Below are positions 1 to 64,000 of a DNA stretch of 64,000 nucleotides, in pieces (positions within the stretch are counted from its first letter, which is position 1; every line of letters starts with the position of its first letter). A program made the position numbers and the translations under genes. This stretch comes from a virus: positions 126,001 to 190,000 of IMG/VR virus record IMGVR_UViG_3300033146_004404; one strand, written 5' to 3'. The notes beneath the pieces are model-generated. The model did not search any database. It was not told the origin of the DNA and saw nothing but the letters and a program-made list of their open reading frames with translations.

Positions 1-658
1 AAACTTTATTGTCAAATACAAGATCCCAATTGCTATCGTTTTCTACAGCTTCCATGAACTTATCTGTAATACCTACAGATATATTGAACTGAGTTAATTC
101 CTTATTTGAATCACCTTGTTTCGCTGTGATAAAAGCTTCGATCTCAGGATGATCTACATTAAGAATAGCTATATGAGCTGCTCGCCTTGCTCCACCTGTC
201 TGTATAATCTTTGCGCTTTCATTAAATACTTTCATGAAAGATAATACGCCTGAAGATTTTCCTCCGGTTGATAAGCTGGCTTCTACTGGTCTTAGCTTAG
301 AGAAATTCATTCCAACTCCGCCACCAGTCCTTGAAATCTGTGCGTCTTCTCTAAGAGAAGCGTAAATTTCTTCTATACTATCATCAACTCCAATTGTATA
401 GCAGTTATTGTAATAAGGCATTCTTGCATTTGTTCTTGCATTAGCAAGTATTCTTCCTGCTGGGATAAGTCTATGTTCTGCTATTTCTTTATAGAATTTA
501 TTCTTCCAAGTTTCTCTTAGCTCAGGAGTTTCTTCTGCTGCTGCAATAGTTTCTGCTATTCCTTCAAATACCTCAAACTCATTCTTTTCATCGTTTATCA
601 TATATTTTTTAGCAAAGATTTCCTTGCTGATATTCTGCATCCATTTATACTCTGTCAT
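1..658 (-). CDS. nrdJ: Ribonucleotide reductase alpha chain, class II (NrdJ-like), C-terminus outside window
   Basis: Reading leftwards from the ATG at 658, the product begins MTEYKWMQNIS and continues out of the window. It contains NNCYTIGVDDS, RTGGGVGMNFSKLRP, GGKSSGVLSFMKVF, GGARRAAHIAILNVDHPEI and FNISVGITDKFMEAV. This series matches adenosylcobalamin-dependent class II reductases better than NrdA, whose equivalent blocks differ. The enzyme makes deoxyribonucleotides for phage DNA synthesis. The ATG overlaps the stop codon of the upstream dUTPase gene by one base (TAATG), so the two are translationally coupled and together adjust the dNTP pool. About 219 codons are visible; no intein is seen in this part. 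The RNR call is firm; the cofactor class is inferred from motif resemblance. Confidence 0.85.
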   Translation of the reverse strand, partial: MTEYKWMQNISKEIFAKKYMINDEKNEFEVFEGIAETIAAAEETPELRETWKNKFYKEIAEHRLIPAGRILANARTNARMPYYNNCYTIGVDDSIEEIYASLREDAQISRTGGGVGMNFSKLRPVEASLSTGGKSSGVLSFMKVFNESAKIIQTGGARRAAHIAILNVDHPEIEAFITAKQGDSNKELTQFNISVGITDKFMEAVENDSNWDLVFDNKV

Positions 659-1743
659 TATTTAGTTCCTGTGTTATTACCGCTAGAGCCGAATCCACCT
701 TCTGCCCTACTTGTTAAATCAAAACTTTCAACTTCTTTAAATTTTGCGTGAATTATTTCTCTAGGGATTAACTGAACTATTCTATTTGGTAGTGTTAAGT
801 CCTTAGCGTTTTCATCTATTTTTATTAAAGGAACTTTTATTGTTCCTTGATAAGTTCTATCAATAATTCCAACTCCATTAGCTAACATATATCCAGATTT
901 TATTATTGAACTTCTCGGGACTAAGTCAAAATAGTATCCAAATTCTGGCTGAACTATTATTCCTGTGTCGTACAGTTCTACTCTTCCTATAGTTTTAATT
1001 TTTTCTATAACAGTTAAATCATAACCACTATCACTAACTCTTTCTTTAAAAGGAGCAGCTGAGTTTTTATTCTCTCTTTTCCACTTAAAAATTGAAAAAC
1101 CACTTTCTTTAATCTTATGGCCATAAAAGTTAACCTTTTTAAATTCTGCCCACTCTCTATATTGTAATTCTTTTCTGTCAAGAAAAACATTAGCTCCTTC
1201 ATAGATTTTTCCTAAAAAATCTAATGCATTATTTCCGCTCCAAGAAACTTGTTCTTTATTTATAGAACAAGGAATATTTATTTTTTCTTTTATAGTTTCT
1301 TTAACTTTTTCTGAAATTGACGATATTTTACAATCAATAGTTCTATCGATAGAACATTTTCTAATGCTTCCATCTCCATCAAACCATCCCCTTATCATAT
1401 GATAAAAAAGCTTGTCGTCTATTTCTGGAACACTTATTTCTTTTGATTTGTTATAATCTGTTATTTTAAACAATTTCATTAAGTCTTCTGATATTTTCCG
1501 AGAGTTAATAGTAAACCCAACTAGGTTTATTTTTTTTAATGGTGATTGTTTTGATATTATGTTTTTTAATTTAGTTAATGTTTTAATATCTTTTTTATGT
1601 ATATAGATATTAAAACCACTTTTATTTATACTACCATCTGCTGCTATCCACCCTAGTAAATATGCTTTTTCTTCTGTGTCGATTTTGCTGAAGAAATTGT
1701 CATCTACATCCTTATAAATGCATCCTTTTTTCCTTTCTGTCAT
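658..1743 (-). CDS. dut: dUTPase with N-terminal LAGLIDADG homing endonuclease domain
   Basis: Two modules share one 361-residue chain. Residues 20-205 form a LAGLIDADG endonuclease, with the two motifs at 29-37 (LLGWIAADG) and 117-126 (IRGWFDGDGS). Residues 215-361 are a full trimeric dUTPase: motif I SDSGYDL (237-243), II PRSSI (276-280), III GVGIIDRTYQG (290-300), IV NRIVQLI (320-326) and V RAEGGFGSSG (346-355). dUTPase hydrolyses dUTP to dUMP, keeping uracil out of DNA and feeding dTMP synthesis. The N-terminus lacks an intein's first Cys/Ser and Hint blocks, so this is a fusion and not an intein. An AAAGGAG ribosome site precedes the ATG and an early promoter lies just upstream. The gene is coupled to the reductase gene. 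Confidence 0.9.
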   Translation of the reverse strand: MTERKKGCIYKDVDDNFFSKIDTEEKAYLLGWIAADGSINKSGFNIYIHKKDIKTLTKLKNIISKQSPLKKINLVGFTINSRKISEDLMKLFKITDYNKSKEISVPEIDDKLFYHMIRGWFDGDGSIRKCSIDRTIDCKISSISEKVKETIKEKINIPCSINKEQVSWSGNNALDFLGKIYEGANVFLDRKELQYREWAEFKKVNFYGHKIKESGFSIFKWKRENKNSAAPFKERVSDSGYDLTVIEKIKTIGRVELYDTGIIVQPEFGYYFDLVPRSSIIKSGYMLANGVGIIDRTYQGTIKVPLIKIDENAKDLTLPNRIVQLIPREIIHAKFKEVESFDLTSRAEGGFGSSGNNTGTK

Positions 1744-1769
1744 TAATTCTCCTTTTTGTTTTATATTTA

Positions 1770-1798
1770 ATTATAACATATTATTCTTTTTTTGTCAA
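1770..1798 (-). promoter_or_regulatory. Early sigma70-type promoter for dut-nrdJ
   Basis: TTGACA at 1798-1793 and TATAAT at 1775-1770 on the minus strand, separated by 17 bases, with an extended -10 TGT. The spacer is the phage's shared A-rich block. Predicted start is near 1763, 20 bases before the dut ATG. Confidence 0.9.
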
Positions 1799-1834
1799 GT
1801 TCTTATCTATGATGTTACTTATTTTCTGACTAAA

Positions 1835-1891
1835 GAGAACTACAGTTCTCATTAATAATATACGTAAAATCGGAGATTTTACTAAGTAGAT
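1835..1891. repeat. Two-hairpin element, copy 1
   Basis: Inverted repeats GAGAAC-TACA-GTTCTC (1835-1850) and GTAAAATC-GGA-GATTTTAC (1864-1882) are joined by ATTAATAATATA and followed by TAAGTAGAT. A second copy lies at 26555-26612. The second stem differs between copies by paired changes, suggesting selection on structure. Function unknown. Confidence 0.7.
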
Positions 1892-1925
1892 AAAAAAAGC
1901 TGTGATATTAATTTATCACAGCTTT
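1892..1925 (-). terminator. Rho-independent terminator of the tail gene block
   Basis: Perfect 12-bp stem (1896-1907 with 1914-1925), six-base loop, then seven T on the minus strand. It lies just after the stop of the 1944-3158 gene. Confidence 0.9.
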
Positions 1926-1943
1926 AACTAATTTAATTATTTA

Positions 1944-3158
1944 TTACAGATAGATAGACCACTGTGCTACAATTTCAGTATCATGTGATTTATAAATAGG
2001 GGCAATGTTTCTAGTTGCCCACATTATACCAGCAGGCATTTTCATGTAGTTATCATATTCACCAATTACATCTTCATTTACAGTAGGCCCATTAGGAATA
2101 TCATTGCTAAGACACATTGCTGCGTCAGCAAAAAGTCCAGCTACTTTAATTGTATATCCATTATAAGGATAGTATTCACCAGATTCTTGTGTAGGCATTG
2201 TTATGGTAAATGTAATTTTTGACTCAAGTGTATTTGTTTCACTAGTTTCGCCATACTCAAGAAGGACAGAGCCTGACTGCATGTATCTATATAATCTTGT
2301 TGCGTAAATAAAAGCTGGTCTTCCAATTCCTCTGTATTCACCACTAGCAAATTCTTTTCCGTCATTAGTAGTTAATACATTATTTCCTGTATCACCATTT
2401 AATCCGTCATAAGTAGAGTTTTTAACTGCTCCTTTAACTCCGTAATTATCTTCAGTCATTGGGTTTTCATCTTCTGTGAGAGAAGATGCGTAAATATCAT
2501 TAACAGTTCTTGTTTTTACTAGTTCATGTGCCGTTCCGTCCCATCTAGTAGAATAGTAATTTGTCGTATCAACTGGACTTGTTGTTCCATCCTCAATTAG
2601 AGAGTTGTTAAACGTAGTTTCTGTCCAGCCTCCATTGCTTACATGACCGTAGCCGTCTTGTCCAGTACCGTCACGACCAGCATCAATTATTTCCTGCCAG
2701 TTAGCATATTCAATACCAGTTCCAAATAACATTTTTGTTGGAAAGAAAGGATATTTAAATGGTTCAGATACATCATCTCCACTATCACCTACTGGCGTTA
2801 TGTCTGGATTAGGAACTGTCCAGTATTTATATCTAGCATCTCCAGAATCATAAAAAGCTGCATTATCTCCTAAGTATTGTTCGTTTGAGATCATAGTGCC
2901 GTCATTATTAACGTCATCAGTATGATCAAGATCGTTTTCGCTTCTAGAGGCGAAAACGTTCGCACCATTTACTTCTCTATCTCCGTGAGTAGAAAAAGAC
3001 TCACTAGTTAAGAGGTGCATAGTAGCGTGCTTAGCCCATTTAGTTACAATGTTGTGCTGTTTTTCATGATGAAATACTTCGCCGTTTTTTAAAGCCCATA
3101 TCTCAAGCTCACCTCTAAAAGTGCTCATTCCATCTTTATTTTCTGTACTCTTTGTCAT
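1944..3158 (-). CDS. Putative tail/virion structural protein, last gene of the tail block
   Basis: About 404 residues, not recognised by family. It is rich in Asp, Asn, Gly and Thr, with many aromatic residues and no membrane segment, typical of a beta-rich virion surface or baseplate-distal protein. It is the most promoter-distal gene of the tail block, 18 bases after the gpI-like gene, and ends at a strong terminator. Two starts are possible. An ATG at 3194 follows AGGAG. I prefer the ATG at 3158 (MTKSTENKDG), which has GAGG eight bases upstream and a late-promoter-like motif directly before it that would otherwise encode the first residues. A tail fibre or baseplate accessory role is a guess from position. 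Confidence 0.6.
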   Translation of the reverse strand: MTKSTENKDGMSTFRGELEIWALKNGEVFHHEKQHNIVTKWAKHATMHLLTSESFSTHGDREVNGANVFASRSENDLDHTDDVNNDGTMISNEQYLGDNAAFYDSGDARYKYWTVPNPDITPVGDSGDDVSEPFKYPFFPTKMLFGTGIEYANWQEIIDAGRDGTGQDGYGHVSNGGWTETTFNNSLIEDGTTSPVDTTNYYSTRWDGTAHELVKTRTVNDIYASSLTEDENPMTEDNYGVKGAVKNSTYDGLNGDTGNNVLTTNDGKEFASGEYRGIGRPAFIYATRLYRYMQSGSVLLEYGETSETNTLESKITFTITMPTQESGEYYPYNGYTIKVAGLFADAAMCLSNDIPNGPTVNEDVIGEYDNYMKMPAGIMWATRNIAPIYKSHDTEIVAQWSIYL

Positions 3159-3176
3159 ATTTACTTCCTCTTGTAT

Positions 3177-3187
3177 ATTATCTTTTA
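3177..3187 (-). promoter_or_regulatory. Possible late promoter motif (TAAAAGATAAT)
   Basis: TAAAAGATAAT on the minus strand, 18 bases upstream of the ATG at 3158. It is one base off the GTAAAGATAAT/GAAAAGATAAT family seen before other virion genes. Confidence 0.45.
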
Positions 3188-3212
3188 AAGGCATTATCTT
3201 CTCCTAAACTAT

Positions 3213-4838
3213 TTATGTATCTATCTTACTTGTAATTGAACTTCCTGATAAGTTTATTCCACCAGAAGGGATATAGTTTCTTGATCTTGCTGACATGTAG
3301 ATATGATCTTTCATTAAGCTATCACTATTTATATTACTAGTAGAACTTTCTAATGTAAAATCAAATTCTGTATCAGGCTTATTTTCAATATAAGGATAGG
3401 TTATAGTTTGAGCGTTAAGTGTCTCATCTATGTCATCATACATTGAATTGTTTGCAAGCAAGTTTATATTATCTTTAGGGATTGGAAAAGTTACTCTATT
3501 TACTAATCTATCCATGTTGTCCTGAGTCCAATCCCAAAGCTCTAATTCAGTAGCTATTTGTTCTTCTCCACCAACTCCGTCAGTTAATTCTTCAGCAGCT
3601 ATCCTTCTAAGAATAGTTCCTGCCATATTGGCAACGAACATTGAAGTTGATACTTCGTCAATAATTTGATTGCTGTCTTTAAGTATTAAGTTTGTAGCTT
3701 CATCTTCGAAAGGAGTTATGTTTACAACAATCTTTTTGGAAATAAAAATAGGAGTAAGGAAGTCAGTATAAGCCTGAATAGTATTTTCATCATCTTCTGA
3801 GAGACCAAGACCTTCTTCTGAAACTCCAGAGGTTAATTTGTTAATTGAATATTCGATAATATTTGTTTTAAAATAAGTATAGTCCATTCCGTAGTCAGGA
3901 ACACCATCTACATTCAGCATTTTTTTTAGTTTAGTTGGGCTATTATCTTCAAGAACTTTGTCAAACGTTAGTCCATTTCTTATCTCAGTTATTTCGTTTT
4001 CCATTGCAACAAAAGGAATAGGCATTTTATCTGGGTAAGATTCTGTTGGTTTATTAGGAGTTAAGTAATGAGCAAATTTATATTCGCTATATTCTTTTGT
4101 ATATGGGTTTACGGTTTCCGTACTAAAATAGAATCTTTTATCAAACCAGTATTCTATAATTTTTATCTCAAACCCAATAAAGTTAAAGAACAATTCAAAA
4201 GAATAATTAGTGCCTTTGATTCTATAGACTTCAATTATGTTCTTAGTTATCTCTCTAAATAGACTATCTCCAAGTGCTGTGTCACCTCTTTCAAATCCTA
4301 CAAGTTGAGCGATGTAATCAAGATATTCCTCAGCTACAGTATCAATATCCTGTATTCCCTTGATATTATCTATAATCATTGAGAATCTATCAAACTCTCT
4401 CATGAAAGCATCTTGCCAGATTTTAAGCTTTGCATTGTTAGTTATCACTTCGGCATCATAACTTGGTATGAAATCTGTGTAGTTATTTAAAAAGAATGAT
4501 TTTACAGTTCCATATTTATATGAATAGATTAGCTGTCTAACTACTTCATCATTAAAACTTCCAGAGTCAAGAATACCATCCAACCCTGATCTTAAGTCAG
4601 TATTGACTAAGAGATCAGTTATTACATATGAAGATACTAACTCACTATTATTTTCTAGTATAGTTAGTATTTCTTTATAGAAGTCAAGTCGATCCTGATT
4701 TGTTGTATCAGGATCTTCGTCATAGATATAAAGATTGTTTAATATTAAACAATCTTTGAGACCTACTTCATTTTCGTATACGTTCAACAAGTCGTCCATT
4801 CTAGTTTGGAAAACTATAGAAGCTCTTTCTAGTGCCAT
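3213..4838 (-). CDS. Baseplate protein, P2 gpI-like
   Basis: A 541-residue protein. Its centre (about residues 160-240) carries the pattern of P2 tail protein I relatives: an Asp-rich run before EEYLDYIAQLVGFERGD, then FREITKNIIEVYRIKGTNYS. In P2-type tails gpI sits in the baseplate wedge next to gpJ, and here it directly follows the baseplate J/gp6-like gene (11-base gap), preserving that order. The N-terminal 160 and C-terminal 300 residues are extra compared with the roughly 180-residue P2 protein and probably are wedge extensions specific to this phage. The wedge role rests on motif and synteny. Confidence 0.7.
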   Translation of the reverse strand: MALERASIVFQTRMDDLLNVYENEVGLKDCLILNNLYIYDEDPDTTNQDRLDFYKEILTILENNSELVSSYVITDLLVNTDLRSGLDGILDSGSFNDEVVRQLIYSYKYGTVKSFFLNNYTDFIPSYDAEVITNNAKLKIWQDAFMREFDRFSMIIDNIKGIQDIDTVAEEYLDYIAQLVGFERGDTALGDSLFREITKNIIEVYRIKGTNYSFELFFNFIGFEIKIIEYWFDKRFYFSTETVNPYTKEYSEYKFAHYLTPNKPTESYPDKMPIPFVAMENEITEIRNGLTFDKVLEDNSPTKLKKMLNVDGVPDYGMDYTYFKTNIIEYSINKLTSGVSEEGLGLSEDDENTIQAYTDFLTPIFISKKIVVNITPFEDEATNLILKDSNQIIDEVSTSMFVANMAGTILRRIAAEELTDGVGGEEQIATELELWDWTQDNMDRLVNRVTFPIPKDNINLLANNSMYDDIDETLNAQTITYPYIENKPDTEFDFTLESSTSNINSDSLMKDHIYMSARSRNYIPSGGINLSGSSITSKIDT

Positions 4839-4848
4839 ACTTTACCTT

Positions 4849-7800
4849 TTATAGTGTGCTATATGAGAATAACAATCCGTGAATCTGTTCACCTGAAGTG
4901 TTATATACATCATCTGATAATACAAGTAATTCGTCAAAATCTGACTCTATATTTAAGTCTTCATTGTTGTTGTATGTATTTGGGGCTGAGAAGTAAGTTG
5001 ATACATCATGACCAAAATAAGTAATGTTTAAATATCTTACTCCTGATACATCTAATACTAATCCAATAAATTCTGATTTATTTACATTTTCTGCAAGTAC
5101 TGTATTCTCAAGAGAATAAAAATTTCTAAGAGCTAAAACAACTGCTGACTTAACCTGCTCTAGTGAAGATGAAGTTTCAATATAAATATTTGCTTTAACA
5201 TCAAAAGTTGAGAATACAGGTTTTTTAAATGAATTATCAACTCCAGCTATCTTATAAGGCTGAAGTAAGTCTATCAAATCGTCCTCATCAGTTTTTAATC
5301 TGTAAGTCTCTTCATCCAAGAATTTATGCCTTCTGTCATTTATAAAGTGAGCGTAGAAAGACAAGTCAGGAATTCTACTTGTTGCACCTGAGATAATATG
5401 CATGTTAAAATATCCAAATTTCTCTTCTGCTGTTTCAGCATCAGGATCAACATAATGTTCTAGGTAATAATCTCCAGAAGGATAAATAGTTGTATTTTCT
5501 CCAGCTGCTCCTCCAAATATTGTAGCTCCAAGTAAACTTGTTTCATCATCATAAATAACAATTCTTCCAGTTTTCTTTTTGTTGTTAACGGTTAATGTTA
5601 TTTTATTACTGTCTTCAGAATTAACAGTAGCAAATACAACTGTAGCATCTTCTATTTCATTTGCTTGTACTCCCCATGTGCTATTTAAAATAGTTACTAG
5701 GCCTGAAATTGAGTCAATTTCAGTAATGTCAACTCTTATGTAGTCATTTTCATTTACTGAAATCTTTAGATATTTTAGATCTGTAATTAAAGTTCCAGTA
5801 TCAGGAGTTCCTCCGCTTCCAATTGAACTTAGATCTATAGAAGTAACCACAGGAAATCCAGTCAATTCTAATTCAAGATCGCTATTAATGCTTCCATCAG
5901 CGTTGATTACAAACAATGAGTTGTCATTAACTTCATCCTTTGTGAACTCTACATAGAAGCTTGAAACATCATAATCTATAAGTTCAGCAATTCCGTCATT
6001 CACAACTGGATCCAGTTTGTATATTGTATTGTAAATTCTATGAGCTTGGAGTTTATATTCAGGGTCAGTAACGTCAAAATTATCTGTGTAATAACTTCCT
6101 AGTTTTATTGTATCTTGTTCATTATTTAAATAATTCAAATATAAATAAGTAGGGTCTACGTCTTCATTAAATTGAATACTTCCGTGCTCATAAATGAAGT
6201 TAGCAAAATCTGCTTCTTCTGTATCTCTAAAAATGATTGTTAGTTTTCTTTGTCCGTAACAAGTATAAACACTAACATTGTCCATCCCAAAGTTTAACCC
6301 AAGAGCTTCATAAGTAACATCTCTTCCTGGAAGAGAGCTCTGAGTTATTACAACGCTTGATGTTGATCCAGTATTTGGAGATTGTAGTCTAATGAAATTT
6401 TCTTCACCTATTGTTTCAACTGAAGCAACATGAGAATAATCTCCCCAAGCTACTGGTTCAGTAGATATTGGTAGAGCTTCATAAGCTGATAATATATCAG
6501 TTGTTGTTCCACTATCTGATAATAGAACTTCTCCTGTAAATGTCTTTCTTGATATTCTAACATCACTACAAGCAATATTTGTCTTTGACTGAGCGAACGA
6601 AGCAACAAAGTCGGCATCTGCAATTCCAGTTCCAACAACTGCTGTTTCCATAGCCCCTGTTATTACCAACAAGTCCTGAGAATCTCCAGCTGTTATAGCT
6701 ATAGTACTTGCTGTTCCAGTTGTATTAGATGAAATTCTAACTTCACCGCCTTCTACTGTAGCTGTTGCATGAACTAGATTATCATAATCTTCTAAGAAAG
6801 CATTGTTAATCATATCAACTAATTCTTCTGCTGTTAATTGATTAGAAGACGCTCCTTCCGCAGCAACTAAAGTAATGTTCCTTACAGTTCCACCATTGAC
6901 AGATATGCTAAAATCATATTGAGTTCCATCTGTTACTGCGAATGGAATTGTTGTTGTGTGATTAAACTCTTGATATCCAAAAGCGCCTGCAGCATCAAAT
7001 GCAGCATTCATATAATCAATTAAAAGGTCGTAAGTCTGTGTCGTTCCAAGGTTTATTGAGAAAGTATGATTTCCGACCTTTAGAGCCCAATCATCTTCAT
7101 CAAAACTTTCAAGGTTTTCAACTATAGCAGTTGTGTCTTCTATTAACACGCCGAAATCATGGTATGCGAATACATCATTATAAGCATCCCTAAGATTATA
7201 ATTTATTAACTGAATAACACTATTGTCGACAGTATTGTTTCCAAGAGGAACAAGTTCACTATTAACTCCACCAAATGAAAGATCTATTATTACTTCTCCA
7301 TGCCCATCTATATTAAGATTAAGAAGGTTGGCGTTAAGACCGTAATCCACTTCACTTGATCCAATATAGACGCCAGTTGTTACATCTTTATTTGACTGTA
7401 GGTATGCGTGAATATTTTCTACTATCTCTTCTTTTGGAAGACCTGTATCATTATAGTTACCATAAAAAAAAGAATCTTCATCGTTATCATCAAGGTAATG
7501 ACTTGTTATGTCTTCAAGTAGTTGATAATCACCATCTTCATAGTTAGCTGTTGTTAAGCTTGCTTTCAAGTAAGGGTTGGCAACATAACTTTCATACTCA
7601 TCAGGAATTTCTTCGCTTTCATCAAGAACTGGAGCTACTGGATTTTCAATCCAGACGCTTTCTTTCCATGCATTAGGTGTAGTTAACACCATATAATTGT
7701 AGAAAGTTCTACCACCCTGATTGTTATAATCATAGTCACCACTTAATATGATTGACTTGTTATTGTTTAACGACAAAGCATTACCAAAAGAGCCGTCACT

Positions 7801-9114
7801 AAATGTTAATTTCTCATTGAAGTAATTCTCTAAGTTAAAAGTTCCCCAGTTAGCATATTTATATTTAGATGTAGGAACTTCTTCCCACCCTGATTTCTTT
7901 ATAATAACATAATTAAGAACTTCTAATGGACTTATATAAAGACCATACTTTTCATAGAATCCATGAGGAATGTTGTTATGCCCATAAGCCTTAGAAAGAA
8001 GAACGTTTATAAAACTTGAAAGAATAATGTCGTAATCTTCTTCAGTTACAGTCTTACCGGCAGCTTTAATTTGAAGTGGGCCAGAGTAAGCAGCATGTTC
8101 AATTGTTTCACTGTCTTCTGATCCAACACCTTCTGTTTTATTTAAGTAGAATACAGATGTATTTATTTCATTGTTTAATATTTCTTCAGTTATATTAATT
8201 GCATTTCTTGATATATTTCCGTCTATACCACCACCAACTCTATAAAAGATACGAATCGACGCACCTTCTGTTAGTCGTCTATCTTGGTCAGCTAAAAGTG
8301 AAGATGATCCAAATGTAATTTCTACTTCATCATCTTCAAGAACATTAACTACGTATGGAATAGCATTCTCTGTTCCATCAGCATTCTCTAACTGCTGAGC
8401 TTTTAAATTTAGAAAACTATCTACTGCAAGAAGTTCTGTCTCTGTTACTATCTCTCCATTTGTTTCTACAAGATAAACTTTAATAGAGTTTCTAACGACA
8501 GGACTTTCAGATATATTAAATACCTGAGCTTGATTAGTAGTTGAGTCAAAATCTTCAATCTTAGTTTGACCTTCATAAAAATCAACAGTAAAATTTAAAT
8601 AGTTGGCTGTGTCTAATTCGATAGGAAGTTTGTATAGGTATTCTGTTGTTGCTGAGTCATAGCCAATAGCTTCAAAGAATTTTGTGTTTCCTGCTTTATC
8701 CAATGCTGTAAGTGTTGTTGTCTCAAATGTTCCTGCTGCTTCTGAATAAACTGGTTTAAGAGTATATGCTCCACAAGCATCTTCAAATTCTATTTCAACA
8801 GGCACTGAAGCTGCTGCAGGAAGCGCAAACTTATAGCCGATAAGTTTTAGCAAGTTTATTATTGAGTTTCTTTGAGTAGCAGTTCCGATAAAGTTTTCAT
8901 TTACAACCCAATCTATTCTTGTAGCAAGCTGATCTGTAATCCAAGAAAATATAGTTGTCATCATAACACCAGCATCACTTGATAAGAAATCATCCCAGTT
9001 TCCGTTATACTCAGGATTTTCCTTAACCATGTTATAAACGTCTTCGAGGATATTACTGTATTCAAGTCCACTGAATTGAGTCTTCGGAAGTTCTAATAAT
9101 TGTTTTGTAGCCAT
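4849..9114 (-). CDS. Large baseplate wedge protein, baseplate J / T4 gp6-like
   Basis: At 1421 residues this is the largest protein in the window. The N-terminus (about 20-110) has the typical baseplate J opening: a short helical region, NPEYNGNWDDF, then TQRNSIINLLKLIGYK and the first beta-rich domain. The C-terminus contains the family feature FDVKANIYIETSSSLEQVKS with VSGVRYLNITYFG. J/gp6 proteins form the inner wedge ring that transmits the contraction signal to the sheath. The middle 600-800 residues, rich in Thr, Ala and Asn, look like inserted beta domains; T4 gp6 is about 660 residues and P2 gpJ about 300. Neighbours are gp25-like and gpI-like, as expected. Start follows AAGGG. Confidence 0.85.
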   Translation of the reverse strand: MATKQLLELPKTQFSGLEYSNILEDVYNMVKENPEYNGNWDDFLSSDAGVMMTTIFSWITDQLATRIDWVVNENFIGTATQRNSIINLLKLIGYKFALPAAASVPVEIEFEDACGAYTLKPVYSEAAGTFETTTLTALDKAGNTKFFEAIGYDSATTEYLYKLPIELDTANYLNFTVDFYEGQTKIEDFDSTTNQAQVFNISESPVVRNSIKVYLVETNGEIVTETELLAVDSFLNLKAQQLENADGTENAIPYVVNVLEDDEVEITFGSSSLLADQDRRLTEGASIRIFYRVGGGIDGNISRNAINITEEILNNEINTSVFYLNKTEGVGSEDSETIEHAAYSGPLQIKAAGKTVTEEDYDIILSSFINVLLSKAYGHNNIPHGFYEKYGLYISPLEVLNYVIIKKSGWEEVPTSKYKYANWGTFNLENYFNEKLTFSDGSFGNALSLNNNKSIILSGDYDYNNQGGRTFYNYMVLTTPNAWKESVWIENPVAPVLDESEEIPDEYESYVANPYLKASLTTANYEDGDYQLLEDITSHYLDDNDEDSFFYGNYNDTGLPKEEIVENIHAYLQSNKDVTTGVYIGSSEVDYGLNANLLNLNIDGHGEVIIDLSFGGVNSELVPLGNNTVDNSVIQLINYNLRDAYNDVFAYHDFGVLIEDTTAIVENLESFDEDDWALKVGNHTFSINLGTTQTYDLLIDYMNAAFDAAGAFGYQEFNHTTTIPFAVTDGTQYDFSISVNGGTVRNITLVAAEGASSNQLTAEELVDMINNAFLEDYDNLVHATATVEGGEVRISSNTTGTASTIAITAGDSQDLLVITGAMETAVVGTGIADADFVASFAQSKTNIACSDVRISRKTFTGEVLLSDSGTTTDILSAYEALPISTEPVAWGDYSHVASVETIGEENFIRLQSPNTGSTSSVVITQSSLPGRDVTYEALGLNFGMDNVSVYTCYGQRKLTIIFRDTEEADFANFIYEHGSIQFNEDVDPTYLYLNYLNNEQDTIKLGSYYTDNFDVTDPEYKLQAHRIYNTIYKLDPVVNDGIAELIDYDVSSFYVEFTKDEVNDNSLFVINADGSINSDLELELTGFPVVTSIDLSSIGSGGTPDTGTLITDLKYLKISVNENDYIRVDITEIDSISGLVTILNSTWGVQANEIEDATVVFATVNSEDSNKITLTVNNKKKTGRIVIYDDETSLLGATIFGGAAGENTTIYPSGDYYLEHYVDPDAETAEEKFGYFNMHIISGATSRIPDLSFYAHFINDRRHKFLDEETYRLKTDEDDLIDLLQPYKIAGVDNSFKKPVFSTFDVKANIYIETSSSLEQVKSAVVLALRNFYSLENTVLAENVNKSEFIGLVLDVSGVRYLNITYFGHDVSTYFSAPNTYNNNEDLNIESDFDELLVLSDDVYNTSGEQIHGLLFSYSTL

Positions 9115-9152
9115 TAATTAACCCTTAATTTTTTATAGTTTATATACGAACC

Positions 9153-9503
9153 CTAGAATACTATCTCTAAAGATAAATTAAATTCGTCCAAATTTTCTTT
9201 TAGCTGAAGATCAATTATTACTTTAAGCCTCTCTTTATAAATCTCATCAAGAACTATCTCAATGTCTAAAATATTAACTCGTTTTTCCCAAGCTAATATA
9301 GAAGAAGTAATAACTTGTTCTAAGTCTTCAACTAATACACTGCTAAAGTTGAAAATATATTCTCTGACTCTTGAGCCAAATTTTATATTACCAACCATTT
9401 CGCCAGGAAGAGTGGTTAGAATCCTTCTTATGTTTTCTTTAACTAGCTCTTGGTCTTCTTTAATCTTTAAAAAGTCCGTTCCGTAAATTCCAATACCTTT
9501 CAT
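9153..9503 (-). CDS. Baseplate wedge protein, gp25/GPW family
   Basis: A 116-residue protein of usual family size. MKGIGIYGTDF opens the sequence; then RRILTTLPGEMVGNIKFGS, the family's characteristic segment (a Pro-Gly-Glu turn followed by xxFGS), and a helical second half ending in a beta strand. gp25-like proteins tie the sheath's first ring to the wedge and belong next to the gp6/J gene, as here. A GTG at 9506 precedes the ATG at 9503; AGGA is six bases from the ATG and only three from the GTG, so I use the ATG. A late promoter motif lies 23 bases upstream. Confidence 0.85.
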   Translation of the reverse strand: MKGIGIYGTDFLKIKEDQELVKENIRRILTTLPGEMVGNIKFGSRVREYIFNFSSVLVEDLEQVITSSILAWEKRVNILDIEIVLDEIYKERLKVIIDLQLKENLDEFNLSLEIVF

Positions 9504-9525
9504 CACTATTCCTAATTTGTTTGGT

Positions 9526-9536
9526 ATTATCTTTAC
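9526..9536 (-). promoter_or_regulatory. Late promoter motif GTAAAGATAAT
   Basis: Exact GTAAAGATAAT on the minus strand upstream of the gp25-like gene. It also lies just downstream of the 9542 stop codon, so the gp25-gp6-gpI group can be transcribed independently of the genes before it. Confidence 0.65.
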
Positions 9537-9541
9537 AACTA

Positions 9542-11119
9542 TTATGAAATTTCTTTAATTATTCTTAAGTCTTCAGATGTTATATAATCTGCGCTAAAAA
9601 TGACCCCATTAAAGAATATTTTATAACTTTCTTTGTAAGCTGTGAAGATATTTCCTTCATCGTCATACGTAGTTCGATAAGGGTCTTCTACCCTTGCATA
9701 GACTATGTGTGTTATCTCAGCATAAATTTCTTTGACGTTTTCATTGTCAGATAAAATATAGCACCAATCTCCAACCTCAAGACCATCAGGGTTTGCTATA
9801 AACAATCTCCTATAATAATCTCCATCTACCTGAGCTCTCTTAACTATAAAGAATTTCTTATACCACTCTAAGGAATTACTTTGTTCGTCAAGAACTTTGT
9901 TTATTACAGCATTACCTTTCTCGATAGTCATTATATCTTTTAAAGTTCCACCTACTTTTGACAGGCGAAGATCTAATATATTAAATCTGTCTTCGTAAAG
10001 TTCCTCTACAGCTTCTGTTATAAGATATGCATTTATATACGCTATTCTATTACTTAACATAGTAGAGTTTCTAACTGTCTGTATGTTGTCCATTAGTTCA
10101 ATCATTCTTGTAAATGTGTATCTATCTGCAACGTTTTCCCATACTTCAATTAGATCAATAACTGTATCTAATCCAGTTAATATAATAGCATTATCAGCGT
10201 CTTCGCTCTTAGGATTAAACTCAAGGTAGTGTCTACTCATTCTATAAGACAGTTCAAGATTTGCTATTGTTTGAGCTGCCATGTGAAGAATTATTGTAGT
10301 TCCTGCAGTGAAAGTGGATGTAATTACTGCATCATCAGGAACAGTTCCTTTTTGTCCGTATGGCGCTAACAGAATTCTACTTGGTGTATCTTTAGCTGCA
10401 AAGACTTTTCCAAAAGAAAAATTTGTGATGTCACCAGTATTAACAAGAACAAGCTCTCCTGTTGGATCCCAACCTTCAGCCATGTATCCGTTTTCAGGAT
10501 CTGACTGATATCCTGCATATCCAATAGCCATATAATCTTGTTCATTATCCTTTAATGAATAATCTATCTCGGAATAAGGGCCGGCGATAGTTGTTTCAAT
10601 ATTACCAGTTCCTCCTCCAGAGGTATACCATGTATTAAAAGTTCTAACCATTGCAATAAGATTGTTTTCAGTAGTCTCAAAATCTTTTACGTATATCACA
10701 TTCGAGTCTTCACACCAAAACGAATATTTAGTAGGTCTAATAGGATAACTTACAGTAGTTCCTTCTCTTGTGTTTAAGTGAAACTCGTTGCCAGTTTCTA
10801 GCTTTCCTGCACTGTGAAGTTTCATATTGTCCCAATATGATTTCTCTTCATAATTATTATCTGCGTCTAACCCTGTATAGATTACTTCTAGTTCATCGAG
10901 AGATGGGTGGTATTTTCCGGTAAGGTATCTATATTCATACGCTAGTCCAGTAAGTTCAGCATTAACTCGTCTAAAGATTCCGTTATTAGCTCTATCAGCT
11001 TCAACTTTATCAGCATATGTAAGGTCAATCTGTTTACCCATTTGTTCCAAGACATATTCATCAGCGATAGCTTTTGTTTTAGTAAGTTCTCTTCTCTTTT
11101 CTGTTGTGAATGTTGCCAT
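9542..11119 (-). CDS. Putative baseplate/virion structural protein
   Basis: A 525-residue protein, family not recognised. The N-terminus is helical and charged (EKRRELTKTKAIADEYVLEQ); the middle has mixed beta sequence with Gly/Thr-rich loops (TSGGGTGNIETT); residues 290-420 look helical; the C-terminus returns to beta strands. No signal peptide or membrane segment. It lies between the gp25-like gene and a 712-residue virion protein inside an otherwise continuous baseplate operon, so a baseplate role is likely by context only. It could correspond to one of the outer wedge proteins (T4 gp7, gp8 or gp10 positions), but I see no motif that decides this. Confidence 0.6.
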   Translation of the reverse strand: MATFTTEKRRELTKTKAIADEYVLEQMGKQIDLTYADKVEADRANNGIFRRVNAELTGLAYEYRYLTGKYHPSLDELEVIYTGLDADNNYEEKSYWDNMKLHSAGKLETGNEFHLNTREGTTVSYPIRPTKYSFWCEDSNVIYVKDFETTENNLIAMVRTFNTWYTSGGGTGNIETTIAGPYSEIDYSLKDNEQDYMAIGYAGYQSDPENGYMAEGWDPTGELVLVNTGDITNFSFGKVFAAKDTPSRILLAPYGQKGTVPDDAVITSTFTAGTTIILHMAAQTIANLELSYRMSRHYLEFNPKSEDADNAIILTGLDTVIDLIEVWENVADRYTFTRMIELMDNIQTVRNSTMLSNRIAYINAYLITEAVEELYEDRFNILDLRLSKVGGTLKDIMTIEKGNAVINKVLDEQSNSLEWYKKFFIVKRAQVDGDYYRRLFIANPDGLEVGDWCYILSDNENVKEIYAEITHIVYARVEDPYRTTYDDEGNIFTAYKESYKIFFNGVIFSADYITSEDLRIIKEIS

Positions 11120-11127
11120 TGTTTTAC

Positions 11128-13266
11128 CTATAAATTCTTTATTATTACTTTTATACTAGCTACTAAGTCAGCTTCTTCTGCTTTTAATCTAATTATAAAT
11201 TCATCTATTAAGTTTACTGAACCTGCTTTTGTGTCAATTGCTGTTACGTAAGCTTCTGTAAGCTGTGCTTTCTTATCAATTATTGACTGAGCTTTTGTTC
11301 CATCTTGTGTGATAGTCCAATCAAGTCCATCGTTGTCAATAAAAACTCCAGCATTTCTAATCATCTCATCTTTAATTTTTTCTATCTTTCCTGTAGCTAT
11401 AAAGTAAAGTTCATCTTTAATCTGCTCACAAGGTTTACAAGCCTTGCATGGAATTATTGATTCATGTATAATTGTTTTAGCTGCATCTGCTATTTCTTTA
11501 TTGATTTCTCCATTAAATAATTTAACCATTTCTGTAAGCTTAAGTGGATCAATATAATCAGGAACGTCTGCTGCTGCGATGTTAAGAGATGTCTCATCAA
11601 GATTCTTCTTGATATTTAGAGATAGCTCACTTTTAAACCAATGCAACATATTGCATAATTGTTCAGCAAATCCACAAGTGTCTCTAACTTCAATAAGTTC
11701 ATCAATTATCATCTGTTTAGTATCTGCATAAATTTGATCTTTAAAAGCTATCATTTCAGAAGTACTATCTATTACTTCAGCAGCTACTGCTATAGCATTT
11801 GCTTCTTTAGTTGAAACTCTTAATAGTCCAAAATCACTATTTATGTTAAAACTAACACAGTCATCTAATACAACTTTTGTTGTATCAAACCCAACGTTGT
11901 CAATGCTGTAAATTACGTTTTGTAATATTTGTATTTTATTACTTTGTATTAATTCTTCCACTACAGCTATTGTAGTAATATCTTCTATTGAACCTGCTAC
12001 ATTATTTACTTTCTTGCTTATTTCTCTATTGAGCTCTAGCTCAGAGGCAGCTTCTATATCTAACTTAGGGAAAACTGATCCGTCGGTTTTATTATAAGCA
12101 GTTAAATTAAATACAAGCATGTTTCTTAATGCTTGTATGACGTTATCAGCAGCAGCTTCAGCTAAGCCAAAGTCTGCGAATCTTTCATTATCAGCTGTAG
12201 GAATAGATTGAGAAACAGCAAATTGTCTTCTAAGAAGTTCTTCTGTTTCAGCAACAGCAACTTTTTTGTTCATCTCTAACATACCGTCGAGCATAGCTTT
12301 CATCGCTTGTTTATCTTCAACGTCAGCATTTGCCATATCAGGAATGCTCAATACATCCATTTCTTCTTTGTTTACTTCTGCTATAATGTCTTGAACAACA
12401 GTCTTTTTTCCACATCCAAGTCCTGCAATTATATATTCTATAATGATATCTCTTAATGCTACAACGTCAGCCAGATCTTCCAATACAGGAATTGGGTTCC
12501 CTTGAGTATAACTTTGAATAGACGAATTTATTGATCCTTCTACTGCTCTAATGGCAGCAAGTGCATCAAGAACATCAGGACATCTTTGTTTAGATACTTC
12601 GAAATTAACTAATACTTCTTTTGTTACATTTTCAATATTTACTTTTGTTGTTACTATAAGATTTGTAATAACAATGCTTTGCTCGTTTGTAATAACTTTT
12701 GTGTATAAAGGAATATTTAATAATATATTCTTTAATAGTTCTATTAAATAAGGAGCAAACCCAATCAATACCTGTAATACCAGCTGAGCTATATCAGCAA
12801 TAAGTTCTCCAATAGCCATAAAGTTACATACAGCAATATCATTTATCTGCGATGCCACTTTTACAGCAGGTTTTGCTATCAGAAAAGCTTTTCTTCCATA
12901 ATCAAGATATTTATAGACACCAATAGCTTTAGATACTGGCTTAATAAGACTCTTCGCTACGGAGTTAGCAACAATAGTAGGAGATCTTCTAGCTGTTTTT
13001 AACAGCCTTTCCATCTCACGAATAGATAAAGCATTTTTTTGATTATCTATTCCTAAGTATTTAGCGACTGTAATTGTTTCTACTGAATAGCTCTTAACTG
13101 AGTATGTTTTTGACTTTCCAGCTAAAGCTCCAGAAGTTGCTTTTGCGGCAGCAGCTTGTTTCTTAGCGGCAGCTATTGATGCATCAGCCTTTCTTTCTTC
13201 TTCCGCTGCTTGTTTCTTTGCTTTCTTAGCCTTCTTTTTTGCTTTACATATTGAATTACAGCCCAT
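11128..13266 (-). CDS. Putative virion protein with basic coiled N-terminus
   Basis: A 712-residue protein, not recognised. Residues 1-50 are a Lys/Ala/Glu-rich helix beginning MGCNSICKAKKKAKKAKKQ. A hydrophobic helical stretch near residues 150-185 (IAQLVLQVLIGFAPYLIELL, then a Leu-rich continuation) could be membrane-active or buried. The remainder is predominantly helical with little low complexity. A late Cys cluster (PCKACKPCEQ, around residue 605) could bind metal. It sits between two baseplate-region genes with tight spacing (8-9 bases) and good ribosome sites, so it is very likely a tail protein. A membrane-contacting or injected tail role is only suggested by the hydrophobic helix. 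Confidence 0.55.
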   Translation of the reverse strand: MGCNSICKAKKKAKKAKKQAAEEERKADASIAAAKKQAAAAKATSGALAGKSKTYSVKSYSVETITVAKYLGIDNQKNALSIREMERLLKTARRSPTIVANSVAKSLIKPVSKAIGVYKYLDYGRKAFLIAKPAVKVASQINDIAVCNFMAIGELIADIAQLVLQVLIGFAPYLIELLKNILLNIPLYTKVITNEQSIVITNLIVTTKVNIENVTKEVLVNFEVSKQRCPDVLDALAAIRAVEGSINSSIQSYTQGNPIPVLEDLADVVALRDIIIEYIIAGLGCGKKTVVQDIIAEVNKEEMDVLSIPDMANADVEDKQAMKAMLDGMLEMNKKVAVAETEELLRRQFAVSQSIPTADNERFADFGLAEAAADNVIQALRNMLVFNLTAYNKTDGSVFPKLDIEAASELELNREISKKVNNVAGSIEDITTIAVVEELIQSNKIQILQNVIYSIDNVGFDTTKVVLDDCVSFNINSDFGLLRVSTKEANAIAVAAEVIDSTSEMIAFKDQIYADTKQMIIDELIEVRDTCGFAEQLCNMLHWFKSELSLNIKKNLDETSLNIAAADVPDYIDPLKLTEMVKLFNGEINKEIADAAKTIIHESIIPCKACKPCEQIKDELYFIATGKIEKIKDEMIRNAGVFIDNDGLDWTITQDGTKAQSIIDKKAQLTEAYVTAIDTKAGSVNLIDEFIIRLKAEEADLVASIKVIIKNL

Positions 13267-13275
13267 TATATTTCC

Positions 13276-14346
13276 TTATGCTTTTACTTTATGAGTAGCA
13301 GTTAAGACAGTTCCATCTTCCATTCTATAAGAGAATGGAACTGAAGCAGTTACTACATATTCATTACCTAGACCGCCAAGCATTACTTCATCTCCTGATA
13401 AAGTAATTTTACTTTTACCATAAATATTCACTTCATCTTTACTTACTGTAACGCTTGCATCTTTAGTCTTTAAATTGACTTCTTTTGGATTACACGTAAC
13501 TGATGTTGTTCTTCCTGTATTGCTATTAGTTGATTGAAGCTTTACTTCGGATTCATCTATTTCAATTAAATTTTCTGTTTTAGCTTTAGAACTATTAGAT
13601 ATTATCTTTATATCTTTTTCTATAATTTCAATTCCAAAGTAATCTGTAGTATCACCTTTTCCTTCAACGTAAGACTTAATATTTATAGCTGTAACGCCTT
13701 TATTAGAAGATGTTTTATCAGTGTTTGTTTTAATTGCTATCTCTTGGTAATCAGAAGGAGTAAAAGCTCCATTGCTTTCATTCCAAGAAGAAACATGAGT
13801 AAGAGTATATTCATCTGCAGACATAACAGTTAAGTTTTCTGTTCTGTGATTGTCCCAGTTCATAGAACTAGCATTTCCAGACTCTGTTGATTTTTGTCTT
13901 ATTACTATACACCCACCATCAGATTTCATTTGAGATCCATTAGCTGAAACTCCATCAGTGCCAACACCTTCGAATTCTAATTGGTCGTTTGGAACAGTAG
14001 CCCCTATGAACTCACCATCGGCATCAAATGTTGGTCTAGCGAATGACCCCATCCAAACAGCTCTATCTGTATTTCCATCTAAGAAACTTACCATTCCAAC
14101 TGAGTTAACTTGCGGTAATGAAAACATTCCATGTCCGCTTCCGCCACCTATAGGCATACCAACAAAGCATTTAATGTCATTAGCTAATTCTTTAGTGAAA
14201 GCATCTTTGTTGTACCCTTGAGATAAATCCCATTCAATTGTTTCATTATAAAAAACAGAGACTCGAACTCTTAAGTATCCTCTTTGAAAAAACTCTGAGT
14301 TATCTGTAACTATTGCTTGGTAGATACCAAACTTTGGATATGCCAT
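13276..14346 (-). CDS. Baseplate spike protein, gp5/VgrG-like OB-fold with C-terminal repeats
   Basis: A 356-residue protein. The N-terminal half resembles the gp5 OB domain: YQAIVTDNSEFFQRGYLRVR, a block ending KCFVGMPIGGGSGHGMFSLP, and GMVSFLDGNTDRAVWMGSF, which is typical of proteins moving down the tail axis. The second half (about 150-340) has repeated short beta units alternating Thr/Ser/Asn/Lys (LKTKDASVTVSKDEVNIYGK), as in the trimeric beta-helix needle of gp5/VgrG. No lysozyme domain is inserted, unlike T4 gp5. It should form the membrane-piercing spike below the hub. A clean AAGGAG precedes the ATG. Confidence 0.8.
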   Translation of the reverse strand: MAYPKFGIYQAIVTDNSEFFQRGYLRVRVSVFYNETIEWDLSQGYNKDAFTKELANDIKCFVGMPIGGGSGHGMFSLPQVNSVGMVSFLDGNTDRAVWMGSFARPTFDADGEFIGATVPNDQLEFEGVGTDGVSANGSQMKSDGGCIVIRQKSTESGNASSMNWDNHRTENLTVMSADEYTLTHVSSWNESNGAFTPSDYQEIAIKTNTDKTSSNKGVTAINIKSYVEGKGDTTDYFGIEIIEKDIKIISNSSKAKTENLIEIDESEVKLQSTNSNTGRTTSVTCNPKEVNLKTKDASVTVSKDEVNIYGKSKITLSGDEVMLGGLGNEYVVTASVPFSYRMEDGTVLTATHKVKA

Positions 14347-14355
14347 TATATCTCC

Positions 14356-14658
14356 TTAAACTATTTCTGATACTTTTTTAGGTGTAGGAACTTTAATAAC
14401 TCTTCCAGTATAGTATCCTTCTGGCGAGTCGTTTATATCATTTATATATGTAATTACCCAATGTAGATCACCTGTACCATAAAACAGGTTAGATATTAAG
14501 TCTGGTCTAAAATTAAAAGCTAAAGGAATTGTATAAAGAGATATGCTGTCGTCGTTTAATCTTTCCTTTAATGCTTCTGTATCTAATATTCCTTTTTGGT
14601 TATGCTGAATATCATCATTCCAAATATCTGGAAAAAATTGAAATCTTGAATATGACAC
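14356..14658 (-). CDS. Baseplate wedge protein, T4 gp53-like
   Basis: A 100-residue protein containing FNFRPDLISNLFYGTGDLHW followed by a Trp/Ile segment and YYTGRVIKVPTPKKV. The order RPDLIS..LYG....W......ND....P......G..I..P is characteristic of gp53-like wedge proteins. T4 gp53 closes the wedge assembly and contacts gp6. It starts with GTG behind AAGGAGATAAAAC and lies 9 bases upstream of the spike gene. Size is about half of T4 gp53, comparable to minimal members in other phages. Confidence 0.7.
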   Translation of the reverse strand: MSYSRFQFFPDIWNDDIQHNQKGILDTEALKERLNDDSISLYTIPLAFNFRPDLISNLFYGTGDLHWVITYINDINDSPEGYYTGRVIKVPTPKKVSEIV

Positions 14659-14669
14659 GTTTTATCTCC

Positions 14670-16184
14670 TTAAAGCGTTGGCACTATTGAATAATAATCT
14701 TCAAAGCTTGGCAACACACCAATATACATAGGATCTATTTCATTAAGAGTTACAGTAACTTCAAATGTCATTAGGTCTACTATTCCATTATTATTCTTAT
14801 TTAATATAACTGGTGAGTTATCCCAGTCTTTCTTTATATCTACTTTAGAAACTACAAAGCTTCTATGATATACTTTAGTAGAACTAGCCATTTTGTATGG
14901 ATATGTTAATAAGTTATTGAAAGGCACTGTTTGTGTTACTTCTTCGCTATGATTAACTTGCGTAGTATCACCAAAAACAATTTTTACTACAGGAGGTCTA
15001 TAGAAAGATCCGGCTTCTTTTGATGTTTGTGGAAATACTAATCCTCTATATGCCATCTCTATGCTCTGTATATTTCTAAGTGTAAATATTTTCATCCAAC
15101 TATCTACACCAGAATTATCTCCAGTCTTAACACTTGTATCATCAGCATCTGGTGTTAATACAGTATAAGTAGTTGTTAAGTTTACTGAAGAACCTTCTGT
15201 TTTTATATATGATTGAATGTCACCAATTCTGCTTAAAATTGACGTTGCTTCATATTTAGCAGCTCTTCCAGATTCAGATATCTTAGGATTGAACTCAAAA
15301 GGTATTGTATACTTAGAAGAAATGCCGCCTTCAGTATTTGGATTTACTGGATAGACATGTAGAGCTCCAAGGTTTGAAATCTGCCCTTTTACGTTAAGGC
15401 TTTTTGTTATCTGGTCATAGCTCATAGTATCTGCTGAGTATGGAACATTAATTAAATTAGACGATTTAAAGAAAGGACTTAGGTTAAAGAAATCTATTTC
15501 ATTATCGCTTTTAATCTTTTTATCTTCTGTTATAGTTACTTCAGTATAGTTATCTTTAGTTGTGTCTTTTGATACATCAGTGAGTTTTTTAGTTTTTATC
15601 TCATTACTGATGTTTCCTATTTCAACAGAATCTTCAGCTATATTTATCTTAGAGCTTTCAACATCTCTTATTAAACTATTACTTACGTTCGACTTGTCTG
15701 CTTTTCCATATGCATCGATTAATTTTGGAATAATAAATAATTCATTTTCTGGCTCAATGGAAGGAGACAACTCTTGCTTACCTTTGTTGTCTTGAGTTAC
15801 CTTAAAGTCTGTTTTTGATTTAGATTCATATGTAGCGGATGATGGCAACCCAGGAATTTGTTTTTCTTCTGTCGTCCAAGTACTTATAGTTAAATCAGAA
15901 TCAATCGGTTCTATAGGGTATTCCCTCGCTGCTCCAAAAGCTCCTAAGTTATTAATATTCGTTACTTCAAAGAGACCCTGAAGTGCATCAGTAGGATCCT
16001 CTTGAGGTTTAGCGTCTTTTCCGGCTATTTCTCCTAACAGTCCAAATTCAATTTTTTCCTCAACTAATTCCTCTATTTCAATAGCAGTATCTTCTTTTAC
16101 TGTTTCTCCATGAGTAGGAGGATTTAATTCTATGTTCTCTGGATCTACTAGAGATAGATTATAGTTTATGTAATTCTTCTTCAC
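14670..16184 (-). CDS. Putative baseplate hub/tube-proximal protein
   Basis: A 504-residue protein without a recognised family. The first 190 residues are acidic and low-complexity (TAIEIEELVEEKIEFG) and look disordered. The last 200 appear folded and beta-rich: RNIQSIEMAYRGLVFPQ, FYRPPVVKIVFGD, LMTFEVTVTLNEIDPMYIG. Strand-rich C-terminal domains of this sort occur in tail-tube-like baseplate proteins (T4 gp48/gp54 initiate the tube), and its place after the tape measure and before gp53-like and gp5-like genes would suit that. This is inference from position and composition only. It starts with GTG behind AGGAG. Confidence 0.5.
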   Translation of the reverse strand: MKKNYINYNLSLVDPENIELNPPTHGETVKEDTAIEIEELVEEKIEFGLLGEIAGKDAKPQEDPTDALQGLFEVTNINNLGAFGAAREYPIEPIDSDLTISTWTTEEKQIPGLPSSATYESKSKTDFKVTQDNKGKQELSPSIEPENELFIIPKLIDAYGKADKSNVSNSLIRDVESSKINIAEDSVEIGNISNEIKTKKLTDVSKDTTKDNYTEVTITEDKKIKSDNEIDFFNLSPFFKSSNLINVPYSADTMSYDQITKSLNVKGQISNLGALHVYPVNPNTEGGISSKYTIPFEFNPKISESGRAAKYEATSILSRIGDIQSYIKTEGSSVNLTTTYTVLTPDADDTSVKTGDNSGVDSWMKIFTLRNIQSIEMAYRGLVFPQTSKEAGSFYRPPVVKIVFGDTTQVNHSEEVTQTVPFNNLLTYPYKMASSTKVYHRSFVVSKVDIKKDWDNSPVILNKNNNGIVDLMTFEVTVTLNEIDPMYIGVLPSFEDYYSIVPTL

Positions 16185-16226
16185 TCAATTCTCCTAATCA
16201 TTTTTACTACTATTTTTATGCTCATC

Positions 16227-19200
16227 TTAGGTTCCGCTTCCATAAGCATCATAACTACTACGCTTAATTTTTTTGACAAAGTGACTTGCTTCTGCTATCT
16301 CTGTCTGTTTCTTAACTTCTTCTGCCTGCTGAATAATGACAACTTGTTTTATTTCTTCTTTTTCAATTAATGTATCTAGCTTTTTGTTTGTCTTTTCTGC
16401 TTCTTTAAGCGCTTTCTTTTGAGCTGGACTAGTAACAACTTTTCTGGCATCTTCTGTTTTAACAAATTCTGTAGCAGTTGCTTGCATAATAAATGGCATT
16501 AACTTGGTTGTTGTAGTTTCTGTATCAGGATCCGTATTTTCTGCTGTTTGCTCTGATAAGTCTAATTGATTTGAAGTATATTCATCCATTCCATTTAAAT
16601 CTACTTTAGGAATCTCTCCAAACTCTGAGTCTTTAAATGATTTTCCTATTGTTTCAGAGGCTTCAATCATTGCATCTCCAGAAGACTTAAATGATCCTGC
16701 CATTGCCTTCATTCCATTTATCATCGCCTGTTCTTTTGGAGTTGCTTTCTTCCCCATATCAGCAATAAACTGTCCTAGTTTAGCTATATTTTCAATCAAG
16801 AAACTTATTACTTTAAGTAAGTAACCTAATACTTTTAAGATTGGAGGAAGCGCTGCTTTCACAAGTTCTATAAAGATAGGAAGTATTGCCTTCATTACTT
16901 CTACGAGGACTCCCATGATAGGACCAAGTAAACTTCCTACTATTTCAACAAGTGGAAGTAAAGCATTAATTAATTGATCGAATACTGGCATTAACTGCTT
17001 TTCTATTATTGGCATCAAACGTCCTACTACTTTATCAAAAACTCCTTTAAGTTTATCCATTATTTTTCTGAATCCATCCATCTTCATCATTGCGCCGATT
17101 AACATGCCACCAATTAAAGCAATTGGCCCACCAATTTTTGATAGTCCTGCGCTAGCTAATTTTGTTGCTCCGCCTATTCCTTTGGCGAAAGTTTTTGCTC
17201 CCTTTGCGAAAGTTTTTGCAAGCCCTTTCGTCAAACTTCCTTCACCGACTGCTCTCAATGCTTTTAGCCAATTTTTAGGATTAATTCTCTCTTTAACAAC
17301 TTCTGCCCCAGCGATAAAAGAATCTCCTAGTTGCCCGATTCTTTCTTTAAGTCCAAGAACTAAGTTATCTTTTACCTGAATGGCTGCAGCTGCTAGTTTT
17401 GCACCCATAGGTTCAATAAGAACATCTAGGTCAGTTCCTGCTAAAGCTCCTAGCTGAGCTTTCTGGTTTGCATTAATTTCTTCAGTTAAGGCTTGCCATC
17501 CATCAGTTCCTTCTTCAAAACCTTGTCTCTGTGCTAATAAAATCTCTTCTGATGCAGCAAGACGATCATATTCTCTTTGAGTTATTGCAGAAGTCGTACT
17601 TAAAATATCGTTAAGTTTTCCTTTAGATTCTTCTTGTGATTCAAGAACTTTAAGTTCTTGTTTCTTTTGATTTTCAAGATGCTCAGTTTGTGCTTTATGT
17701 AATTCAGTGTTTTCTGATCTAATTCCTCTAAGTTTCTTTCTTTCTTCATCTAACTCCATTAGCTTTTCACTGCTGATACCAGCTTCAGTTTTTGCTGCTT
17801 TTATCTCTTCTAGTCGTGCTTCAATTATTCTATTAGAACTATCAAGTTCTGATAGTGTCAATTCAGCCAGTTCTTTCTGTCCCTTTATTCTAATTAAGTC
17901 TGAGTTAGCTCCAGCTAACTCAGACTTGAGCTCAATAGCTTGCATTTTTCTTTGTTCTTTTGATAGATTCTTTAAGTAAGATTTTTCTCTTGCATGCGAT
18001 CTTGTCTTAACATCCTCAAGTTTATCAAAAGCTTTTTGCTGAACTTTTCCTTGATGAGCAAGCTCTTTACTTATTAATTTTTGTTCTCTCCCTTGAGCCC
18101 AAGTGAGTTTACCTGTTCTACTTATTAAGTCAAGTTGATCAGCTCTTGTTCTTAAATCCTGTATTCTATTCTCAACTGCTTTCTTGTCATTGTCTAAAAA
18201 GTTAATTTTCATCTTAGCATCTTGTCTAGTTAGCTTAATTGCTTCCAACGTATTTTCATTTGCTCTCTCAATCCATTTACTGATCATACTAACTGGCTTT
18301 GCTCCAGCTGAAATCTTATCTAGCCATTCCGCATTTGCCTCTGTTAATTTTTTTGCTGAAGCGTTTATATTTGTATTTGATAGAATTTTAAAATAGTTTG
18401 CTGAAGCTTTTGTTGCAGCATAGTTGCTGCTTTCTATAATTCTGTCTTGTAAATTTGTAGTATAGTTTTTGACGGCTGCTGCCATTATTCTAACGAACTT
18501 CTTAGAAGATTTTTGAGCACCCATCTCCATAGACTCATCCATTCCAGTATCAAGAGATTCTCTTAGTTGTTCTCCTATTTCTGTATTTACAGAGAAGAAC
18601 TTCTTTCTAAATATTTTAAACGCAACGACTGCAGCAACAATACCACCAACTATAGCAACTGCAATTCCTTTACCGCCTTTTCCTGAGAACATTCCCATGA
18701 AGTTTTTAGCGTATCCAAGTAGTTTATCAAAGTTTTTAGCTATGAATGTTGCCGCCATGTTAATTAAAGGCATTGCTTTTGAACCAATTTGAACAGCAAG
18801 TGCTTTAAATTTTTCCATACTTGTCGAGAGTGCTTTTTGAGCTGTAGCTTGTTTTTCCTGTTCTTCTGACATCTTACCTGCACTTCCTGTCATTCCAGCG
18901 AACGTCTTTTCTAACTCTCCTGTATCCATCTCTCCCATTGCTCTTAAGTCTGTTAAACTCATTCCCATTGACTTAGCCATTTGAGAAGCAGCAATTGGAT
19001 TCATATTCTTAAGCTCTGCTCCAAGATCTTTAAATCCTCCAACTAAAGCTGCAGGGTCTATATTTCCAGACATAGCATCTTCCATTGTGACACCAAGTTT
19101 ACTAAACAATAACATATTATCTTGTATAGCACCAGGATCCATTAATTTTTCTATGAAGCCTGCAGCTACTTCTGCTTTTATACCAACGCTTGCGAATGCT

Positions 19201-19979
19201 CCAGCTAGTTTTGTAACTCCTGTTGAGAATTTCGCAACATCTGCTGATGATTTTCCAAGCTGTCTTAAGTTTGTAGTTGACCCAACTATTGTTTCACTAA
19301 GTCTATTGACTTCACCTGAAGTTAAACCAAAAGCTCTTTGCGCTCCAACCATTCCTTTTAATACATTTTTTATTTGTTTAGTTCCAAGGCCGCCCATTTT
19401 ATATAAGCTACCTGTAAGATTTTGAACTGCGTCATCACTTGCTCCAGTAATTTCTCCAAAATGAGCTCCAGCTATAGCTAAGTTTCCGACATCTTTTGTT
19501 GCAACACGCATTCCCCTTAATACTTTAATCCATTCTTTTGATCTATCCAAAGAGATTCCAGTAGCCATTGTAGTGTCAGTTACAGCCTCTGTTAATGCTC
19601 CTACTGACTTTCCACCTTCTCCCATCCTATATGACAGGTCTGTCATCTCCTGATTTAGACTAAATACCGAATGGACTATATCTCCAAAACTAAAAATAGC
19701 AAAACCTCCAAGAATTGTTCCGACAATTCTTTTAGCCATACCTGCTACTTTCTTTAATCCGTCAAGAAGCTTATCTGTATGAGCGCTTGTTTTTTCTGAG
19801 TTTTCTGCTATGTCATCATAATCTTCATTTAGCATATTTGAAGATTTGGTTGTTTTTTCCATTGTTTTATTTATTTTTCCAGAGACATCATTGATATTAT
19901 TCATGCTGCCTTCTGCTTTCTTCATGGACTCGTCTAAGCCATTAGATATGTTTAAAAATAAATCTGCTGAATTTGCCAT
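16227..19979 (-). CDS. Tape measure protein
   Basis: A 1250-residue protein with the architecture of tail length regulators: a helical N-terminus with Asn/Ser/Lys repeats, a Gly/Ala-rich hydrophobic region (residues 70-130), a long charged coiled coil (about 560-800; runs such as KKLRGIRSENTELHKAQTE), and hydrophobic segments around 440-460, 960-990 and 1010-1110 (IGGMLIGAMM; LPIFIELVKAALPPILKVLG). It sets tail length and probably enters the cell envelope with the DNA. At about 0.15 nm per residue it would span at most roughly 190 nm. It is preceded by a late-type motif and TTTGGAG. It is the longest helical protein in the block and lies next to the hub gene. Confidence 0.9.
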   Translation of the reverse strand: MANSADLFLNISNGLDESMKKAEGSMNNINDVSGKINKTMEKTTKSSNMLNEDYDDIAENSEKTSAHTDKLLDGLKKVAGMAKRIVGTILGGFAIFSFGDIVHSVFSLNQEMTDLSYRMGEGGKSVGALTEAVTDTTMATGISLDRSKEWIKVLRGMRVATKDVGNLAIAGAHFGEITGASDDAVQNLTGSLYKMGGLGTKQIKNVLKGMVGAQRAFGLTSGEVNRLSETIVGSTTNLRQLGKSSADVAKFSTGVTKLAGAFASVGIKAEVAAGFIEKLMDPGAIQDNMLLFSKLGVTMEDAMSGNIDPAALVGGFKDLGAELKNMNPIAASQMAKSMGMSLTDLRAMGEMDTGELEKTFAGMTGSAGKMSEEQEKQATAQKALSTSMEKFKALAVQIGSKAMPLINMAATFIAKNFDKLLGYAKNFMGMFSGKGGKGIAVAIVGGIVAAVVAFKIFRKKFFSVNTEIGEQLRESLDTGMDESMEMGAQKSSKKFVRIMAAAVKNYTTNLQDRIIESSNYAATKASANYFKILSNTNINASAKKLTEANAEWLDKISAGAKPVSMISKWIERANENTLEAIKLTRQDAKMKINFLDNDKKAVENRIQDLRTRADQLDLISRTGKLTWAQGREQKLISKELAHQGKVQQKAFDKLEDVKTRSHAREKSYLKNLSKEQRKMQAIELKSELAGANSDLIRIKGQKELAELTLSELDSSNRIIEARLEEIKAAKTEAGISSEKLMELDEERKKLRGIRSENTELHKAQTEHLENQKKQELKVLESQEESKGKLNDILSTTSAITQREYDRLAASEEILLAQRQGFEEGTDGWQALTEEINANQKAQLGALAGTDLDVLIEPMGAKLAAAAIQVKDNLVLGLKERIGQLGDSFIAGAEVVKERINPKNWLKALRAVGEGSLTKGLAKTFAKGAKTFAKGIGGATKLASAGLSKIGGPIALIGGMLIGAMMKMDGFRKIMDKLKGVFDKVVGRLMPIIEKQLMPVFDQLINALLPLVEIVGSLLGPIMGVLVEVMKAILPIFIELVKAALPPILKVLGYLLKVISFLIENIAKLGQFIADMGKKATPKEQAMINGMKAMAGSFKSSGDAMIEASETIGKSFKDSEFGEIPKVDLNGMDEYTSNQLDLSEQTAENTDPDTETTTTKLMPFIMQATATEFVKTEDARKVVTSPAQKKALKEAEKTNKKLDTLIEKEEIKQVVIIQQAEEVKKQTEIAEASHFVKKIKRSSYDAYGSGT

Positions 19980-20002
19980 TGTTTCTCCAAATACCTGTTT
20001 AT

Positions 20003-20013
20003 GTTATCTTTTC
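20003..20013 (-). promoter_or_regulatory. Late promoter motif variant (GAAAAGATAAC)
   Basis: GAAAAGATAAC followed by ATAAA on the minus strand, about 24 bases before the tape measure ATG. It overlaps the space after the hub gene's stop. Confidence 0.5.
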
Positions 20014-20030
20014 AATTATTCTTCATAACG

Positions 20031-21983
20031 TCAAGTTTCGATTCCTGTTGTTGGATATCTTTGAACCTCAAGAATTGTTTTAAATCCTGAAGCGTTGATG
20101 TTGTGAGTAATCTTCTTTATTAGATAATATCCAGTTAGGTAACTCTGGCTCAATATCTTTTTATTTGAACTTTTACTATATTCATTATAGCTTCTGTATA
20201 CGTTTATCTTTATGTAATATTGAAATGGCTGTAGTGAAGAATCAAACATAAAGAACGGATCTCCAAGTATCTCAATAGTTCCAGTAAATATACCATCATT
20301 CATATTTTGAACTACTTTCGTAGCAATTACATTAGCTCCCCCTTCTCCATTATCTTCAACAATCTTATTTACTAATGAGAAACTTCCATTATTAATTTTA
20401 TCAGTCAATGCAGATGTTATATCAGCAGGTGCTGATCCTTGATTGTTATCCGTTTCCTTATTAGGTGCTGAAATCAAAGCGTCAAGATTTTCACCTTTAA
20501 CTACAATACTCTGATTAAGTTGGACAAAATCCAAACTATTTTTTACGTTAAAATTTTTTATTAATGAAGTAGGTGACTGCATATAATCATAACTTCTAAC
20601 AAAACCTTGCTTTGTATTATCAAGTCTTCTATAGAAGAATCTGATAATAACTATAGTGTCAGTTATTGCTCCGTCTCCAAGATCTGTCGTTTGTTCATTT
20701 ATAGAATATGTATATTTAATTGGCTCAAACGCTGTAGAGTCATATTTCTTAGTAGTGTTATCCATTATCTTCTTTACAACTTCAGCATCTGTTATGTACT
20801 TATTAGTATTTTTATTTCTTAAAATACAAGGAACTTTACTAACAAAATCGTTAAGAAGATTTTTCAATGACATAAATTCATTTATAATTTTTCCTGTCAT
20901 TTCCCCGTTTGCGCTTGTTTCATATCTTGGTTCACCACCAAGAGACAAACTTATATTAAGCCATTTTGCACTTTCTTCTAAGTCTTTTCTTTGTGCTCTT
21001 GTTAAAGATCTTGGATAGGTTTTAGAAGCTCCTTCTTTCGACGATACTGCCCATTGTATTGGAAGATCACTCGGAACTCCATAATCAACATTTGAACCCA
21101 AAGCACTAGTCACGTCATTAGGCAATATTGGTTTTGATGGTGCCGATGATGTACTTCCTGCTAATACTCCTTGCACTACTTGAACTCTTCCTCCAGTAGC
21201 TGAGTATATTTGCCGAGCTATACCATTAAATAGTTTCTTCGGAGTTCCTTTCATTAAAGCAAAGCGTTTAATTATTTTAGTCTTATCTAAGAATGAATTT
21301 GAAATAGAAACTCCTTTTACATCAGCAGACATTCCTTTTTGGGTTAGATTAAACTCTAGCCCCATCATCATGAAGTAAGTCCATGGGCTTTTAATATAAA
21401 GAGATCCTTTTTTTGAATTTGTAGTTCTAGCTTTCCATTCAGGAGATGATTTCAAAGCTGGTCTATAAACGTCTGTGCCGCCTCCAGGATCAGAGTATCC
21501 AAATCTAATTCTAAAATTTATATTAGATGAAGGATTTGGCATAAATTCTAGCACTGCTTTAGGAGTTGCCTTTGCTAATGAATTCATAGCAATTTCATTC
21601 CCTCCTTTAACTGCAACCATAGACTTTATTATGATGTTCTCAAGTCTCTCAAGATCTTTATCAAACAATTGAAGCTGGCAGTTTATAACTCCACCAGAAT
21701 CTTCTAATGTAACGTTCTCAAAGTAATTATCAAATCTTAATGAACTTTCATCTCCTTGTTTGAGAGGAACTGAATAAGTGTCACTAGCCGCTCGTGAAGT
21801 TACTGTAGTCCACTCATTTTTAGAAGATGGAGTTATTTTATTTAAATTTGATTCTTCTGTTATATTTGTTCTAAATTGAATTTCAACCCAAGGGATTGAA
21901 GGTAGTATTCCAGTCGCACTTTGGTTTGTGTTGTTTGCATCTAGCTTAAATGAATCTTCTGCTCTTACTATTTCTTTTGCCAT
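20031..21983 (-). CDS. Baseplate hub protein, gp27-like
   Basis: A 650-residue protein. The N-terminal part has beta sequence typical of hub domain 1 (WVEIQFRTNITEE, RFDNYFENVTLEDSGGV, then CQLQLFDKDLERLENII). The C-terminus ends YYLIKKITHNINASGFKTIL-EVQR; a strand reading 'GYYxIKKITHxIxxxGFxTxLEVxR' is common at the end of gp27/gp44/gpD-type hub proteins. These form the trimeric hub through which the spike, tape measure and DNA pass. The first gene of the tail operon in transcription order, just behind a late promoter motif and AGAGG ribosome site. Exact equivalence to gp27 is uncertain; a hub role is likely. Confidence 0.65.
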   Translation of the reverse strand: MAKEIVRAEDSFKLDANNTNQSATGILPSIPWVEIQFRTNITEESNLNKITPSSKNEWTTVTSRAASDTYSVPLKQGDESSLRFDNYFENVTLEDSGGVINCQLQLFDKDLERLENIIIKSMVAVKGGNEIAMNSLAKATPKAVLEFMPNPSSNINFRIRFGYSDPGGGTDVYRPALKSSPEWKARTTNSKKGSLYIKSPWTYFMMMGLEFNLTQKGMSADVKGVSISNSFLDKTKIIKRFALMKGTPKKLFNGIARQIYSATGGRVQVVQGVLAGSTSSAPSKPILPNDVTSALGSNVDYGVPSDLPIQWAVSSKEGASKTYPRSLTRAQRKDLEESAKWLNISLSLGGEPRYETSANGEMTGKIINEFMSLKNLLNDFVSKVPCILRNKNTNKYITDAEVVKKIMDNTTKKYDSTAFEPIKYTYSINEQTTDLGDGAITDTIVIIRFFYRRLDNTKQGFVRSYDYMQSPTSLIKNFNVKNSLDFVQLNQSIVVKGENLDALISAPNKETDNNQGSAPADITSALTDKINNGSFSLVNKIVEDNGEGGANVIATKVVQNMNDGIFTGTIEILGDPFFMFDSSLQPFQYYIKINVYRSYNEYSKSSNKKILSQSYLTGYYLIKKITHNINASGFKTILEVQRYPTTGIET

Positions 21984-21998
21984 TAATTTTCCTCTGGT

Positions 21999-22009
21999 AT
22001 TATCTTTTC
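21999..22009 (-). promoter_or_regulatory. Late promoter motif variant (GAAAAGATAAT)
   Basis: GAAAAGATAAT on the minus strand, 15 bases upstream of the hub gene ATG at 21983. It is the likely main promoter of the tail block. It diverges from the plus-strand motif at 22019. Confidence 0.55.
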
Positions 22010-22018
22010 AATAAAAAA

Positions 22019-22029
22019 GTAAAGTTATA
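22019..22029 (+). promoter_or_regulatory. Possible late promoter motif (GTAAAGTTATA)
   Basis: GTAAAGTTATA, 26 bases before the ATG at 22056. With the minus-strand motif at 21999-22009 it makes a compact divergent promoter pair. Confidence 0.4.
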
Positions 22030-22055
22030 CTTATAATGAATATAAGGTTTGTAAT

Positions 22056-22223
22056 ATGAAATTTAGTGAAGTAAAGAAGATGATAGGCAAGAAGGTTTCA
22101 AGTAAAAGACTTAAAGAGATCATAAATAAAATAACTCCTTCTGAGTTTCAAAAAGAGATTAGAGGGAAAGGATCTATATTAGATATAATAAAAAGGAAAA
22201 TAAAAAATGAAAAGGACTCATAA
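22056..22223 (+). CDS. Small basic protein, unknown
   Basis: A 55-residue frame, MKFSEVKKMIGKKVSSKR onwards, ending in NEKDS. It is lysine-rich and predicted to be mostly helical, with no cysteine or membrane segment. AAGG lies nine bases before the ATG and a late-type motif lies upstream. Its last 17 bases overlap the start of the following membrane protein gene in another frame, so the two are probably translationally coupled. No family recognised; the coupling and clean reading frame are the reasons to call it real. Confidence 0.55.
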   Translation: MKFSEVKKMIGKKVSSKRLKEIINKITPSEFQKEIRGKGSILDIIKRKIKNEKDS

Positions 22224-22404
22224 AGAAAGCATAACATTAAACGTATTAGTAATTGCATCTCTGTTAGCTGTAATAATCACACCTTTTGTAAACTTTGGAA
22301 TTCCAATGCTTATTCTTGAAGTGTTAGCTCACATAGTAGTTTCAGGAGTGTGTTTAACAGCAATTGTAGTTGGTTTTGTGTTAAATCTTATGAACGTTCA
22401 GTAA
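22207..22404 (+). CDS. Small membrane protein, unknown
   Basis: A 65-residue protein with two hydrophobic helices, about residues 13-34 (VLVIASLLAVIITPFVNFGI) and 38-62 (ILEVLAHIVVSGVCLTAIVV), after a short positively charged N-terminus (MKRTHK). The topology suggests an inner-membrane hairpin. A second gene of a two-gene plus-strand unit, overlapping the 55-residue protein; its stop abuts the convergent gene ending at 22405. A holin or antiholin is conceivable from size and topology, but no lysis gene is seen nearby, so I do not assign that role. Confidence 0.6.
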   Translation: MKRTHKESITLNVLVIASLLAVIITPFVNFGIPMLILEVLAHIVVSGVCLTAIVVGFVLNLMNVQ

Positions 22405-23028
22405 CTAAGGTCTATTGATGTTAGTTACATTAGTAGTAGACACAGGATTATTAACTGATAATGTAGTTATCGGTCTTGCGTTTATTGCTGTGTTTATTCT
22501 ATCCGTTAATTCGGTTGGTGAATAAGCAACCTTCACTTTAGTAAAGTTAATTTCAGCTGGCTGTAAAGTCTTATTTAATTGTGTTATCCACGGATCATTA
22601 AAAGGATAAACCATTCTATCAAAATGAGTCCATCCAGCACTTACCATCCTTGGCTGTATTATCATGTTTGAATGATATCTTCTATAAGCAGTCCTTGCTA
22701 TATTAGGTCTATTCATTTTTAAAAATCTATAAAACAAATGCGGTTGCATCTGCTGACTACCTTTCTTTATTAAATAGATAGTTTTCGCTAGCCACATCTT
22801 ATCACTCATGTTTAAATAATGGAGATTGATTCCGTCAGTGTAGTGACCTGAAACATGAACGAAAGTTCTTGGGCCTGAGTATAAAACTAAAATTAACGGA
22901 TTCGGATCTCTCTTCCAGTTCGAATATCTCATTGAGTAGATACAGCCAAAAATTAATTGTTTTCCGTTTGTTCTCTGTAGAGCATATCTCCTACTTCTTA
23001 ATTTCGAGAGTAACCAAGAAACTATCAT
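22405..23028 (-). CDS. Conserved phage protein of unknown function (GINLHYL motif)
   Basis: A 207-residue, very basic protein. It begins MIVSWLLSKLRSRRYALQ and contains NPLILVLYSG ... YTDGINLHYL. Small proteins with a 'PLxLVL ... GxNLHYL' pattern are widespread in T4-like myoviruses and usually have no assigned role. The C-terminal 50 residues are Thr/Asn-rich and probably flexible. It is the third gene of a leftward operon starting from the divergent promoters at 23541-23551 and ends by abutting the convergent membrane protein gene. Confidence 0.55.
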   Translation of the reverse strand: MIVSWLLSKLRSRRYALQRTNGKQLIFGCIYSMRYSNWKRDPNPLILVLYSGPRTFVHVSGHYTDGINLHYLNMSDKMWLAKTIYLIKKGSQQMQPHLFYRFLKMNRPNIARTAYRRYHSNMIIQPRMVSAGWTHFDRMVYPFNDPWITQLNKTLQPAEINFTKVKVAYSPTELTDRINTAINARPITTLSVNNPVSTTNVTNINRP

Positions 23029-23030
23029 AA

Positions 23031-23213
23031 TTAGCTACCACCAGTTTGGATTTGTTCTTTTAGTTCTACGTAGTATTTACCTGAAGATGTCATTGAGACT
23101 ATAACACCGTTGAACTGAAGTTTTGTTTTAGTATTTACAACTTCACAGTTACCAGACTCCTCTTTTGAAAGAAACTGCCAGTTACTTTTATCCATTTCAA
23201 TTAATACTTTCAT
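23031..23213 (-). CDS. Small hypothetical protein
   Basis: Sixty residues with an alternating polar/hydrophobic pattern suggesting a small beta barrel or SH3-like fold (KLQFNGVIVSMTSSGKYYVE). No family recognised. It overlaps the upstream basic protein gene by one base (TAATG) and lies two bases before the next gene, so the three are made as a coupled operon. Confidence 0.55.
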   Translation of the reverse strand: MKVLIEMDKSNWQFLSKEESGNCEVVNTKTKLQFNGVIVSMTSSGKYYVELKEQIQTGGS

Positions 23214-23464
23214 TATCTTTTAGCCATACTTCTTTTTCTTTTAGCGTTGATAGAAGCCATCTTACTCTTCATCTTTCTTGCTGCACGTTTTCCAGCTCTC
23301 TTTCTTTTGCGAATTTCAGATGGAGACATTTTAACTTCTCTTCTACCTTCTTCGTTGTTTAGGATTTTATATCCTTCTCTGTCAGTAGTATATCTAATTT
23401 TCCACTGACCTTTTCTAACAACTCTTTCTCTTTGCATCATTTCAGTTATTTCTTTTAATTTCAC
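23213..23464 (-). CDS. Small highly basic protein, probably virion- or DNA-associated
   Basis: An 83-residue protein. Its second half is almost wholly Lys/Arg/Ala/Met (KRAGKRAARKMKSKMASINA, then KRKRSMAKR). Basic tails of this 'AARKxKxKMxxIxxKRxxSM' type recur in T4-like phage small proteins; a DNA-binding or head-core function is plausible but unproven. It starts with GTG after AAAGGAG and is the first gene of a three-gene leftward operon behind the late promoter motif at 23541-23551. Confidence 0.55.
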   Translation of the reverse strand: MKLKEITEMMQRERVVRKGQWKIRYTTDREGYKILNNEEGRREVKMSPSEIRKRKRAGKRAARKMKSKMASINAKRKRSMAKR

Positions 23465-23540
23465 GTTTAAACTCCTTTAGTTCTTTTCCAGTCAATTAAA
23501 TTATATTCTAAGTTTTTCAAATTACTTTCCTCTCTACTGT

Positions 23541-23551
23541 ATTATCTTTAC
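23541..23551 (-). promoter_or_regulatory. Late promoter motif GTAAAGATAAT (leftward)
   Basis: Exact motif on the minus strand, serving the genes at 23464-22405. It faces away from the plus-strand copy 24 bases to the right, making a divergent pair. Confidence 0.65.
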
Positions 23552-23574
23552 GTAAATACTTTTGAAATACTGCT

Positions 23575-23585
23575 GTAAAGATAAT
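23575..23585 (+). promoter_or_regulatory. Late promoter motif GTAAAGATAAT (rightward)
   Basis: Exact motif, 34 bases upstream of the ATG at 23620. It is flanked by a short inverted repeat (TACTG...CAGTA). Confidence 0.65.
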
Positions 23586-23619
23586 AATAACAGTAGTTAG
23601 CAAATAGGAGATTAGTAAA

Positions 23620-24117
23620 ATGATACTAGAACAACTTTTAGAAGAAATAAAATATGGAAAAGAATTCGTTGACTCTAAAAATACAATAAAAGATATAGGC
23701 AGCTTTATTGACGAGGACTATGACATACTTCTTGTTGGTAAAAGATCTTCTGCTTTACTTGAAGGCTGTGACAACACAAAATCTTTTATTAAAAAATTAA
23801 ATAGAGCATCAAGAAACTACCAAGAGTTCGAGAACAAGATTCTTGAAGGAACTAAAGTTTCTTCCATTTATGCAAAAATGAAAATGGATTCAATTGTAGA
23901 GGATATCAATGCTTCAATAACTGAACTTGATAAATCACCAAAAATCTTAAGAGAGTCAAATAAAGATGCAGTTGTAAAAACTATTGCATGTCTTGAACAC
24001 GGGATTTCACTTATTGCCGAACATACATCTTTAGGTGCAAGACAGATAACTGAAGGTAAACAAGTTTTACAGTCTTTCATAAATAAAGAGAAGCGCCTCA
24101 TAGAAGAGGTACTATAA
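23620..24117 (+). CDS. Hypothetical helical protein, possibly head-associated
   Basis: A 165-residue protein, predicted nearly all-helical, with one Cys at about residue 48 and another near 126. No family recognised. The N-terminus MILEQLLEEIKYGKEF vaguely resembles the leader of the neighbouring capsid-targeted proteins but lacks their N-S-G block; LLE-G at 46-48 would fit a prohead protease site. It is a single-gene unit with its own late motif, ribosome site TAGGAG and terminator. A scaffold or internal head protein is possible; this is inference. Confidence 0.55.
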   Translation: MILEQLLEEIKYGKEFVDSKNTIKDIGSFIDEDYDILLVGKRSSALLEGCDNTKSFIKKLNRASRNYQEFENKILEGTKVSSIYAKMKMDSIVEDINASITELDKSPKILRESNKDAVVKTIACLEHGISLIAEHTSLGARQITEGKQVLQSFINKEKRLIEEVL

Positions 24118-24149
24118 AAAAAAGACATCCAATTGGATGTCTTTTTTTT
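24116..24149. terminator. Bidirectional terminator between convergent genes
   Basis: Stem AAAGACATCC / GGATGTCTTT around an AATT loop with A-run and T-run on either side, so it works for both strands. It separates the genes ending at 24117 and 24165. Confidence 0.9.
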
Positions 24150-24164
24150 ATTTTCTTCTACTTT

Positions 24165-25805
24165 CTAGTATTTTCTAGTATTTTCTAGTATTTTCTGTTT
24201 AAGGGTTATAGTAGCTTCGTTCGTAGGCTTCTTTTTCATAACTTCAGCAATTTTTTTATCAACTTCTTCAGCCATAATTTTTTTAAAATAATTCATAACT
24301 TTTACTTTGTTTTTAGAATATTCTTTCTTAGCGTCTTCAAGTTCTTTAAGTCTACCAAGCTTAGCAGCAAGTCCAGGAACTTTCTTTAAGAATTCCTCTC
24401 TTGGCGCTTTTCTTTTCATGACGCTTAAAGCTTTAACTCTTTTACTAATAGGAACGATCGCTTTATATTCTTCTCTCATTTTCTTAGGCATCAATCCAAA
24501 AAGTCCCATACCACCAGCATTTGTAATACCAGCATGTCCGCCCATTTCTTCATCTATAATGTTAAAAGCCCAAGTATTATATTTATTTTCAAACTTAGCT
24601 CTAACTTTAGTTAATGACTCTTTCATTATTTCAACAAGGTTAATTGCATCTTTAACTTCTTTAGGAGCTTCAGGACTAAGTGACATCTGGAAGAATCCCA
24701 TTCCATTCCAACTTCTAATCATTGAAAAGTATTTTTTAACATCTGGATCATCATTAGGAACTGTAAATCCAAGATATCTAGAAGGCTGTTTAGCACCAGA
24801 AAGTTCAGATAGCACAATATACTTTCCTGCTTTCTTAAAATAAAGTTCTTTATCTTCAAAGTCTTTTACATTCTTTTCTTTTAATTTTTCTGGAGAGTTA
24901 AGGAATTTTGATTTATTTCCTTTCTTAACTTCCATTGCTAATTCCCTGAAGCCACTTTTTATAAGCTGTTTTCTAATTTCATCTGCTTCTTTCTGGCTAG
25001 GCTCTTTCTTTCTATTTAAAGCGTTCTGTCCTTTATTTGCTAAATTTATAGCTGCAGCTAATTTCTTAGAATAAGTATACATTGACATTAAACTATCACC
25101 GCTGTTTTTAATAAACAGTTTAGAAGCAACAGGAGACTTCATTGGGCCTCTAGCAAACTGAGAAAGATAAATGAACAATCCATTAATTATTTTAAATTCT
25201 TTCTTAGCGGATGGTTTAAGTCCAAGTGCTGAAGAAAGTTTTTCTTTAAAAGTAGCACTATCAGTATCTGAAAATGCTAATACTGCTTTTGCATCAACAC
25301 CTTTAGAAACTATTTTAGTTGCTAAATGTTCTGTATCTGATCTGAAATCTGTAGCGCCGGTCTTTCCGCCACCTGTTGAACGTGGAGTTTCAGTCTCATG
25401 ATGGTCTGAATGAAAGTTGATTGCACCGTTTTTAATTAATGCAGCTACTTTAGGGCCAAATTTTTCAAACCTGTCAAAGTCAACAACAATAATTACTTGA
25501 TTAGCTGATTTCTGTAAAGCTTTCTCTACATGCTGTTGGGTAGAACCATCTGTTACATCTTTATATACGATTCTACTATCTATAATTTTATAGATCTGCT
25601 TGTCTGTCTTTCCTGGATTTTTCTTCTTGAATTTTTTGAAAAGCTGGTTGTGTAACTGTTTTCTAATCATCTTCGCTGAACCAAGTCCGTCCGCATCGTC
25701 ATGGTGTAAAATTTTAAATGACTGAGCAGTAGGAGGTAATCTAATACCTGCCTCGTTGATCATTTCAGCTTTGCTCTCATTTAATATACTCATAAAATTT
25801 TTCAT
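24165..25805 (-). CDS. DHH-family phosphoesterase with capsid-targeting-like leader
   Basis: A 546-residue protein. It has the DHH motifs: HHDDADGLGSA (34-44), VVDFDR (107-112), SDHH (133-136) and a late GGHAGITNAGG as in the DHHA1 substrate-binding part. DHH enzymes (RecJ, NrnA, cyclic dinucleotide phosphodiesterases) hydrolyse phosphodiester bonds in DNA, oligonucleotides or signalling nucleotides with manganese. Residues 1-18 (MKNFMSILNE..., ending INE before AG) resemble a prohead-cleaved leader, so I infer packaging in the head. The middle 200 residues are a family-foreign Lys-rich insertion. Last gene of a leftward operon of leader-bearing proteins. The substrate cannot be told from sequence. 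Confidence 0.75.
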   Translation of the reverse strand: MKNFMSILNESKAEMINEAGIRLPPTAQSFKILHHDDADGLGSAKMIRKQLHNQLFKKFKKKNPGKTDKQIYKIIDSRIVYKDVTDGSTQQHVEKALQKSANQVIIVVDFDRFEKFGPKVAALIKNGAINFHSDHHETETPRSTGGGKTGATDFRSDTEHLATKIVSKGVDAKAVLAFSDTDSATFKEKLSSALGLKPSAKKEFKIINGLFIYLSQFARGPMKSPVASKLFIKNSGDSLMSMYTYSKKLAAAINLANKGQNALNRKKEPSQKEADEIRKQLIKSGFRELAMEVKKGNKSKFLNSPEKLKEKNVKDFEDKELYFKKAGKYIVLSELSGAKQPSRYLGFTVPNDDPDVKKYFSMIRSWNGMGFFQMSLSPEAPKEVKDAINLVEIMKESLTKVRAKFENKYNTWAFNIIDEEMGGHAGITNAGGMGLFGLMPKKMREEYKAIVPISKRVKALSVMKRKAPREEFLKKVPGLAAKLGRLKELEDAKKEYSKNKVKVMNYFKKIMAEEVDKKIAEVMKKKPTNEATITLKQKILENTRKY

Positions 25806-25807
25806 TT

Positions 25808-26167
25808 TTAATCCTCATCCTCATCTTCATCGTCTCTTTCTTTAACTTTACCTTTGAAGATTTCTTCTATTTCTTTTTTAACAAGTTCAAGCTTATCCAT
25901 TGCAACTTCATGAAGTTTTTCAACATCTGCTTCTTTTTCATCGTCATCATCTCTACCTCGTCCAAGACCAGGACCAGAGAATGGCCCGCCCATACGCATG
26001 CCATTTCCTCTATTGCAAATGTCACGTTTGATGAATTTTAATTCTCTAAGCAGATTAGAGAACGCTCCAAGAAGTCTACTTTCAGCTTCCATAGTTTTAA
26101 ACTGACTGACATCAGATTCGTTTATAATCACTCCTGAGTTTTTTTTCATTTCTTCCATTAGGTTCAT
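25808..26167 (-). CDS. Small acidic-tailed protein with capsid-targeting-like leader
   Basis: A 119-residue protein opening MNLMEEMKKNSGVIINE, nearly the same leader as proteins at 27412, 54351, 57075 and 60243, with predicted processing after E17 (INE before S). After it comes a short helical domain, a Gly/Arg-rich linker (GGPFSGPGLGRGR), a charged helix, and a fully acidic tail of Asp/Glu. No enzyme motif. The acidic tail could keep a basic partner or DNA at bay inside the head. It lies 2 bases before the DHH gene, with AGGAG before its ATG. Confidence 0.65.
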   Translation of the reverse strand: MNLMEEMKKNSGVIINESDVSQFKTMEAESRLLGAFSNLLRELKFIKRDICNRGNGMRMGGPFSGPGLGRGRDDDDEKEADVEKLHEVAMDKLELVKKEIEEIFKGKVKERDDEDEDED

Positions 26168-26176
26168 TTTTTTCTC

Positions 26177-26506
26177 CTAGAAAACTTCTTCTTCAGTTTC
26201 CTTGTCCTTATCTTCACTATTTAAGTCTTCATCATTTTTCTTGACTCTAACTTGCACTAAAGGATATTTTTGTTTATCTATTCTTATGCTTTTACCAGTT
26301 TGTTTGAAATCAGCTACTGCTTCTTTCCCTATCCACTTTTTGAAAAGCATGAAGTCGTTTAAGGATTTTTCAAGAACAAAAGCTTTGCCTGTGTCAATTT
26401 GTTTCATTACTACTACAGGGCCTGATTTAATTTCACTTTCTAAAAATTTTACTTTCTGTCCTCTTTGTGTCTCACTTTGCTGTGTTATAAATTCATTTAA
26501 TGTCAT
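26177..26506 (-). CDS. Hypothetical protein in leader-protein operon
   Basis: A 109-residue protein, not recognised. It opens MTLNEFITQQSE, reminiscent of T4 internal-protein leaders, and has a possible processing site KFLE before SE at residue 23-24, but it lacks the N-S-G block of its neighbours. The rest alternates strands and helices with many Lys, then ends in a Glu/Asp-rich tail. It is third from the end of the leftward operon, behind AAGGGA. The space upstream carries a perfect 26-bp palindrome and copy 2 of the two-hairpin element. Confidence 0.55.
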   Translation of the reverse strand: MTLNEFITQQSETQRGQKVKFLESEIKSGPVVVMKQIDTGKAFVLEKSLNDFMLFKKWIGKEAVADFKQTGKSIRIDKQKYPLVQVRVKKNDEDLNSEDKDKETEEEVF

Positions 26507-26528
26507 GGTTCCCTTCTGAATTTTGATA

Positions 26529-26554
26529 TATGTCGGAAATTAATTTCCGACATA
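26529..26554. repeat. Perfect 26-bp palindrome
   Basis: The half-site TATGTCGGAAATT is followed directly by its exact reverse complement. It has no T-run on either side, so it is a poor terminator; as RNA it would form a hairpin in the leader of the 26177-26506 gene; as DNA it could be an operator. Confidence 0.8.
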
Positions 26555-26612
26555 GAGAACCACAGTTCTCATTAATAATATAGTAGAAATCAGAGATTTC
26601 TACTTAGTAGAT
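26555..26612. repeat. Two-hairpin element, copy 2
   Basis: GAGAAC-CACA-GTTCTC (26555-26570), ATTAATAATATA, then GTAGAAATC-AGA-GATTTCTAC (26583-26603) and TTAGTAGAT. It matches copy 1 at 1835-1891 with compensating stem changes, and overlaps the last codons of the gene ending at 26600. Confidence 0.7.
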
Positions 26613-27412
26613 TTTCTTGCTTTAACTTGTAAGTCTTTCAGAAATCTAACAGTGTTTTTAGCAACAACACTATTTTTTGCTAAACCACTTAGTCCAACTA
26701 TAATAGTTCCAATAGCAGCTACTACTTTACCAGCTATAGTACCAATATTTTTTACTTGTACTATAGGACCTAGTGATTTATTATGCTCTGTTTCTAATTG
26801 CCACAACGCACCTTGGTTAGCTACTTTCTGCGCATCAAGTACTAGAGCTTTTCTGCTTTTATCGAAAAGCATTTCAACGCCTGTAACTTTTTCAGCAGCT
26901 CCAATCAAAACTTTTGCTTCTCCATCTATAGGATTAGGTCCTATATCATGAATGAATCCCTCGATTTCCATTGAGGAAAAAACAGCAAATGCTATAAATC
27001 CAATTACAGCAAATATACCTCCAGTTATAATTAAATGGTTTAGCGTATCATCTTTTTTAATTAGTTTTAGAAATTCATAATATTGTTTTTCTAAAACTTT
27101 ATATTCTTTTTTCAGTCTTGAGACTGAAGCCTTGTCTTTTTTTTGTTTTGCTGTGATAAGATCTTTTTGTAAGCCTTCGAAATTTCTAAGAAGTACTTTA
27201 CAATTTTTTATTGCACCTTCTGTGAGTTTAGCGTCGCCTTTCTTGCCTTTGCTTTCAAGTTTGTCTTTTCTAGTCTCTAACTTTCTTATCATTTTTCTCA
27301 TTGCTTTTAGCTGAGACTCTGATGACCTTAAACCTTCATTAAGTTCATAAACTCCTGAGTTTAACTTAATCTCTTCCATTAACGACATAATACTATTATC
27401 TATATTGCTCAT
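26600..27412 (-). CDS. Capsid-targeted-like protein with helical domain and two membrane segments
   Basis: A 270-residue protein. Residues 9-26 are the shared leader (MSLMEEIKLNSGVYELNE), with predicted cleavage before G27. Residues 30-130 form a Lys/Glu-rich helical region. Then come two hydrophobic segments, about 130-150 (ITGGIFAVIGFIAFAVF) and 228-248 (VVAAIGTIIVGLSGLA), and a short basic tail. The same arrangement is seen in the proteins at 54351, 56326, 57075 and 60243. I infer an internal virion protein ejected into the host envelope. It is the first gene of the leftward operon; GAGG and a late motif lie upstream, and the first ATG has the best ribosome-site spacing. Confidence 0.65.
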   Translation of the reverse strand: MSNIDNSIMSLMEEIKLNSGVYELNEGLRSSESQLKAMRKMIRKLETRKDKLESKGKKGDAKLTEGAIKNCKVLLRNFEGLQKDLITAKQKKDKASVSRLKKEYKVLEKQYYEFLKLIKKDDTLNHLIITGGIFAVIGFIAFAVFSSMEIEGFIHDIGPNPIDGEAKVLIGAAEKVTGVEMLFDKSRKALVLDAQKVANQGALWQLETEHNKSLGPIVQVKNIGTIAGKVVAAIGTIIVGLSGLAKNSVVAKNTVRFLKDLQVKARKSTK

Positions 27413-27441
27413 ATTTTTACCTCTATTCTCTTTATTATAAT

Positions 27442-27452
27442 ATTATCTTTAC
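27442..27452 (-). promoter_or_regulatory. Late promoter motif GTAAAGATAAT
   Basis: Exact motif followed by ATTATAATAAA on the minus strand, 29 bases before the ATG at 27412. It probably drives the whole leftward leader-protein operon to 24165. Confidence 0.65.
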
Positions 27453-27522
27453 AAGTACGTTTTTTTTCTTTTCTGTTTTTTTTGGTAAGATATGTCGTAT
27501 ATACATAAAGGAGAAATAATTA

Positions 27523-28371
27523 ATGGCAAATGAAAAAGCACCAGCTGCTCCAAAAATAGACATGAGCAAAATAGCTAATGTTCCTAACAGAGCTAAAAAG
27601 AATGGTGGCAATAAGTTTAATTTTACACAAGAAGAAACGGCTTCTCTTCCATCAAAGGGACTTCTATATAGAAATATAACTGAAGATAAAGACATTCTTA
27701 ATGGACAGATAAAAATGTTCAACATGACAGTTAAAGATGAAGAAGTTCTTTCAACATCTAGGTTCCTAAAATCTGGGGCTGCTACAAGAATGGTAATAGA
27801 TAATTGTATCTCTTCTGACATTGATGCTAAAGACATCCTACTTTATGATAGTAATTATCTTTTGTTTTTCTTGAGAAGTATTTCCTATGGAGATGAATAC
27901 AAATTCAAACTAAAATGTAGTAATAGTAGCTGTGAAAAAGAGTTTGGACATACAGTTAAAATATCTGAACTTGAATTTAAAGAGTTACCAGATGATATAA
28001 AAGAACCTTTTGTTGTAACTCTTCCTAAGACTAAATATAAAGTTATGTTTGTATTACCTAGATTAGAGCATTCAGAAGAAATTCATAATAGAAGTAAAAA
28101 CAGAGAGAAAACAACTTCTTCATCAGATCAAAGAATGGTTGATAATTTAATAGTAACAACCATTAAAATAATTGCTCCAGACGGATCAGAAGTTCCTCAT
28201 GGAGACTGGGAAGATTTTTTTGAAGCTATTCCTTCAATGGATAGAGCGACATTAAGTGACGCTTCTAGTTATACGACTGGAGTAGATAAACTCGAAGGGG
28301 TAGTATGTCCATACTGCGAGACTGATTACTCGGGTTCGATCCCTATAGGTGCCGAGTTTTTTCGGTTCTAG
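27523..28371 (+). CDS. Baseplate hub assembly protein, T4 gp26-like
   Basis: A 282-residue protein matching the T4 baseplate hub assembly family: SLPSKGLLYRN near residue 45, an EEVLSTSRFLKSGAATRMV block, CISSDIDAKDILLYDSNYLL, then FFLRSISYGDEYKFKLKC. It has two Cys pairs (CSNSSC about 147-152 and CPYC about 266-269) that suggest a zinc ribbon. gp26 acts in hub assembly and may not remain in the virion. Expressed rightwards, apart from the leftward tail block. Its end overlaps the next gene at a TTTTTTC run, where a +1 frameshift would fuse the two. Confidence 0.75.
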   Translation: MANEKAPAAPKIDMSKIANVPNRAKKNGGNKFNFTQEETASLPSKGLLYRNITEDKDILNGQIKMFNMTVKDEEVLSTSRFLKSGAATRMVIDNCISSDIDAKDILLYDSNYLLFFLRSISYGDEYKFKLKCSNSSCEKEFGHTVKISELEFKELPDDIKEPFVVTLPKTKYKVMFVLPRLEHSEEIHNRSKNREKTTSSSDQRMVDNLIVTTIKIIAPDGSEVPHGDWEDFFEAIPSMDRATLSDASSYTTGVDKLEGVVCPYCETDYSGSIPIGAEFFRF

Positions 28372-28552
28372 TGAAGAAAATTTAGTTCACATACAAGAGA
28401 GCGTCTTTTATTTAGTTAAATGGGGCTTCAGATATGCGGAACTAAAAGATATGCCTTTATTTGAATACAATAAGTATGTAAAAATGCTTAATGAATACAA
28501 TGCTGAAAAGCAAAAGGCAGCTAATCCAGGAGGCACGACAAGGCCAGTTTAA
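28349..28552 (+). CDS. Overlapping hub/tail assembly partner, possibly made by +1 frameshift
   Basis: Sixty-seven codons from the first in-frame GTG. The sequence HIQESVFYLVKWGFRYAELK and MPLFEYNKYVKMLNEYN is typical of small helical proteins encoded just after gp26-like genes, comparable to T4 gp51. There is no credible ribosome site before the GTG. The upstream frame ends TTT TTT CGG TTC TAG; slipping +1 on TTT TTT C gives TTT TTC GGT and enters this frame. The third codon is CGG, rare in this AGA-preferring genome, which would favour slippage. Re-initiation is the alternative. Confidence 0.6.
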   Translation: MPSFFGSSEENLVHIQESVFYLVKWGFRYAELKDMPLFEYNKYVKMLNEYNAEKQKAANPGGTTRPV

Positions 28553-28577
28553 AAGCACTCATTGAGTGCTTTTAAAC
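28547..28577. terminator. Terminator-like hairpin
   Basis: Perfect 14-bp stem GTTTAAAAGCACTC / GAGTGCTTTTAAAC with a three-base loop, starting in the last codons of the hub partner gene. The T-run is only four bases, so termination may be partial. Confidence 0.65.
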
Positions 28578-28589
28578 GTCATGTATTAC

Positions 28590-28618
28590 TTGACAAAAAA
28601 AGAATAATATGTTATACT
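28590..28618 (+). promoter_or_regulatory. Early promoter, upstream of twin pair
   Basis: TTGACA 28590-28595, 17-base spacer, TATACT 28613-28618 with extended TGT. Nearly identical to the promoter 119 bases downstream. Confidence 0.85.
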
Positions 28619-28624
28619 AATTAC

Positions 28625-28708
28625 AGGAAGCGGCGGAGAGGCTCCGGACGACTAACAAAATAGGCTGGAAATTATAATATAGAATTTTAATAAGGTCTTG
28701 AAGAAAAC
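28625..28708 (+). ncRNA. Candidate short RNA / leader between twin early promoters
   Basis: The first 45 bases are G+C-rich, out of keeping with the genome, and contain the hairpin CGGAG-AGG-CTCCG near 28634-28646. No start codon with a ribosome site is present. It may be the start of a longer SSB leader or a separate small RNA; no family recognised. Confidence 0.35.
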
Positions 28709-28737
28709 TTGACAAAAAAAGAATAATATGTTATAAT
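28709..28737 (+). promoter_or_regulatory. Early promoter for the SSB gene
   Basis: TTGACA 28709-28714, 17-base spacer, TATAAT 28732-28737, extended -10 TGT. Predicted start near 28744, leaving an 85-base leader before the SSB ATG. Confidence 0.9.
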
Positions 28738-28744
28738 TAAGTAT

Positions 28745-28807
28745 AAACACCCGAAAGGGAAAACAAATTAAAAATGCCCAAGTGTCCAACACCCCAAAGG
28801 GAAAATG
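28745..28807 (+). promoter_or_regulatory. Possible translational operator in SSB leader
   Basis: Two related units, CACCCGAAAGGGAAAA (about 28748-28763) and CACCCCAAAGGGAAAA (about 28790-28805), each able to fold CCC-loop-GGG. The long unstructured A-rich remainder resembles the situation in T4 gene 32, whose protein binds its own leader. Confidence 0.4.
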
Positions 28808-28828
28808 ACAAAACGGCAAGGAGAAAAA

Positions 28829-29665
28829 ATGAACGCACAAGAAACAAAAGCAATGCTAGCGGCAATGGAATCGGACAACAAGAAAGGTGGAGGATCATTC
28901 TGGTCACCACAACCTGACGAAAACGTAATTCGCTTTCTACCCCCAAATAAAGCTGCTGGAGAAGTAATGCCTTTCTTTCATCACAAAGTTCACTGGATTG
29001 ATGGAACACCTTATGAGTGTATTGCTCAAACATTCACAGATAAAAATGGAAATGTACATGAAGCAGAAATATGCCCAGCTTGTCAGAAATCTAAAAAATT
29101 CTACAAGATTGGTGAGAAGGATTCCGAAGAAAGAGAAATTGCTTATGAGCTATCTGGAAAAGATAGATATGTTTTTAGAATTGTTGATAGAGCAAAGAGT
29201 GATGATGCAGTTGCAAAACCTGAATTTTACGAAGTTGGGCCAACCATCTACAAGAAATTTTATGGTATTATGAAAGGTGGAAGATATGGAAATATCGTTC
29301 ATCCATTAGAAGGAAGAGATTTTATTGTCGATAAACAGGGAACTGGTCGTCGAACAAACTATGACAATAGTGCTCCAGATCCAAATATTACACCAATATT
29401 TGCTGATAGAGAAATGCTGAAAGAAACTCTTACCTATGTTAAGGAAATGAAATACAGTGAATTAATTGAATTTCCTACAGCTGACACTATTAAGAAAGCT
29501 GTTGAAGAGTTCCTTAACCCTGATGAAGTAATGGCAGCACCTGTTAAAGGACAAGCTGTAGAAGTTGGAAACGGAACAGTGGCCACAGAAATTACATCCT
29601 CAGACGTAAAAGCTGAAGAAGCAGATACTGATGCTGTAGATGACATCCTAAGTGAATTCACTTAA
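28829..29665 (+). CDS. Single-stranded DNA-binding protein, T4 gp32-like
   Basis: A 278-residue protein. FWSPQPDENVIRFLPP begins the OB region; HHKVHW with YECIAQTF and EICPACQKS supplies the His/Cys ligands of the gp32 zinc site; KKFYGIMKGGRYGN and GRDFIVDKQG continue the fold. The acidic C-terminus ends DAVDDILSEF, the part of gp32 that contacts replication partners. It coats single strands at the fork and recruits recombination proteins. I place the start at ATG 28829, behind AAGGAG; the in-frame ATG at 28805 has no ribosome site. UvsX follows directly. Confidence 0.85.
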   Translation: MNAQETKAMLAAMESDNKKGGGSFWSPQPDENVIRFLPPNKAAGEVMPFFHHKVHWIDGTPYECIAQTFTDKNGNVHEAEICPACQKSKKFYKIGEKDSEEREIAYELSGKDRYVFRIVDRAKSDDAVAKPEFYEVGPTIYKKFYGIMKGGRYGNIVHPLEGRDFIVDKQGTGRRTNYDNSAPDPNITPIFADREMLKETLTYVKEMKYSELIEFPTADTIKKAVEEFLNPDEVMAAPVKGQAVEVGNGTVATEITSSDVKAEEADTDAVDDILSEFT

Positions 29666-29669
29666 GATT

Positions 29670-29691
29670 AAACACCCTTCGGGGTGTTTTT
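29670..29691 (+). terminator. Terminator with TTCG tetraloop after SSB gene
   Basis: AAACACCC-TTCG-GGGTGTTT followed by TT. It stands between ssb and uvsX and probably attenuates, giving more SSB than UvsX. Confidence 0.8.
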
Positions 29692-29704
29692 AAAAGAAGG
29701 TAAA

Positions 29705-31669
29705 ATGGCAAAAGAAAAAGAAGTAGTAAAAGAATCTTCTGTTTTTGATAGTCTTGATGACATGATTAAAAAGCAATTCAATAACGTAATTGACCTTTCT
29801 AAAGTGGATGGAAAAGTAAAAACTTGGTATGACACTGGAGTTACAGTGTTAAATTATGCTATGTCAAGAAATTTGAGATATGGTATTCCTGGTGGAAGAA
29901 TTACATCGTTTTCAGGATTAAGTGGTTGTATTTTTGATAATACAATTATTAAAGTTAATAGAGGTAAAAGAACTGAGTGTGGAGAGTATACAGTAAAAGA
30001 ATTATATCAAAAAATGGGATATGATGAAAAATATACTGGAAGAAAATTTGATATGTCTTTACCTACGAATACATTTTCTTTTAAAAAAAGCTGTATAGGG
30101 CATAATGAAATTGTTGAAGTTATTGACTCTGGTGAAAAAGAAACTTTCATGTTAAAAACAGAGAGTGGAAAAACAATAATTGTATCAGAAGAACATCCGT
30201 TCAAAGTTCCTGATGAAAACATAAAAGGAAGAGGAGATCCAGAAAAAGATGACTTTGTCGCTTTGAAAGATTTAGTTGTCGGGGAAACAGTAATGGTAAA
30301 GTCTTCTGCTGATCAAGAAGTTGACTTTGGAAGTAGAAAGAAAAACGGAAGAGGAATAAATGATATTCAATATCCTACGAATACTTGGAGAAAAGAGACT
30401 AATGATGTTTTAGAGGGTTTAGCTAAAAAAGAAAATAATAAAAATCATTCTGTTAAACAAAACTTTAGAGATTTTAGACATAATGATTTTCATTGGGAAA
30501 AAATAGTTTCTATCAATAGCGTTGGAAAAAAACACACTTATGACATACGAATGAAAAAGCCATATAGTAATTTTGTAGCTAATGATTTTGTAGTTCACAA
30601 TACAGGTAAATCACTTATTGCAGCAACTGCTATGAGAGATCCACAGATAGATATGATTATTGTTCTGGAAACAGAAGGTGGTGGTCACGCAAAAGAACTT
30701 ATTGAGTTCGCAGGAGTTGATCCTAAAAAAGTAAGAATTGTAAAAGCTCATACTTTTGGTAATTATAAAATAAATAAAAAAACAAACAAAATTGATGAAG
30801 TTGCCGATTCGAAGTTTCCTGCTAAGTTGGAATCTCCTGATAATCACTTTGTTGAAGGCGCAATAAGACAAACGAAGAAAATTGTTAATGCCTTACAGTT
30901 TAATAAGAAGTTAGAAGATGCTAAAATTCTTTTAATTCTTGACTCACTTGGAAACTTGCAGTCAGTTAGAGAGTTCTCTGGAACTGTTGATATGGGAGCA
31001 AGAGCGCAGGATGTTGGTAGATTTTTTAGAACGTTCGACACAGCATTTGAAAAGTCTAACATAGGTTTTGTTTTTACGAATAAAATTTATGTAAACCTTG
31101 GAAATATCTACGATCCTTATAAAGAGACGGGTGGAGTAAATGCTGAATATAATCCTTCAGTTTCTTGTAGGTTTACTGAGATGGCAGCACATGCTGAAGT
31201 TTCAGATAAAGAGATGTCAGCCGAAAAAGACCGGAGAAAAACTTCTCTTGGTTCCTCTTTGAAAAGTATTAGAGGACAGATTATAAAATCTAGGTTTGGA
31301 ACAGAAAGAAGAAATTGTTGGTTCTTGCTTGACTTTGCAGTTGGGCCAGTTAAACATTCTGGATTATTCACACTACTTAAAGATTTTGGATTAGTTTCTA
31401 AATCTGGTAGTAGATACTCTGTTAATGGATGGAGAAAAGATAATTCTTTTTATAAGAAAGACTTCATTAAATTGTTAATGGAAGATGAAGAAGCTAATCT
31501 TGATATCTTCCAAGCTCTATTGGATGCTAAAGAAGTTAGCATGAAAGAAGAAAAAAAGAACTTGAATGTCAATGACTTAACAGAAGTTAATAACATAGAC
31601 GATGAAGAAGATGATGAATACGCAGCTTCAGAAATGATAAATGCTATGGAAAATTTAGAAGAAGGATAA
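29705..31669 (+). CDS. uvsX: UvsX/RecA-like recombinase interrupted by an intein
   Basis: The 654-codon frame encodes a 225-residue intein inside a RecA-fold recombinase of about 429 residues after splicing. The P-loop reads GLSG then TGKS once joined. Other visible parts: IILILDSLGNLQS-type Walker B (KILLILDSLGNLQSVRE), VFTNKIY, GGVNAEYNPSV, and an acidic C-terminus (DDEEDDEY). UvsX forms the filament for strand exchange, repair and origin-independent replication and works with SSB and UvsW, both encoded here. The ATG at 29705 has AGAAGG upstream; an earlier in-frame ATG falls in the terminator. Activity depends on splicing because the intein splits the ATP site. Confidence 0.9.
   Translation: MAKEKEVVKESSVFDSLDDMIKKQFNNVIDLSKVDGKVKTWYDTGVTVLNYAMSRNLRYGIPGGRITSFSGLSGCIFDNTIIKVNRGKRTECGEYTVKELYQKMGYDEKYTGRKFDMSLPTNTFSFKKSCIGHNEIVEVIDSGEKETFMLKTESGKTIIVSEEHPFKVPDENIKGRGDPEKDDFVALKDLVVGETVMVKSSADQEVDFGSRKKNGRGINDIQYPTNTWRKETNDVLEGLAKKENNKNHSVKQNFRDFRHNDFHWEKIVSINSVGKKHTYDIRMKKPYSNFVANDFVVHNTGKSLIAATAMRDPQIDMIIVLETEGGGHAKELIEFAGVDPKKVRIVKAHTFGNYKINKKTNKIDEVADSKFPAKLESPDNHFVEGAIRQTKKIVNALQFNKKLEDAKILLILDSLGNLQSVREFSGTVDMGARAQDVGRFFRTFDTAFEKSNIGFVFTNKIYVNLGNIYDPYKETGGVNAEYNPSVSCRFTEMAAHAEVSDKEMSAEKDRRKTSLGSSLKSIRGQIIKSRFGTERRNCWFLLDFAVGPVKHSGLFTLLKDFGLVSKSGSRYSVNGWRKDNSFYKKDFIKLLMEDEEANLDIFQALLDAKEVSMKEEKKNLNVNDLTEVNNIDDEEDDEYAASEMINAMENLEEG
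29927..30601 (+). other. Mini-intein in the UvsX P-loop
   Basis: It starts at Cys (CIFDNTIIKVNRG) and ends VVHN before Thr+1. Block B is ...KTIIVSEEHPF; blocks F/G are HTYDIRMKKPYSNFVANDFV. At 225 residues with no LAGLIDADG or HNH motif, it appears to lack an endonuclease, though a charged 70-residue linker remains between the halves. Insertion is between G and T of GLSG/TGKS. Confidence 0.9.
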
Positions 31670-31672
31670 ATA

Positions 31673-32005
31673 ATGGCAAAAGAAAAAGTTAAAGATTTAG
31701 AGGCAAGAACAAGCATTTCACCTCTAGGAGAAATGATAATAATCAGCTTTCATAAAGCTGAAAAGAAAAACAAAACAGAGTCTGGGCTTATTCTAATGGA
31801 CAATGGCGAAGACAAGTATCATTCAGTAGTTGACGCTATTGGAAACAAAGTTGATCTTGAGACATGTGGATTTAAAGTTGGAGATAAAATAATCTTTAAT
31901 CAGCACGATGTAATGTCGTTTAATGAAACTGATCCAGAGAATCCTTTGAAGGAAATCCAGAAAGGGCTGATTAAAGCAGACTCTATCTGGGGAGTTTACG
32001 CATAA
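31673..32005 (+). CDS. GroES-like co-chaperonin
   Basis: A 110-residue protein with the GroES order: ISPLGEMIIISF at the N-terminus, a mobile-loop-like KKNKTESGLILMD segment, then VVDAIGNKV, FKVGDKIIFNQHD and a final KADSIWGVY. T4 gp31 and related phage proteins replace host GroES to fold the capsid protein with GroEL. The mobile loop ends in LILM, suitable for GroEL contact. It lies three bases after uvsX and ends exactly one base before the UvsW TTG start, so the three are one operon. The family call is good; whether it folds the capsid or replication proteins is not seen. Confidence 0.75.
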   Translation: MAKEKVKDLEARTSISPLGEMIIISFHKAEKKNKTESGLILMDNGEDKYHSVVDAIGNKVDLETCGFKVGDKIIFNQHDVMSFNETDPENPLKEIQKGLIKADSIWGVYA

Positions 32006-34396
32006 TTGAAGCTTCTTATTACTGACTCTCACATAGCTTTAGGCGGAGTTCCGGATTTGTTGATTAAGGACATAAAAGCCGAGTTCACATTTAAGGACAT
32101 GTCTAAAACTATGACAAGAGGCGGGTTTGATAAGAGGAAAGTTAAAAATGTTTGCTTTGCTGGTCAAAAAGGCAAAGCCCTCGTTTTTAGAGCTGGGTTT
32201 TTAAAGGAGCTTCTGCTTTATTTAAAATCAAGTAATGTAAAACTTGAAGAAATTCAAGATAAAAGAACAAAACTAATAACAGAAAAATATACAGATGGAG
32301 AATTACGAAAGTATTTCAATCCTGATTTTAAATATGTAAAGCATCAAATAGGATCGCTTCAGGCAATGCTTAAGACAAATATTGGCATAATAAAAGCACC
32401 AACATCTGCAGGAAAATGTTTTGGCGAAAATACTGAAATTCTGATGTTTGATGGTTCTATAAAGAAAGTGCAAAAAGTAGTTGTAGGAGATACTATAATG
32501 GGTTGGGACTCAACTCCAAGAAAAGTTTTGTCTACAACTTCTGGAGTTGATACTCTATATAAAATTAAAAACTTAAAGGGTAATGGTTTTCATATAGTTA
32601 ACAGCTCTCACGTTATTACTTTAAAAGCTACAAGAACTTTATCAAAAGAGATAAAAAAGAATGATGTTATAGACATATCATTAAAAGAGTATCTTTTAAA
32701 GAATAAAGACTTTAAAAAAGTATTTAAGTTATTTCAAGAACCAGTTATTGCTTGGCCCGAAGCGAGTCATAAGCTAGATCCATATTTTCTTGGAGTGTGG
32801 CTTGGCGATGGTAGAAGTAACGCTCCTTCTATTACTTCTATAGATAATGAAATTATCGAGTATTTATATGAATATGCAGAATGTTTTAGCGACTTAAGTG
32901 TTTCTGTTTACGAGCAAGAAGATAGATGCAATAATTATGTATTGACAGGACGAAAGAAACAGAAGAATGCTATAACAGAAGAGTTAAGAAGGCTTAATCT
33001 CATTAATAATAAACATATCCCAAACGATTTCTTGATAGATAATTTTGAGAATAGACTAAAGTTACTTGCAGGATTATTAGATACAGATGGCTATTTAGAT
33101 AAAAAGAGAGGAGTGTTTGAGTTCTCTCAGAAAAATAAAAGATTGTCAAGCGAGGTTGTTTTTTTAGCTAAAAGCCTTGGGTTTTATGCTTCTATGAACA
33201 AAGGAAAAAAGAAGTCACAAAATGGAATTGAAGGGTTGTATTATTCATTGTATATAGCTGGAGACATTTGGAAAATACCGACGAAGATAAAAAGAAAACA
33301 GGCTTCCCCAAAGATTAAAAAAAAGCATGAGCTGAAAGATCCAACGAAAATAGGATTTAGCGTTAAAAAATTGGATGAAGGTGATTACTATGGATTTACT
33401 GTCGATGGAGATGGAAGATTTATGCTTGGCGACTTTATAGTTTCTCATAATACTGAAATAATAATTGCATATTTAATGATAACTAAGCTTCCTTGTTTAG
33501 TTTTAGTTGACAGTGTTTCTTTAGCGACACAGACAGTTAGAAGGTTTACTGAAGCTGGACTTAGTTGTGGAATTTGCACTGGAAAAGGAAAGATTGATGG
33601 AGATCATGTTGTTTCAACAATAGGCTCTTATAAAAAACTTGGAGATTTAACTAGGTATAAAACTGTTATTGTTGATGAGTGTCATATAGTTGGCAGCAAG
33701 AGCTTTCAAGAATTTTTTGAATTAACAAACTATCCTTATAGATATGGATTTTCAGCGACTCCGGACGGAAATGATAAGTATAGATTTGCTACTGTTAGGC
33801 AGCACATCGGCGATATCTTATTTGAGATCTATACAAAAGAGTTGATAGAGAATGATGTAATGGCTAAGCCTGTCATAAAATTCTTGACAGTGGATTGTAT
33901 AGCTACTCCTTCGTGGGATTCAGCGTATGATAAATGTATAGTTAATAATAAAAGAAGAAATGAAAAGGTTATAGAGATTGCTGAAGAGCATAAAAATGTT
34001 CCTGTTTTAATTTTATATAAGATTATCGAACACGGAAAGGTCTTGGGAAAAAAGATTCCTAATTCAGTTGTGTTGAGTGGATCTGATAGCAATGCTGTTA
34101 GAGAAGAAGCAATAGCAAAATTTATTTCTGGTGAAATAAAATGTTTAATTGCAAGTAACATTTTTAAACAAGGTATTTCAATCAGCAATATAGAAGTGCT
34201 GATAAATGTTTCAGGCGGCAAGTCTAAAATAGAAGTATTACAGAAAATAGGTAGATCGCTTAGACTAAGCAAAGGTAAAACAACTGCTTTAGTTTATGAT
34301 TTTATGGACTTAGGGAATAAGTTCACAGAGAAGCATTCATTGCAAAGAGAAGATCTTTATAAGAAGAATGGATTTACCGATATAGAGCATTTATAA
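32006..34396 (+). CDS. uvsW: UvsW-like DNA helicase interrupted by an endonuclease intein
   Basis: The 796-codon frame starts with TTG directly after the co-chaperonin stop. After removal of the 345-residue intein a helicase of about 451 residues remains. Motif I is APTSAGK/T (split by the intein), motif Ia LVLVDSVSLATQT, motif II VDECH, motif III GFSATP, then SNIFKQGISI and QKIGRSLRLS for motifs V and VI. T4 UvsW unwinds branched recombination intermediates and R-loops and moves the phage from origin- to recombination-dependent replication. The N-terminal 110 residues fit the UvsW DNA-binding domain. Function requires splicing. Confidence 0.9.
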   Translation: MKLLITDSHIALGGVPDLLIKDIKAEFTFKDMSKTMTRGGFDKRKVKNVCFAGQKGKALVFRAGFLKELLLYLKSSNVKLEEIQDKRTKLITEKYTDGELRKYFNPDFKYVKHQIGSLQAMLKTNIGIIKAPTSAGKCFGENTEILMFDGSIKKVQKVVVGDTIMGWDSTPRKVLSTTSGVDTLYKIKNLKGNGFHIVNSSHVITLKATRTLSKEIKKNDVIDISLKEYLLKNKDFKKVFKLFQEPVIAWPEASHKLDPYFLGVWLGDGRSNAPSITSIDNEIIEYLYEYAECFSDLSVSVYEQEDRCNNYVLTGRKKQKNAITEELRRLNLINNKHIPNDFLIDNFENRLKLLAGLLDTDGYLDKKRGVFEFSQKNKRLSSEVVFLAKSLGFYASMNKGKKKSQNGIEGLYYSLYIAGDIWKIPTKIKRKQASPKIKKKHELKDPTKIGFSVKKLDEGDYYGFTVDGDGRFMLGDFIVSHNTEIIIAYLMITKLPCLVLVDSVSLATQTVRRFTEAGLSCGICTGKGKIDGDHVVSTIGSYKKLGDLTRYKTVIVDECHIVGSKSFQEFFELTNYPYRYGFSATPDGNDKYRFATVRQHIGDILFEIYTKELIENDVMAKPVIKFLTVDCIATPSWDSAYDKCIVNNKRRNEKVIEIAEEHKNVPVLILYKIIEHGKVLGKKIPNSVVLSGSDSNAVREEAIAKFISGEIKCLIASNIFKQGISISNIEVLINVSGGKSKIEVLQKIGRSLRLSKGKTTALVYDFMDLGNKFTEKHSLQREDLYKKNGFTDIEHL
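32417..33451 (+). other. LAGLIDADG-containing intein in the UvsW P-loop
   Basis: Begins CFGENTEILMFDG and ends GDFIVSHN before Thr+1. The central endonuclease has FLGVWLGDGR and LLAGLLDTDGY as its two motifs, about 115 residues apart, so the intein may still be mobile. 345 residues. Insertion lies between Lys and Thr of the Walker A motif. Confidence 0.92.
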
Positions 34397-34401
34397 TTAT
34401 G

Positions 34402-34453
34402 AACGCTTCCAAGTTATGTAAAGATACATATATAACTCGGAAGCGTTTTTTTG
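34402..34453 (+). terminator. Terminator after uvsW
   Basis: Outer stem AACGCTTCC / GGAAGCGTT and inner AGTTAT / ATAACT, then a T-run. The loop contains GTAAAGATACA, a near-match to the late promoter motif. Confidence 0.85.
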
Positions 34454-34466
34454 TCTTCCATATAAT

Positions 34467-34477
34467 GTAAAGATAAC
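34467..34477 (+). promoter_or_regulatory. Late promoter motif (GTAAAGATAAC)
   Basis: GTAAAGATAAC then ATAAAGG, 16 bases before the ATG at 34494. Short arms (TTCC/GGAA and ATGT/ACAT) could fold the motif into a hairpin touching the ribosome site. Confidence 0.65.
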
Positions 34478-34493
34478 ATAAAGGAAAACATTA

Positions 34494-36461
34494 ATGGCTA
34501 ATTTAGAAAATATAATTTTTCAAGAACTAGAAACTGACGATATAAAAGATGCTATGCTCGTAGAAGGGGCATTGTCTTTAACTCCTATGTTGGCTTTCTA
34601 CACACTCAAAAGAAATACAATGAAAACTCTAAGAAAAGTAGAGAAAGAGACTGTCGGAGAAGCTAAGAAAAGAGCTAGAAAACTTAAAGGAAAAGCTTTA
34701 ACTGCAAGAGAGAAAATAAGAGCAAGCCAGGGATCAGCTGGTGGATCGAAAGGCGAAAACACAGTATATAAACTAACTAAAGAACAGATAGAAGTTTTGT
34801 CTAAAGTTTTTGAAAAGCATGGGCCAGAAATAATAAAAGACATAATGAAGTTTAGAAAAGAAGTTCTTGCTCCATATCAAGTAATTAAACGAACAGTTAA
34901 AAACAATAAAATGCTTACTTCTCAAGACACTTTTGGAATGACAAAAGAACAGTTCATCTCATCTCTTGAGTCAGGAAGAAGAAAGATTGAATCAAGAAAC
35001 GACAGAGATTCTAACTTTGAAGATTTTCAAGAAAGAATTGACAAGCAAGATAGAATTATACAAGATCTTGAAACAACAAGAGACGGAATTAGAGAAAAAA
35101 AAGAAATTCCACCAAGGATTTTAGCAAGAATACTTAAAGAGTATGGAGTTGGAAGAAAAGAGTTTGAACAGTTCTCTTTAAGTGATTTAAGCAAGGCATA
35201 CAACAATATCAAGAACGCTGGAGAGGAACTTGGAGAGCTAGGTGGTGATGATGACAACTCATTAGAGAAAGCTGCTGCTATAAATCAAAAAGTAAAAGAA
35301 ATAGTAGATTACAGGAAAGGTAGAGTTGCTAAAAGTGATGCGAAGAAAAGATATGAAAAAAACAAAGCTATAAGACAAGGCAAGGAATTAAATGCAGACG
35401 ACGATGGAGAAGTAAATGAATCATTAATTCTTGAATATAAAATTGACTTAACTAAGAATAAAAATTTTAGCCTTGCTGGCGGTGGTTTCAATAGTGCTCT
35501 TGGGTTATATTTTCTTAGAAAGAGCATAATAGCTGAGCTTAAGCCTGAAAGACCTGATTCTGTATATAGAGAAACTTACTTTAAAATAATCGACGAACTA
35601 ATAAAATCAACTAAAGAAAAAAAAATAGAGCTTTCAACAAAACAAGTTAAAAGTAAAGCAAGTATAGAATTTAATGAAAAAGAAAGAAAAATCTGGGAAT
35701 TAAAACCTGGAATTAAATATCAGTCTGGAAAAATTGGCGATTATATTCAAAAACTTAAAGAAGAAGATTTTTTTAACCCTGAGTATATTCATAAGTCACC
35801 TGCGTTGTTAAAAGCAGAAAAGTCAATTGAAGCAGGAATTAAAAGATTTGAAAGATCTCTTAAGAGAAAGATAGGTGATGAAGACTTTAAAGAACTTAAA
35901 AAATATAGATTAATAAATGATCTCATTGTAGTTAGTGATTTAAAATCACCAGATAAACTTTTCAAGTCGCCTGACGAAATTAGAAAAATGAGTATTGAAA
36001 AGAAAGCTGATGCATTTCTTTCAGATGAAAATTTCGAAAGAAGAATTAAGGAAATTCTTAGAGCTGAATATGATTCAATAAGAGAATTAAATAGTGCTAG
36101 AAGAAAAGCTGTTGAGCTGTTTGAAATTAAGAGAAGTCAGGACGATGGAGACATTGCTGATAAGTTTGAGGAAGTTCTTACTAAAATAAAGAAGAGAAAG
36201 GAACTTAAACCTAATAAGGTTGACAAGGGCGATGTTAACGTTGCCGATGCGGACAAAAAGATAGATATTGATGATATAGAAAAGTTGCTTGTTACGTTAA
36301 ATAAAAAAGATTATGGCAACGAAGACAATAATTATAACACAGATAATGATAGACTGAGATTGATGATCGATAAGTTTAAGAGTCAGAATGAAAAAGCTGA
36401 TGAAGAGCTTGAAGATCTTTCATTCTTACTTAATAATTTTAAGACTAAGGCGCTTAGTTAG
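34494..36461 (+). CDS. Large helical protein, probable internal head protein
   Basis: A 655-residue, highly charged, helical protein (Lys, Glu, Arg, Asp) with no recognised fold. The N-terminus MANLENIIFQELETDD...AMLVE before GALS gives a prohead-type processing site (LVE-G) at residue 24, but lacks the N-S-G leader block. Another VNESLILE segment sits near residue 308. Coiled coil is likely throughout 60-300 and 450-560. It is behind a late motif, not an early promoter, so a virion rather than replication role is likely. It precedes the 255-residue gene by eight bases. A scaffold or packaged protein would both fit. Confidence 0.55.
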   Translation: MANLENIIFQELETDDIKDAMLVEGALSLTPMLAFYTLKRNTMKTLRKVEKETVGEAKKRARKLKGKALTAREKIRASQGSAGGSKGENTVYKLTKEQIEVLSKVFEKHGPEIIKDIMKFRKEVLAPYQVIKRTVKNNKMLTSQDTFGMTKEQFISSLESGRRKIESRNDRDSNFEDFQERIDKQDRIIQDLETTRDGIREKKEIPPRILARILKEYGVGRKEFEQFSLSDLSKAYNNIKNAGEELGELGGDDDNSLEKAAAINQKVKEIVDYRKGRVAKSDAKKRYEKNKAIRQGKELNADDDGEVNESLILEYKIDLTKNKNFSLAGGGFNSALGLYFLRKSIIAELKPERPDSVYRETYFKIIDELIKSTKEKKIELSTKQVKSKASIEFNEKERKIWELKPGIKYQSGKIGDYIQKLKEEDFFNPEYIHKSPALLKAEKSIEAGIKRFERSLKRKIGDEDFKELKKYRLINDLIVVSDLKSPDKLFKSPDEIRKMSIEKKADAFLSDENFERRIKEILRAEYDSIRELNSARRKAVELFEIKRSQDDGDIADKFEEVLTKIKKRKELKPNKVDKGDVNVADADKKIDIDDIEKLLVTLNKKDYGNEDNNYNTDNDRLRLMIDKFKSQNEKADEELEDLSFLLNNFKTKALS

Positions 36462-36469
36462 GAGAGTAT

Positions 36470-37237
36470 ATGGCTTTTGTAAATGGCTTCTGGCAAGAAG
36501 AGACAATATTTGAAAAGAAGAAAACTGAAGAGAAGATAAAACTAAGACCATCTCAGGTAAACTTACAATTCCTCTCTGGAAGGCCAGCTAAGGGAACTTA
36601 TATTGTAAGCCATTCAGTTATAATTCAATCTATAGGAGCAGAACCTATTCAGTTAAGAGGTTTGAATAAAAAAGTTTATGAAGATTGCTTAATAAAGAGT
36701 ACTAAGCGGCTAGATCAGAAATACATGAAATTAACTAAGTACACAACAACAAAAGCTACGTTTGAGTTCGATGTTAATAAATGGTTAAAAGATTCTTTAT
36801 ATAATGTCAAACCAAGCAATAGAGTGTCTAGGTTTGAGCAGGTATTCAAGTTGAAAGTATCTCCACCAGAAATGATATCTTATTCAGTATCTAAGATTCA
36901 TTTTGATAAATTTATACTTAATAAATTTATGAACTATATGGATAAAAACAGAAAGAGCAAAGTTTGGTTTAAGAATTTTCTGTCTAATAAAATGTTTTCC
37001 AAAAAAAGCAGAATAATCTCACTTATGTTTGACTATGAATATAATTGGCAAGAAAATAAATTTCTTGCCAAACTTAAACCCTTATATATAATGGGTTTAT
37101 TATTTGCGGTAGGAAATACAGCGAATAAACTAAGAGGAAAAAGTTATATTAAATTTAATTTTGACAGTAAAGTTAGAAGAAAGGTAGCGAGCTACAATAA
37201 CGGATTTAACGGCTTTAAAAATAAGCGTTATTTTTGA
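36470..37237 (+). CDS. Hypothetical basic protein
   Basis: A 255-residue protein, not recognised. It begins MAFVNGFWQEETIFEKKK, has beta-like segments in the first 130 residues and a Lys/Phe/Asn-rich second half (LNKFMNYMDKNRKSKVWFKN). One moderately hydrophobic stretch (PLYIMGLLFAVG, about 202-214) may be a buried helix. It shares the late transcription unit with the upstream 655-residue protein (ribosome site GGAG, seven bases from ATG), so a virion-related role is plausible. The next early promoter begins right at its stop codon. Confidence 0.5.
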   Translation: MAFVNGFWQEETIFEKKKTEEKIKLRPSQVNLQFLSGRPAKGTYIVSHSVIIQSIGAEPIQLRGLNKKVYEDCLIKSTKRLDQKYMKLTKYTTTKATFEFDVNKWLKDSLYNVKPSNRVSRFEQVFKLKVSPPEMISYSVSKIHFDKFILNKFMNYMDKNRKSKVWFKNFLSNKMFSKKSRIISLMFDYEYNWQENKFLAKLKPLYIMGLLFAVGNTANKLRGKSYIKFNFDSKVRRKVASYNNGFNGFKNKRYF

Positions 37238-37238
37238 C

Positions 37239-37267
37239 TTGACTAAAAAAGAATAATTTGGTATAAT
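37239..37267 (+). promoter_or_regulatory. Early promoter for the small heat-shock gene
   Basis: TTGACT 37239-37244, 17-base spacer, TATAAT 37262-37267. The spacer matches the family with small changes. The leader that follows has a small CCTC-GTAT-GAGG hairpin. Confidence 0.8.
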
Positions 37268-37329
37268 AAAATATATTTGCCTCGTATGAGGGAATAAAAA
37301 AAACAATAAATGCTTAAAAGAGGTTTATT

Positions 37330-37755
37330 ATGACAAAGAGAAGTTACGATTTACAAGACATGTTCGATGATATTTTTATGGACATAGCTCCAGCACTAGG
37401 TGCAACATGCATCTACCCAGCACAAAGTTTCCCGCCATTAGATGTTATTTTAGACGAGAAGACAAAAGATCTTCTTTTTAGATTCGCCATAGCTGGATAC
37501 AGCAAAGACGAAGTTGATGTTTCATTTACTGAAAACATCATGACTCTATCTATTGAGCCAAAGAAAAAAGAAAGTGAAAGAAGTTTAAAGTTCCTTAAGA
37601 AAGGAATTAAAACATCTTCAGTAAAAGCAAAGTATGAAGTTCCAGTAACGAAATACAGAGTAGATTCAACTACAGCAAAAGTTGAGAATGGAATATTAGA
37701 AATTTTCATTCCTGCACTTGAAGAAATTAAACCAAAAAGTATTAAGATAGAATAA
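37330..37755 (+). CDS. Small heat-shock protein (Hsp20/IbpA-like)
   Basis: A 141-residue protein with an alpha-crystallin domain at about 36-135: FPPLDVILDEKTKDLLFRFA, GYSKDEVDVSFTENIMTLSI, and the late VENGILEIFIPAL with the I-x-I-type C-terminal element SIKIE. Hsp20 proteins hold unfolding polypeptides without ATP. Several T4-like phages carry one, where it may assist tail or head assembly. It is a single-gene early unit, with AGAGG before the ATG and a bidirectional terminator after it, directly facing the tail tube gene. Confidence 0.85.
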   Translation: MTKRSYDLQDMFDDIFMDIAPALGATCIYPAQSFPPLDVILDEKTKDLLFRFAIAGYSKDEVDVSFTENIMTLSIEPKKKESERSLKFLKKGIKTSSVKAKYEVPVTKYRVDSTTAKVENGILEIFIPALEEIKPKSIKIE

Positions 37756-37777
37756 GCTGCGGGTAAAGCCGTTAAAT

Positions 37778-37808
37778 AAAAAAAGGCATCCAATTGGATG
37801 CCTTTTTT
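37778..37808. terminator. Bidirectional terminator between Hsp20 and tail tube genes
   Basis: AAAAAGGCATCC-AATT-GGATGCCTTTTTT. Same CC-AATT-GG centre as the terminators at 24116 and 43261. Confidence 0.92.
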
Positions 37809-37822
37809 GTTGGTTGAGTGAT

Positions 37823-38362
37823 TTAGAATACTGGTGTAGTATCGTCATCATTTCCTTTAAGTGCGTAATCGTATTTAAATGTAGCAGTACATTCAGATAT
37901 TCCATCGTCGTCGTAAGAAAGTCCTTCACCCCAAGTTATAGCTGTAGGCCATAAGTAATAAATGTTCCAAAGTCTTACGATTCCACCTGCTGGGTCTAAC
38001 TGTCCCATTGTTGCAGAAGTGCTGTACTGTGATTTGAAATACATCTGTCCAGTAATTGGGTTATAAATACTCTGCGACCAATCGTAAAGGATCTGTCCAG
38101 CAGAATTTCCACCTGCGATGTAATCATAAAAAGAACATGCAAGGTCGTTGTACGTTGGTTTTCCGGCAGTCCAGAATCTTTCGTTCAATCTCTGCTGTTC
38201 AGTTGCATTAAATGTAATACTTGGAATTGTTGCTGTGTGCATTGCAAAGCCAAGTTCTGCTGCGTCTCCACCACCTGGAACGGCTGCGAGTTGCATAACG
38301 AATCTGTTTTTCTTTATAGATTCTAATCCTGAGCTTCTACTTGTTGTTAATGATATAGCCAT
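37823..38362 (-). CDS. Tail tube protein, T4 gp19-like
   Basis: A 179-residue protein. It contains RFVMQLAAVPGG, MHTATIPSITFNATEQQRLN, ERFWTAGKPTYNDLACSFYD, then IYNPITGQMYFKSQY and GIVRLWNIYYLWPTAITWGE, the pattern of myovirus tail tube proteins: conserved loop with N-E-R-F-W, Y.D..C.FYD and the strongly conserved final strands. It stacks as hexameric rings inside the sheath. Unusually it is alone on the minus strand, flanked by plus-strand genes and a strong terminator, away from the sheath gene, which is not in this window. AGGAG precedes the ATG. Confidence 0.88.
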   Translation of the reverse strand: MAISLTTSRSSGLESIKKNRFVMQLAAVPGGGDAAELGFAMHTATIPSITFNATEQQRLNERFWTAGKPTYNDLACSFYDYIAGGNSAGQILYDWSQSIYNPITGQMYFKSQYSTSATMGQLDPAGGIVRLWNIYYLWPTAITWGEGLSYDDDGISECTATFKYDYALKGNDDDTTPVF

Positions 38363-38460
38363 TAATTTTCTCCTAATTGTAGTTGTTATTGTAATCTTAA
38401 CTTACCACGTAAATAAGATAGTTGTATAAAAAGTTATCAAAGAAAATTCATTGAGGATAT

Positions 38461-39051
38461 ATGAACAGAAAAGAATATCAAAAAAAGTATAGAGAGCTTA
38501 ATAAAGAAGAAATTACTGAGTATAAGAAGGTTTGGTATAATGAAAATTCCGCTGCTATTCTAAAAAAAAGTGCTGAATATTACCAGAGTAATAAAGAGAA
38601 AATAAAGGAGAAGAATAAAAAGCGAAAGAAGCTGAAAGAAAACCTTGATTCTAATTACAAAACAAAAGTTAATGTAGCTACTTCTATAATGACAGGGATA
38701 GCAAATCAGGAATTTAGCGATAAGCTTAGTAGGTTTCTTGGTTATTCTTTCTTAGACTTAAAAAAGTATTTAGAGGATCTGTTCGCTGAAGATATGACTT
38801 GGAAAAACTTTAGTGTAAGTCAAGTAAAGGATGGATCATGGCATATTCATAATCATATTCCAACTTATATATATAATTTTTATGATGAAAGTGACATAAA
38901 AAAATGTTGGAGTTTAGAGAACTTATCTCCTATGTGGAATAAGTATGCTAACAATACATTAAATTGGGAAATAATTAACGATATGGGCTTGTCAGAACTG
39001 TTACCGGAGATAGTCCTTGTTGAAGACATAATAGGTGATATAAAGAAATGA
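38461..39051 (+). CDS. HNH-endonuclease-like protein with altered active-site motif
   Basis: A 196-residue protein. The N-terminal 65 residues are a basic linker with Y-K-K-Y/Y-R-N-N type repeats, as in other phage HNH proteins. The C-terminal part keeps the family frame LGYSFLDLKKYLEDLF, MTWKNF, WHIHNHIP, DIKKCWSLENLSPMWN. Family members normally read WHIDHIIP, so the Asp-His pair is changed to His-Asn and a His lies one position later. It may be an inactive or altered nuclease or may act only as a DNA binder. It overlaps the next gene by four bases (ATGA). Position between tail tube and SbcD genes looks like an intron-less insertion. Confidence 0.6.
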   Translation: MNRKEYQKKYRELNKEEITEYKKVWYNENSAAILKKSAEYYQSNKEKIKEKNKKRKKLKENLDSNYKTKVNVATSIMTGIANQEFSDKLSRFLGYSFLDLKKYLEDLFAEDMTWKNFSVSQVKDGSWHIHNHIPTYIYNFYDESDIKKCWSLENLSPMWNKYANNTLNWEIINDMGLSELLPEIVLVEDIIGDIKK

Positions 39052-39332
39052 AGTTTAATACTATGGTTAAAAAGTTTGTATATTTTCTTGAGAATAAAAG
39101 GGAATATAGTGAGAAGTATGCTTCTATGATAATGGAAGAATCTACAGCGTGGAATAAGGAAGAAGTTTTAAAAGATTTGGTTAAACAAGTTGGTATTTTT
39201 GTGGAGTATGAAGAAGTGAAAGATTCTAAGGTTGATTTTAATTATCTTCCATTCTGCGAGAAGTTCAAACAAAGAGAGCTAAAAGTCTTGACAAAAAAAG
39301 AACAATATGGTATAATTACATATGATAAATAA
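39048..39332 (+). CDS. Hypothetical protein
   Basis: A 94-residue protein of mixed charge, predicted mainly helical, not recognised. Its start overlaps the HNH-like gene's stop (ATGA), indicating coupling. Its last 15 codons run through an early promoter: the residues LTKKEQYGIITYDK are simply the translation of the promoter consensus. This suggests the promoter was placed over a pre-existing end, or the frame was extended when the promoter arrived. Confidence 0.5.
   Translation: MKFNTMVKKFVYFLENKREYSEKYASMIMEESTAWNKEEVLKDLVKQVGIFVEYEEVKDSKVDFNYLPFCEKFKQRELKVLTKKEQYGIITYDK
39288..39316 (+). promoter_or_regulatory. Early promoter for the SbcD/SbcC operon
   Basis: TTGACA 39288-39293, 17-base spacer, TATAAT 39311-39316, extended TGG. 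Predicted start near 39323 coincides with the ATG at 39322. Confidence 0.85.
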
Positions 39333-39522
39333 AGAATACGTTGAAAAGAAAAAAGAGCTAGACGACCTTGCAGAAGTAATCACTGCAGCAAAAAAAATAG
39401 GTGAATTGAAAAAAATAATTAGTGAAGAAGAAAAACTGGGATCTCTTAAAATGAATACAAAAAAAATAATAGAAGCTCAAAATAAAATGGCTACTGTTTT
39501 ACGAGAGGTGACAGATGAGTAA
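39322..39522 (+). CDS. Small helical protein, apparently from a leaderless transcript
   Basis: A 66-residue charged, helical protein (MINKEYVEKKKELDDLAE), probably a coiled coil; not recognised. The ATG lies at or within one base of the predicted transcription start and has no ribosome site. It overlaps the SbcD gene by eight bases, so it heads the SbcD/SbcC early operon and may serve mainly to bring ribosomes to sbcD. Confidence 0.6.
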   Translation: MINKEYVEKKKELDDLAEVITAAKKIGELKKIISEEEKLGSLKMNTKKIIEAQNKMATVLREVTDE

Positions 39523-40498
39523 AATATTAATCACTTCAGATTGGCATATTCAATCTGGGATTTATACAAGCATTGGGATGGACTATATTGATTATCTCTC
39601 AACGTTTTGTACAGAAAATGGCATAGAGGATATTTTTATTGCTGGCGATATATTTGAGAAATCAAGTAAGATCAGTAATGATGCATTTATTCCACTATTC
39701 TTTAAATTCATGGAGCTTAAAAAGAAAGGCTTCAAAATAACCATAGTACTTGGAAACCATGACATCTATTCAGTCGATAACGATAGCTTGGTAGAGACGT
39801 TCGCTGTGTTTGGAAAAGTATTTAAAGAAGTTGGACAAATAGAATTAGGTGGAAGAAAAATTGATTTACTTCCTTATACAAAAGATCCAAACAATATTCC
39901 TCCAATGGGAGATGTATTAATCACACATCTAAGTATTGCAGATTTTGCATTTGATAATAAATATCATGTAAGTGAAAAAGCTGGATTCTCAAGAAAACTC
40001 TTCGAGGATTATGACAAGGTATTTACAGGACATTTCCACAGACCGCAAAGCAAAGACAATATTATTTATATGGGATCTCCATATCAAATGAACTTTGGAG
40101 AAATAGATCAGCAGAAAGGATTTATTGTTTTTGATCTGGAAACAAATGAATATGAAAGACATATGTATACTGGTGCTCCAACATACAAAAGGATAAAAAG
40201 CAAAGACTATAATAAAGTTGATGTAAATAATTGTTTCGTTCAGGTTGAAATTGAAGAGAAGCTAGATAGTTACGTTCAGCTCAAACACATACTTTATGAA
40301 AAAGGAGCTATTGAAGTATCTCCCGTATTTATAGAAAATGCTGATGCAGCGGCAAAAATAAATAATGATTCAAAAATTGATGTCAATAATTCTGTTCCTG
40401 ACATGATTAAAGAGTACATAAATGACAGTATTGAAATTGAAGGTATTAAAGCAGATAAGCTTATTAAGATTTTTGATAAGCTTCTAGGGGAGATGTAG
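39515..40498 (+). CDS. sbcD: SbcD/Mre11-like nuclease, T4 gp47
   Basis: A 327-residue calcineurin-like phosphoesterase with all motifs: SDWH (D9, H11), AGDIFE (D45), GNHD (80-83), LITHLS (H138) and TGHFHRP (H173, H175). With SbcC it forms the Mre11-Rad50-type complex that opens and resects DNA ends; in T4 gp46/gp47 it resects ends for recombination-dependent replication and host DNA breakdown. The C-terminal 110 residues probably bind SbcC. It overlaps the small upstream gene and is followed by a 53-codon gene and then sbcC. Confidence 0.9.
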   Translation: MSKILITSDWHIQSGIYTSIGMDYIDYLSTFCTENGIEDIFIAGDIFEKSSKISNDAFIPLFFKFMELKKKGFKITIVLGNHDIYSVDNDSLVETFAVFGKVFKEVGQIELGGRKIDLLPYTKDPNNIPPMGDVLITHLSIADFAFDNKYHVSEKAGFSRKLFEDYDKVFTGHFHRPQSKDNIIYMGSPYQMNFGEIDQQKGFIVFDLETNEYERHMYTGAPTYKRIKSKDYNKVDVNNCFVQVEIEEKLDSYVQLKHILYEKGAIEVSPVFIENADAAAKINNDSKIDVNNSVPDMIKEYINDSIEIEGIKADKLIKIFDKLLGEM

Positions 40499-40659
40499 TG
40501 AAAACAGTAAAAGGAAGAGTTAAAGCATTACCGACTTTATTTAAATATTACTTAGATGATATGATCTTTATTTCTTTGACTAATGAAAAAATATCTGTGT
40601 TTCATGATGGATCAATAAAGAGAACTATCAGTTCAAAAACAAAAGGAGCTAGAAAATAA
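40498..40659 (+). CDS. Small basic protein between sbcD and sbcC
   Basis: A 53-residue frame starting GTG inside the sbcD stop (TAGTG) and ending TAA one base before the sbcC ATG (TAAATG). The product begins MKTVKGRVKALPTLFKYY and is basic, with alternating strands (KISVFHDGSIKRTI). T4 also has small genes between 46 and 47. The tight coupling on both sides and AGGGGAG before the GTG support a real gene. No family recognised. Confidence 0.65.
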   Translation: MKTVKGRVKALPTLFKYYLDDMIFISLTNEKISVFHDGSIKRTISSKTKGARK

Positions 40660-42834
40660 ATGAATTTACAGGCAGTAAAATTTAAAAATTTTAAAAGCTA
40701 TCCTGATGTTGAGACTGTAGTAGACTTAAGCTTCGACGGAATAAAACTTTTACTTGGCCCAAACGGTGCAGGTAAATCTACATTCTTCGATGCTATAGTC
40801 TGGGCCATCTATGGAAAAAACAAAGATGGTGTTGACGGAGTCATCAACAGAAAGACTAAGAAGAATTGTAAGGTTGAGGTATGCTTTAAAATATCAAATA
40901 GCAATTACTCAATTATTAGATATAGAAAGCATGACACAAATGGAAATAAACTATTATTTTTCAAGAATAATAAAAACATCTCACAGAGAACAACAGGAGC
41001 AACGCAGGAGTTAATAGACAATACAATTCAGATATCGTACAACACAATGATATCTTCAATAGTACTGTCATCTGAGTTGTATACTTCTTTTCTTAGATCT
41101 TCAAGATCAGATAGGCTAAAAACGATTGAATCTATTCTATCACTTAGATCTATAACAGATTACTATACGAAGTTAAGAAAGTTGAAAGGGCCTATTGACG
41201 AAAAAGTAACTGACGTTGAAAATGAAAAGAGAAAAGCAGAAGTCTCAATATCAACACTACAGGAAAGCGTTGAAGAATATAAAAGTAATACTAAAGAACT
41301 ATTATTAGGATTAAAAGCAAAGAAAGAAAAGCTTCAAGAGGATGTTTTTGATTTAACAAAGAAAATTGCTGAGTATGATAAGATTGATGTTGATAAAGAA
41401 ATAACTGCAAGAAAAACTTATGAATTAATAACAGAGAAAAATAATAAACTTAAAATAAGAAAAATAGAAGAAGGAGCAAGCAAACAAAACATTACAGACT
41501 TAACGAATCAGTATAACGATATTCTTGACGAGATTAAAAAGCTTGAAGAAATTGATATTCAAACTAACTTAGAAGAGAATAGAAAATACGAAGAAGAAAC
41601 AAAAACTAACGAAAAGATAAAAGCAGCTGTAAATAAACTACTCTTACTTAAAGTTGAAACTAGCGAAACTAAGAAATCAATAGCAGAAAAGAAAAGACAA
41701 AAAAATAAAATAGATGACGAGATTGAGTTAACTTCAGCAAATATTGATGTTTGTCCAGTATGTGGTTCTGTGGGGCAAGAAGAAAAAATAAAAGAGTTTA
41801 TAAAGGTGAAGCAGGCAAGCTCAGATAGTCTTAGCTCTACAATTACTGAGCTTGCTGAAGCAACAGTCAAGATAGATAAAAAAAATGAAGACATTGACGC
41901 TGCTATATTAAAAATAAAGAAGAAGATCGTACAGGTGTTTACTCCAAAATATGAAGAAGATTATCTTATTGAGTTAGATGATACAATAAAGGTTAAGAAG
42001 CATAAGAGCCTCATGTTAAACAAAGATATTATAAATGGAGAAAATAACAATAGAGAAATAAATAAAAGAGTTGAAGGTATAGATGCCGAGATAAAGAATA
42101 ATTCAGAAGGGATCGAAGAGCCTTCTTATCACATGGTATTCTTAAAAGATTTGAAAGAAAGAATTGAAATAATAAAAGACGAAGCAGAAGAGAAAAGAAT
42201 GGAAATTGAGAAGATTGATGTAGAGGCAAGATCTTCATATAATAAAGAATATATAGATACTATCGCAGTTAATATAGAAGCACTTAAGAAAGAACTTACT
42301 AAGATCAAAAAGAAGCATAATAAAGCAGTTGATGATCAGAACCATTATGAAGCTTTACTTACAATCTTTTCTAATAAAGAATCAGGTTTTAAAAAGTTCT
42401 TCATAAATAAAATGATAGGTGTGTTTAACGATAGAGTTAATTTCTACTTGCCATTCTTTTTTGACGAGCAGATAGACATACAATTTGATAAAGAGCTTCT
42501 GGATAAAATAATTGTTGACGGAGAGGAGGTTAGTTTTACTTCATTCAGTTCAGGACAGAAGACACGGTTTGACTTAGCTGTATCGTTCTCTTTGTTTATG
42601 ATGGTTAAAACATTCTTTCCTTCAACAATTAATCTTCTAGTATTTGATGAGATATTAGACATGAACCTTGATAAAAAAGGTTTTAACTCTGTTAAAGAAA
42701 TCATTGACAACTTAGGTGAGAACAATACAGTGTTTGTTGTTTCACATCAGGATTACTTAAAAGAGAAATTTCAACATAGTATAAAAATTGGAATGGACCA
42801 TAATAAATTTAGCTACATAGTTGGAGAAGATTAA
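40660..42834 (+). CDS. sbcC: SbcC/Rad50-like ATPase, T4 gp46
   Basis: A 724-residue SMC-type protein. Walker A is GPNGAGKST (33-41); a long coiled coil runs from about 170 to 610, broken by the zinc hook CPVC at about 365; the signature SSGQK lies near 630 and Walker B LLVFDEILD near 660. The start FKNFKSYPD is typical. It pairs with SbcD to tether and resect DNA ends. The coil is shorter than in cellular Rad50 and similar to T4 gp46. The ribosome site AAAGGAG lies inside the preceding small gene. Confidence 0.92.
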   Translation: MNLQAVKFKNFKSYPDVETVVDLSFDGIKLLLGPNGAGKSTFFDAIVWAIYGKNKDGVDGVINRKTKKNCKVEVCFKISNSNYSIIRYRKHDTNGNKLLFFKNNKNISQRTTGATQELIDNTIQISYNTMISSIVLSSELYTSFLRSSRSDRLKTIESILSLRSITDYYTKLRKLKGPIDEKVTDVENEKRKAEVSISTLQESVEEYKSNTKELLLGLKAKKEKLQEDVFDLTKKIAEYDKIDVDKEITARKTYELITEKNNKLKIRKIEEGASKQNITDLTNQYNDILDEIKKLEEIDIQTNLEENRKYEEETKTNEKIKAAVNKLLLLKVETSETKKSIAEKKRQKNKIDDEIELTSANIDVCPVCGSVGQEEKIKEFIKVKQASSDSLSSTITELAEATVKIDKKNEDIDAAILKIKKKIVQVFTPKYEEDYLIELDDTIKVKKHKSLMLNKDIINGENNNREINKRVEGIDAEIKNNSEGIEEPSYHMVFLKDLKERIEIIKDEAEEKRMEIEKIDVEARSSYNKEYIDTIAVNIEALKKELTKIKKKHNKAVDDQNHYEALLTIFSNKESGFKKFFINKMIGVFNDRVNFYLPFFFDEQIDIQFDKELLDKIIVDGEEVSFTSFSSGQKTRFDLAVSFSLFMMVKTFFPSTINLLVFDEILDMNLDKKGFNSVKEIIDNLGENNTVFVVSHQDYLKEKFQHSIKIGMDHNKFSYIVGED

Positions 42835-43262
42835 TGGAAATAGGTAAAGAAATCGAGGCTATTTTATCAGAGATTAAGTTTAAACATGACATTGTTGATA
42901 AAGTAAAGAAAACTTTTGGGCTTGCCTATTTGAAAGACGGAGTCATCATAAAAATTTTATATAATTTTGAATTGATTGCTGAATTGTGGAGTCTATATAC
43001 TACAGCTACAGCAATTGGTGATAAAAGCATGGTGTCAACAATACTTACAGAAAATACTTCTGGAGGTATTGTTGACACCGGTGACACAATGATTAACATT
43101 AAAGATGTTAGTGCGATGGTGCCTGTTTATCGCTTCAGGAATGACACTCAAGAAGCTAGAGAAGAAATGAGTGCTAGGATGGGAGAAATGGAACTCTATT
43201 TATTTGGTTCTAATGCTTTCGACGACAATGATGAAGATGAAGACGACTACGACGACTATTAA
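42834..43262 (+). CDS. Hypothetical protein with acidic tail
   Basis: A 142-residue protein, not recognised. Its body is helical, with a beta segment around TGDTMINIKDVSAMVPVY, and the last 16 residues are almost all Asp/Glu/Tyr (DDNDEDEDDYDDY). Acidic tails of this sort are common in proteins that mimic DNA or bind SSB-like partners. It overlaps sbcC by one base (TAATG), closing the recombination operon before a strong terminator. Confidence 0.55.
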   Translation: MEIGKEIEAILSEIKFKHDIVDKVKKTFGLAYLKDGVIIKILYNFELIAELWSLYTTATAIGDKSMVSTILTENTSGGIVDTGDTMINIKDVSAMVPVYRFRNDTQEAREEMSARMGEMELYLFGSNAFDDNDEDEDDYDDY

Positions 43263-43290
43263 AAAAGGCAACCAATTGGTTGCCTTTTTT
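43261..43290. terminator. Bidirectional terminator between convergent genes
   Basis: AAAAAAGGCAACC-AATT-GGTTGCCTTTTTT, ending inside the stop codon of the convergent gene at 43289. Same CC-AATT-GG centre as two other convergent terminators. Confidence 0.92.
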
Positions 43291-44785
43291 AATTCATATT
43301 ATTTTTAATTTTATTTTCTGCCTCAGCTGCTCTAACTTTATTTGGTTGGTTGGTATTATTCTTTGCTTTTCTAGCGGCACTTCTCATAGCCCTACTGTTA
43401 CGTTCTTTTTTCTTATTTTCATCTCTTGCAGTTTCAGCTTTATTGTATATCTTAAGAGCTTCTGGATCCATTGGATTCATGCTAGCATATTTTTCAGCTG
43501 CTTCGGGAGAAATGTACTTAGCAACTAAAGCTTTGCCTGTAAAAGCATCTTTAACAGCAGTAGCTTTATTTGTTATTGCTTCTGTTCCTTTTTTAACATA
43601 CTTTTGATTAGCAATGCTTTGAACTATTTTTTGAGGTTTAGGTATTTTATCAAGGTTCAATCTCTTTTTAAGTGTTTTTGATGCAGCACCAAGAGCAGTA
43701 CTTTCTCGTGCGTTTTTAAACTTCTGGGTTGCTTTTATTGAAATTTCAAGATCGTATTTATTTGATACATTATTAGAAGCATTTTTAAGTTTTCTAGCTT
43801 CTGACGAAGCTTTTATTCTCTTAGTAGAATTCGATTTTGATTTAAAATTTACTTGCTGATCTCTTGCTTTGTTTATAAGATTGTTCATCTCTTTATTATA
43901 CTTATTAATAAGTTTTCTATTTTTAGCTTGTATAAGAGGGTTTTGAATTACTTTGAAGCGCTCTTCAAACTTACTTAGATTTTTTTGTTTTATTGCTTCT
44001 ATTTCATCGGCGATAGAGTTAGGACTATCTTTACTCATTCTTACTTTTGAATCTGGATCTATTTCTTCAGGCTCTTCATAAGTAGATCCTTCTGCTTCAG
44101 CTTTTGCTTTTGCTTTTGCTTTTGCTTTTGCTTGATTAACCCTTGACCTGTCATATGTTGTATCTTGTTCGTTTTCAGGCTTTCCAATTGAGTTTCTAAT
44201 TTCTTCACTTTCTGCACTGGCTTGTTTAGCATTTGCTGCCATTACTGCTGGATCAGTTTCATCTGTTTTATCATCTGTTTTATCATCTGTTTTATCATCT
44301 GTAGTTTTAGTGCCTTCAGCTCCAGCTTTATTTTTATTATTTTCGGCTTTAGCTTCTCTTCTGTACTTAGTTACCGTTTTCGTTGAGCTAGTAGTAATTG
44401 CGCTAATGATTTTATCATCTATTTCTTTAGCTTTATCTTTAACGTCATCTCCAGTATTTCCTTCTGTATTGAAGTTAAGCTTCTTCATCTGTTCCTTATC
44501 TTTGCTAAGGACTGATATTGCAAAAGCTAAATCATAGAATGCTGAAGACGGGTCGTTAAAAATTTTTACCATGGCTGAAGTAGGATTCTTTTCGATTCGA
44601 GTTTTAAGTTGAAGAACAAGATCTTGATCTATCTTTTTAATCACTTCCTTTGCTTTAGCAACAACTTCAGGAATTCTTTTCCATTGTTTCCCAAGCCCTT
44701 GAGTTTTAATTATTTGTTTGAAGCTATTGTTATCTTCATTTTCATTTAATGTCTTGTTGTTATAAAATTCTCTAAAAGAGCTCAT
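43289..44785 (-). CDS. Low-complexity protein with capsid-targeting-like leader
   Basis: A 498-residue protein, rich in Lys, Ala, Asn and Glu. Leader MSSFREFYNNKTLNE before N resembles T4 internal-protein leaders (M-K-T-Y-Q-E-F-type start) with a hydrophobic-x-E site at residue 15. The middle contains DKTDDKTDDKTDE and an alternating Ala/Lys run of about 16 residues, both encoded by short tandem DNA repeats. The C-terminal third is strongly basic. It is probably an internal head protein binding DNA. Three consecutive late motifs lie upstream, suggesting high late expression. Convergent with the recombination operon. Confidence 0.6.
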   Translation of the reverse strand: MSSFREFYNNKTLNENEDNNSFKQIIKTQGLGKQWKRIPEVVAKAKEVIKKIDQDLVLQLKTRIEKNPTSAMVKIFNDPSSAFYDLAFAISVLSKDKEQMKKLNFNTEGNTGDDVKDKAKEIDDKIISAITTSSTKTVTKYRREAKAENNKNKAGAEGTKTTDDKTDDKTDDKTDETDPAVMAANAKQASAESEEIRNSIGKPENEQDTTYDRSRVNQAKAKAKAKAKAEAEGSTYEEPEEIDPDSKVRMSKDSPNSIADEIEAIKQKNLSKFEERFKVIQNPLIQAKNRKLINKYNKEMNNLINKARDQQVNFKSKSNSTKRIKASSEARKLKNASNNVSNKYDLEISIKATQKFKNARESTALGAASKTLKKRLNLDKIPKPQKIVQSIANQKYVKKGTEAITNKATAVKDAFTGKALVAKYISPEAAEKYASMNPMDPEALKIYNKAETARDENKKKERNSRAMRSAARKAKNNTNQPNKVRAAEAENKIKNNMN

Positions 44786-44808
44786 TCGTTTTCTCCATTT
44801 TTGTTTAT

Positions 44809-44843
44809 ATTACCTTTACTATTACCTTTACTATTATCTTTAC
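44809..44843 (-). promoter_or_regulatory. Triple tandem late promoter motif
   Basis: Minus-strand GTAAAGATAAT (44833-44843), GTAAAGGTAAT (44821-44831) and GTAAAGGTAAT (44809-44819), each 12 bases apart. The outermost abuts the early promoter's TTGACA on the other strand. Confidence 0.65.
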
Positions 44844-44872
44844 TTGACAAAAAAAGAATAATATGTTATAAT
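44844..44872 (+). promoter_or_regulatory. Early promoter for dnaE N-terminal gene
   Basis: TTGACA 44844-44849, 17-base spacer, TATAAT 44867-44872, extended TGT. An AAAAGGAG ribosome site follows. Confidence 0.9.
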
Positions 44873-44890
44873 TAATTAAAAGGAGCAAAA

Positions 44891-46180
44891 ATGGCATATT
44901 CACATCTCCACGTCCATTCCCATCTTGGGAGTCAGCTTGATGGAATCGGAACATCGGAACAATACGCTAAATTAGCAAAAGAAATGGGACATCCATCTCT
45001 AGCAATAACAGATCACGGAAAAATGAACGGTCATTACGATCACTTCCTAGCTTGTAAAAAACATGGGATTAATCCTATATTTGGAGTTGAAGCATACGTT
45101 GAATTCGAGCTAGAACGATTTGAAGAAAAGAATGGAAAACAGAAAAGAGTTAGAAATAAGAATATGCACTTAGTCCTCCTTGCAAAGAACGAAGTCGGTT
45201 ATAAAAATCTTCTTAAGCTGAACTATAAATCTATGTCTGATGAAAAACATTTCTATTACAAGAATCATATAACCATAAAAGAACTCTTTGAAAACAAAGA
45301 AGGGATAATCGTAGGAACAGCTTGTATGGGATCTCCGTTCGCAAGACTATATAGAGACAAAAAAATAGTAGAAGCAGAGAAGTTATTTAAACTATTTAAG
45401 AATCAATTCGGTGAAGACTTCTATGCTGAGTTACAAATAAATGAAATAGATCATTCCATTGATAACTTTGAAGAAGGACAGAAATCTGTAAACGCATTTA
45501 TTTTGAGGTTAGCTAAAGAGTATGATGTTCCAGTTGTGCTTACTGGTGACGTTCATTATTCAAAAAAGGGGATGGCAAAAATACAAACACTAGCAATAGC
45601 AATCAGTAGAAAAGTAACTCTTGATGAACTTGATTGGGAACTTGAAGGAAAGAGTTTGTTTTATATGGACATTCCTGACTTTAAAAAATTCAATGAAGAT
45701 TGGGGTTATGGATATACAAATCAGCAGATCGAAGAATGGTGTGAGAACACTCAGCTTATTGCTGATAGATGTGACTTTCAATACAGAGAGAGGAATAGAG
45801 TTCTCCTTCCAACGTTTTCGGAAGATGATGATGCTTTATTAATAAAAGAAAGTATGAAAGGATTAGCTGAGAAATTAAAAGTTGAAGACTTTAAACATGC
45901 TCCAAAAGAATATAGAGAAAGATTAGCGAAAGAACTTGAGATCATATTAAGGAAGGGGTTTGCTTCATATATTATGATATTATGGGATGTGTTTAATTTT
46001 GCAAAAGAAGAAGATATAATGCGAGGTCCCGCTCGGGGCAGCGGTGGTGGTTCATTACTTTTGTATGCTCTTGATATAACAACATTAGATCCAATAAAAT
46101 ATGAACTCATCTTTGAACGTTTCTTGTCGGATCAGAGATCCGTAGATGTTGTTTATGATTGGTTTGGTGAAATAAAATAA
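44891..46180 (+). CDS. dnaE: DNA polymerase III alpha (DnaE), fragment 1: PHP domain and N-terminal palm
   Basis: A 429-residue piece of a C-family replicative polymerase. HLHVHSHLGSQLDG (H5, H7, H9) and ITDHGKMNGHYD belong to the PHP domain, GVEAYVE and TGDVHYSK follow, and GPARGSGGGSLLLYALDIT with FERFL is the start of the palm. The chain stops after VDVVYDWFGEIK, just before the catalytic Asp motif, which is on fragment 2 (47770). It carries no intein half at its end, so it probably joins the rest non-covalently. A zinc-ribbon gene and a Pif1-like helicase gene lie in the gap between fragments. Confidence 0.9.
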   Translation: MAYSHLHVHSHLGSQLDGIGTSEQYAKLAKEMGHPSLAITDHGKMNGHYDHFLACKKHGINPIFGVEAYVEFELERFEEKNGKQKRVRNKNMHLVLLAKNEVGYKNLLKLNYKSMSDEKHFYYKNHITIKELFENKEGIIVGTACMGSPFARLYRDKKIVEAEKLFKLFKNQFGEDFYAELQINEIDHSIDNFEEGQKSVNAFILRLAKEYDVPVVLTGDVHYSKKGMAKIQTLAIAISRKVTLDELDWELEGKSLFYMDIPDFKKFNEDWGYGYTNQQIEEWCENTQLIADRCDFQYRERNRVLLPTFSEDDDALLIKESMKGLAEKLKVEDFKHAPKEYRERLAKELEIILRKGFASYIMILWDVFNFAKEEDIMRGPARGSGGGSLLLYALDITTLDPIKYELIFERFLSDQRSVDVVYDWFGEIK

Positions 46181-46191
46181 AGGAAGGTATA

Positions 46192-46359
46192 ATGGAAAAA
46201 GAATACACAGTGAAATGCGTTGAGTGTGGCAATAAATTTAAGGCAAGGTTTGAAGCGGATAAGCTTGATGGGTATGAAACATTAGCTTATTGCACAGAGT
46301 GTAATGACGTTAAAGAAGTTACTTTATCTGGAGCTTTTCAAGCAAAGAAAAAATCTTGA
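46192..46359 (+). CDS. Small zinc-ribbon protein
   Basis: A 55-residue protein with CVECGNKF and YCTECN, two CxxC pairs 29 residues apart, as in a four-cysteine zinc ribbon. It ends in KKKS. Ribosome site AAGGAAGG. It lies 11 bases after dnaE fragment 1 in the same early transcript, and its TGA stop is part of the next promoter's TTGACA. It may bind DNA or RNA polymerase, but nothing decides this. Confidence 0.65.
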   Translation: MEKEYTVKCVECGNKFKARFEADKLDGYETLAYCTECNDVKEVTLSGAFQAKKKS

Positions 46360-46384
46360 CAAAAAAAGAATAATATGCTATAAT
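46356..46384 (+). promoter_or_regulatory. Early promoter for the Pif1-like helicase
   Basis: TTGACA 46356-46361, 17-base spacer, TATAAT 46379-46384, extended TGC. Predicted start near 46391, one base before the helicase ATG. Confidence 0.88.
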
Positions 46385-46391
46385 TGAGTAT

Positions 46392-47708
46392 ATGGAAGAA
46401 ACAAAAGAAAAAATAAATGATATTATCAACACTTACTTAGATGGCTTTCAAGACCTTGGTTATGAAATAACGGAAGATATAAAGAAAGCTTTGTTGTTCG
46501 CAGAATTTTCAAAAAAGAATTTAATAATTTCTGGTTCAGCGGGAACTGGAAAATCAACATTTATAGAACTATTTAAGAAAAATTCAAAAAAGTCAGTCGT
46601 AACCCTAGCCCCCACTGGGGTTGCGGCTGTTAACGCAAACGGAGTAACCATACATTCGTTTTTTAAAATGGCAATAGGTATAGCAAACAAATATTCAGTT
46701 TCAAAAGAAGCTAAAGAAGTAGTTAATAAAGTCGATGTTATTATCATTGATGAAATCTCAATGGTTAGAGCAGATCTTATGGATGCTGTAGATTCACATT
46801 TAAGAATCCTTACAGGAAACGCTGATAAGCCTTTTGGTGGAATTAAGATAGTTGCTGTTGGAGATTTATTTCAATTGCCTCCAGTAGTTCAAAGCGGAAC
46901 TCCGGACTTTGCTTATATTAGAGATAACTTTTATTCAAAGTGGTTTTTTAGTGCGCCGGAGGTCGGTGAATTTAACGTAGTTGAATTAAAGAAGATCTTC
47001 CGTCAAAGCGAAGAACAGTTCATTAATACTTTAAATAGAATTCGTGTTGGAAAGCAGTCATGGGATGATCTCAAACTAATAAATACAAGAGTAGTAACAG
47101 AAGAGGAGTTTGGTAAAGACGGAGAAGATTATATTTATTTAGCGTCTACTAATAAGACAGCTGATAACGTAAACTCCGAGAGGTTAAAGAAAATAAATGA
47201 ACCATCGTTCTTTTTTCACTCATCTACTAAGGGCGATTACCCAAAAGGGTCTATGCCAGCTCCGGAAATAATTGAGTTAAAAAAGGGCTCTCAAGTAATG
47301 ATGCTTAGAAATATAGCAGCACACAATCTTTATAACGGCCAGGTTGGAAGAGTAATTGCTTTAGGTGAATACTTTATCAAAGTTAAATTTGGGAAAGCAG
47401 ATTATGTAATTAATAAAGAAATCTGGTTGAACAATGAATACTCGTTAGTTGATGGAAAAATACAACTGAAAGAACTTGGTTCATATACTCAGTATCCTTT
47501 AAAACTTGCTTATTCAATAACCATTCATAAAAGTCAAAGTAAAACTTATGAGAAGATTTTTATTGATTTAGGTGGCGGTGCTTTCAGTGCCGGACAGACT
47601 TATGTTGCTTTATCAAGATGCAAGACTCTTAATGGAATTGGCCTTAAGTATAAAATTGAAAAAAGAGATATAATAGTTGATAGAGTTTTAAAAGAGACTT
47701 TTCTTTGA
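46392..47708 (+). CDS. Pif1/RecD-type SF1B helicase
   Basis: A 438-residue helicase. Motif I GSAGTGKST (48-56), Ia TLAPTGVAAV, II IIDEISM, III GDLFQLPPV, IV LKKIFRQSE, V YSITIHKSQSKTYEKI and VI YVALSRCKTLNGI. This set is Pif1/RRM3-like; such enzymes move 5' to 3' and clear blocks at the fork, as Dda does in T4. The ATG coincides with the predicted start of transcription and has no ribosome site, so the message seems leaderless. It sits between two dnaE fragments, and its TGA stop lies within the next promoter's -35. Confidence 0.9.
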   Translation: MEETKEKINDIINTYLDGFQDLGYEITEDIKKALLFAEFSKKNLIISGSAGTGKSTFIELFKKNSKKSVVTLAPTGVAAVNANGVTIHSFFKMAIGIANKYSVSKEAKEVVNKVDVIIIDEISMVRADLMDAVDSHLRILTGNADKPFGGIKIVAVGDLFQLPPVVQSGTPDFAYIRDNFYSKWFFSAPEVGEFNVVELKKIFRQSEEQFINTLNRIRVGKQSWDDLKLINTRVVTEEEFGKDGEDYIYLASTNKTADNVNSERLKKINEPSFFFHSSTKGDYPKGSMPAPEIIELKKGSQVMMLRNIAAHNLYNGQVGRVIALGEYFIKVKFGKADYVINKEIWLNNEYSLVDGKIQLKELGSYTQYPLKLAYSITIHKSQSKTYEKIFIDLGGGAFSAGQTYVALSRCKTLNGIGLKYKIEKRDIIVDRVLKETFL

Positions 47709-47733
47709 CAGAAAAAGAATAATTGAATATAAT
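47705..47733 (+). promoter_or_regulatory. Early promoter for dnaE fragment 2
   Basis: TTGACA 47705-47710, 17-base spacer, TATAAT 47728-47733. The spacer has more changes than in the other copies and the TGn is absent. A GAAGGAG ribosome site follows. Confidence 0.75.
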
Positions 47734-47769
47734 ATAATATAATAGACTTATTACCGAAGGAGATAAAAA

Positions 47770-48672
47770 TTGAAGACTTGGACTGAGCTTAAAGATTTTT
47801 GTGAAAAAAGCGAACGTTTTTTAGACTTAAGCGAAGAAGAAAAAAAAAGATATAAAAAGGAAATTGCTGTAGCAAAAAGATTTTATTCCAATAAAAGAAA
47901 TCTTTTTGACGAACTTCAAATAAAAAAGGATAGAATTGATAATAGATACATAATTCCTTTTTTATTAAAGCTTACTGACTGTATTGCCAACAAAAGACCT
48001 GCTTATATTCAGGTAAAGTCAGGAGCTTCAGGAGGGATAGACATAGACACCGATTGGCAGGGTGATGGTAGAGAGAAAATCTATAATTATCTCGTTGAAA
48101 AATATGGAATAGAAAGAGTTCTTCATGTAGGAACTTTTTCAGCTCTTGGGCCGGCATCAGCAGCAAAAGATGTTTTAAGAGCAAATAAAATTGACTTTGG
48201 TAAATCAAATGCCTTCACTAAAGTTCTTGAAAAGCAAGAAAGTTGGGAAGAGAATCTTGAGAGAATTAAAGGAACAGATCAAGCCAACTGGAGATTCTAT
48301 GAAGAGAATAAAGAAGTTCTTGAAGATGTTCCTCACTTAATTGGAAAGATAAGACAGTGTTTGCCTTGGAATCAAGATGTAGATATCATTGACGAATATG
48401 GAGTTAAAACAAAAAAGCTCATAAAGTTTATAGATCCAGCCCAGGATTATATTTCTTATATGGATAAAGATGGAAATAAACAATATACTAAAAATTATGA
48501 GGTATTCCCTTCTGGAAAGAAGAAGATATATGAAATAACTACCTCAAAAGGAAAAAAGATAAGAGCGTCTGCTAATCATAAATTTTTTTTAAGAAGTGGT
48601 GAAATTAAAAGATTAAAAGATTTAAAGAATGACGATGAAATCATCATTGATAGTAATTCCGCCTCCGTGTAA
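47770..48672 (+). CDS. dnaE: DnaE fragment 2a: catalytic palm joined to N-terminal half of a split intein
   Basis: A 300-residue product starting at TTG. Residues 1-196 are DnaE: IPFLLKLTDCIANKRPAYIQ, SGASGGIDIDTDW (catalytic D91/D93), VGTFSALGPASAAKDVLRA, ending HLIGKIRQ. Residues 197-300 are an intein N-half, CLPWNQDVDIIDEYG with block B KGKKIRASANHKFF, ending SNSASV. Its partner half is at 49524. Joined, the extein reads IGKIRQ-SGKHAGGIVIS, the expected continuous DnaE sequence. The stop codon falls within the late motif of the hairpin that controls the HNH gene between the two halves. Confidence 0.9.
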   Translation: MKTWTELKDFCEKSERFLDLSEEEKKRYKKEIAVAKRFYSNKRNLFDELQIKKDRIDNRYIIPFLLKLTDCIANKRPAYIQVKSGASGGIDIDTDWQGDGREKIYNYLVEKYGIERVLHVGTFSALGPASAAKDVLRANKIDFGKSNAFTKVLEKQESWEENLERIKGTDQANWRFYEENKEVLEDVPHLIGKIRQCLPWNQDVDIIDEYGVKTKKLIKFIDPAQDYISYMDKDGNKQYTKNYEVFPSGKKKIYEITTSKGKKIRASANHKFFLRSGEIKRLKDLKNDDEIIIDSNSASV

Positions 48673-48697
48673 AGGTAATGTAAACACGGAGGTGGAA
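48657..48697 (+). promoter_or_regulatory. Anti-Shine-Dalgarno hairpin with late promoter motif in its loop
   Basis: Arms 48657-48670 (TTCCGCCTCCGTGT) and 48684-48697 (ACACGGAGGTGGAA) pair over 14 positions with one G-U. The 3' arm contains the GGAGG site of the HNH gene. GTAAAGGTAAT (48669-48679) runs through the loop; a start about six bases later would give a message lacking the 5' arm and so open for translation. Confidence 0.8.
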
Positions 48698-48702
48698 TTT
48701 AT

Positions 48703-49572
48703 ATGAAGTGCTTAATATGTGGAGAAGAAGTAGAGAGAAGTAGTTTTCATTTTCATTTAAAAAAACATAATATGAAAATGAAAGAGTATTATGTAAAATT
48801 CAATTTTGACTTTACGAAAAAAGATTATTTAGAAAATGAATATTGTAAAAATGAAAAATCACTGAAACAGATAACAAAAGAATGTGAAGAGAAATATAAT
48901 ATTTCAAATTTAAAAAGTACTGTACTTGATTTTGCTAAAGAATTTTATATAAAAAAAAGAACTATTTCAGGTGCTGGAAAATTGTATTTTGAAAATAATG
49001 AAATTTGGAATAAAGGGTGTACGAAAAAAGATAATGCTTCTGTAGCTTTATATTCAAAAAAGAAAAAAGAGCTTTATAAAAAAGTAAGAAAAAAACTAGA
49101 AAGTTTATCTATAAGTGAATTACTAAAGTTTAATATTCAACAGAATAAAAAAATTAGAAACATACTAAGAAAAAAGCTTATAGAAAAACAAGATAATATC
49201 TGTCCTATTTGCGAAAGCAGTTTAACAAATTTAGATAAAAGATTGCAACATATCCATCATATAGACAGAGACAATTCAAATGATACAGAAGAAAATTTAA
49301 TCGTTTTGTGTGCAAGCTGTCATACAAAATTATCTGGGCACAAACACAGACTTAAAGAACTTGATTTTATATTATCTTATGATGACTTTGTTAATAATTT
49401 AGAACTTGTTAGATATGAAATATCTAAAATAAAAAAAAATAAAGAAGATATGATGTGTCAATTAGAAAGCGTTGATAAATTTGATAAAAAAAAGTATTAT
49501 GAAAATATAAAGGAGAATGGAAAATGCTCGATAAACATATCAAAATTAAAACTGACAGAATTTATTCAATAG
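48703..49572 (+). CDS. HNH homing endonuclease lying between the split-intein halves
   Basis: A 289-residue protein. An N-terminal zinc finger (CLICGEEVERSSFHFHLKKH) is followed by a helical DNA-binding region and a C-terminal HNH domain at about 165-215: ICPICESSLTN, RLQHIHHIDRDNSND and NLIVLCASCH with all metal and catalytic residues. It is a free-standing gene located where an intein's own endonuclease domain would sit, and its last 49 bases overlap the C-intein gene. Its ribosome site is hidden in a hairpin in read-through transcripts and exposed in late ones. It probably cuts the intein-free dnaE allele. Confidence 0.88.
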   Translation: MKCLICGEEVERSSFHFHLKKHNMKMKEYYVKFNFDFTKKDYLENEYCKNEKSLKQITKECEEKYNISNLKSTVLDFAKEFYIKKRTISGAGKLYFENNEIWNKGCTKKDNASVALYSKKKKELYKKVRKKLESLSISELLKFNIQQNKKIRNILRKKLIEKQDNICPICESSLTNLDKRLQHIHHIDRDNSNDTEENLIVLCASCHTKLSGHKHRLKELDFILSYDDFVNNLELVRYEISKIKKNKEDMMCQLESVDKFDKKKYYENIKENGKCSINISKLKLTEFIQ

Positions 49573-49964
49573 TTGAAAAAGAAGAAGAAGAAACATATGA
49601 TATTCAAAACTTTCAAGATGATTGCTTTTTAAAAGAACCAAATTTTTTTGCTGATGGTTTTCTCGTTCATAATTCTGGAAAGCATGCTGGTGGAATCGTA
49701 ATTAGTGACAAACCAATTTATAACTATATTCCTGTTGATAGAGTTCAGGGAGAAGTTGTTACAGCATTTCCAGAAAGTGGAAGCAACACTGTTCTTGATG
49801 AGATCGGTATAATAAAATATGATATTTTAGGTATATCAATCTTGGATGTTATATCAGAAGCTATAGGTATGATAGACGAAGACATTTATTTAATTGAAGA
49901 TGACGATGGAATTCAGAAAGCGGTCCCTGCATCTTACATAGATAACATAATAAAAAAACTTTGA
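49524..49964 (+). CDS. dnaE: DnaE fragment 2b: C-terminal half of split intein plus palm continuation
   Basis: A 146-residue product. Residues 1-50 are the C-intein: MLDKHIKIKTDRIYSIVEKE, then TYDIQNF and FFADGFLVHN before Ser+1. Residues 51-146 are DnaE: SGKHAGGIVISDKPI, IPVDRVQGEVVT, and IGIIKYDILGISILDVI, where D100 corresponds to the third catalytic aspartate. It joins fragment 2a by trans-splicing. The chain stops at IIKKL, and DnaE resumes 7.9 kb downstream at 57857. AAGGAG lies eight bases before the ATG. Confidence 0.9.
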   Translation: MLDKHIKIKTDRIYSIVEKEEEETYDIQNFQDDCFLKEPNFFADGFLVHNSGKHAGGIVISDKPIYNYIPVDRVQGEVVTAFPESGSNTVLDEIGIIKYDILGISILDVISEAIGMIDEDIYLIEDDDGIQKAVPASYIDNIIKKL

Positions 49965-49976
49965 GGTAATTTATTC

Positions 49977-51488
49977 GTGACTGATTTTGCATTATTGAAC
50001 TATAAAAAAAGAGAAAAAAAGAAAAAAATCATTGATGGCTTTTTATTAAATGCAAAGCAGGACGATAAAACACTCTTTAAGTGCTTGGTGTGTGGAAAAG
50101 AAACAAGTAAGACAATCTCTGCTTTGATTAAAAGAGGTATTGATTATAAAAAAATAGACGTAGAAAATAACGATACGATTTTTATGTGTCGAAAACATTC
50201 TCAAGAAGCTATAACTGAAAAGAAATATGGAGTTAAGAATAATTTTCAAAATCCAGCTTCAATAAAAAAGATCAAGAAAAAGAGAGAAAAAAAAAGAATA
50301 GAAAGTGGAGATCCTCTCTATTTTTTAAATCAAGGTGATCTTATCGTTTTTACTTGTGAAGTATGTGGAAAGAAAACATCCGTTCAGAAAAGAAAATACA
50401 CTAGTAATTTATGCAGAGAATGCAAGATAAAAAAGGCTAATAGAGAGAAAATTCTTCCTGTGATATTAAAAAGGCTTAAAGGCAACAATATTGAATTGTT
50501 AAAACCTTATTCTAACCAGAGAGAGTTAGAAGAAAACGTTCTTTATGATTTTAAGTGCTTAATTTGCAATAATACCTTTAAGGATCATCTTCACTCTCAT
50601 ATTCCAAGATGTCCTACTTGCTATCCAAAATATTCTTCAATTGGTGAAAAAGAAATAAAAGTTTTTATAGAGTCTTTAGGTTTTGATGTCATAGAAAACG
50701 ACAGAAAGATTCTTAGTGGCCTAGAGTTAGATATTTATATTCCGGATAAAAAAATAGCAATAGAGTTTAATGGTCTTTATTGGCATAGTGAGCAGAAAGG
50801 AAAAGATAAAAACTACCATTTAAACAAAACATTAAAATGTGCAGAAAAAGAAATTCAGTTAATTCACTTCTTTGAAGATGAATGGTATAATAAAAAAGAA
50901 ATAGTGAAATCCATTATTGCAACAAGATTGGGGATAGTAGGTAAAAGAATTTATGCTAGAAAGTGTATTATAAAAAATGTGACAAATAAAGAGGAAAGAA
51001 GATTCTTAGAAGAAAATCATATTCAGGGATATTATCCTTCTTCTATTAAGCTAGGCTTATACTATGAAGAAGAATTAGTTTTAATTTTAACTTTTGGAAA
51101 ATCACGATTTAGTAATCACGATTTTGAGTTAATAAGATTTGCTAATAAATTAAATTCTTCTGTGGTTGGTGGATTTTCTAAGCTTTTAAAATCTTTTAGA
51201 AAAGATAATAAAGGAAGCTTAATAACCTTTTCAGAGAGAAGGCTGTTTTCAGGAAATGTTTATGAGAAGAGCGGTTTCTCGTTTTTAAAAACGACCTTAC
51301 CAAATTATTACTATGTAGACGAAAACTATAATAAGAGATTTAATAGAATGAAATTTCAAAAGCATAAATTAAAGAATTTGTTAAAAGAGTACAATGAAGA
51401 ATTAACAGAGAAGGAAAATATGATAGTTAATAACTATGATAGAATTTGGGACTGTGGAAATAATTCTTTTGAAATAAAAAAACTTTAA
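49977..51488 (+). CDS. EDxHD (Vsr-like) homing endonuclease with zinc-finger repeats
   Basis: A 503-residue protein starting GTG. The N-terminal half has several Cys pairs (CLVCGKET, CEVCGKKT, CRECK, CLICNN, CPTC), probably zinc-binding DNA-recognition modules. The catalytic core at about 215-300 reads IGEKEIKVFIESLGFDV, LELDIYIPDKKIAIEFNGLY, WHSE and LIHFFEDEW, matching the Vsr-like EDxHD family found beside fractured phage genes. The last 150 residues are a further conserved domain (GYYPSSIKLGLYYEEELVLI). It stands exactly where dnaE breaks for the second time, 12 bases after the 2b stop. Confidence 0.82.
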   Translation: MTDFALLNYKKREKKKKIIDGFLLNAKQDDKTLFKCLVCGKETSKTISALIKRGIDYKKIDVENNDTIFMCRKHSQEAITEKKYGVKNNFQNPASIKKIKKKREKKRIESGDPLYFLNQGDLIVFTCEVCGKKTSVQKRKYTSNLCRECKIKKANREKILPVILKRLKGNNIELLKPYSNQRELEENVLYDFKCLICNNTFKDHLHSHIPRCPTCYPKYSSIGEKEIKVFIESLGFDVIENDRKILSGLELDIYIPDKKIAIEFNGLYWHSEQKGKDKNYHLNKTLKCAEKEIQLIHFFEDEWYNKKEIVKSIIATRLGIVGKRIYARKCIIKNVTNKEERRFLEENHIQGYYPSSIKLGLYYEEELVLILTFGKSRFSNHDFELIRFANKLNSSVVGGFSKLLKSFRKDNKGSLITFSERRLFSGNVYEKSGFSFLKTTLPNYYYVDENYNKRFNRMKFQKHKLKNLLKEYNEELTEKENMIVNNYDRIWDCGNNSFEIKKL

Positions 51489-51499
51489 AGGAAGTAAGC

Positions 51500-51724
51500 A
51501 TGAGCAAGAAAAAGAAAACTGTCAAAGAAGAGATTGCCTCTAAAAATGAAGTAGAAGTAGAAGTGAAAGCTCCTGAAGTAGAAGTAGAAGTAGAAGTGAA
51601 AGCTCCTGAAGTAGAAGTAAAAGTGAAAGCTCCTGAAGTAGAAGTAAAAGTGAAAGCTCCTGAAGTAGAAGTGAAGCAGACGCCAAAGTCTAATTACGAA
51701 ATTAGAACTGGAGTAAAGAAGTAA
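51500..51724 (+). CDS. Repeat protein with APEVEVKVK units
   Basis: A 74-residue protein, MSKKKKTVKEEIASKNEVEV then about four near-identical units of 9-11 residues (KAPEVEVKV), encoded by 27-33-base tandem DNA repeats, and a basic end (NYEIRTGVKK). The sequence is low-complexity and probably extended or beta-stacking. Unit number will vary by slippage. A ribosome site AAAGGAAG lies upstream, and a strong terminator overlaps its stop. Function unknown. Confidence 0.6.
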   Translation: MSKKKKTVKEEIASKNEVEVEVKAPEVEVEVEVKAPEVEVKVKAPEVEVKVKAPEVEVKQTPKSNYEIRTGVKK

Positions 51725-51758
51725 AAAAAGAGTTGGTTTAAAAACCAACTCTTTTTTT
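51723..51758. terminator. Terminator with 17-bp stem
   Basis: A-run AGAGTTGGTTT pairs with AAACCAACTCT T-run; symmetrical, so active in either direction. The next early promoter starts two bases later. Confidence 0.9.
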
Positions 51759-51760
51759 AC

Positions 51761-51789
51761 TTGACAAAAAAAGAACAATATGGTATAAT
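51761..51789 (+). promoter_or_regulatory. Early promoter for the 72-residue protein
   Basis: TTGACA 51761-51766, 17-base spacer, TATAAT 51784-51789, extended TGG. AAGGAG follows before the TTG start. Confidence 0.88.
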
Positions 51790-51808
51790 GTAATATAAGG
51801 AGAAAAAA

Positions 51809-52027
51809 TTGGCTATAAAAAACAAAGAAGTAATGGGGCTAATTAACCAAAAAACAAAAGAGATGGAAAAGCATCTTAATAGTATTGAAGAAGAATTAAA
51901 AAAAGATGAAGATCGATTTAGTAAAGCAGCTGTGTCATTAAGTGTTGGTAAAGTTATGAAACTTCATCAAGATATAGCTTTTTTTCTCGGCGTTCATGAT
52001 GACAATCCAAAATACCTAGGCAACTAG
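51809..52027 (+). CDS. Small helical early protein
   Basis: A 72-residue protein starting TTG behind AAGGAG. Predicted as two helices (INQKTKEMEKHLNSIEEELK and FSKAAVSLSVGKVMKLHQDI), with an Asp/Asn-rich end. No family recognised. A single-gene early unit between two terminators. Small early proteins of this kind often modify host enzymes, but nothing here says so directly. Confidence 0.6.
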   Translation: MAIKNKEVMGLINQKTKEMEKHLNSIEEELKKDEDRFSKAAVSLSVGKVMKLHQDIAFFLGVHDDNPKYLGN

Positions 52028-52056
52028 AGTTTATCGTGCTAACTCTAAATTTTTTT
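52025..52056 (+). terminator. Terminator after the 72-residue protein gene
   Basis: TAGAGTT / AACTCTA stem, nine-base loop, AA then seven T. It starts in the stop codon. Confidence 0.8.
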
Positions 52057-52061
52057 ATGAC

Positions 52062-52072
52062 GTAAAGATAAA
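52062..52072 (+). promoter_or_regulatory. Late-type motif (GTAAAGATAAA)
   Basis: GTAAAGATAAA ends three bases before the ATG at 52076, so any transcript from it would start at or after the ATG. Confidence 0.45.
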
Positions 52073-52075
52073 GTA

Positions 52076-53001
52076 ATGAATAAATTAACCATTAATGAAG
52101 CAAAAAAGAGATTTAAAGAAAAGCACGGCGATAAATATAGATATTTTAATTTTTGTAGATATGAAGGAACAAGCCAAAAAATTAAAATAATATGTCCTAT
52201 CCATGGAGAGTTCTTTCAGAGTGTAAAAATGCACCTTGCTGGTCAAGGCTGTAGATTATGTAGTTATGAAAAAAGAGCAAGTCAATCAAAAAAAACAAGC
52301 CTTGTTTTTATAACTGAATCCAAAGAAGTTCATGGTGACGAATACGACTATTCAAAGGTCTTTTATTTAAGGAAAGACAAAAAGGTAAAAATAATATGTC
52401 CTATTCATGGAGTTTTTTTGCAAAGACCTGATGTTCATTTAAATGGAGCTGGATGTCCTACTTGCGGAAGAATAAAAAGTGACTTAAGTAGAAGAAAAAC
52501 TACAGAAGATTTCATTAATCGTTCTGTAAAAGTACACGGTAATAAATACAACTACGCTAAAACAAAATATGTTACAGCAAAAGAAAAAGTGTTAATATGT
52601 TGTAAAAAGCACGGAGAATTTTTACAAAGACCAAATAACCACTTAAACGGAGCTGGATGTCCTGTTTGTTGTGAGAGCAGGGAGAGAAGGAAATAGAGGA
52701 AATTCTTACAGAAAGAAAAATTGCTTTTACAAGACAAAAACTTTTTAAGGGTTGTAATGGAGTAAAGAGAGCTCTGCCTTTCGATTTCTTTTTAGAAGAG
52801 TTAAACGTTTGTATAGAATACGACAGAGTTCAGCATTATAAGCCAATAGCTTATTTTGGAGGTTCCGAAAAACTAAACAAGACCCAGTAAGCAGATAAAA
52901 TAAAAAATCTTTTTTGTAAAAAAGAAAAAATAAAATTAATACGAATTCCTTATTATGAATATAAGAATATAGAGGAGTTTCTTATGGAGAAAATAAACTA
53001 A
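52076..53001 (+). pseudogene. Frameshifted and nonsense-mutated homing endonuclease
   Basis: The first 206 codons carry three repeats of about 60 residues with F-x-x-K-x-x-x-x-H-G-x-x-Y-x-Y and C-P-x-H-G motifs (IICPIHGEFFQS, IICPIHGVFLQR, CKKHGEFLQR, each with GxGCPxC), a DNA-binding array of phage homing endonucleases. The frame then stops at 52696. In another frame the sequence continues EIEEILTERKIAF, LPFDFFLEELNVCIEYDRVQ HY, FGGSEKLNKTQ, stop at 52888-52890, then KIKNLFCKKEKIKLIRIPYY, ending 53001: the nuclease domain. Restoring one G in the GGG at 52679-52681 rejoins the frames as ESRGEKEIEEIL. So two lesions inactivate the gene. Confidence 0.85.
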
Positions 53002-54318
53002 ATGTTAAAAAAACTACAGGAAATGGTAGATGATCTTTCATCTACTAACTCAAAGAATGAAAAACTTGAGAGACTTAAAAAATACGATGATGAATTTACT
53101 CTTGCATTGATTAAGTACGCTCACGATCCGATGATACAATTTAATGTGACGTCGAAAACTATAAAAGCTTACACAGGCTCTCATAAAAATAGAGTTATGG
53201 TAGAGGATGACATATTCTCTTTGCTAGATCAGTTAAAAGACAGAAAACTCACTGGTCACGCAGCACTTGCAGCAGTAAGAGAATACGTAGATTCTTTTAA
53301 ACAGTATGAAGATCTTATCTATTCAATCATAGATAAAAATTTAAAAATAAGAATGAGTGACAGCTCAATAAACAAAGTATTCCCAGATCTCATCCCAGAG
53401 TTCAAAGTGCAACTCGCAGACAAATATAATAAAGACAGACTTCCTCCATTCAAAACAGAGAAGTGGTACTCATCAAGAAAACTGGACGGTGTTAGATGTA
53501 TTGCAGTAGTGGATTTTACTTTTGGGAAAGAAGTAGTGGACTTTTACAGCAGGACTGGCAAAGAGTTCTTCACGCTTGGCGTCGTAGGTGTCGCAATAAA
53601 AAAAGAATTAAAAAAAATTTATACCAACGAAAAATTCATCTTAGACGGCGAAATGTGTATTGTTGACGAGAAAGGTGATGAAAGCTTTTCTGAAGTTATA
53701 AAGCTTGTCAGAAAGAAAGATTATTATATAGAAAATCCAAGATATAAAATCTTTGATATAATTCTTTTTGATGACTTTATAAAGAAATCAGGAAAAACTC
53801 TTTTTAGTAAACGCTATGATAAATATATGCAGATTAAATCACCTTCTGGCATTCTTGATCCTGTAAAACAGACAGTCATTGAAGACGAAGAAGATTTTAA
53901 CATTTGTAATGTCGAAGCTATTACGAATGAATGGGAAGGGTTAATAATAAGAAAAGATTGTGAATATGCCGGAAAACGTTCTAAGAACATGCTAAAAGTA
54001 AAACAATTTCATGAAGCAGAATATGTTGTTAAAAGTATTGGAACTGATATGGTTAGATATATTGATGAGACTACTGGAGTTGAAGCTGAAGAAGAAATGC
54101 TTAAGCGAATTAACATAATCCACAAAGGAAACAATGTCGGTGTTGGTTCTGGATTTTCTTTACAGCAGAGAAAAGATTTCTTTAAAGACCCTTCATTAAT
54201 AATAGGAAAGACAATAACAGTTAAATTTTTTGAAGAGTCAATGGATGCCAAATCAGGAATGTATTCATTAAGGTTTCCAGTATTGAAAGCGATTCATGGA
54301 AAAGAGAGAGTAGTGTAA
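53002..54318 (+). CDS. ATP-dependent DNA ligase
   Basis: A 438-residue ligase. Motif I RKLDGVR with the nucleotide-accepting K160; motif III ILDGEMCI; motif IIIa KIFDIILFDDF; motif IV EWEGLIIRK; motif V LKVKQFHEAEYVV. The N-terminal 145 residues form a helical DNA-binding domain and the C-terminus an OB domain (GSGFSLQQR, ITVKFFEES). It seals nicks during replication and recombination, as gp30 does in T4. Its ATG follows the pseudogene's stop directly (TAAATG); the TTCTTATGGAG upstream gives a ribosome site. Confidence 0.92.
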   Translation: MLKKLQEMVDDLSSTNSKNEKLERLKKYDDEFTLALIKYAHDPMIQFNVTSKTIKAYTGSHKNRVMVEDDIFSLLDQLKDRKLTGHAALAAVREYVDSFKQYEDLIYSIIDKNLKIRMSDSSINKVFPDLIPEFKVQLADKYNKDRLPPFKTEKWYSSRKLDGVRCIAVVDFTFGKEVVDFYSRTGKEFFTLGVVGVAIKKELKKIYTNEKFILDGEMCIVDEKGDESFSEVIKLVRKKDYYIENPRYKIFDIILFDDFIKKSGKTLFSKRYDKYMQIKSPSGILDPVKQTVIEDEEDFNICNVEAITNEWEGLIIRKDCEYAGKRSKNMLKVKQFHEAEYVVKSIGTDMVRYIDETTGVEAEEEMLKRINIIHKGNNVGVGSGFSLQQRKDFFKDPSLIIGKTITVKFFEESMDAKSGMYSLRFPVLKAIHGKERVV

Positions 54319-54325
54319 AGATAAT
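54315..54325 (+). promoter_or_regulatory. Late promoter motif GTAAAGATAAT
   Basis: Exact motif overlapping the ligase stop codon, 25 bases before the ATG at 54351. The following ATTATATAA / TTATATAAT arms place the ribosome site GTAAGGA in a loop. Confidence 0.65.
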
Positions 54326-54350
54326 TATATAAAAAAGTAAGGATTATATA

Positions 54351-55814
54351 ATGACTTTAATAGAAGAGATTAGAAGAAACTCTGGGGTTGAGTTAAATGA
54401 GACAATTCATGGACGATTAACAATAAGAGCTATAAAAAAGATTCAGAAAGAAGTTGATAAAATGTATTCTAAGGAAGCAGCTTCCTTAGACTCTAGTTCC
54501 AGTAAAGCTGATAAAAAAGATCTTGAATATTTTGGAATTTTTAGAAGAAGAGTTAGCGAAGTAGTGATAGAGCTTGAAACCCTTGATAAGAAGACTAATT
54601 CATCAAGAGGATTTGAGAGAAGAATGAATAAAGAGAAATTCAAATCTCTTGAAACTAAATATTCTGCTTTAATTTCTGCTTCAAGACATATGAAGAAATC
54701 AAGAAAGTTGAAAATATTAGGGGTTCTAGTTCTAACTTCAGGAATAAGTATGTATATAGCCACCAGAATTGGTGTTGATCTTCCTAATCCTGGTGGCTTT
54801 AATGCGTGGATAAATATGTTATTAGTTGGTGGTGGAATGGGGGCTCTTGGATCGTCGGATTTGAAAAACATGCAAAAAAACGAGGAAATGGATAAAGCCC
54901 TTGTAAGGCTAGTATCAGAAGAGCTTGAGAAAAAGTCTAAGGGAGACTATAAAAAAAAGAGCAGTAAATTAGATGAAAGCGTAAGTGATAAGGTTGAAAG
55001 TTCAAAGAAAAGGATCTTTAGAAAAATAAGAATAGCAGTTGAGCTATCACGAAAAAAACGTTCAAAGAAGTTTTTTGCTGGCTTGTATAAAATATTGAAA
55101 AAGAAAGGTCAGCAAGAAGAAAAAATAGATGAAGCTTTAATAACTAAGGCTGATATTAAAATGCTTTTCTGGGGACATAATTCCCCAGAAGAAACTAAAT
55201 CAGTTAATAAAATGACTAAAGATATTTTACGTATTAGCTTTAAAGAGATAAAGAATATAGATAAGATAGAAAAATCTGTAGATAAACTTTTGAGTCTACT
55301 TATTAAGAATGAATATGATAAACAAGATGAGAAAGATTACAAAGAAATACAGAAGGTCTTTAGAAAAAATAAAATAAAAATTGAAAGTGTTATAGGTGGA
55401 GATTCTGATGCTCAAGGAGTTCATCAGTTAGAATCTAAAAAAACAGTTTTTTCTGTAGATATAACAAAGAATAGAGAAATAGTAAAATCTACTATTATTC
55501 ATGAATTAACGCATAAGAAACAGTCAGAGCTCTTAAAGAAATACGCCCCAAGAACTTGGAAACGTCTTTGGATGAGAATAAATGACAAAGATTATCACGA
55601 TATTGCAATGGAAGTAGGTGCTTTTCATGAAGAGTATGTTTATTTAATAGAGAAGATGGAAAAAGCTGACAAGAAAACAAAAAGAGTATTATCAGCTTTT
55701 TTAATAGAAGAGATTTTCTACAGAGATAACTTAAAGGACAATATTTTGAGGGACTATCCAAAAAATGATCCTGTAGTAAAATTTATAAAGAGAGTTAAAG
55801 TAATAAAAATATAA
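54351..55814 (+). CDS. Metallopeptidase-like protein with capsid-targeting-like leader
   Basis: A 487-residue protein. Leader MTLIEEIRRNSGVELNE (1-17) with predicted cleavage before T18. Residues 20-120 are helical and charged; two hydrophobic segments follow at about 121-142 (ILGVLVLTSGISMYIATRIG) and 152-166 (WINMLLVGGGMGALG). The C-terminal domain has IIHELTH (HELTH at 384-388) and, about 40 residues on, AMEVGAFHEEY, a candidate third ligand, as in gluzincin-type zinc metallopeptidases. The target is unknown. I infer a packaged enzyme delivered with the DNA and anchored in the membrane. Behind its own late motif and AAGGA. Confidence 0.72.
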   Translation: MTLIEEIRRNSGVELNETIHGRLTIRAIKKIQKEVDKMYSKEAASLDSSSSKADKKDLEYFGIFRRRVSEVVIELETLDKKTNSSRGFERRMNKEKFKSLETKYSALISASRHMKKSRKLKILGVLVLTSGISMYIATRIGVDLPNPGGFNAWINMLLVGGGMGALGSSDLKNMQKNEEMDKALVRLVSEELEKKSKGDYKKKSSKLDESVSDKVESSKKRIFRKIRIAVELSRKKRSKKFFAGLYKILKKKGQQEEKIDEALITKADIKMLFWGHNSPEETKSVNKMTKDILRISFKEIKNIDKIEKSVDKLLSLLIKNEYDKQDEKDYKEIQKVFRKNKIKIESVIGGDSDAQGVHQLESKKTVFSVDITKNREIVKSTIIHELTHKKQSELLKKYAPRTWKRLWMRINDKDYHDIAMEVGAFHEEYVYLIEKMEKADKKTKRVLSAFLIEEIFYRDNLKDNILRDYPKNDPVVKFIKRVKVIKI

Positions 55815-55826
55815 GAAGGGAATATA

Positions 55827-56210
55827 ATGCTAGACATAGATAAAGAAGTGCTGAATGAGAAGTATAATAATGGAGACATGGAATACTTTTTTAGTAAAGC
55901 AGAAAAAATTGCTGACTTCTTACTAACTAGAAACTATAAAGTTTTTGATAGCGAAAAAAGAGCCGATATGGTTCAAGAGTGCCTTGAAAATCTTTGGAAG
56001 AAACAACTCCAAGGAAAGATAGATGGATCTAAAAACCTAATGGCTTTCATTTGGAAAAATTCAGATTTTAGGATAAAAGAGATATTCAGAAAAGAGAATA
56101 ACAGGAACAGAATTGCTCCTTTTATTTCATACGATAATGAAGAATTTGAGTTTCTTAAGGGAATCGGCAGCGAGAAGTATAATAAAGAATTCTTTGAAAT
56201 GCTTGCTTGA
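55827..56210 (+). CDS. Sigma-factor-like protein, probable late sigma (T4 gp55 type)
   Basis: A 127-residue protein resembling sigma70 region 2 only: FSKAEKIADFLLTRNYKVF, RADMVQECLENLWKKQLQG, and AFIWKNSDFRIKEIFRKENN, matching the promoter-melting and -10 recognition helices. T4 gp55 is likewise a short sigma with little beyond region 2, and it recognises a lone -10-like box. Here that box would be GTAAAGATAAT. The ATG has AAGGGA. It is co-transcribed with the metallopeptidase-like gene and lies just before the densest cluster of these motifs. The sigma call is from pattern, without a search. Confidence 0.65.
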   Translation: MLDIDKEVLNEKYNNGDMEYFFSKAEKIADFLLTRNYKVFDSEKRADMVQECLENLWKKQLQGKIDGSKNLMAFIWKNSDFRIKEIFRKENNRNRIAPFISYDNEEFEFLKGIGSEKYNKEFFEMLA

Positions 56211-56212
56211 TC

Positions 56213-56320
56213 TTATTCTCTCCTTGTAAAGATAAAGGAGAGAATAATTATTTTCTCCCTGTAAAGATAATATAAAGGAGAGAATAATTATTTTCTCCCT
56301 GTAAAGATAATATAAAGGAG
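56213..56320 (+). promoter_or_regulatory. Triplicated late promoter hairpins, including a perfect 40-bp tandem duplication
   Basis: Three late motifs at 56226, 56261 and 56301, each in the loop of a stem formed by TTCTCC-type and GGAGAA-type arms. The first has a perfect 13-bp stem (56213-56225 with 56235-56247). Bases 56241-56280 and 56281-56320 are identical. The third hairpin hides the AAGGAG site of the gene at 56326. Confidence 0.8.
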
Positions 56321-56325
56321 AAGCT

Positions 56326-57027
56326 ATGACCTTAAGAAAGAAGATAGAAATGACTTCTATCAATGAAGAAAATGAGTATTTAGTAGAAGGAATTCGATTC
56401 TTCAAAACTTCAAAAAAAATCACTTCATATATAAAAAAAATAGAAAAAAAGAATACCAACGGATCTCTTGATGGCCTAATAGAGCGACTTGAAAGAGTAT
56501 CTAAAAACTTTGAAGTCGCCGAAAGAATGCACCAAACTGGTAGAAAAACTGAAGCAAAACAATTATATTTACAGTACAAAAAAGATAATATTTTATTAAT
56601 GACTGCTCTAAATAAAGAATCAACTAAGAAAATATTAGTAAGACTAGGAATAGGATTAATTGTATTACAAGTTCTTTTAAGTATGACTACCGGAATTGGT
56701 TTATATGAAAGATTATTTATGAGAGGAGCATCGACAGCAGCAAGAATGGCTGGAAGATCAGGAGCTTTAGTTTCAACTGAAGTTCTTAGCGATAATCTTC
56801 CTGGCTCATCAGGGGCTCCTTCTTTAGAATCCCTTGACGCATCGCAACTCGTACTAAACAATGAAATAAAAAACTTAAAGAAAGATGTAGGTTTTTCTAA
56901 AGATGCAATAAAAGACAAAGCTAAAGAACTTGCAGCTCTTGAGAAGTTTGAAAAAGCACTAAAAAAGTTTAATAAAGCAAATGGAAAAGGACTAAGCATC
57001 TTAGATAAGATATTAGGTAGAAAATAA
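56326..57027 (+). CDS. Capsid-targeted-like membrane protein, first of a tandem pair
   Basis: A 233-residue protein. The leader MTLRKKIEMTSINEENEYLVE has a likely cleavage before G22 (LVE-G). The mature part begins GIRFFKTSKK, followed by a charged helix (about 30-100), one clear hydrophobic segment (105-126; LVRLGIGLIVLQVLLSMTTG), a Ser/Ala-rich region and a C-terminal basic coiled coil. It is a clear paralogue of the next gene: both share FFKTSK, I-K-K-x-E-K-K-N and the spacing to the hydrophobic segment. I infer an ejected internal protein. Translation is likely limited to late transcripts by the hairpin over its ribosome site. Confidence 0.65.
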   Translation: MTLRKKIEMTSINEENEYLVEGIRFFKTSKKITSYIKKIEKKNTNGSLDGLIERLERVSKNFEVAERMHQTGRKTEAKQLYLQYKKDNILLMTALNKESTKKILVRLGIGLIVLQVLLSMTTGIGLYERLFMRGASTAARMAGRSGALVSTEVLSDNLPGSSGAPSLESLDASQLVLNNEIKNLKKDVGFSKDAIKDKAKELAALEKFEKALKKFNKANGKGLSILDKILGRK

Positions 57028-57035
57028 TTTAATCT

Positions 57036-57046
57036 GTAAAGTTAAG
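57036..57046 (+). promoter_or_regulatory. Late promoter motif variant (GTAAAGTTAAG)
   Basis: GTAAAGTTAAG then TATATAAATAATAA, 28 bases before the ATG at 57075. Confidence 0.5.
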
Positions 57047-57074
57047 TATATAAATAATAACAATGGAGAAAACT

Positions 57075-57797
57075 ATGAATTTAATGGAAGAAATTACAAG
57101 TAATGCTGGTGTAGAGTATCTTGAAAAATCTATTTCCCTTGAAGAAGATTTAAAAAATCCAGACAACTTCTATATAACAGAAGGTCTTGTGTTTTTTAAA
57201 ACTTCTAAGAGATTAGAGAAATATATCAAAAAACTTGAGAAAAAGAATAAAGACGGAGCTATTGATATTTTGATAAACAAGCTAAAAGACACACGAGCTA
57301 ATTTTGTCAAAGTTGAAGCTATGCACAAAAACGGCGAAAGAAAAAAAGCTAAAGAACTATACAAGAAGCTAAGAACTGATAACGTAGGAATAGTTCGAAT
57401 GATGAGAAAAGATTCTATGAAAAAAGCTTTAATAACTGCTGGTGTTGCAGGATTAGCTCTTACAGCAGTAGGATTTGCTGTTTATGGAATGGGCGGATTT
57501 GGTATAGCTGGAGCAAAAATTGCTTCAGGCGTAGGTGCATTAAAAGGCAAGGCTGCAGAAGGAGCAGGTGCATTAAAAGGCAAGGCTGCAGACGTATTTG
57601 GAAAAGGCGCTGAAGCCCCAGGTGTTAGAACTGGATTTGGCCAAGATGTAGGCAACAAAGCTTATCAGGGAAGAAAAATTTTAGGCGCTAATAAAATTAG
57701 AACATTAGAAGCTATTCCTGCGACTCCTTCTGATTCTCAGTACTTAAAAAATATGGAGAAAATGCAAGCAGTTATTTCTGGTCATCGAAACGTTTAA
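57075..57797 (+). CDS. Capsid-targeted-like membrane protein, second of a tandem pair
   Basis: A 240-residue protein from the ATG at 57075, which has GGAG six bases upstream; an in-frame ATG four codons earlier (57063) overlaps that ribosome site and has none of its own. Leader MNLMEEITSNAGVEYLEKS runs to FYITE, with predicted cleavage before GLVFFKTSKR. A helical region, a Gly/Ala-rich hydrophobic segment (about 118-145) and a flexible Gly/Lys/Ala tail follow. The tail contains a 33-base direct repeat (57534 and 57567) giving two GALKGKAA units. Paralogue of the preceding gene. Confidence 0.65.
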   Translation: MNLMEEITSNAGVEYLEKSISLEEDLKNPDNFYITEGLVFFKTSKRLEKYIKKLEKKNKDGAIDILINKLKDTRANFVKVEAMHKNGERKKAKELYKKLRTDNVGIVRMMRKDSMKKALITAGVAGLALTAVGFAVYGMGGFGIAGAKIASGVGALKGKAAEGAGALKGKAADVFGKGAEAPGVRTGFGQDVGNKAYQGRKILGANKIRTLEAIPATPSDSQYLKNMEKMQAVISGHRNV

Positions 57798-57821
57798 GAT
57801 ATAGATCAACTAGATAATTAA

Positions 57822-57850
57822 TTGACAAAAAAAGAATAATATGTTATAAT
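57822..57850 (+). promoter_or_regulatory. Early promoter for dnaE fragment 3
   Basis: TTGACA 57822-57827, 17-base spacer, TATAAT 57845-57850, extended TGT. Seven bases after the -10 comes the ATG at 57857, so the start of transcription and the start codon coincide. Confidence 0.9.
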
Positions 57851-57856
57851 TCTTAT

Positions 57857-60205
57857 ATGAGAATACTAAGAAAAATAACAAAACGAGAATTGAAAGATCA
57901 TCTGTATGAACTTAATACAGATGATCTTAGTCTTTATAAGGAAGCTAATAACCCTAATTCAATTGGAATCTTCCAATTGAATGGCGCTCTTGCTAGTGAG
58001 ATTATAAAGAAAGTTAGACCTTCATGCTTCGACGAAATAAATGCTGTGTCTGCATTCGCCAGACCAGGAACCTCAAGCTTCGTAGAACAATACGTAGAAA
58101 ACAGAGAAACAAAAAAATCTCCTTATTCAAATCAAGTAGCTGACTTGCTTACTGAAACAAACAGTATTTGTTTATATCAGGAACAAGCCATGTCTATTTT
58201 TAACAAGATAGGTGGGTTCTCACTCGAAGAGTGCGACGGAATCAGAGGTCTTATGAAAAAGCTTGGAAAGGCAGATAAGAAAAAAGAAGATCTTGATAGA
58301 TGGAATGTTATCATAGCTCAGTTTAATAAAGGCGCAGTTGAAAAAGGCATGTCAATCAAAGATGCTAAAATGATAGCAGCCGACCTTTTGAAAATGAGTT
58401 CTTATAATTTTAACAAGTGTTTCTCTGGCGACATGGTTATAGATAAAGATAATTCTACTGGCTGGGTTCCTACTATAGAAGAAATGTATCTTACAAGAAA
58501 CGATAGAGAGTGGGCCAAAAATAACGGGCATGATTTTCTTCATTATAAGTATAAAACAAAGGGGTATGTCTCTGGATTTTCTTTACAGGAAGATGGAAAG
58601 CTCTATAAGAATAAAATAAAAAATATTTATTTTCAAGGTAAAAAAGATGTTTATAGAATAACTCTTGAAAACGGAAAGATGATAGAAGTCACTGATAATC
58701 ATAGGTTTCCGGTAATAATTGAAGGCGAAGTAGAATATAAAAGTATTGATTCTGGATTATCTATCAATGACTCTCTTTTATCTAACGATGGATATGAGAT
58801 AACGGATTTTAAAGGAAAATATAATTTTACAAAAAAAAATAATGAAACAAGAAAATTTAAAACTGCAGTTTACTATGGAAGTGGAGAAAAAAATACTGGT
58901 TATATAAATGGTGAGTCTATTAAATTTAAAGAGAATAGAAAAATTCTTCTAGAACAAGCTGAAAATATTTGTCCTATTTGCGGAAATAATATAAATAGAA
59001 AAGAATGCCATCATATCGATGGCAATAGATACAATAACGAACTTGAAAATCTTATAGTCCTTTGTCCTTCTTGCCATAAAAAAGAAGATTATAAAATTGG
59101 CAGAAATAGAAAAGGAGATAAGGGGAAAATTACATCTTTATCTAAGATCGTTTCCATTGAAAAGATCGGTGAAAAAAATACGTATGATGTCGAAATGAAC
59201 GCACCTTTTCATACAGTTTCTGTAAATGGAATAGTTGCTCACAATAGCCACAGTACAGCATATGCTTATATAGCGGCACAGACACTTTACCTCTCATATT
59301 ATTTCCGTAAGTATTTTTATGCTTCTGTTCTTCACTATGAAGTTGGAAGAGATAAGTACTTAATAGAGAGATTGAAAGCGGTTAAGAAACAAGGCTTTAA
59401 CATTCTTCCTCCAAACATCAATAAGTCAAAAGTAGCAATCTCTCCAACTGGAGATGACAATATTGTTTTTGGCTTATTCGATATTAAAGGAGTTGGTGAA
59501 GTTCCTGCAACTACAATAGTTTCACTACAGCCATTCGGTTCATTTGAAGATTTCTTAATAAGAATTCTTGGGCAGAAAGTGTCAGTAACGGTAATAAAAG
59601 CACTGATTGGAGTTGGAGCTTTTGATGAGATTTATAACCTTGATAGAAAAAGACTGATCGAAACTTTTGATATTTATTGGAAAAATAAAAAGAGTACGAA
59701 AGTACCAGAAAAGCTTTTAGCTGTCTGGGAGGCCGCTCAGGAAGAAATCAGGGCAATTCCTGACATGACCGCTTCCATTGAAGAACTTAGAGATTTAGAA
59801 AAGAAGTACTTTGGGTTCAATTTTTTCTTGAGTCCATTCAACGAAAAATTTATTGATGCTGTTGATTTAATGGTAACTAAGGGAATGATCTATAGAAACT
59901 TTGAAGTTATTAAAACTGGATCTATGAAGGTTCCAGCAATAGTTAGCGGCATAAGAATACTTAATGACAGGAACGGAAATGAGATGGCATTTCTTGAGCT
60001 TGAGGATATTGAAGGTGAATCAATAAGTATTCCTATCTTTCAAAGTTTCTGGAAAGTATTGAAAGCAAGATTTATTCAGGGAAAAGTTCATATGATAAAT
60101 CTTTATTACAATAAAGAACAAGAGCAGATAATGTTTGGAAGTAAAAGGTTCATAAAGAAAGAAACAGAAATATCAAGACTTGTGAAACGATTAGATAATC
60201 TTTGA
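57857..60205 (+). CDS. dnaE: DnaE fragment 3: fingers to C-terminus, with an HNH-bearing intein
   Basis: A 782-codon frame; after removal of a 276-residue intein about 506 residues remain. IGIFQLNGALASEIIKKVRP and INAVSAFARPG belong to the fingers; CLYQEQAMSIFNKIGGFS and GIRGLMKKLGK follow; YNFNK-SHSTAYAYIAAQT spans the intein site; KKQGFNILPPNINKS and FGLFDIKGVGE lie in the C-terminal fingers/HhH part, and the end (VSGIRILNDRNGNEMAFLEL) is an OB domain. It completes the C-family polymerase begun at 44891 and 47770. No ribosome site precedes the ATG; the message appears leaderless. Confidence 0.9.
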   Translation: MRILRKITKRELKDHLYELNTDDLSLYKEANNPNSIGIFQLNGALASEIIKKVRPSCFDEINAVSAFARPGTSSFVEQYVENRETKKSPYSNQVADLLTETNSICLYQEQAMSIFNKIGGFSLEECDGIRGLMKKLGKADKKKEDLDRWNVIIAQFNKGAVEKGMSIKDAKMIAADLLKMSSYNFNKCFSGDMVIDKDNSTGWVPTIEEMYLTRNDREWAKNNGHDFLHYKYKTKGYVSGFSLQEDGKLYKNKIKNIYFQGKKDVYRITLENGKMIEVTDNHRFPVIIEGEVEYKSIDSGLSINDSLLSNDGYEITDFKGKYNFTKKNNETRKFKTAVYYGSGEKNTGYINGESIKFKENRKILLEQAENICPICGNNINRKECHHIDGNRYNNELENLIVLCPSCHKKEDYKIGRNRKGDKGKITSLSKIVSIEKIGEKNTYDVEMNAPFHTVSVNGIVAHNSHSTAYAYIAAQTLYLSYYFRKYFYASVLHYEVGRDKYLIERLKAVKKQGFNILPPNINKSKVAISPTGDDNIVFGLFDIKGVGEVPATTIVSLQPFGSFEDFLIRILGQKVSVTVIKALIGVGAFDEIYNLDRKRLIETFDIYWKNKKSTKVPEKLLAVWEAAQEEIRAIPDMTASIEELRDLEKKYFGFNFFLSPFNEKFIDAVDLMVTKGMIYRNFEVIKTGSMKVPAIVSGIRILNDRNGNEMAFLELEDIEGESISIPIFQSFWKVLKARFIQGKVHMINLYYNKEQEQIMFGSKRFIKKETEISRLVKRLDNL
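58418..59245 (+). other. Intein with embedded HNH endonuclease in DnaE
   Basis: Begins CFSGDMVIDKDNSTGW and ends VSVNGIVAHN before Ser+1. Block B is KMIEVTDNHRFPVI. The inserted nuclease reads ICPICGNNI, CHHIDGNRYNN and NLIVLCPSCHKK, an HNH fold instead of the usual LAGLIDADG. The site FNK/SHSTAY lies very near the known cyanobacterial DnaE intein site. 276 residues. Confidence 0.92.
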
Positions 60206-60206
60206 T

Positions 60207-60217
60207 GTAAAGGTAAT
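60207..60217 (+). promoter_or_regulatory. Late promoter motif (GTAAAGGTAAT) within a hairpin
   Basis: GTAAAGGTAAT lies in the loop between TTTGAT and ATCAAA arms, 25 bases before the ATG at 60243. Confidence 0.6.
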
Positions 60218-60242
60218 AATATCAAACGATAAAAGGAAAAAT

Positions 60243-60899
60243 ATGTTATTAACAGAAGAGATTAGAAAGAATGCAGGGTATGAAATAGATGAAGGTCGAT
60301 ATTTGACAGAAACAGAAAAAGAGTTTTTAACAGAAGCTAAGAAAAGAGCTTCTGAAAAAATTAATGATGTTTTAGACATCCTAAAGAAACAAGAAAGAAG
60401 AGCTCGTTTACATGCAGAAGAGTACGGCTCTTCAGAAGCTCGATCATACGCAACTAAGTGGGAAAAAGTAGTTGAATCCACTGAAAAATTTGTAAAAGAC
60501 TTTGCCCAGACTGAAAAGGATCTAAAAAAAACTAAGTTTAATAGAAATAGAAAAGAGTTTTTTAAGGCTAAAATTGAAAGGTTGAAAAAAAGCCATAAGT
60601 TATTATATGCTGAAGCTAAGGAATTAGATAGAGCTAGGAATGAAGCTAAGAAAGTTGCAAAGAAAAGTATTAAGTTTTCATATGCTGCTATAGTGATAGC
60701 ACCTTTAATTTTAGGTTTAGGGTCAGCTATATTTCCTCCTCTTGCAGCATTTTTAGCAGCAGTAGTAGCTTCTACAGTCACTGCAGTACTTCCTTCAGAA
60801 CATTATAGAAAAAAATCGGATAAGATGAAAAGCGCAGCTAGAAATAGATTAGTTAATAGTAGAGATGAGGATGAATTGTTTAAGAGCGTGACTGATTAA
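60243..60899 (+). CDS. Capsid-targeted-like protein with helical domain and membrane hairpin
   Basis: A 218-residue protein. Leader MLLTEEIRKNAGYEIDE with predicted cleavage before G18. Residues 20-135 form a long charged helical region (KKRASEKINDVLDILKKQE and beyond). Two adjacent hydrophobic segments at about 141-160 and 164-184 (AAIVIAPLILGLGSAIF; AAFLAAVVASTVTAVL) make a membrane hairpin, then a short basic tail. Same plan as the proteins at 27412, 54351, 56326 and 57075. AAAGG ribosome site. I infer a head-packaged protein that inserts in the host membrane. Confidence 0.65.
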   Translation: MLLTEEIRKNAGYEIDEGRYLTETEKEFLTEAKKRASEKINDVLDILKKQERRARLHAEEYGSSEARSYATKWEKVVESTEKFVKDFAQTEKDLKKTKFNRNRKEFFKAKIERLKKSHKLLYAEAKELDRARNEAKKVAKKSIKFSYAAIVIAPLILGLGSAIFPPLAAFLAAVVASTVTAVLPSEHYRKKSDKMKSAARNRLVNSRDEDELFKSVTD

Positions 60900-60901
60900 T
60901 A

Positions 60902-61321
60902 ATGAGGCTTAACCATAAAACTTTAATAGATGATAGACAAGTAACTCCATTTCTAGTACAGGGAGCTAACGTCTATTGTTTTGACGAGAAAAAACAAACT
61001 GTTATTCTTGATGTTGAAAAATTTAAGAAGAGCAAGAAAAATATTGTAAGATCTATTATGCCAAGAGCAGTAATTAGAAGAAAGAAAGCTTCCTTTAATT
61101 ACGCAGGAAGTGGAATAATTTCATTAATAGGATCTGCTGATTATAAAACAATAAAGAAGAAATCTACTAAGAAAAAAATAGATCTCTCTTATACTGCGGA
61201 AGGTTCTATTAAAGTTTTCGGCGCTTCTAATACAAGTATGGAAAATAAAACGTTTGTAGTCCCTCCTATTATAGATAATACTAGGTACTTAAGACCTACG
61301 TTAGACGATGAGTACATTTAG
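60902..61321 (+). CDS. Hypothetical protein following a capsid-targeted-like gene
   Basis: A 139-residue protein, basic, with beta-rich sequence (KKQTVILDVEKF; NYAGSGIISLIGSADY; AEGSIKVFGAS). It has no leader, membrane segment or recognised family. It starts two bases after the preceding stop with a weak ribosome site, so translation probably depends on coupling. Operon position suggests a virion-assembly role, no more. Confidence 0.5.
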   Translation: MRLNHKTLIDDRQVTPFLVQGANVYCFDEKKQTVILDVEKFKKSKKNIVRSIMPRAVIRRKKASFNYAGSGIISLIGSADYKTIKKKSTKKKIDLSYTAEGSIKVFGASNTSMENKTFVVPPIIDNTRYLRPTLDDEYI

Positions 61322-61330
61322 GAGAAAATG

Positions 61331-61660
61331 ATGGATTTTAGAGAAATATTAAACGAAGAATTAAACGTACAGTTTGTAAATAAAGAGCTTGCTGGATTAG
61401 AAGCTTCTAAGAAGCAGTTAGATGCAGTGGTTCAACAGAATCCATTAATTGGAAAACAAATAGCGGCACCTATAGCTGAAATAGACAAGAAAATAACAAG
61501 TCTTAAATATGCCGTTGCCGAATATGTTAATAAAGAGAAAATGCAAAAGAAAGCTGGAGTCGGTTCACAAACCCAAGCACAGCCTACTTTACCTACGCCT
61601 GCTGCAAAACCAGCTCCAGCAACTCCTGCTGCAGCTCCAGCAGTAAAACCAGCTCAATAA
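61331..61660 (+). CDS. Small protein with Ala/Pro-rich tail, possible head-core or packaged protein
   Basis: A 109-residue protein. It begins MDFREILNEELNVQF, similar to the starts of the 43289 protein and of T4 internal head proteins, with a possible hydrophobic-x-E site at ILNE. Residues 15-75 are helical; the last 30 are Ala, Pro, Thr and Lys in near repeats (PTPAAKPAPATPAAAP). The gene has two adjacent ATGs (61328 and 61331), the second better spaced from GGAG. It lies at the end of a late operon, just before an early promoter. Function is inferred from the leader only. Confidence 0.5.
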   Translation: MDFREILNEELNVQFVNKELAGLEASKKQLDAVVQQNPLIGKQIAAPIAEIDKKITSLKYAVAEYVNKEKMQKKAGVGSQTQAQPTLPTPAAKPAPATPAAAPAVKPAQ

Positions 61661-61664
61661 AATA

Positions 61665-61693
61665 TTGACAAAAAAAGAATAATATGGTATAAT
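61665..61693 (+). promoter_or_regulatory. Early promoter for the 61.7-64 kb operon
   Basis: TTGACA 61665-61670, 17-base spacer, TATAAT 61688-61693, extended TGG. AAGGAG follows before the TTG start at 61713. Confidence 0.9.
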
Positions 61694-61712
61694 TAAAGCA
61701 AGGAGAGAGTTA

Positions 61713-61958
61713 TTGAATAATTTTTGCAGCAATTGTAATACCAGAAATGTTCCCGATAGTTTAAAGAAAAAATTTAACGAAAATTATAAACCCACTTTTT
61801 TGAATTGCCCTCAAGACGATCCAAATGTAGCTGGGTGTTTAATAAAGAACTCGAAAATAAATTGGAGTAGCTTTTGTAATTACTTATTTGATCATAAAAT
61901 GCTAACAGTTGATGAAGCGAGTACGATGGCGACTATGGGACTCTTTATAAAAAAATGA
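61713..61958 (+). CDS. Small cysteine-containing protein
   Basis: An 81-residue protein starting TTG. Five cysteines (FCSNCNTRN near the N-terminus, NCPQDD at about 31, AGCLI at about 40, SFCNY at about 53) could bind a metal. No family recognised. It overlaps the next gene by four bases (ATGA) and heads an early operon leading to the 5' nuclease and the FtsZ-like gene. Confidence 0.6.
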   Translation: MNNFCSNCNTRNVPDSLKKKFNENYKPTFLNCPQDDPNVAGCLIKNSKINWSSFCNYLFDHKMLTVDEASTMATMGLFIKK

Positions 61959-62524
61959 CAAAAGAAGAAGCTACGTATAGATTAGCTTCCGCCTACATTA
62001 AAGAATATAGGCAAGTAGGTGGATACTTATTTACAATGAAAAATGTAGATAGAACAAAGTGGATAAAATTCTTTGAGAGAGCAGCAGGATACCGATCTAT
62101 AGTAGGATGGAGTCCTGAAGAGCACGTCAAAAGCTGTTTTGAAAAACATGGTAAGATACTTCCTTTCAGAATTTTTGGAAAAACTGCAATAGAAGCATGG
62201 GAAGAATATAATCACAGATATAAGAATAAAATTAAGAATGATTATATAGTTCAAATGCTAGATTCATACAAAAAAATCAAAAAGTGGAACAAACAAGAGT
62301 ATGACCCTACATATTACAGAAGTAATATTCTATTGATGAAAAGAAAAACTTTATCAATCTATTTACTTTGTCTATCTAAAGAATATAGAATTTTGAATAA
62401 AGAGCAGCATTACTATACAGAAGAAGAGCTTGATATAAAAAGGGTAATTGTATTCACTAATAAAAAAGTATGGAATAAAATGATAGAAGTCTTAAAAGAC
62501 GACTTCTATCAAAAGGGAGAATAA
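61955..62524 (+). CDS. Hypothetical early protein
   Basis: A 189-residue basic protein rich in Tyr, Lys and Trp (RTKWIKFFERAAGYRS; KKIKKWNKQEYDPTYYRS). Predicted mixed helical fold with no recognised motif, membrane segment or zinc site. It is coupled by overlap to the small Cys-protein gene and separated by two bases from the 5' nuclease gene; a replication-associated role is suggested by context only. Confidence 0.55.
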   Translation: MTKEEATYRLASAYIKEYRQVGGYLFTMKNVDRTKWIKFFERAAGYRSIVGWSPEEHVKSCFEKHGKILPFRIFGKTAIEAWEEYNHRYKNKIKNDYIVQMLDSYKKIKKWNKQEYDPTYYRSNILLMKRKTLSIYLLCLSKEYRILNKEQHYYTEEELDIKRVIVFTNKKVWNKMIEVLKDDFYQKGE

Positions 62525-62526
62525 AT

Positions 62527-63489
62527 TTGAAGGTACTAATCGATCATATGAACTATCTGTTTATAGGATATCATTCAGCAAGAAGAAGTTTTAAAGAAGA
62601 GACAGGAAAAGATGAAATTCTAATGGAAGATATGGGATTTTTTTATCACATGCTTTTCAAGAATTATAACTACCTCTTCAAAGATTATGGAAACTTAATA
62701 ATCTGCCATGAAGGAAAAGGATCTCTAGATTGGAGAAGAAATATCTATGATGACTATAAAAGAAATCGAGATAAATCAAAACAGGAGCAATCATATCTTG
62801 ACCTGAAGCAGACATTCTCAGTTATAGAAAAACAACTTGATTATTATCCTACGAAACAAATTAAAGTGGATGGAATGGAAGCAGATGATGTGATGTTTGC
62901 TTTAGCTTGTGAGTTCGCCAGTAAAGGTGAAGACGTTACAGTAATTTCGACTGATAAGGACATGATTCAGTTAAAAAATTATTATGATAATATTGATGTA
63001 TATAATTCAATAAAAAAAACGTTCTATAATAAGAGCGAAAATATTGTAATGGAAAAAGCAATCTGCGGAGATTCATCAGATAATATTCCTGGGTTGTATA
63101 GAGTTGGGCCAAAGACTCTTGAAAAGATGCTTGTAGATAAAGATCTTTGGAGAAAGAAAATGGCAGGTGGAAATAAAGAGATTTATGAAACATTTTCACA
63201 GATTGTTGATTTGAGTGCTTTCCCTAAAGAGAAACATGAAGAAGCAGTCAAACAGTTTTATGATAAAAAATATAATTTATTTGATCCAAATCAAATAGAA
63301 CTATTCTATTATGAGAACAAAATGGCAGACCATTTATCAAGATGGGGAAGAGAAGCTGGAGATATAATTGATACTCTTGTTTCGCAAGGATATAAGACAG
63401 CAAATTATGATCCATTTAAAAACACGGACGTTTCAGTTGAAGCGGAAGTAAATACTGAAGTAGATGACTTTTTACAGGACTTTGTATGA
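62527..63489 (+). CDS. 5'-3' exonuclease / RNase H, FEN-type (T4 Rnh-like)
   Basis: A 320-residue nuclease starting TTG behind GGGAG. It has VLIDHMNYLF, CHEGKGSLDWRRNIYDDYKR (metal and arch residues), KVDGMEADDVMFALA, VISTDKDMIQL and CGDSSDNIPGLYRVGPKTLE (helix-hairpin-helix). T4 Rnh of this family removes RNA primers and flaps from lagging strands. The acidic end VNTEVDDFLQDFV resembles the SSB end and may bind the same partner. Overlaps the next gene by four bases. Confidence 0.87.
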   Translation: MKVLIDHMNYLFIGYHSARRSFKEETGKDEILMEDMGFFYHMLFKNYNYLFKDYGNLIICHEGKGSLDWRRNIYDDYKRNRDKSKQEQSYLDLKQTFSVIEKQLDYYPTKQIKVDGMEADDVMFALACEFASKGEDVTVISTDKDMIQLKNYYDNIDVYNSIKKTFYNKSENIVMEKAICGDSSDNIPGLYRVGPKTLEKMLVDKDLWRKKMAGGNKEIYETFSQIVDLSAFPKEKHEEAVKQFYDKKYNLFDPNQIELFYYENKMADHLSRWGREAGDIIDTLVSQGYKTANYDPFKNTDVSVEAEVNTEVDDFLQDFV

Positions 63490-64000
63490 TAACAGTGGGC
63501 GTAGGAAATACAGGAATGAAATTAGCTAGAATGTTTGATGAAGATTCTATTCTTATTTCTACTGCCCATCAAGACTCTGAAAACTTTAAGGACTATGAAG
63601 TCCATACTTTTACAGAGGAAGGATGCGGCAAGAAATTCGGGACTGGAGTCAAACTTTGGAAAGGAATTACAAATCAATTAGAAGATTTGCTCGATGGAAT
63701 TGAGAATGAGAAAGTTGTTATTTTTTCAAGTTTAGGTGGTGGTTCTGGAAGTTCATCACTTCAGTTTCTATCTAAGATCCTTTTAGCTAAAGAGAATAAA
63801 GTTTTTATAGTTGGAGTTCTTCCATACAAGAAAGAAGTTGTTCCTCCATTAGCAAACGCAGTTCAATCAATAAATAGCTTAATGCCATTTATCAATGACG
63901 TAACTGTTATGCTTTTTGATAATCAAACTCTTCTTAAAGAATATGAAAATTCTTGGAAGGATGTAAATGAAAGCATCATAATGAAAGTGAATTATGTAGT
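63486..64000 (+). CDS. FtsZ/tubulin-like GTPase, C-terminus outside window
   Basis: The first 171 codons are visible. The order of FtsZ/tubulin nucleotide-binding elements is present: GVGNTGMKLA near the N-terminus (T1-like), ISTAHQDSEN (T2/T3 position, FtsZ NTD), GCGKKFGTGVKLWKGI, VVIFSSLGGGSGSSS (the T4 signature loop, GGGTGTG in FtsZ), KVFIVGVLPYKKE, and SLMPFINDVTVMLFDNQ. These are hallmarks of the GTPase domain. Such proteins polymerise with GTP; PhuZ of phiKZ-like phages centres DNA in the cell. It starts ATG within the stop of the 5' nuclease gene (ATGA). Its exact subfamily cannot be decided without the C-terminus. Confidence 0.75.
   Translation, partial: MITVGVGNTGMKLARMFDEDSILISTAHQDSENFKDYEVHTFTEEGCGKKFGTGVKLWKGITNQLEDLLDGIENEKVVIFSSLGGGSGSSSLQFLSKILLAKENKVFIVGVLPYKKEVVPPLANAVQSINSLMPFINDVTVMLFDNQTLLKEYENSWKDVNESIIMKVNYV

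What the first reader, a model, noticed from the sequence alone, without database searches (positions are those of the whole stretch)
48358..49673. Split intein separated by a free-standing HNH endonuclease gene
N-half: 104 residues starting CLPWNQDVD. C-half: 50 residues ending FLVHN-S. The HNH gene (48703-49572) lies between the halves, where an ordinary intein holds its endonuclease domain. This looks like an intein whose endonuclease has been freed as its own gene, an intermediate in the birth of split inteins. The short C-half and Ser+1 make it a candidate for efficient trans-splicing.
Basis: partly seen in the sequence, partly recalled or inferred. Interest (0 to 1): 0.85.

Follow-up and report, generated by a model that had tools for sequence, protein, structure and literature searches.

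The report
Split intein with inserted homing endonuclease
In a 201-kb phage genome the DNA polymerase gene is cut in two by a selfish DNA-cutting gene, but each stump carries half of a self-splicing intein that should rejoin the protein, and the selfish gene appears to be kept silent until late infection by an RNA hairpin built around the phage's late promoter.

Summary
Two related phages have the uninterrupted gene (IRQ|SGKHAGG), so splicing would restore DnaE exactly. Reading frames exclude a cis product, and no intron was detected. This is the known 'fractured gene' arrangement (Dassa et al. 2009), at a DnaE site where I found no other intein. Two relatives have their own fractured DnaE at two other sites, with other endonuclease types. 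New here is a likely control device: a 16-bp hairpin (48655-48699) hides the HNH ribosome-binding site and holds a putative late promoter, GTAAAGGTAA; the motif GTAAAGRTAA occurs 28 times in the genome (about 3 expected) and precedes tail-sheath and tail-fibre genes. Its TAA-AGG-TAA also supplies the N-half's stop codons. A nearby gene models as a sigma-factor region 2, T4 gp55 among the matches. This is the T4 I-TevI / Aeh1 mobE logic inside a split intein. Trans-splicing, cleavage and late expression are inferred.

The parts
44891..46180 (+). DnaE piece 1: PHP domain and N-terminal polymerase part (TIGR00594 positions 1-395)
47705..47733 (+). Consensus sigma-70-type (early-class) promoter TTGACA-17-TATAAT upstream of the DnaE N-half gene
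   Evidence: 12 of 12 matches; one of a recurrent class in this genome
47770..48357 (+). DnaE piece 2, N-extein (catalytic IDIDTDW to ...GKIRQ)
48358..48669 (+). N-half of split intein, 104 aa, Cys1; SANH in block B
   Evidence: PF14890, TIGR01445; sequence
48655..48699 (+). RNA hairpin, 16 bp with one G-U, 13-nt loop; sequesters the SD of the HNH gene (GGAGG 48688-48692) and contains the N-half stop codons
   Evidence: MFE -26.9 kcal/mol, z -6.75, 0 of 200 shuffles; SD paired with probability 1.0
48668..48678 (+). Putative late promoter TGTAAAGGTAA; reads TAA-AGG-TAA in the N-half frame
   Evidence: motif 10 vs 0.2 expected in the window, 28 vs 2.5-3.5 in the genome, upstream of structural genes
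48703..49572 (+). Free-standing HNH homing-endonuclease-like gene, 289 aa, HNH core intact (CPIC...HIHHID...ENLIVLCASCH)
   Evidence: PF01844, PHROGs HNH families
49524..49673 (+). C-half of split intein, 50 aa, ends ADGFLVHN; ORF starts inside the 3' end of HNH with its own SD AAGGAG
   Evidence: TIGR01443; sequence
49674..49964 (+). DnaE piece 2, C-extein (SGKHAGGIVIS...), then stop
   Evidence: PF07733 207-260; alignment
57857..60205 (+). DnaE piece 3 (fingers, HHH), with a cis-intein containing an HNH core related to that of 48703-49572
55827..56210 (+). Candidate late sigma factor (sigma region 2-like fold), 127 aa
   Evidence: AlphaFold2 block-mean pLDDT above 90 over residues 11-90; Foldseek top hits sigmaE region 2 and T4 gp55 7d7c_F

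Best explanation
This is a 'fractured gene': a phage DnaE gene split by a trans-splicing intein with a free-standing HNH homing endonuclease gene between the halves. Early in infection a read-through transcript (consensus promoter at 47705) is translated into DnaE-N::IntN, which stops at TAA-AGG-TAA, and into IntC::DnaE-C from its own ribosome-binding site. The intein halves associate and splice, joining ...GKIRQ to SGKHAGG... and restoring this section of the polymerase. In that transcript the HNH ribosome-binding site is locked in a 16-bp hairpin, so little or no nuclease is made. Late in infection a phage sigma factor starts transcription from GTAAAGGTAA inside the hairpin. The short RNA lacks the 5' arm, the ribosome-binding site is free, and HNH is made; it would cut intein-less dnaE copies of co-infecting phages near the site and spread the whole cassette. 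Shown by sequence: parts, empty site, frames, motif enrichment, predicted hairpin. Inferred: splicing, cleavage, timing.
For: Intein and HNH models pass curated cut-offs. The uninterrupted site IRQ|SGKHAGG is present in L014 and L015, about 81-83% identical exteins. The halves lie in different frames, with 55 stops in the C-half frame, so only trans-splicing can rejoin them. No intron family is found. The hairpin has z -6.75 and hides the SD. The motif GTAAAGRTAA occurs 28 times vs 2.5-3.5 expected and precedes tail-sheath, tail-fibre and head-tail adaptor genes. The gene at 55827 models as sigma region 2, with gp55 7d7c_F at probability 0.99. The same layout with the same motif is found in L015 (10719-13529) and L031 (732-3429) at two other DnaE sites. 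Precedent for the hairpin plus late promoter: I-TevI, segB, Aeh1 mobE (PMC2988022).
Against: No splicing or cleavage data. Block B has Ser for the usual Thr (SANH), and block F has an insertion and lacks the usual His (KEPNFF for DNHNFF), so activity could be reduced. There is no acidic/basic charge pairing of the halves as in cyanobacterial DnaE inteins. The sigma-fold hits are below formal significance (best E 0.07). In G003 the motif is not enriched (3 vs about 1.8 expected), although one copy precedes its endonuclease gene. The L015 hairpin encloses the SD in its loop and pairs the start codon rather than the SD.
Confidence: 0.82

Rival explanations
1. The endonuclease was freed: an ancestral cis-intein with an internal HNH domain gained stop codons (with the late promoter) between IntN and HNH and a frame change before IntC. 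The reader's direction.
For: HNH is in the same frame as the N-half, separated only by TAA-AGG-TAA and a short leader. Its only relative in the four records searched is the HNH core of the cis-intein in DnaE piece 3 (51% over 56 aa).
Against: Only the HNH core is shared; the other parts match a family of phage HNH endonucleases over residues 3-260. GC is 23% vs 29.5% (IntN) and 33% (exteins). In L015 and L031 the endonuclease is out of frame with the N-half and of other families. No unsplit intein at this site was found. Same frame has a 1 in 3 chance.
Confidence: 0.25
2. The intein halves are dead or inefficient and the polymerase works as separate subunits held together non-covalently, like Aeh1 NrdA or the other two DnaE breaks in this phage.
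For: DnaE in this lineage already works in three separate pieces without inteins at breaks 1 and 3, conserved in L014, L015 and L020. Block B Thr is Ser and the block F His is missing.
Against: Cys1, block B His, penultimate His, Asn and Ser+1 are all kept; models pass cut-offs; the break falls inside the conserved palm motif RxSGKHAGG.
Confidence: 0.12
3. The region 48358-49673 is removed at the RNA level as an intron, or the halves are joined by recoding.
For: Relatives do carry a group-I-like intron in the same gene, at another position.
Against: No Rfam intron in 44800-53000; the residues at both ends are intein motifs that translate in frame with the exteins; halves in different frames with many stops.
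Confidence: 0.02
4. The hairpin is only a terminator or chance structure, and HNH is expressed by translational coupling to the N-half rather than from a late promoter.
For: The N-half stop codon lies in the hairpin, so a terminating ribosome would open it.
Against: No U-tract; the motif in the hairpin is strongly enriched genome-wide and sits 9-48 nt before starts of structural genes.
Confidence: 0.2

Closest known systems
Fractured genes with split inteins (gp41-1, NrdJ-1, IMPDH-1 type loci; Dassa et al. 2009, doi 10.1093/nar/gkp095, cited in PMC7090010 and PMC11766414; paper itself not held)
   Same: Conserved phage enzyme gene broken by split intein halves with a free-standing endonuclease gene in between (definition recalled from the paper, not read here).
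   Different: HNH endonuclease, DnaE site IRQ|SGKHAGG, intein sequence not close to any retrieved one; hairpin plus late promoter read out in detail here.
Aeh1 mobE in nrdA and T4 I-TevI / segB regulation (PMC2988022)
   Same: HNH or GIY-YIG homing endonuclease gene inside or beside a phage gene; hairpin hides the RBS in early RNA; late promoter inside gives RNA without the hairpin.
   Different: Here the host protein halves carry intein halves; the late motif is GTAAAGRTAA, not TATAAATA; the phage is not T4-like by its polymerase (DnaE).
Fractured helicase of Pectobacterium phage Ymer (OP748252.2) and relatives
   Same: IntN-bearing gene, free-standing endonuclease gene, IntC-bearing gene, with overlapping ORFs.
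   Different: LAGLIDADG endonuclease; helicase host gene; endonuclease ORF overlaps both halves.
Cyanobacterial split DnaE inteins (Npu, Ssp)
   Same: Split intein in DnaE, class 1 chemistry, N-half of about 102-104 aa.
   Different: Different DnaE site (palm, not ...CFNKSHSTAY), Ser+1 rather than Cys+1, halves adjacent with an endonuclease gene between.

Membership tests
Fractured gene (Dassa 2009) | Conserved enzyme gene broken in two relative to uninterrupted homologues | tested here: met
   Empty site in L014 and L015
Fractured gene (Dassa 2009) | Split-intein N and C halves at the break | tested here: met
   PF14890, TIGR01445, TIGR01443 above cut-off
Fractured gene (Dassa 2009) | Free-standing endonuclease gene between the halves | tested here: met
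   HNH ORF 48703-49572, own start and SD
Fractured gene (Dassa 2009) | Vsr-like (EDxHD) endonuclease, found in about half of loci (recalled) | tested here: not met
   HNH instead; not a defining feature of all loci. Another phage homing-endonuclease gene (phrog_3339) lies next door at 49977
Class 1 trans-splicing intein | Cys1, block B His, penultimate His-Asn, Cys/Ser/Thr +1 | tested here: met
   C1, SANH, HN, S+1; Thr of TxxH is Ser
Class 1 trans-splicing intein | Splicing in trans | not testable with these tools
   needs co-expression assay
HNH homing endonuclease | Intact HNH active site | tested here: met
   PF01844 22.4 bits, CxxC...HIHHID...CxxCH
HNH homing endonuclease | Cuts the intein-less dnaE site | not testable with these tools
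   needs cleavage assay
T4-type hairpin/late-promoter control of homing endonucleases | RBS sequestered by a stable hairpin in read-through RNA | tested here: met
   predicted fold
T4-type hairpin/late-promoter control of homing endonucleases | Late promoter placed so that late RNA lacks the 5' arm | tested here: inconclusive
   motif enriched and before structural genes; start site not mapped
Group I/II RNA intron (alternative to an intein) | Rfam intron match | tested here: not met

The most novel reading that the evidence does not exclude
In this phage lineage the late promoter itself makes split inteins. Its core GTAAAGRTAA reads as tandem stops (TAA-AGR-TAA), so gaining it between IntN and an endonuclease both ends the N-half and gives the nuclease its own late, hairpin-masked expression. 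Three related phages show this promoter motif before the endonuclease in fractured DnaE genes at three different sites, with three different endonucleases; in two of the three the motif supplies the N-half stop.
Probability: 0.3. Interest if true: 0.7.

Novelty: new member of a known kind. Interest (0 to 1): 0.5.

Why it matters
It adds a DnaE-site split intein with an empty-site control and two sister loci, giving a natural series for studying how split inteins arise. The promoter-in-hairpin control, if confirmed, shows the T4-type solution for taming homing endonucleases in a DnaE-encoding large phage and links promoter gain to gene breaking. The intein pair is also a candidate for protein ligation.

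Tried and rejected
RNA intron: no Rfam match. Cis read-through: frames and stops exclude it. Unsplit intein at the same site: a junction pattern (VHN-x-xx-HA[AG]G) gave 0 hits in viral contigs and 2 hits in genome contigs, both on the opposite strand of unrelated genes; the pattern only sees inteins ending in VHN. HNH homologues: none in viral contigs or phage records. Charge pairing of the halves: not seen. AlphaFold2 of HNH alone: useless (pLDDT 38). More DnaE relatives: the alignment search returned only the same three phages plus one distant contig. HMM evidence for a late sigma factor: only a weak hit (phrog_1740, E 0.36), so the structural match is what supports it. The paper of Dassa et al. 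2009 is not held; its content is cited from memory and through papers that cite it.

Full report
Observation. The reported sequence is exactly as described. ORF 47770-48672 ends in a 104-residue stretch beginning CLPWNQDVD; ORF 49524-49964 begins with 50 residues ending FADGFLVHN, followed by SGKHAGG. The N-half scores above the curated cut-offs of TIGR01445 and PF14890, the C-half above TIGR01443, and the flanks match DNA_pol3_alpha on consecutive parts of the profile (103-193 and 207-260). The HNH ORF 48703-49572 has an intact HNH core (CPIC...HIHHID...ENLIVLCASCH) and matches many phage HNH families.

Empty site. Two related phage contigs (L014, L015) carry the same gene without interruption...VPHLIGKIRQ|SGKHAGGIVVS..., with exteins about 81-83% identical to the window's. 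A third, more distant phage (L020) is also uninterrupted there (GKVRSNGMHAGG). Removal of the intein at Cys1 and Asn154 gives exactly the uninterrupted protein.

Level of joining. N-half and C-half are in different frames, with 55 stops in the C-half frame between 48358 and 49523, and Rfam finds no intron in 44800-53000. Trans-splicing of two polypeptides is the only joining route that the sequence supports. Catalytic positions Cys1, block B His (SANH), penultimate His, Asn and Ser+1 are present. The unusual points are Ser for Thr in block B, an insertion in block F and the loss of its His, and the lack of charge pairing. Closest solved inteins by sequence are DnaB, gp41-1 and DnaE mini-inteins. 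I rate splicing as likely but not shown.

The gene context. DnaE of this phage is in three pieces: TIGR00594 positions 1-395 at 44891-46180, about 400-574 in the fractured piece, and 572-1017 at 57857-60205. Breaks 1 and 3 carry no intein, and the same breaks are seen in L014, L015 and L020. Piece 3 has a cis-intein with an internal HNH core, 51% identical over 56 aa to the free-standing HNH and its only relative in the four phage records searched. The phage carries further cis-inteins in a RecA-like protein, a helicase and a ribonucleotide reductase.

Sister loci. L015 has its own split intein in DnaE piece 3 (EE|C...HN|CDSIRG) with a phrog_655 homing endonuclease gene between the halves. L031 (same phage as L020) has one in piece 1 (GRG|C...HN|SFCGS) with an endonuclease-like gene of another kind between them. 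So three related phages have fractured DnaE at three different sites. A similar layout with a LAGLIDADG gene occurs in cultured Pectobacterium phages (Ymer). The arrangement is therefore a recurrent known kind: the 'fractured genes' of Dassa et al. 2009 (not held; recalled, and cited by PMC7090010, PMC11766414, PMC6801210).

Control device. Between the N-half stop and the HNH start is a 16-bp hairpin (48655-48699; -26.9 kcal/mol, z -6.75, 0 of 200 shuffles) that pairs the Shine-Dalgarno GGAGG fully with sequence upstream of the putative late start (probability 1.0). Its 5' arm and loop contain TGTAAAGGTAA. The motif TGTAAAGRTAA occurs 10 times in the window (0.2 expected); GTAAAGRTAA occurs 28 times in the 201-kb genome (2.5-3.5 expected), and 9 and 7 times in G002 and G001, but is not enriched in G003 (3 vs 1.7-1.9). 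Most copies lie on the sense strand 9-48 nt before start codons, including those of genes matching tail sheath, tail fibre and head-tail adaptor families. I read it as a late promoter. A second class, TTGACA-17-TATAAT, is consensus-perfect upstream of the DnaE N-half gene (47705-47733) and recurs in this region. A conserved 127-aa gene at 55827 gives a confident helical model over its first 90 residues whose best structural matches are sigma region 2 domains, including T4 late sigma gp55 (7d7c_F, probability 0.99, E 0.2) and a sigmaE region 2 bound to GTAAAA (probability 1.00, E 0.07); the E-values are not significant alone but all top hits agree.

The logic matches T4 I-TevI, segB and Aeh1 mobE: a hairpin hides the RBS in read-through RNA, and a late promoter placed in the hairpin makes an RNA without its 5' arm (PMC2988022). 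In L015 and L031 the same motif also lies in a hairpin loop immediately before the endonuclease gene; in L031 the SD is paired, in L015 the start codon is.

Promoter as stop. GTAAAGRTAA reads TAA-AGR-TAA in one frame. Its first TAA closes an upstream open frame of at least 60 codons at 7 of 47 motif sites, against 2.7% of all TAA triplets in the genome. Two of the seven are the N-intein halves of the window and L015. Gain of this promoter would thus break the gene and free the nuclease at one stroke. This is attractive but untested.

Direction of evolution. For invasion of an intein by a free-standing endonuclease: own RBS, hairpin and promoter, near full-length similarity to a phage HNH endonuclease family, low GC (23% vs 33%), different endonuclease families in the sister loci out of frame with their N-halves. 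For freeing: same frame as the N-half, and an HNH core shared with a cis-intein of the same phage. I favour invasion about 3 to 1.

Novelty. A new member of a known kind. The site, the intein pair and the sister series are new to me, and the late-promoter reading is a concrete, testable addition. The scans cover IMG/VR, GTDB species genomes and INPHARED; metagenome contigs could not be scanned.

Noticed in passing
L014 8266-8465; L015 about 8269-8467; L020 about 5500-5700: A roughly 200-nt insertion in dnaE between SGASGG and IDIDTDW (the catalytic Asp codons), absent from the window, removable to an exact in-frame join. It reads like a small group I intron (exon GGUGGU pairs with internal GCCACC, U-G at the 5' site, final G), though Rfam did not call it.
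   Followed up: partly
window 44891-46180, 47770-49964, 57857-60205: DnaE is encoded in three separate pieces, the first break lying next to the catalytic PDIDxDF motif, without inteins at breaks 1 and 3; conserved in three relatives.
   Followed up: partly
window 55827-56210: Conserved 127-aa protein whose model resembles sigma region 2 and T4 gp55: candidate late sigma factor.
   Followed up: yes
genome-wide, e.g. window 34467, 54315, 56226-56310, 60207: GTAAAGRTAA: putative late promoter motif, 28 copies in 201 kb; three tandem copies with hairpins before the gene at 56326 and three before the gene at 44785 on the minus strand.
   Followed up: yes
window 46356, 47705, 44844, 51761: Consensus-perfect TTGACA-17-TATAAT promoters sharing an extended sequence (GAATAATATGGTATAATTA), probably the early promoter class.
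   Followed up: partly
window 49977-51488: Homing endonuclease of another family (phrog_3339, E 3e-117) directly after the DnaE C-extein; absent from L014.
   Followed up: partly
L016 2840-5998 (minus strand), window 29684-31669 and 32006-34396: Cis-inteins: two in ribonucleotide reductase, both with HNH-like inserts, one in the Walker A motif of a RecA-like protein, one with LAGLIDADG in a helicase.
   Followed up: partly
L056 3521-6631 (Pectobacterium phage Ymer): Helicase gene fractured by a split intein with a LAGLIDADG gene overlapping both halves, annotated as separate genes in the record.
   Followed up: partly
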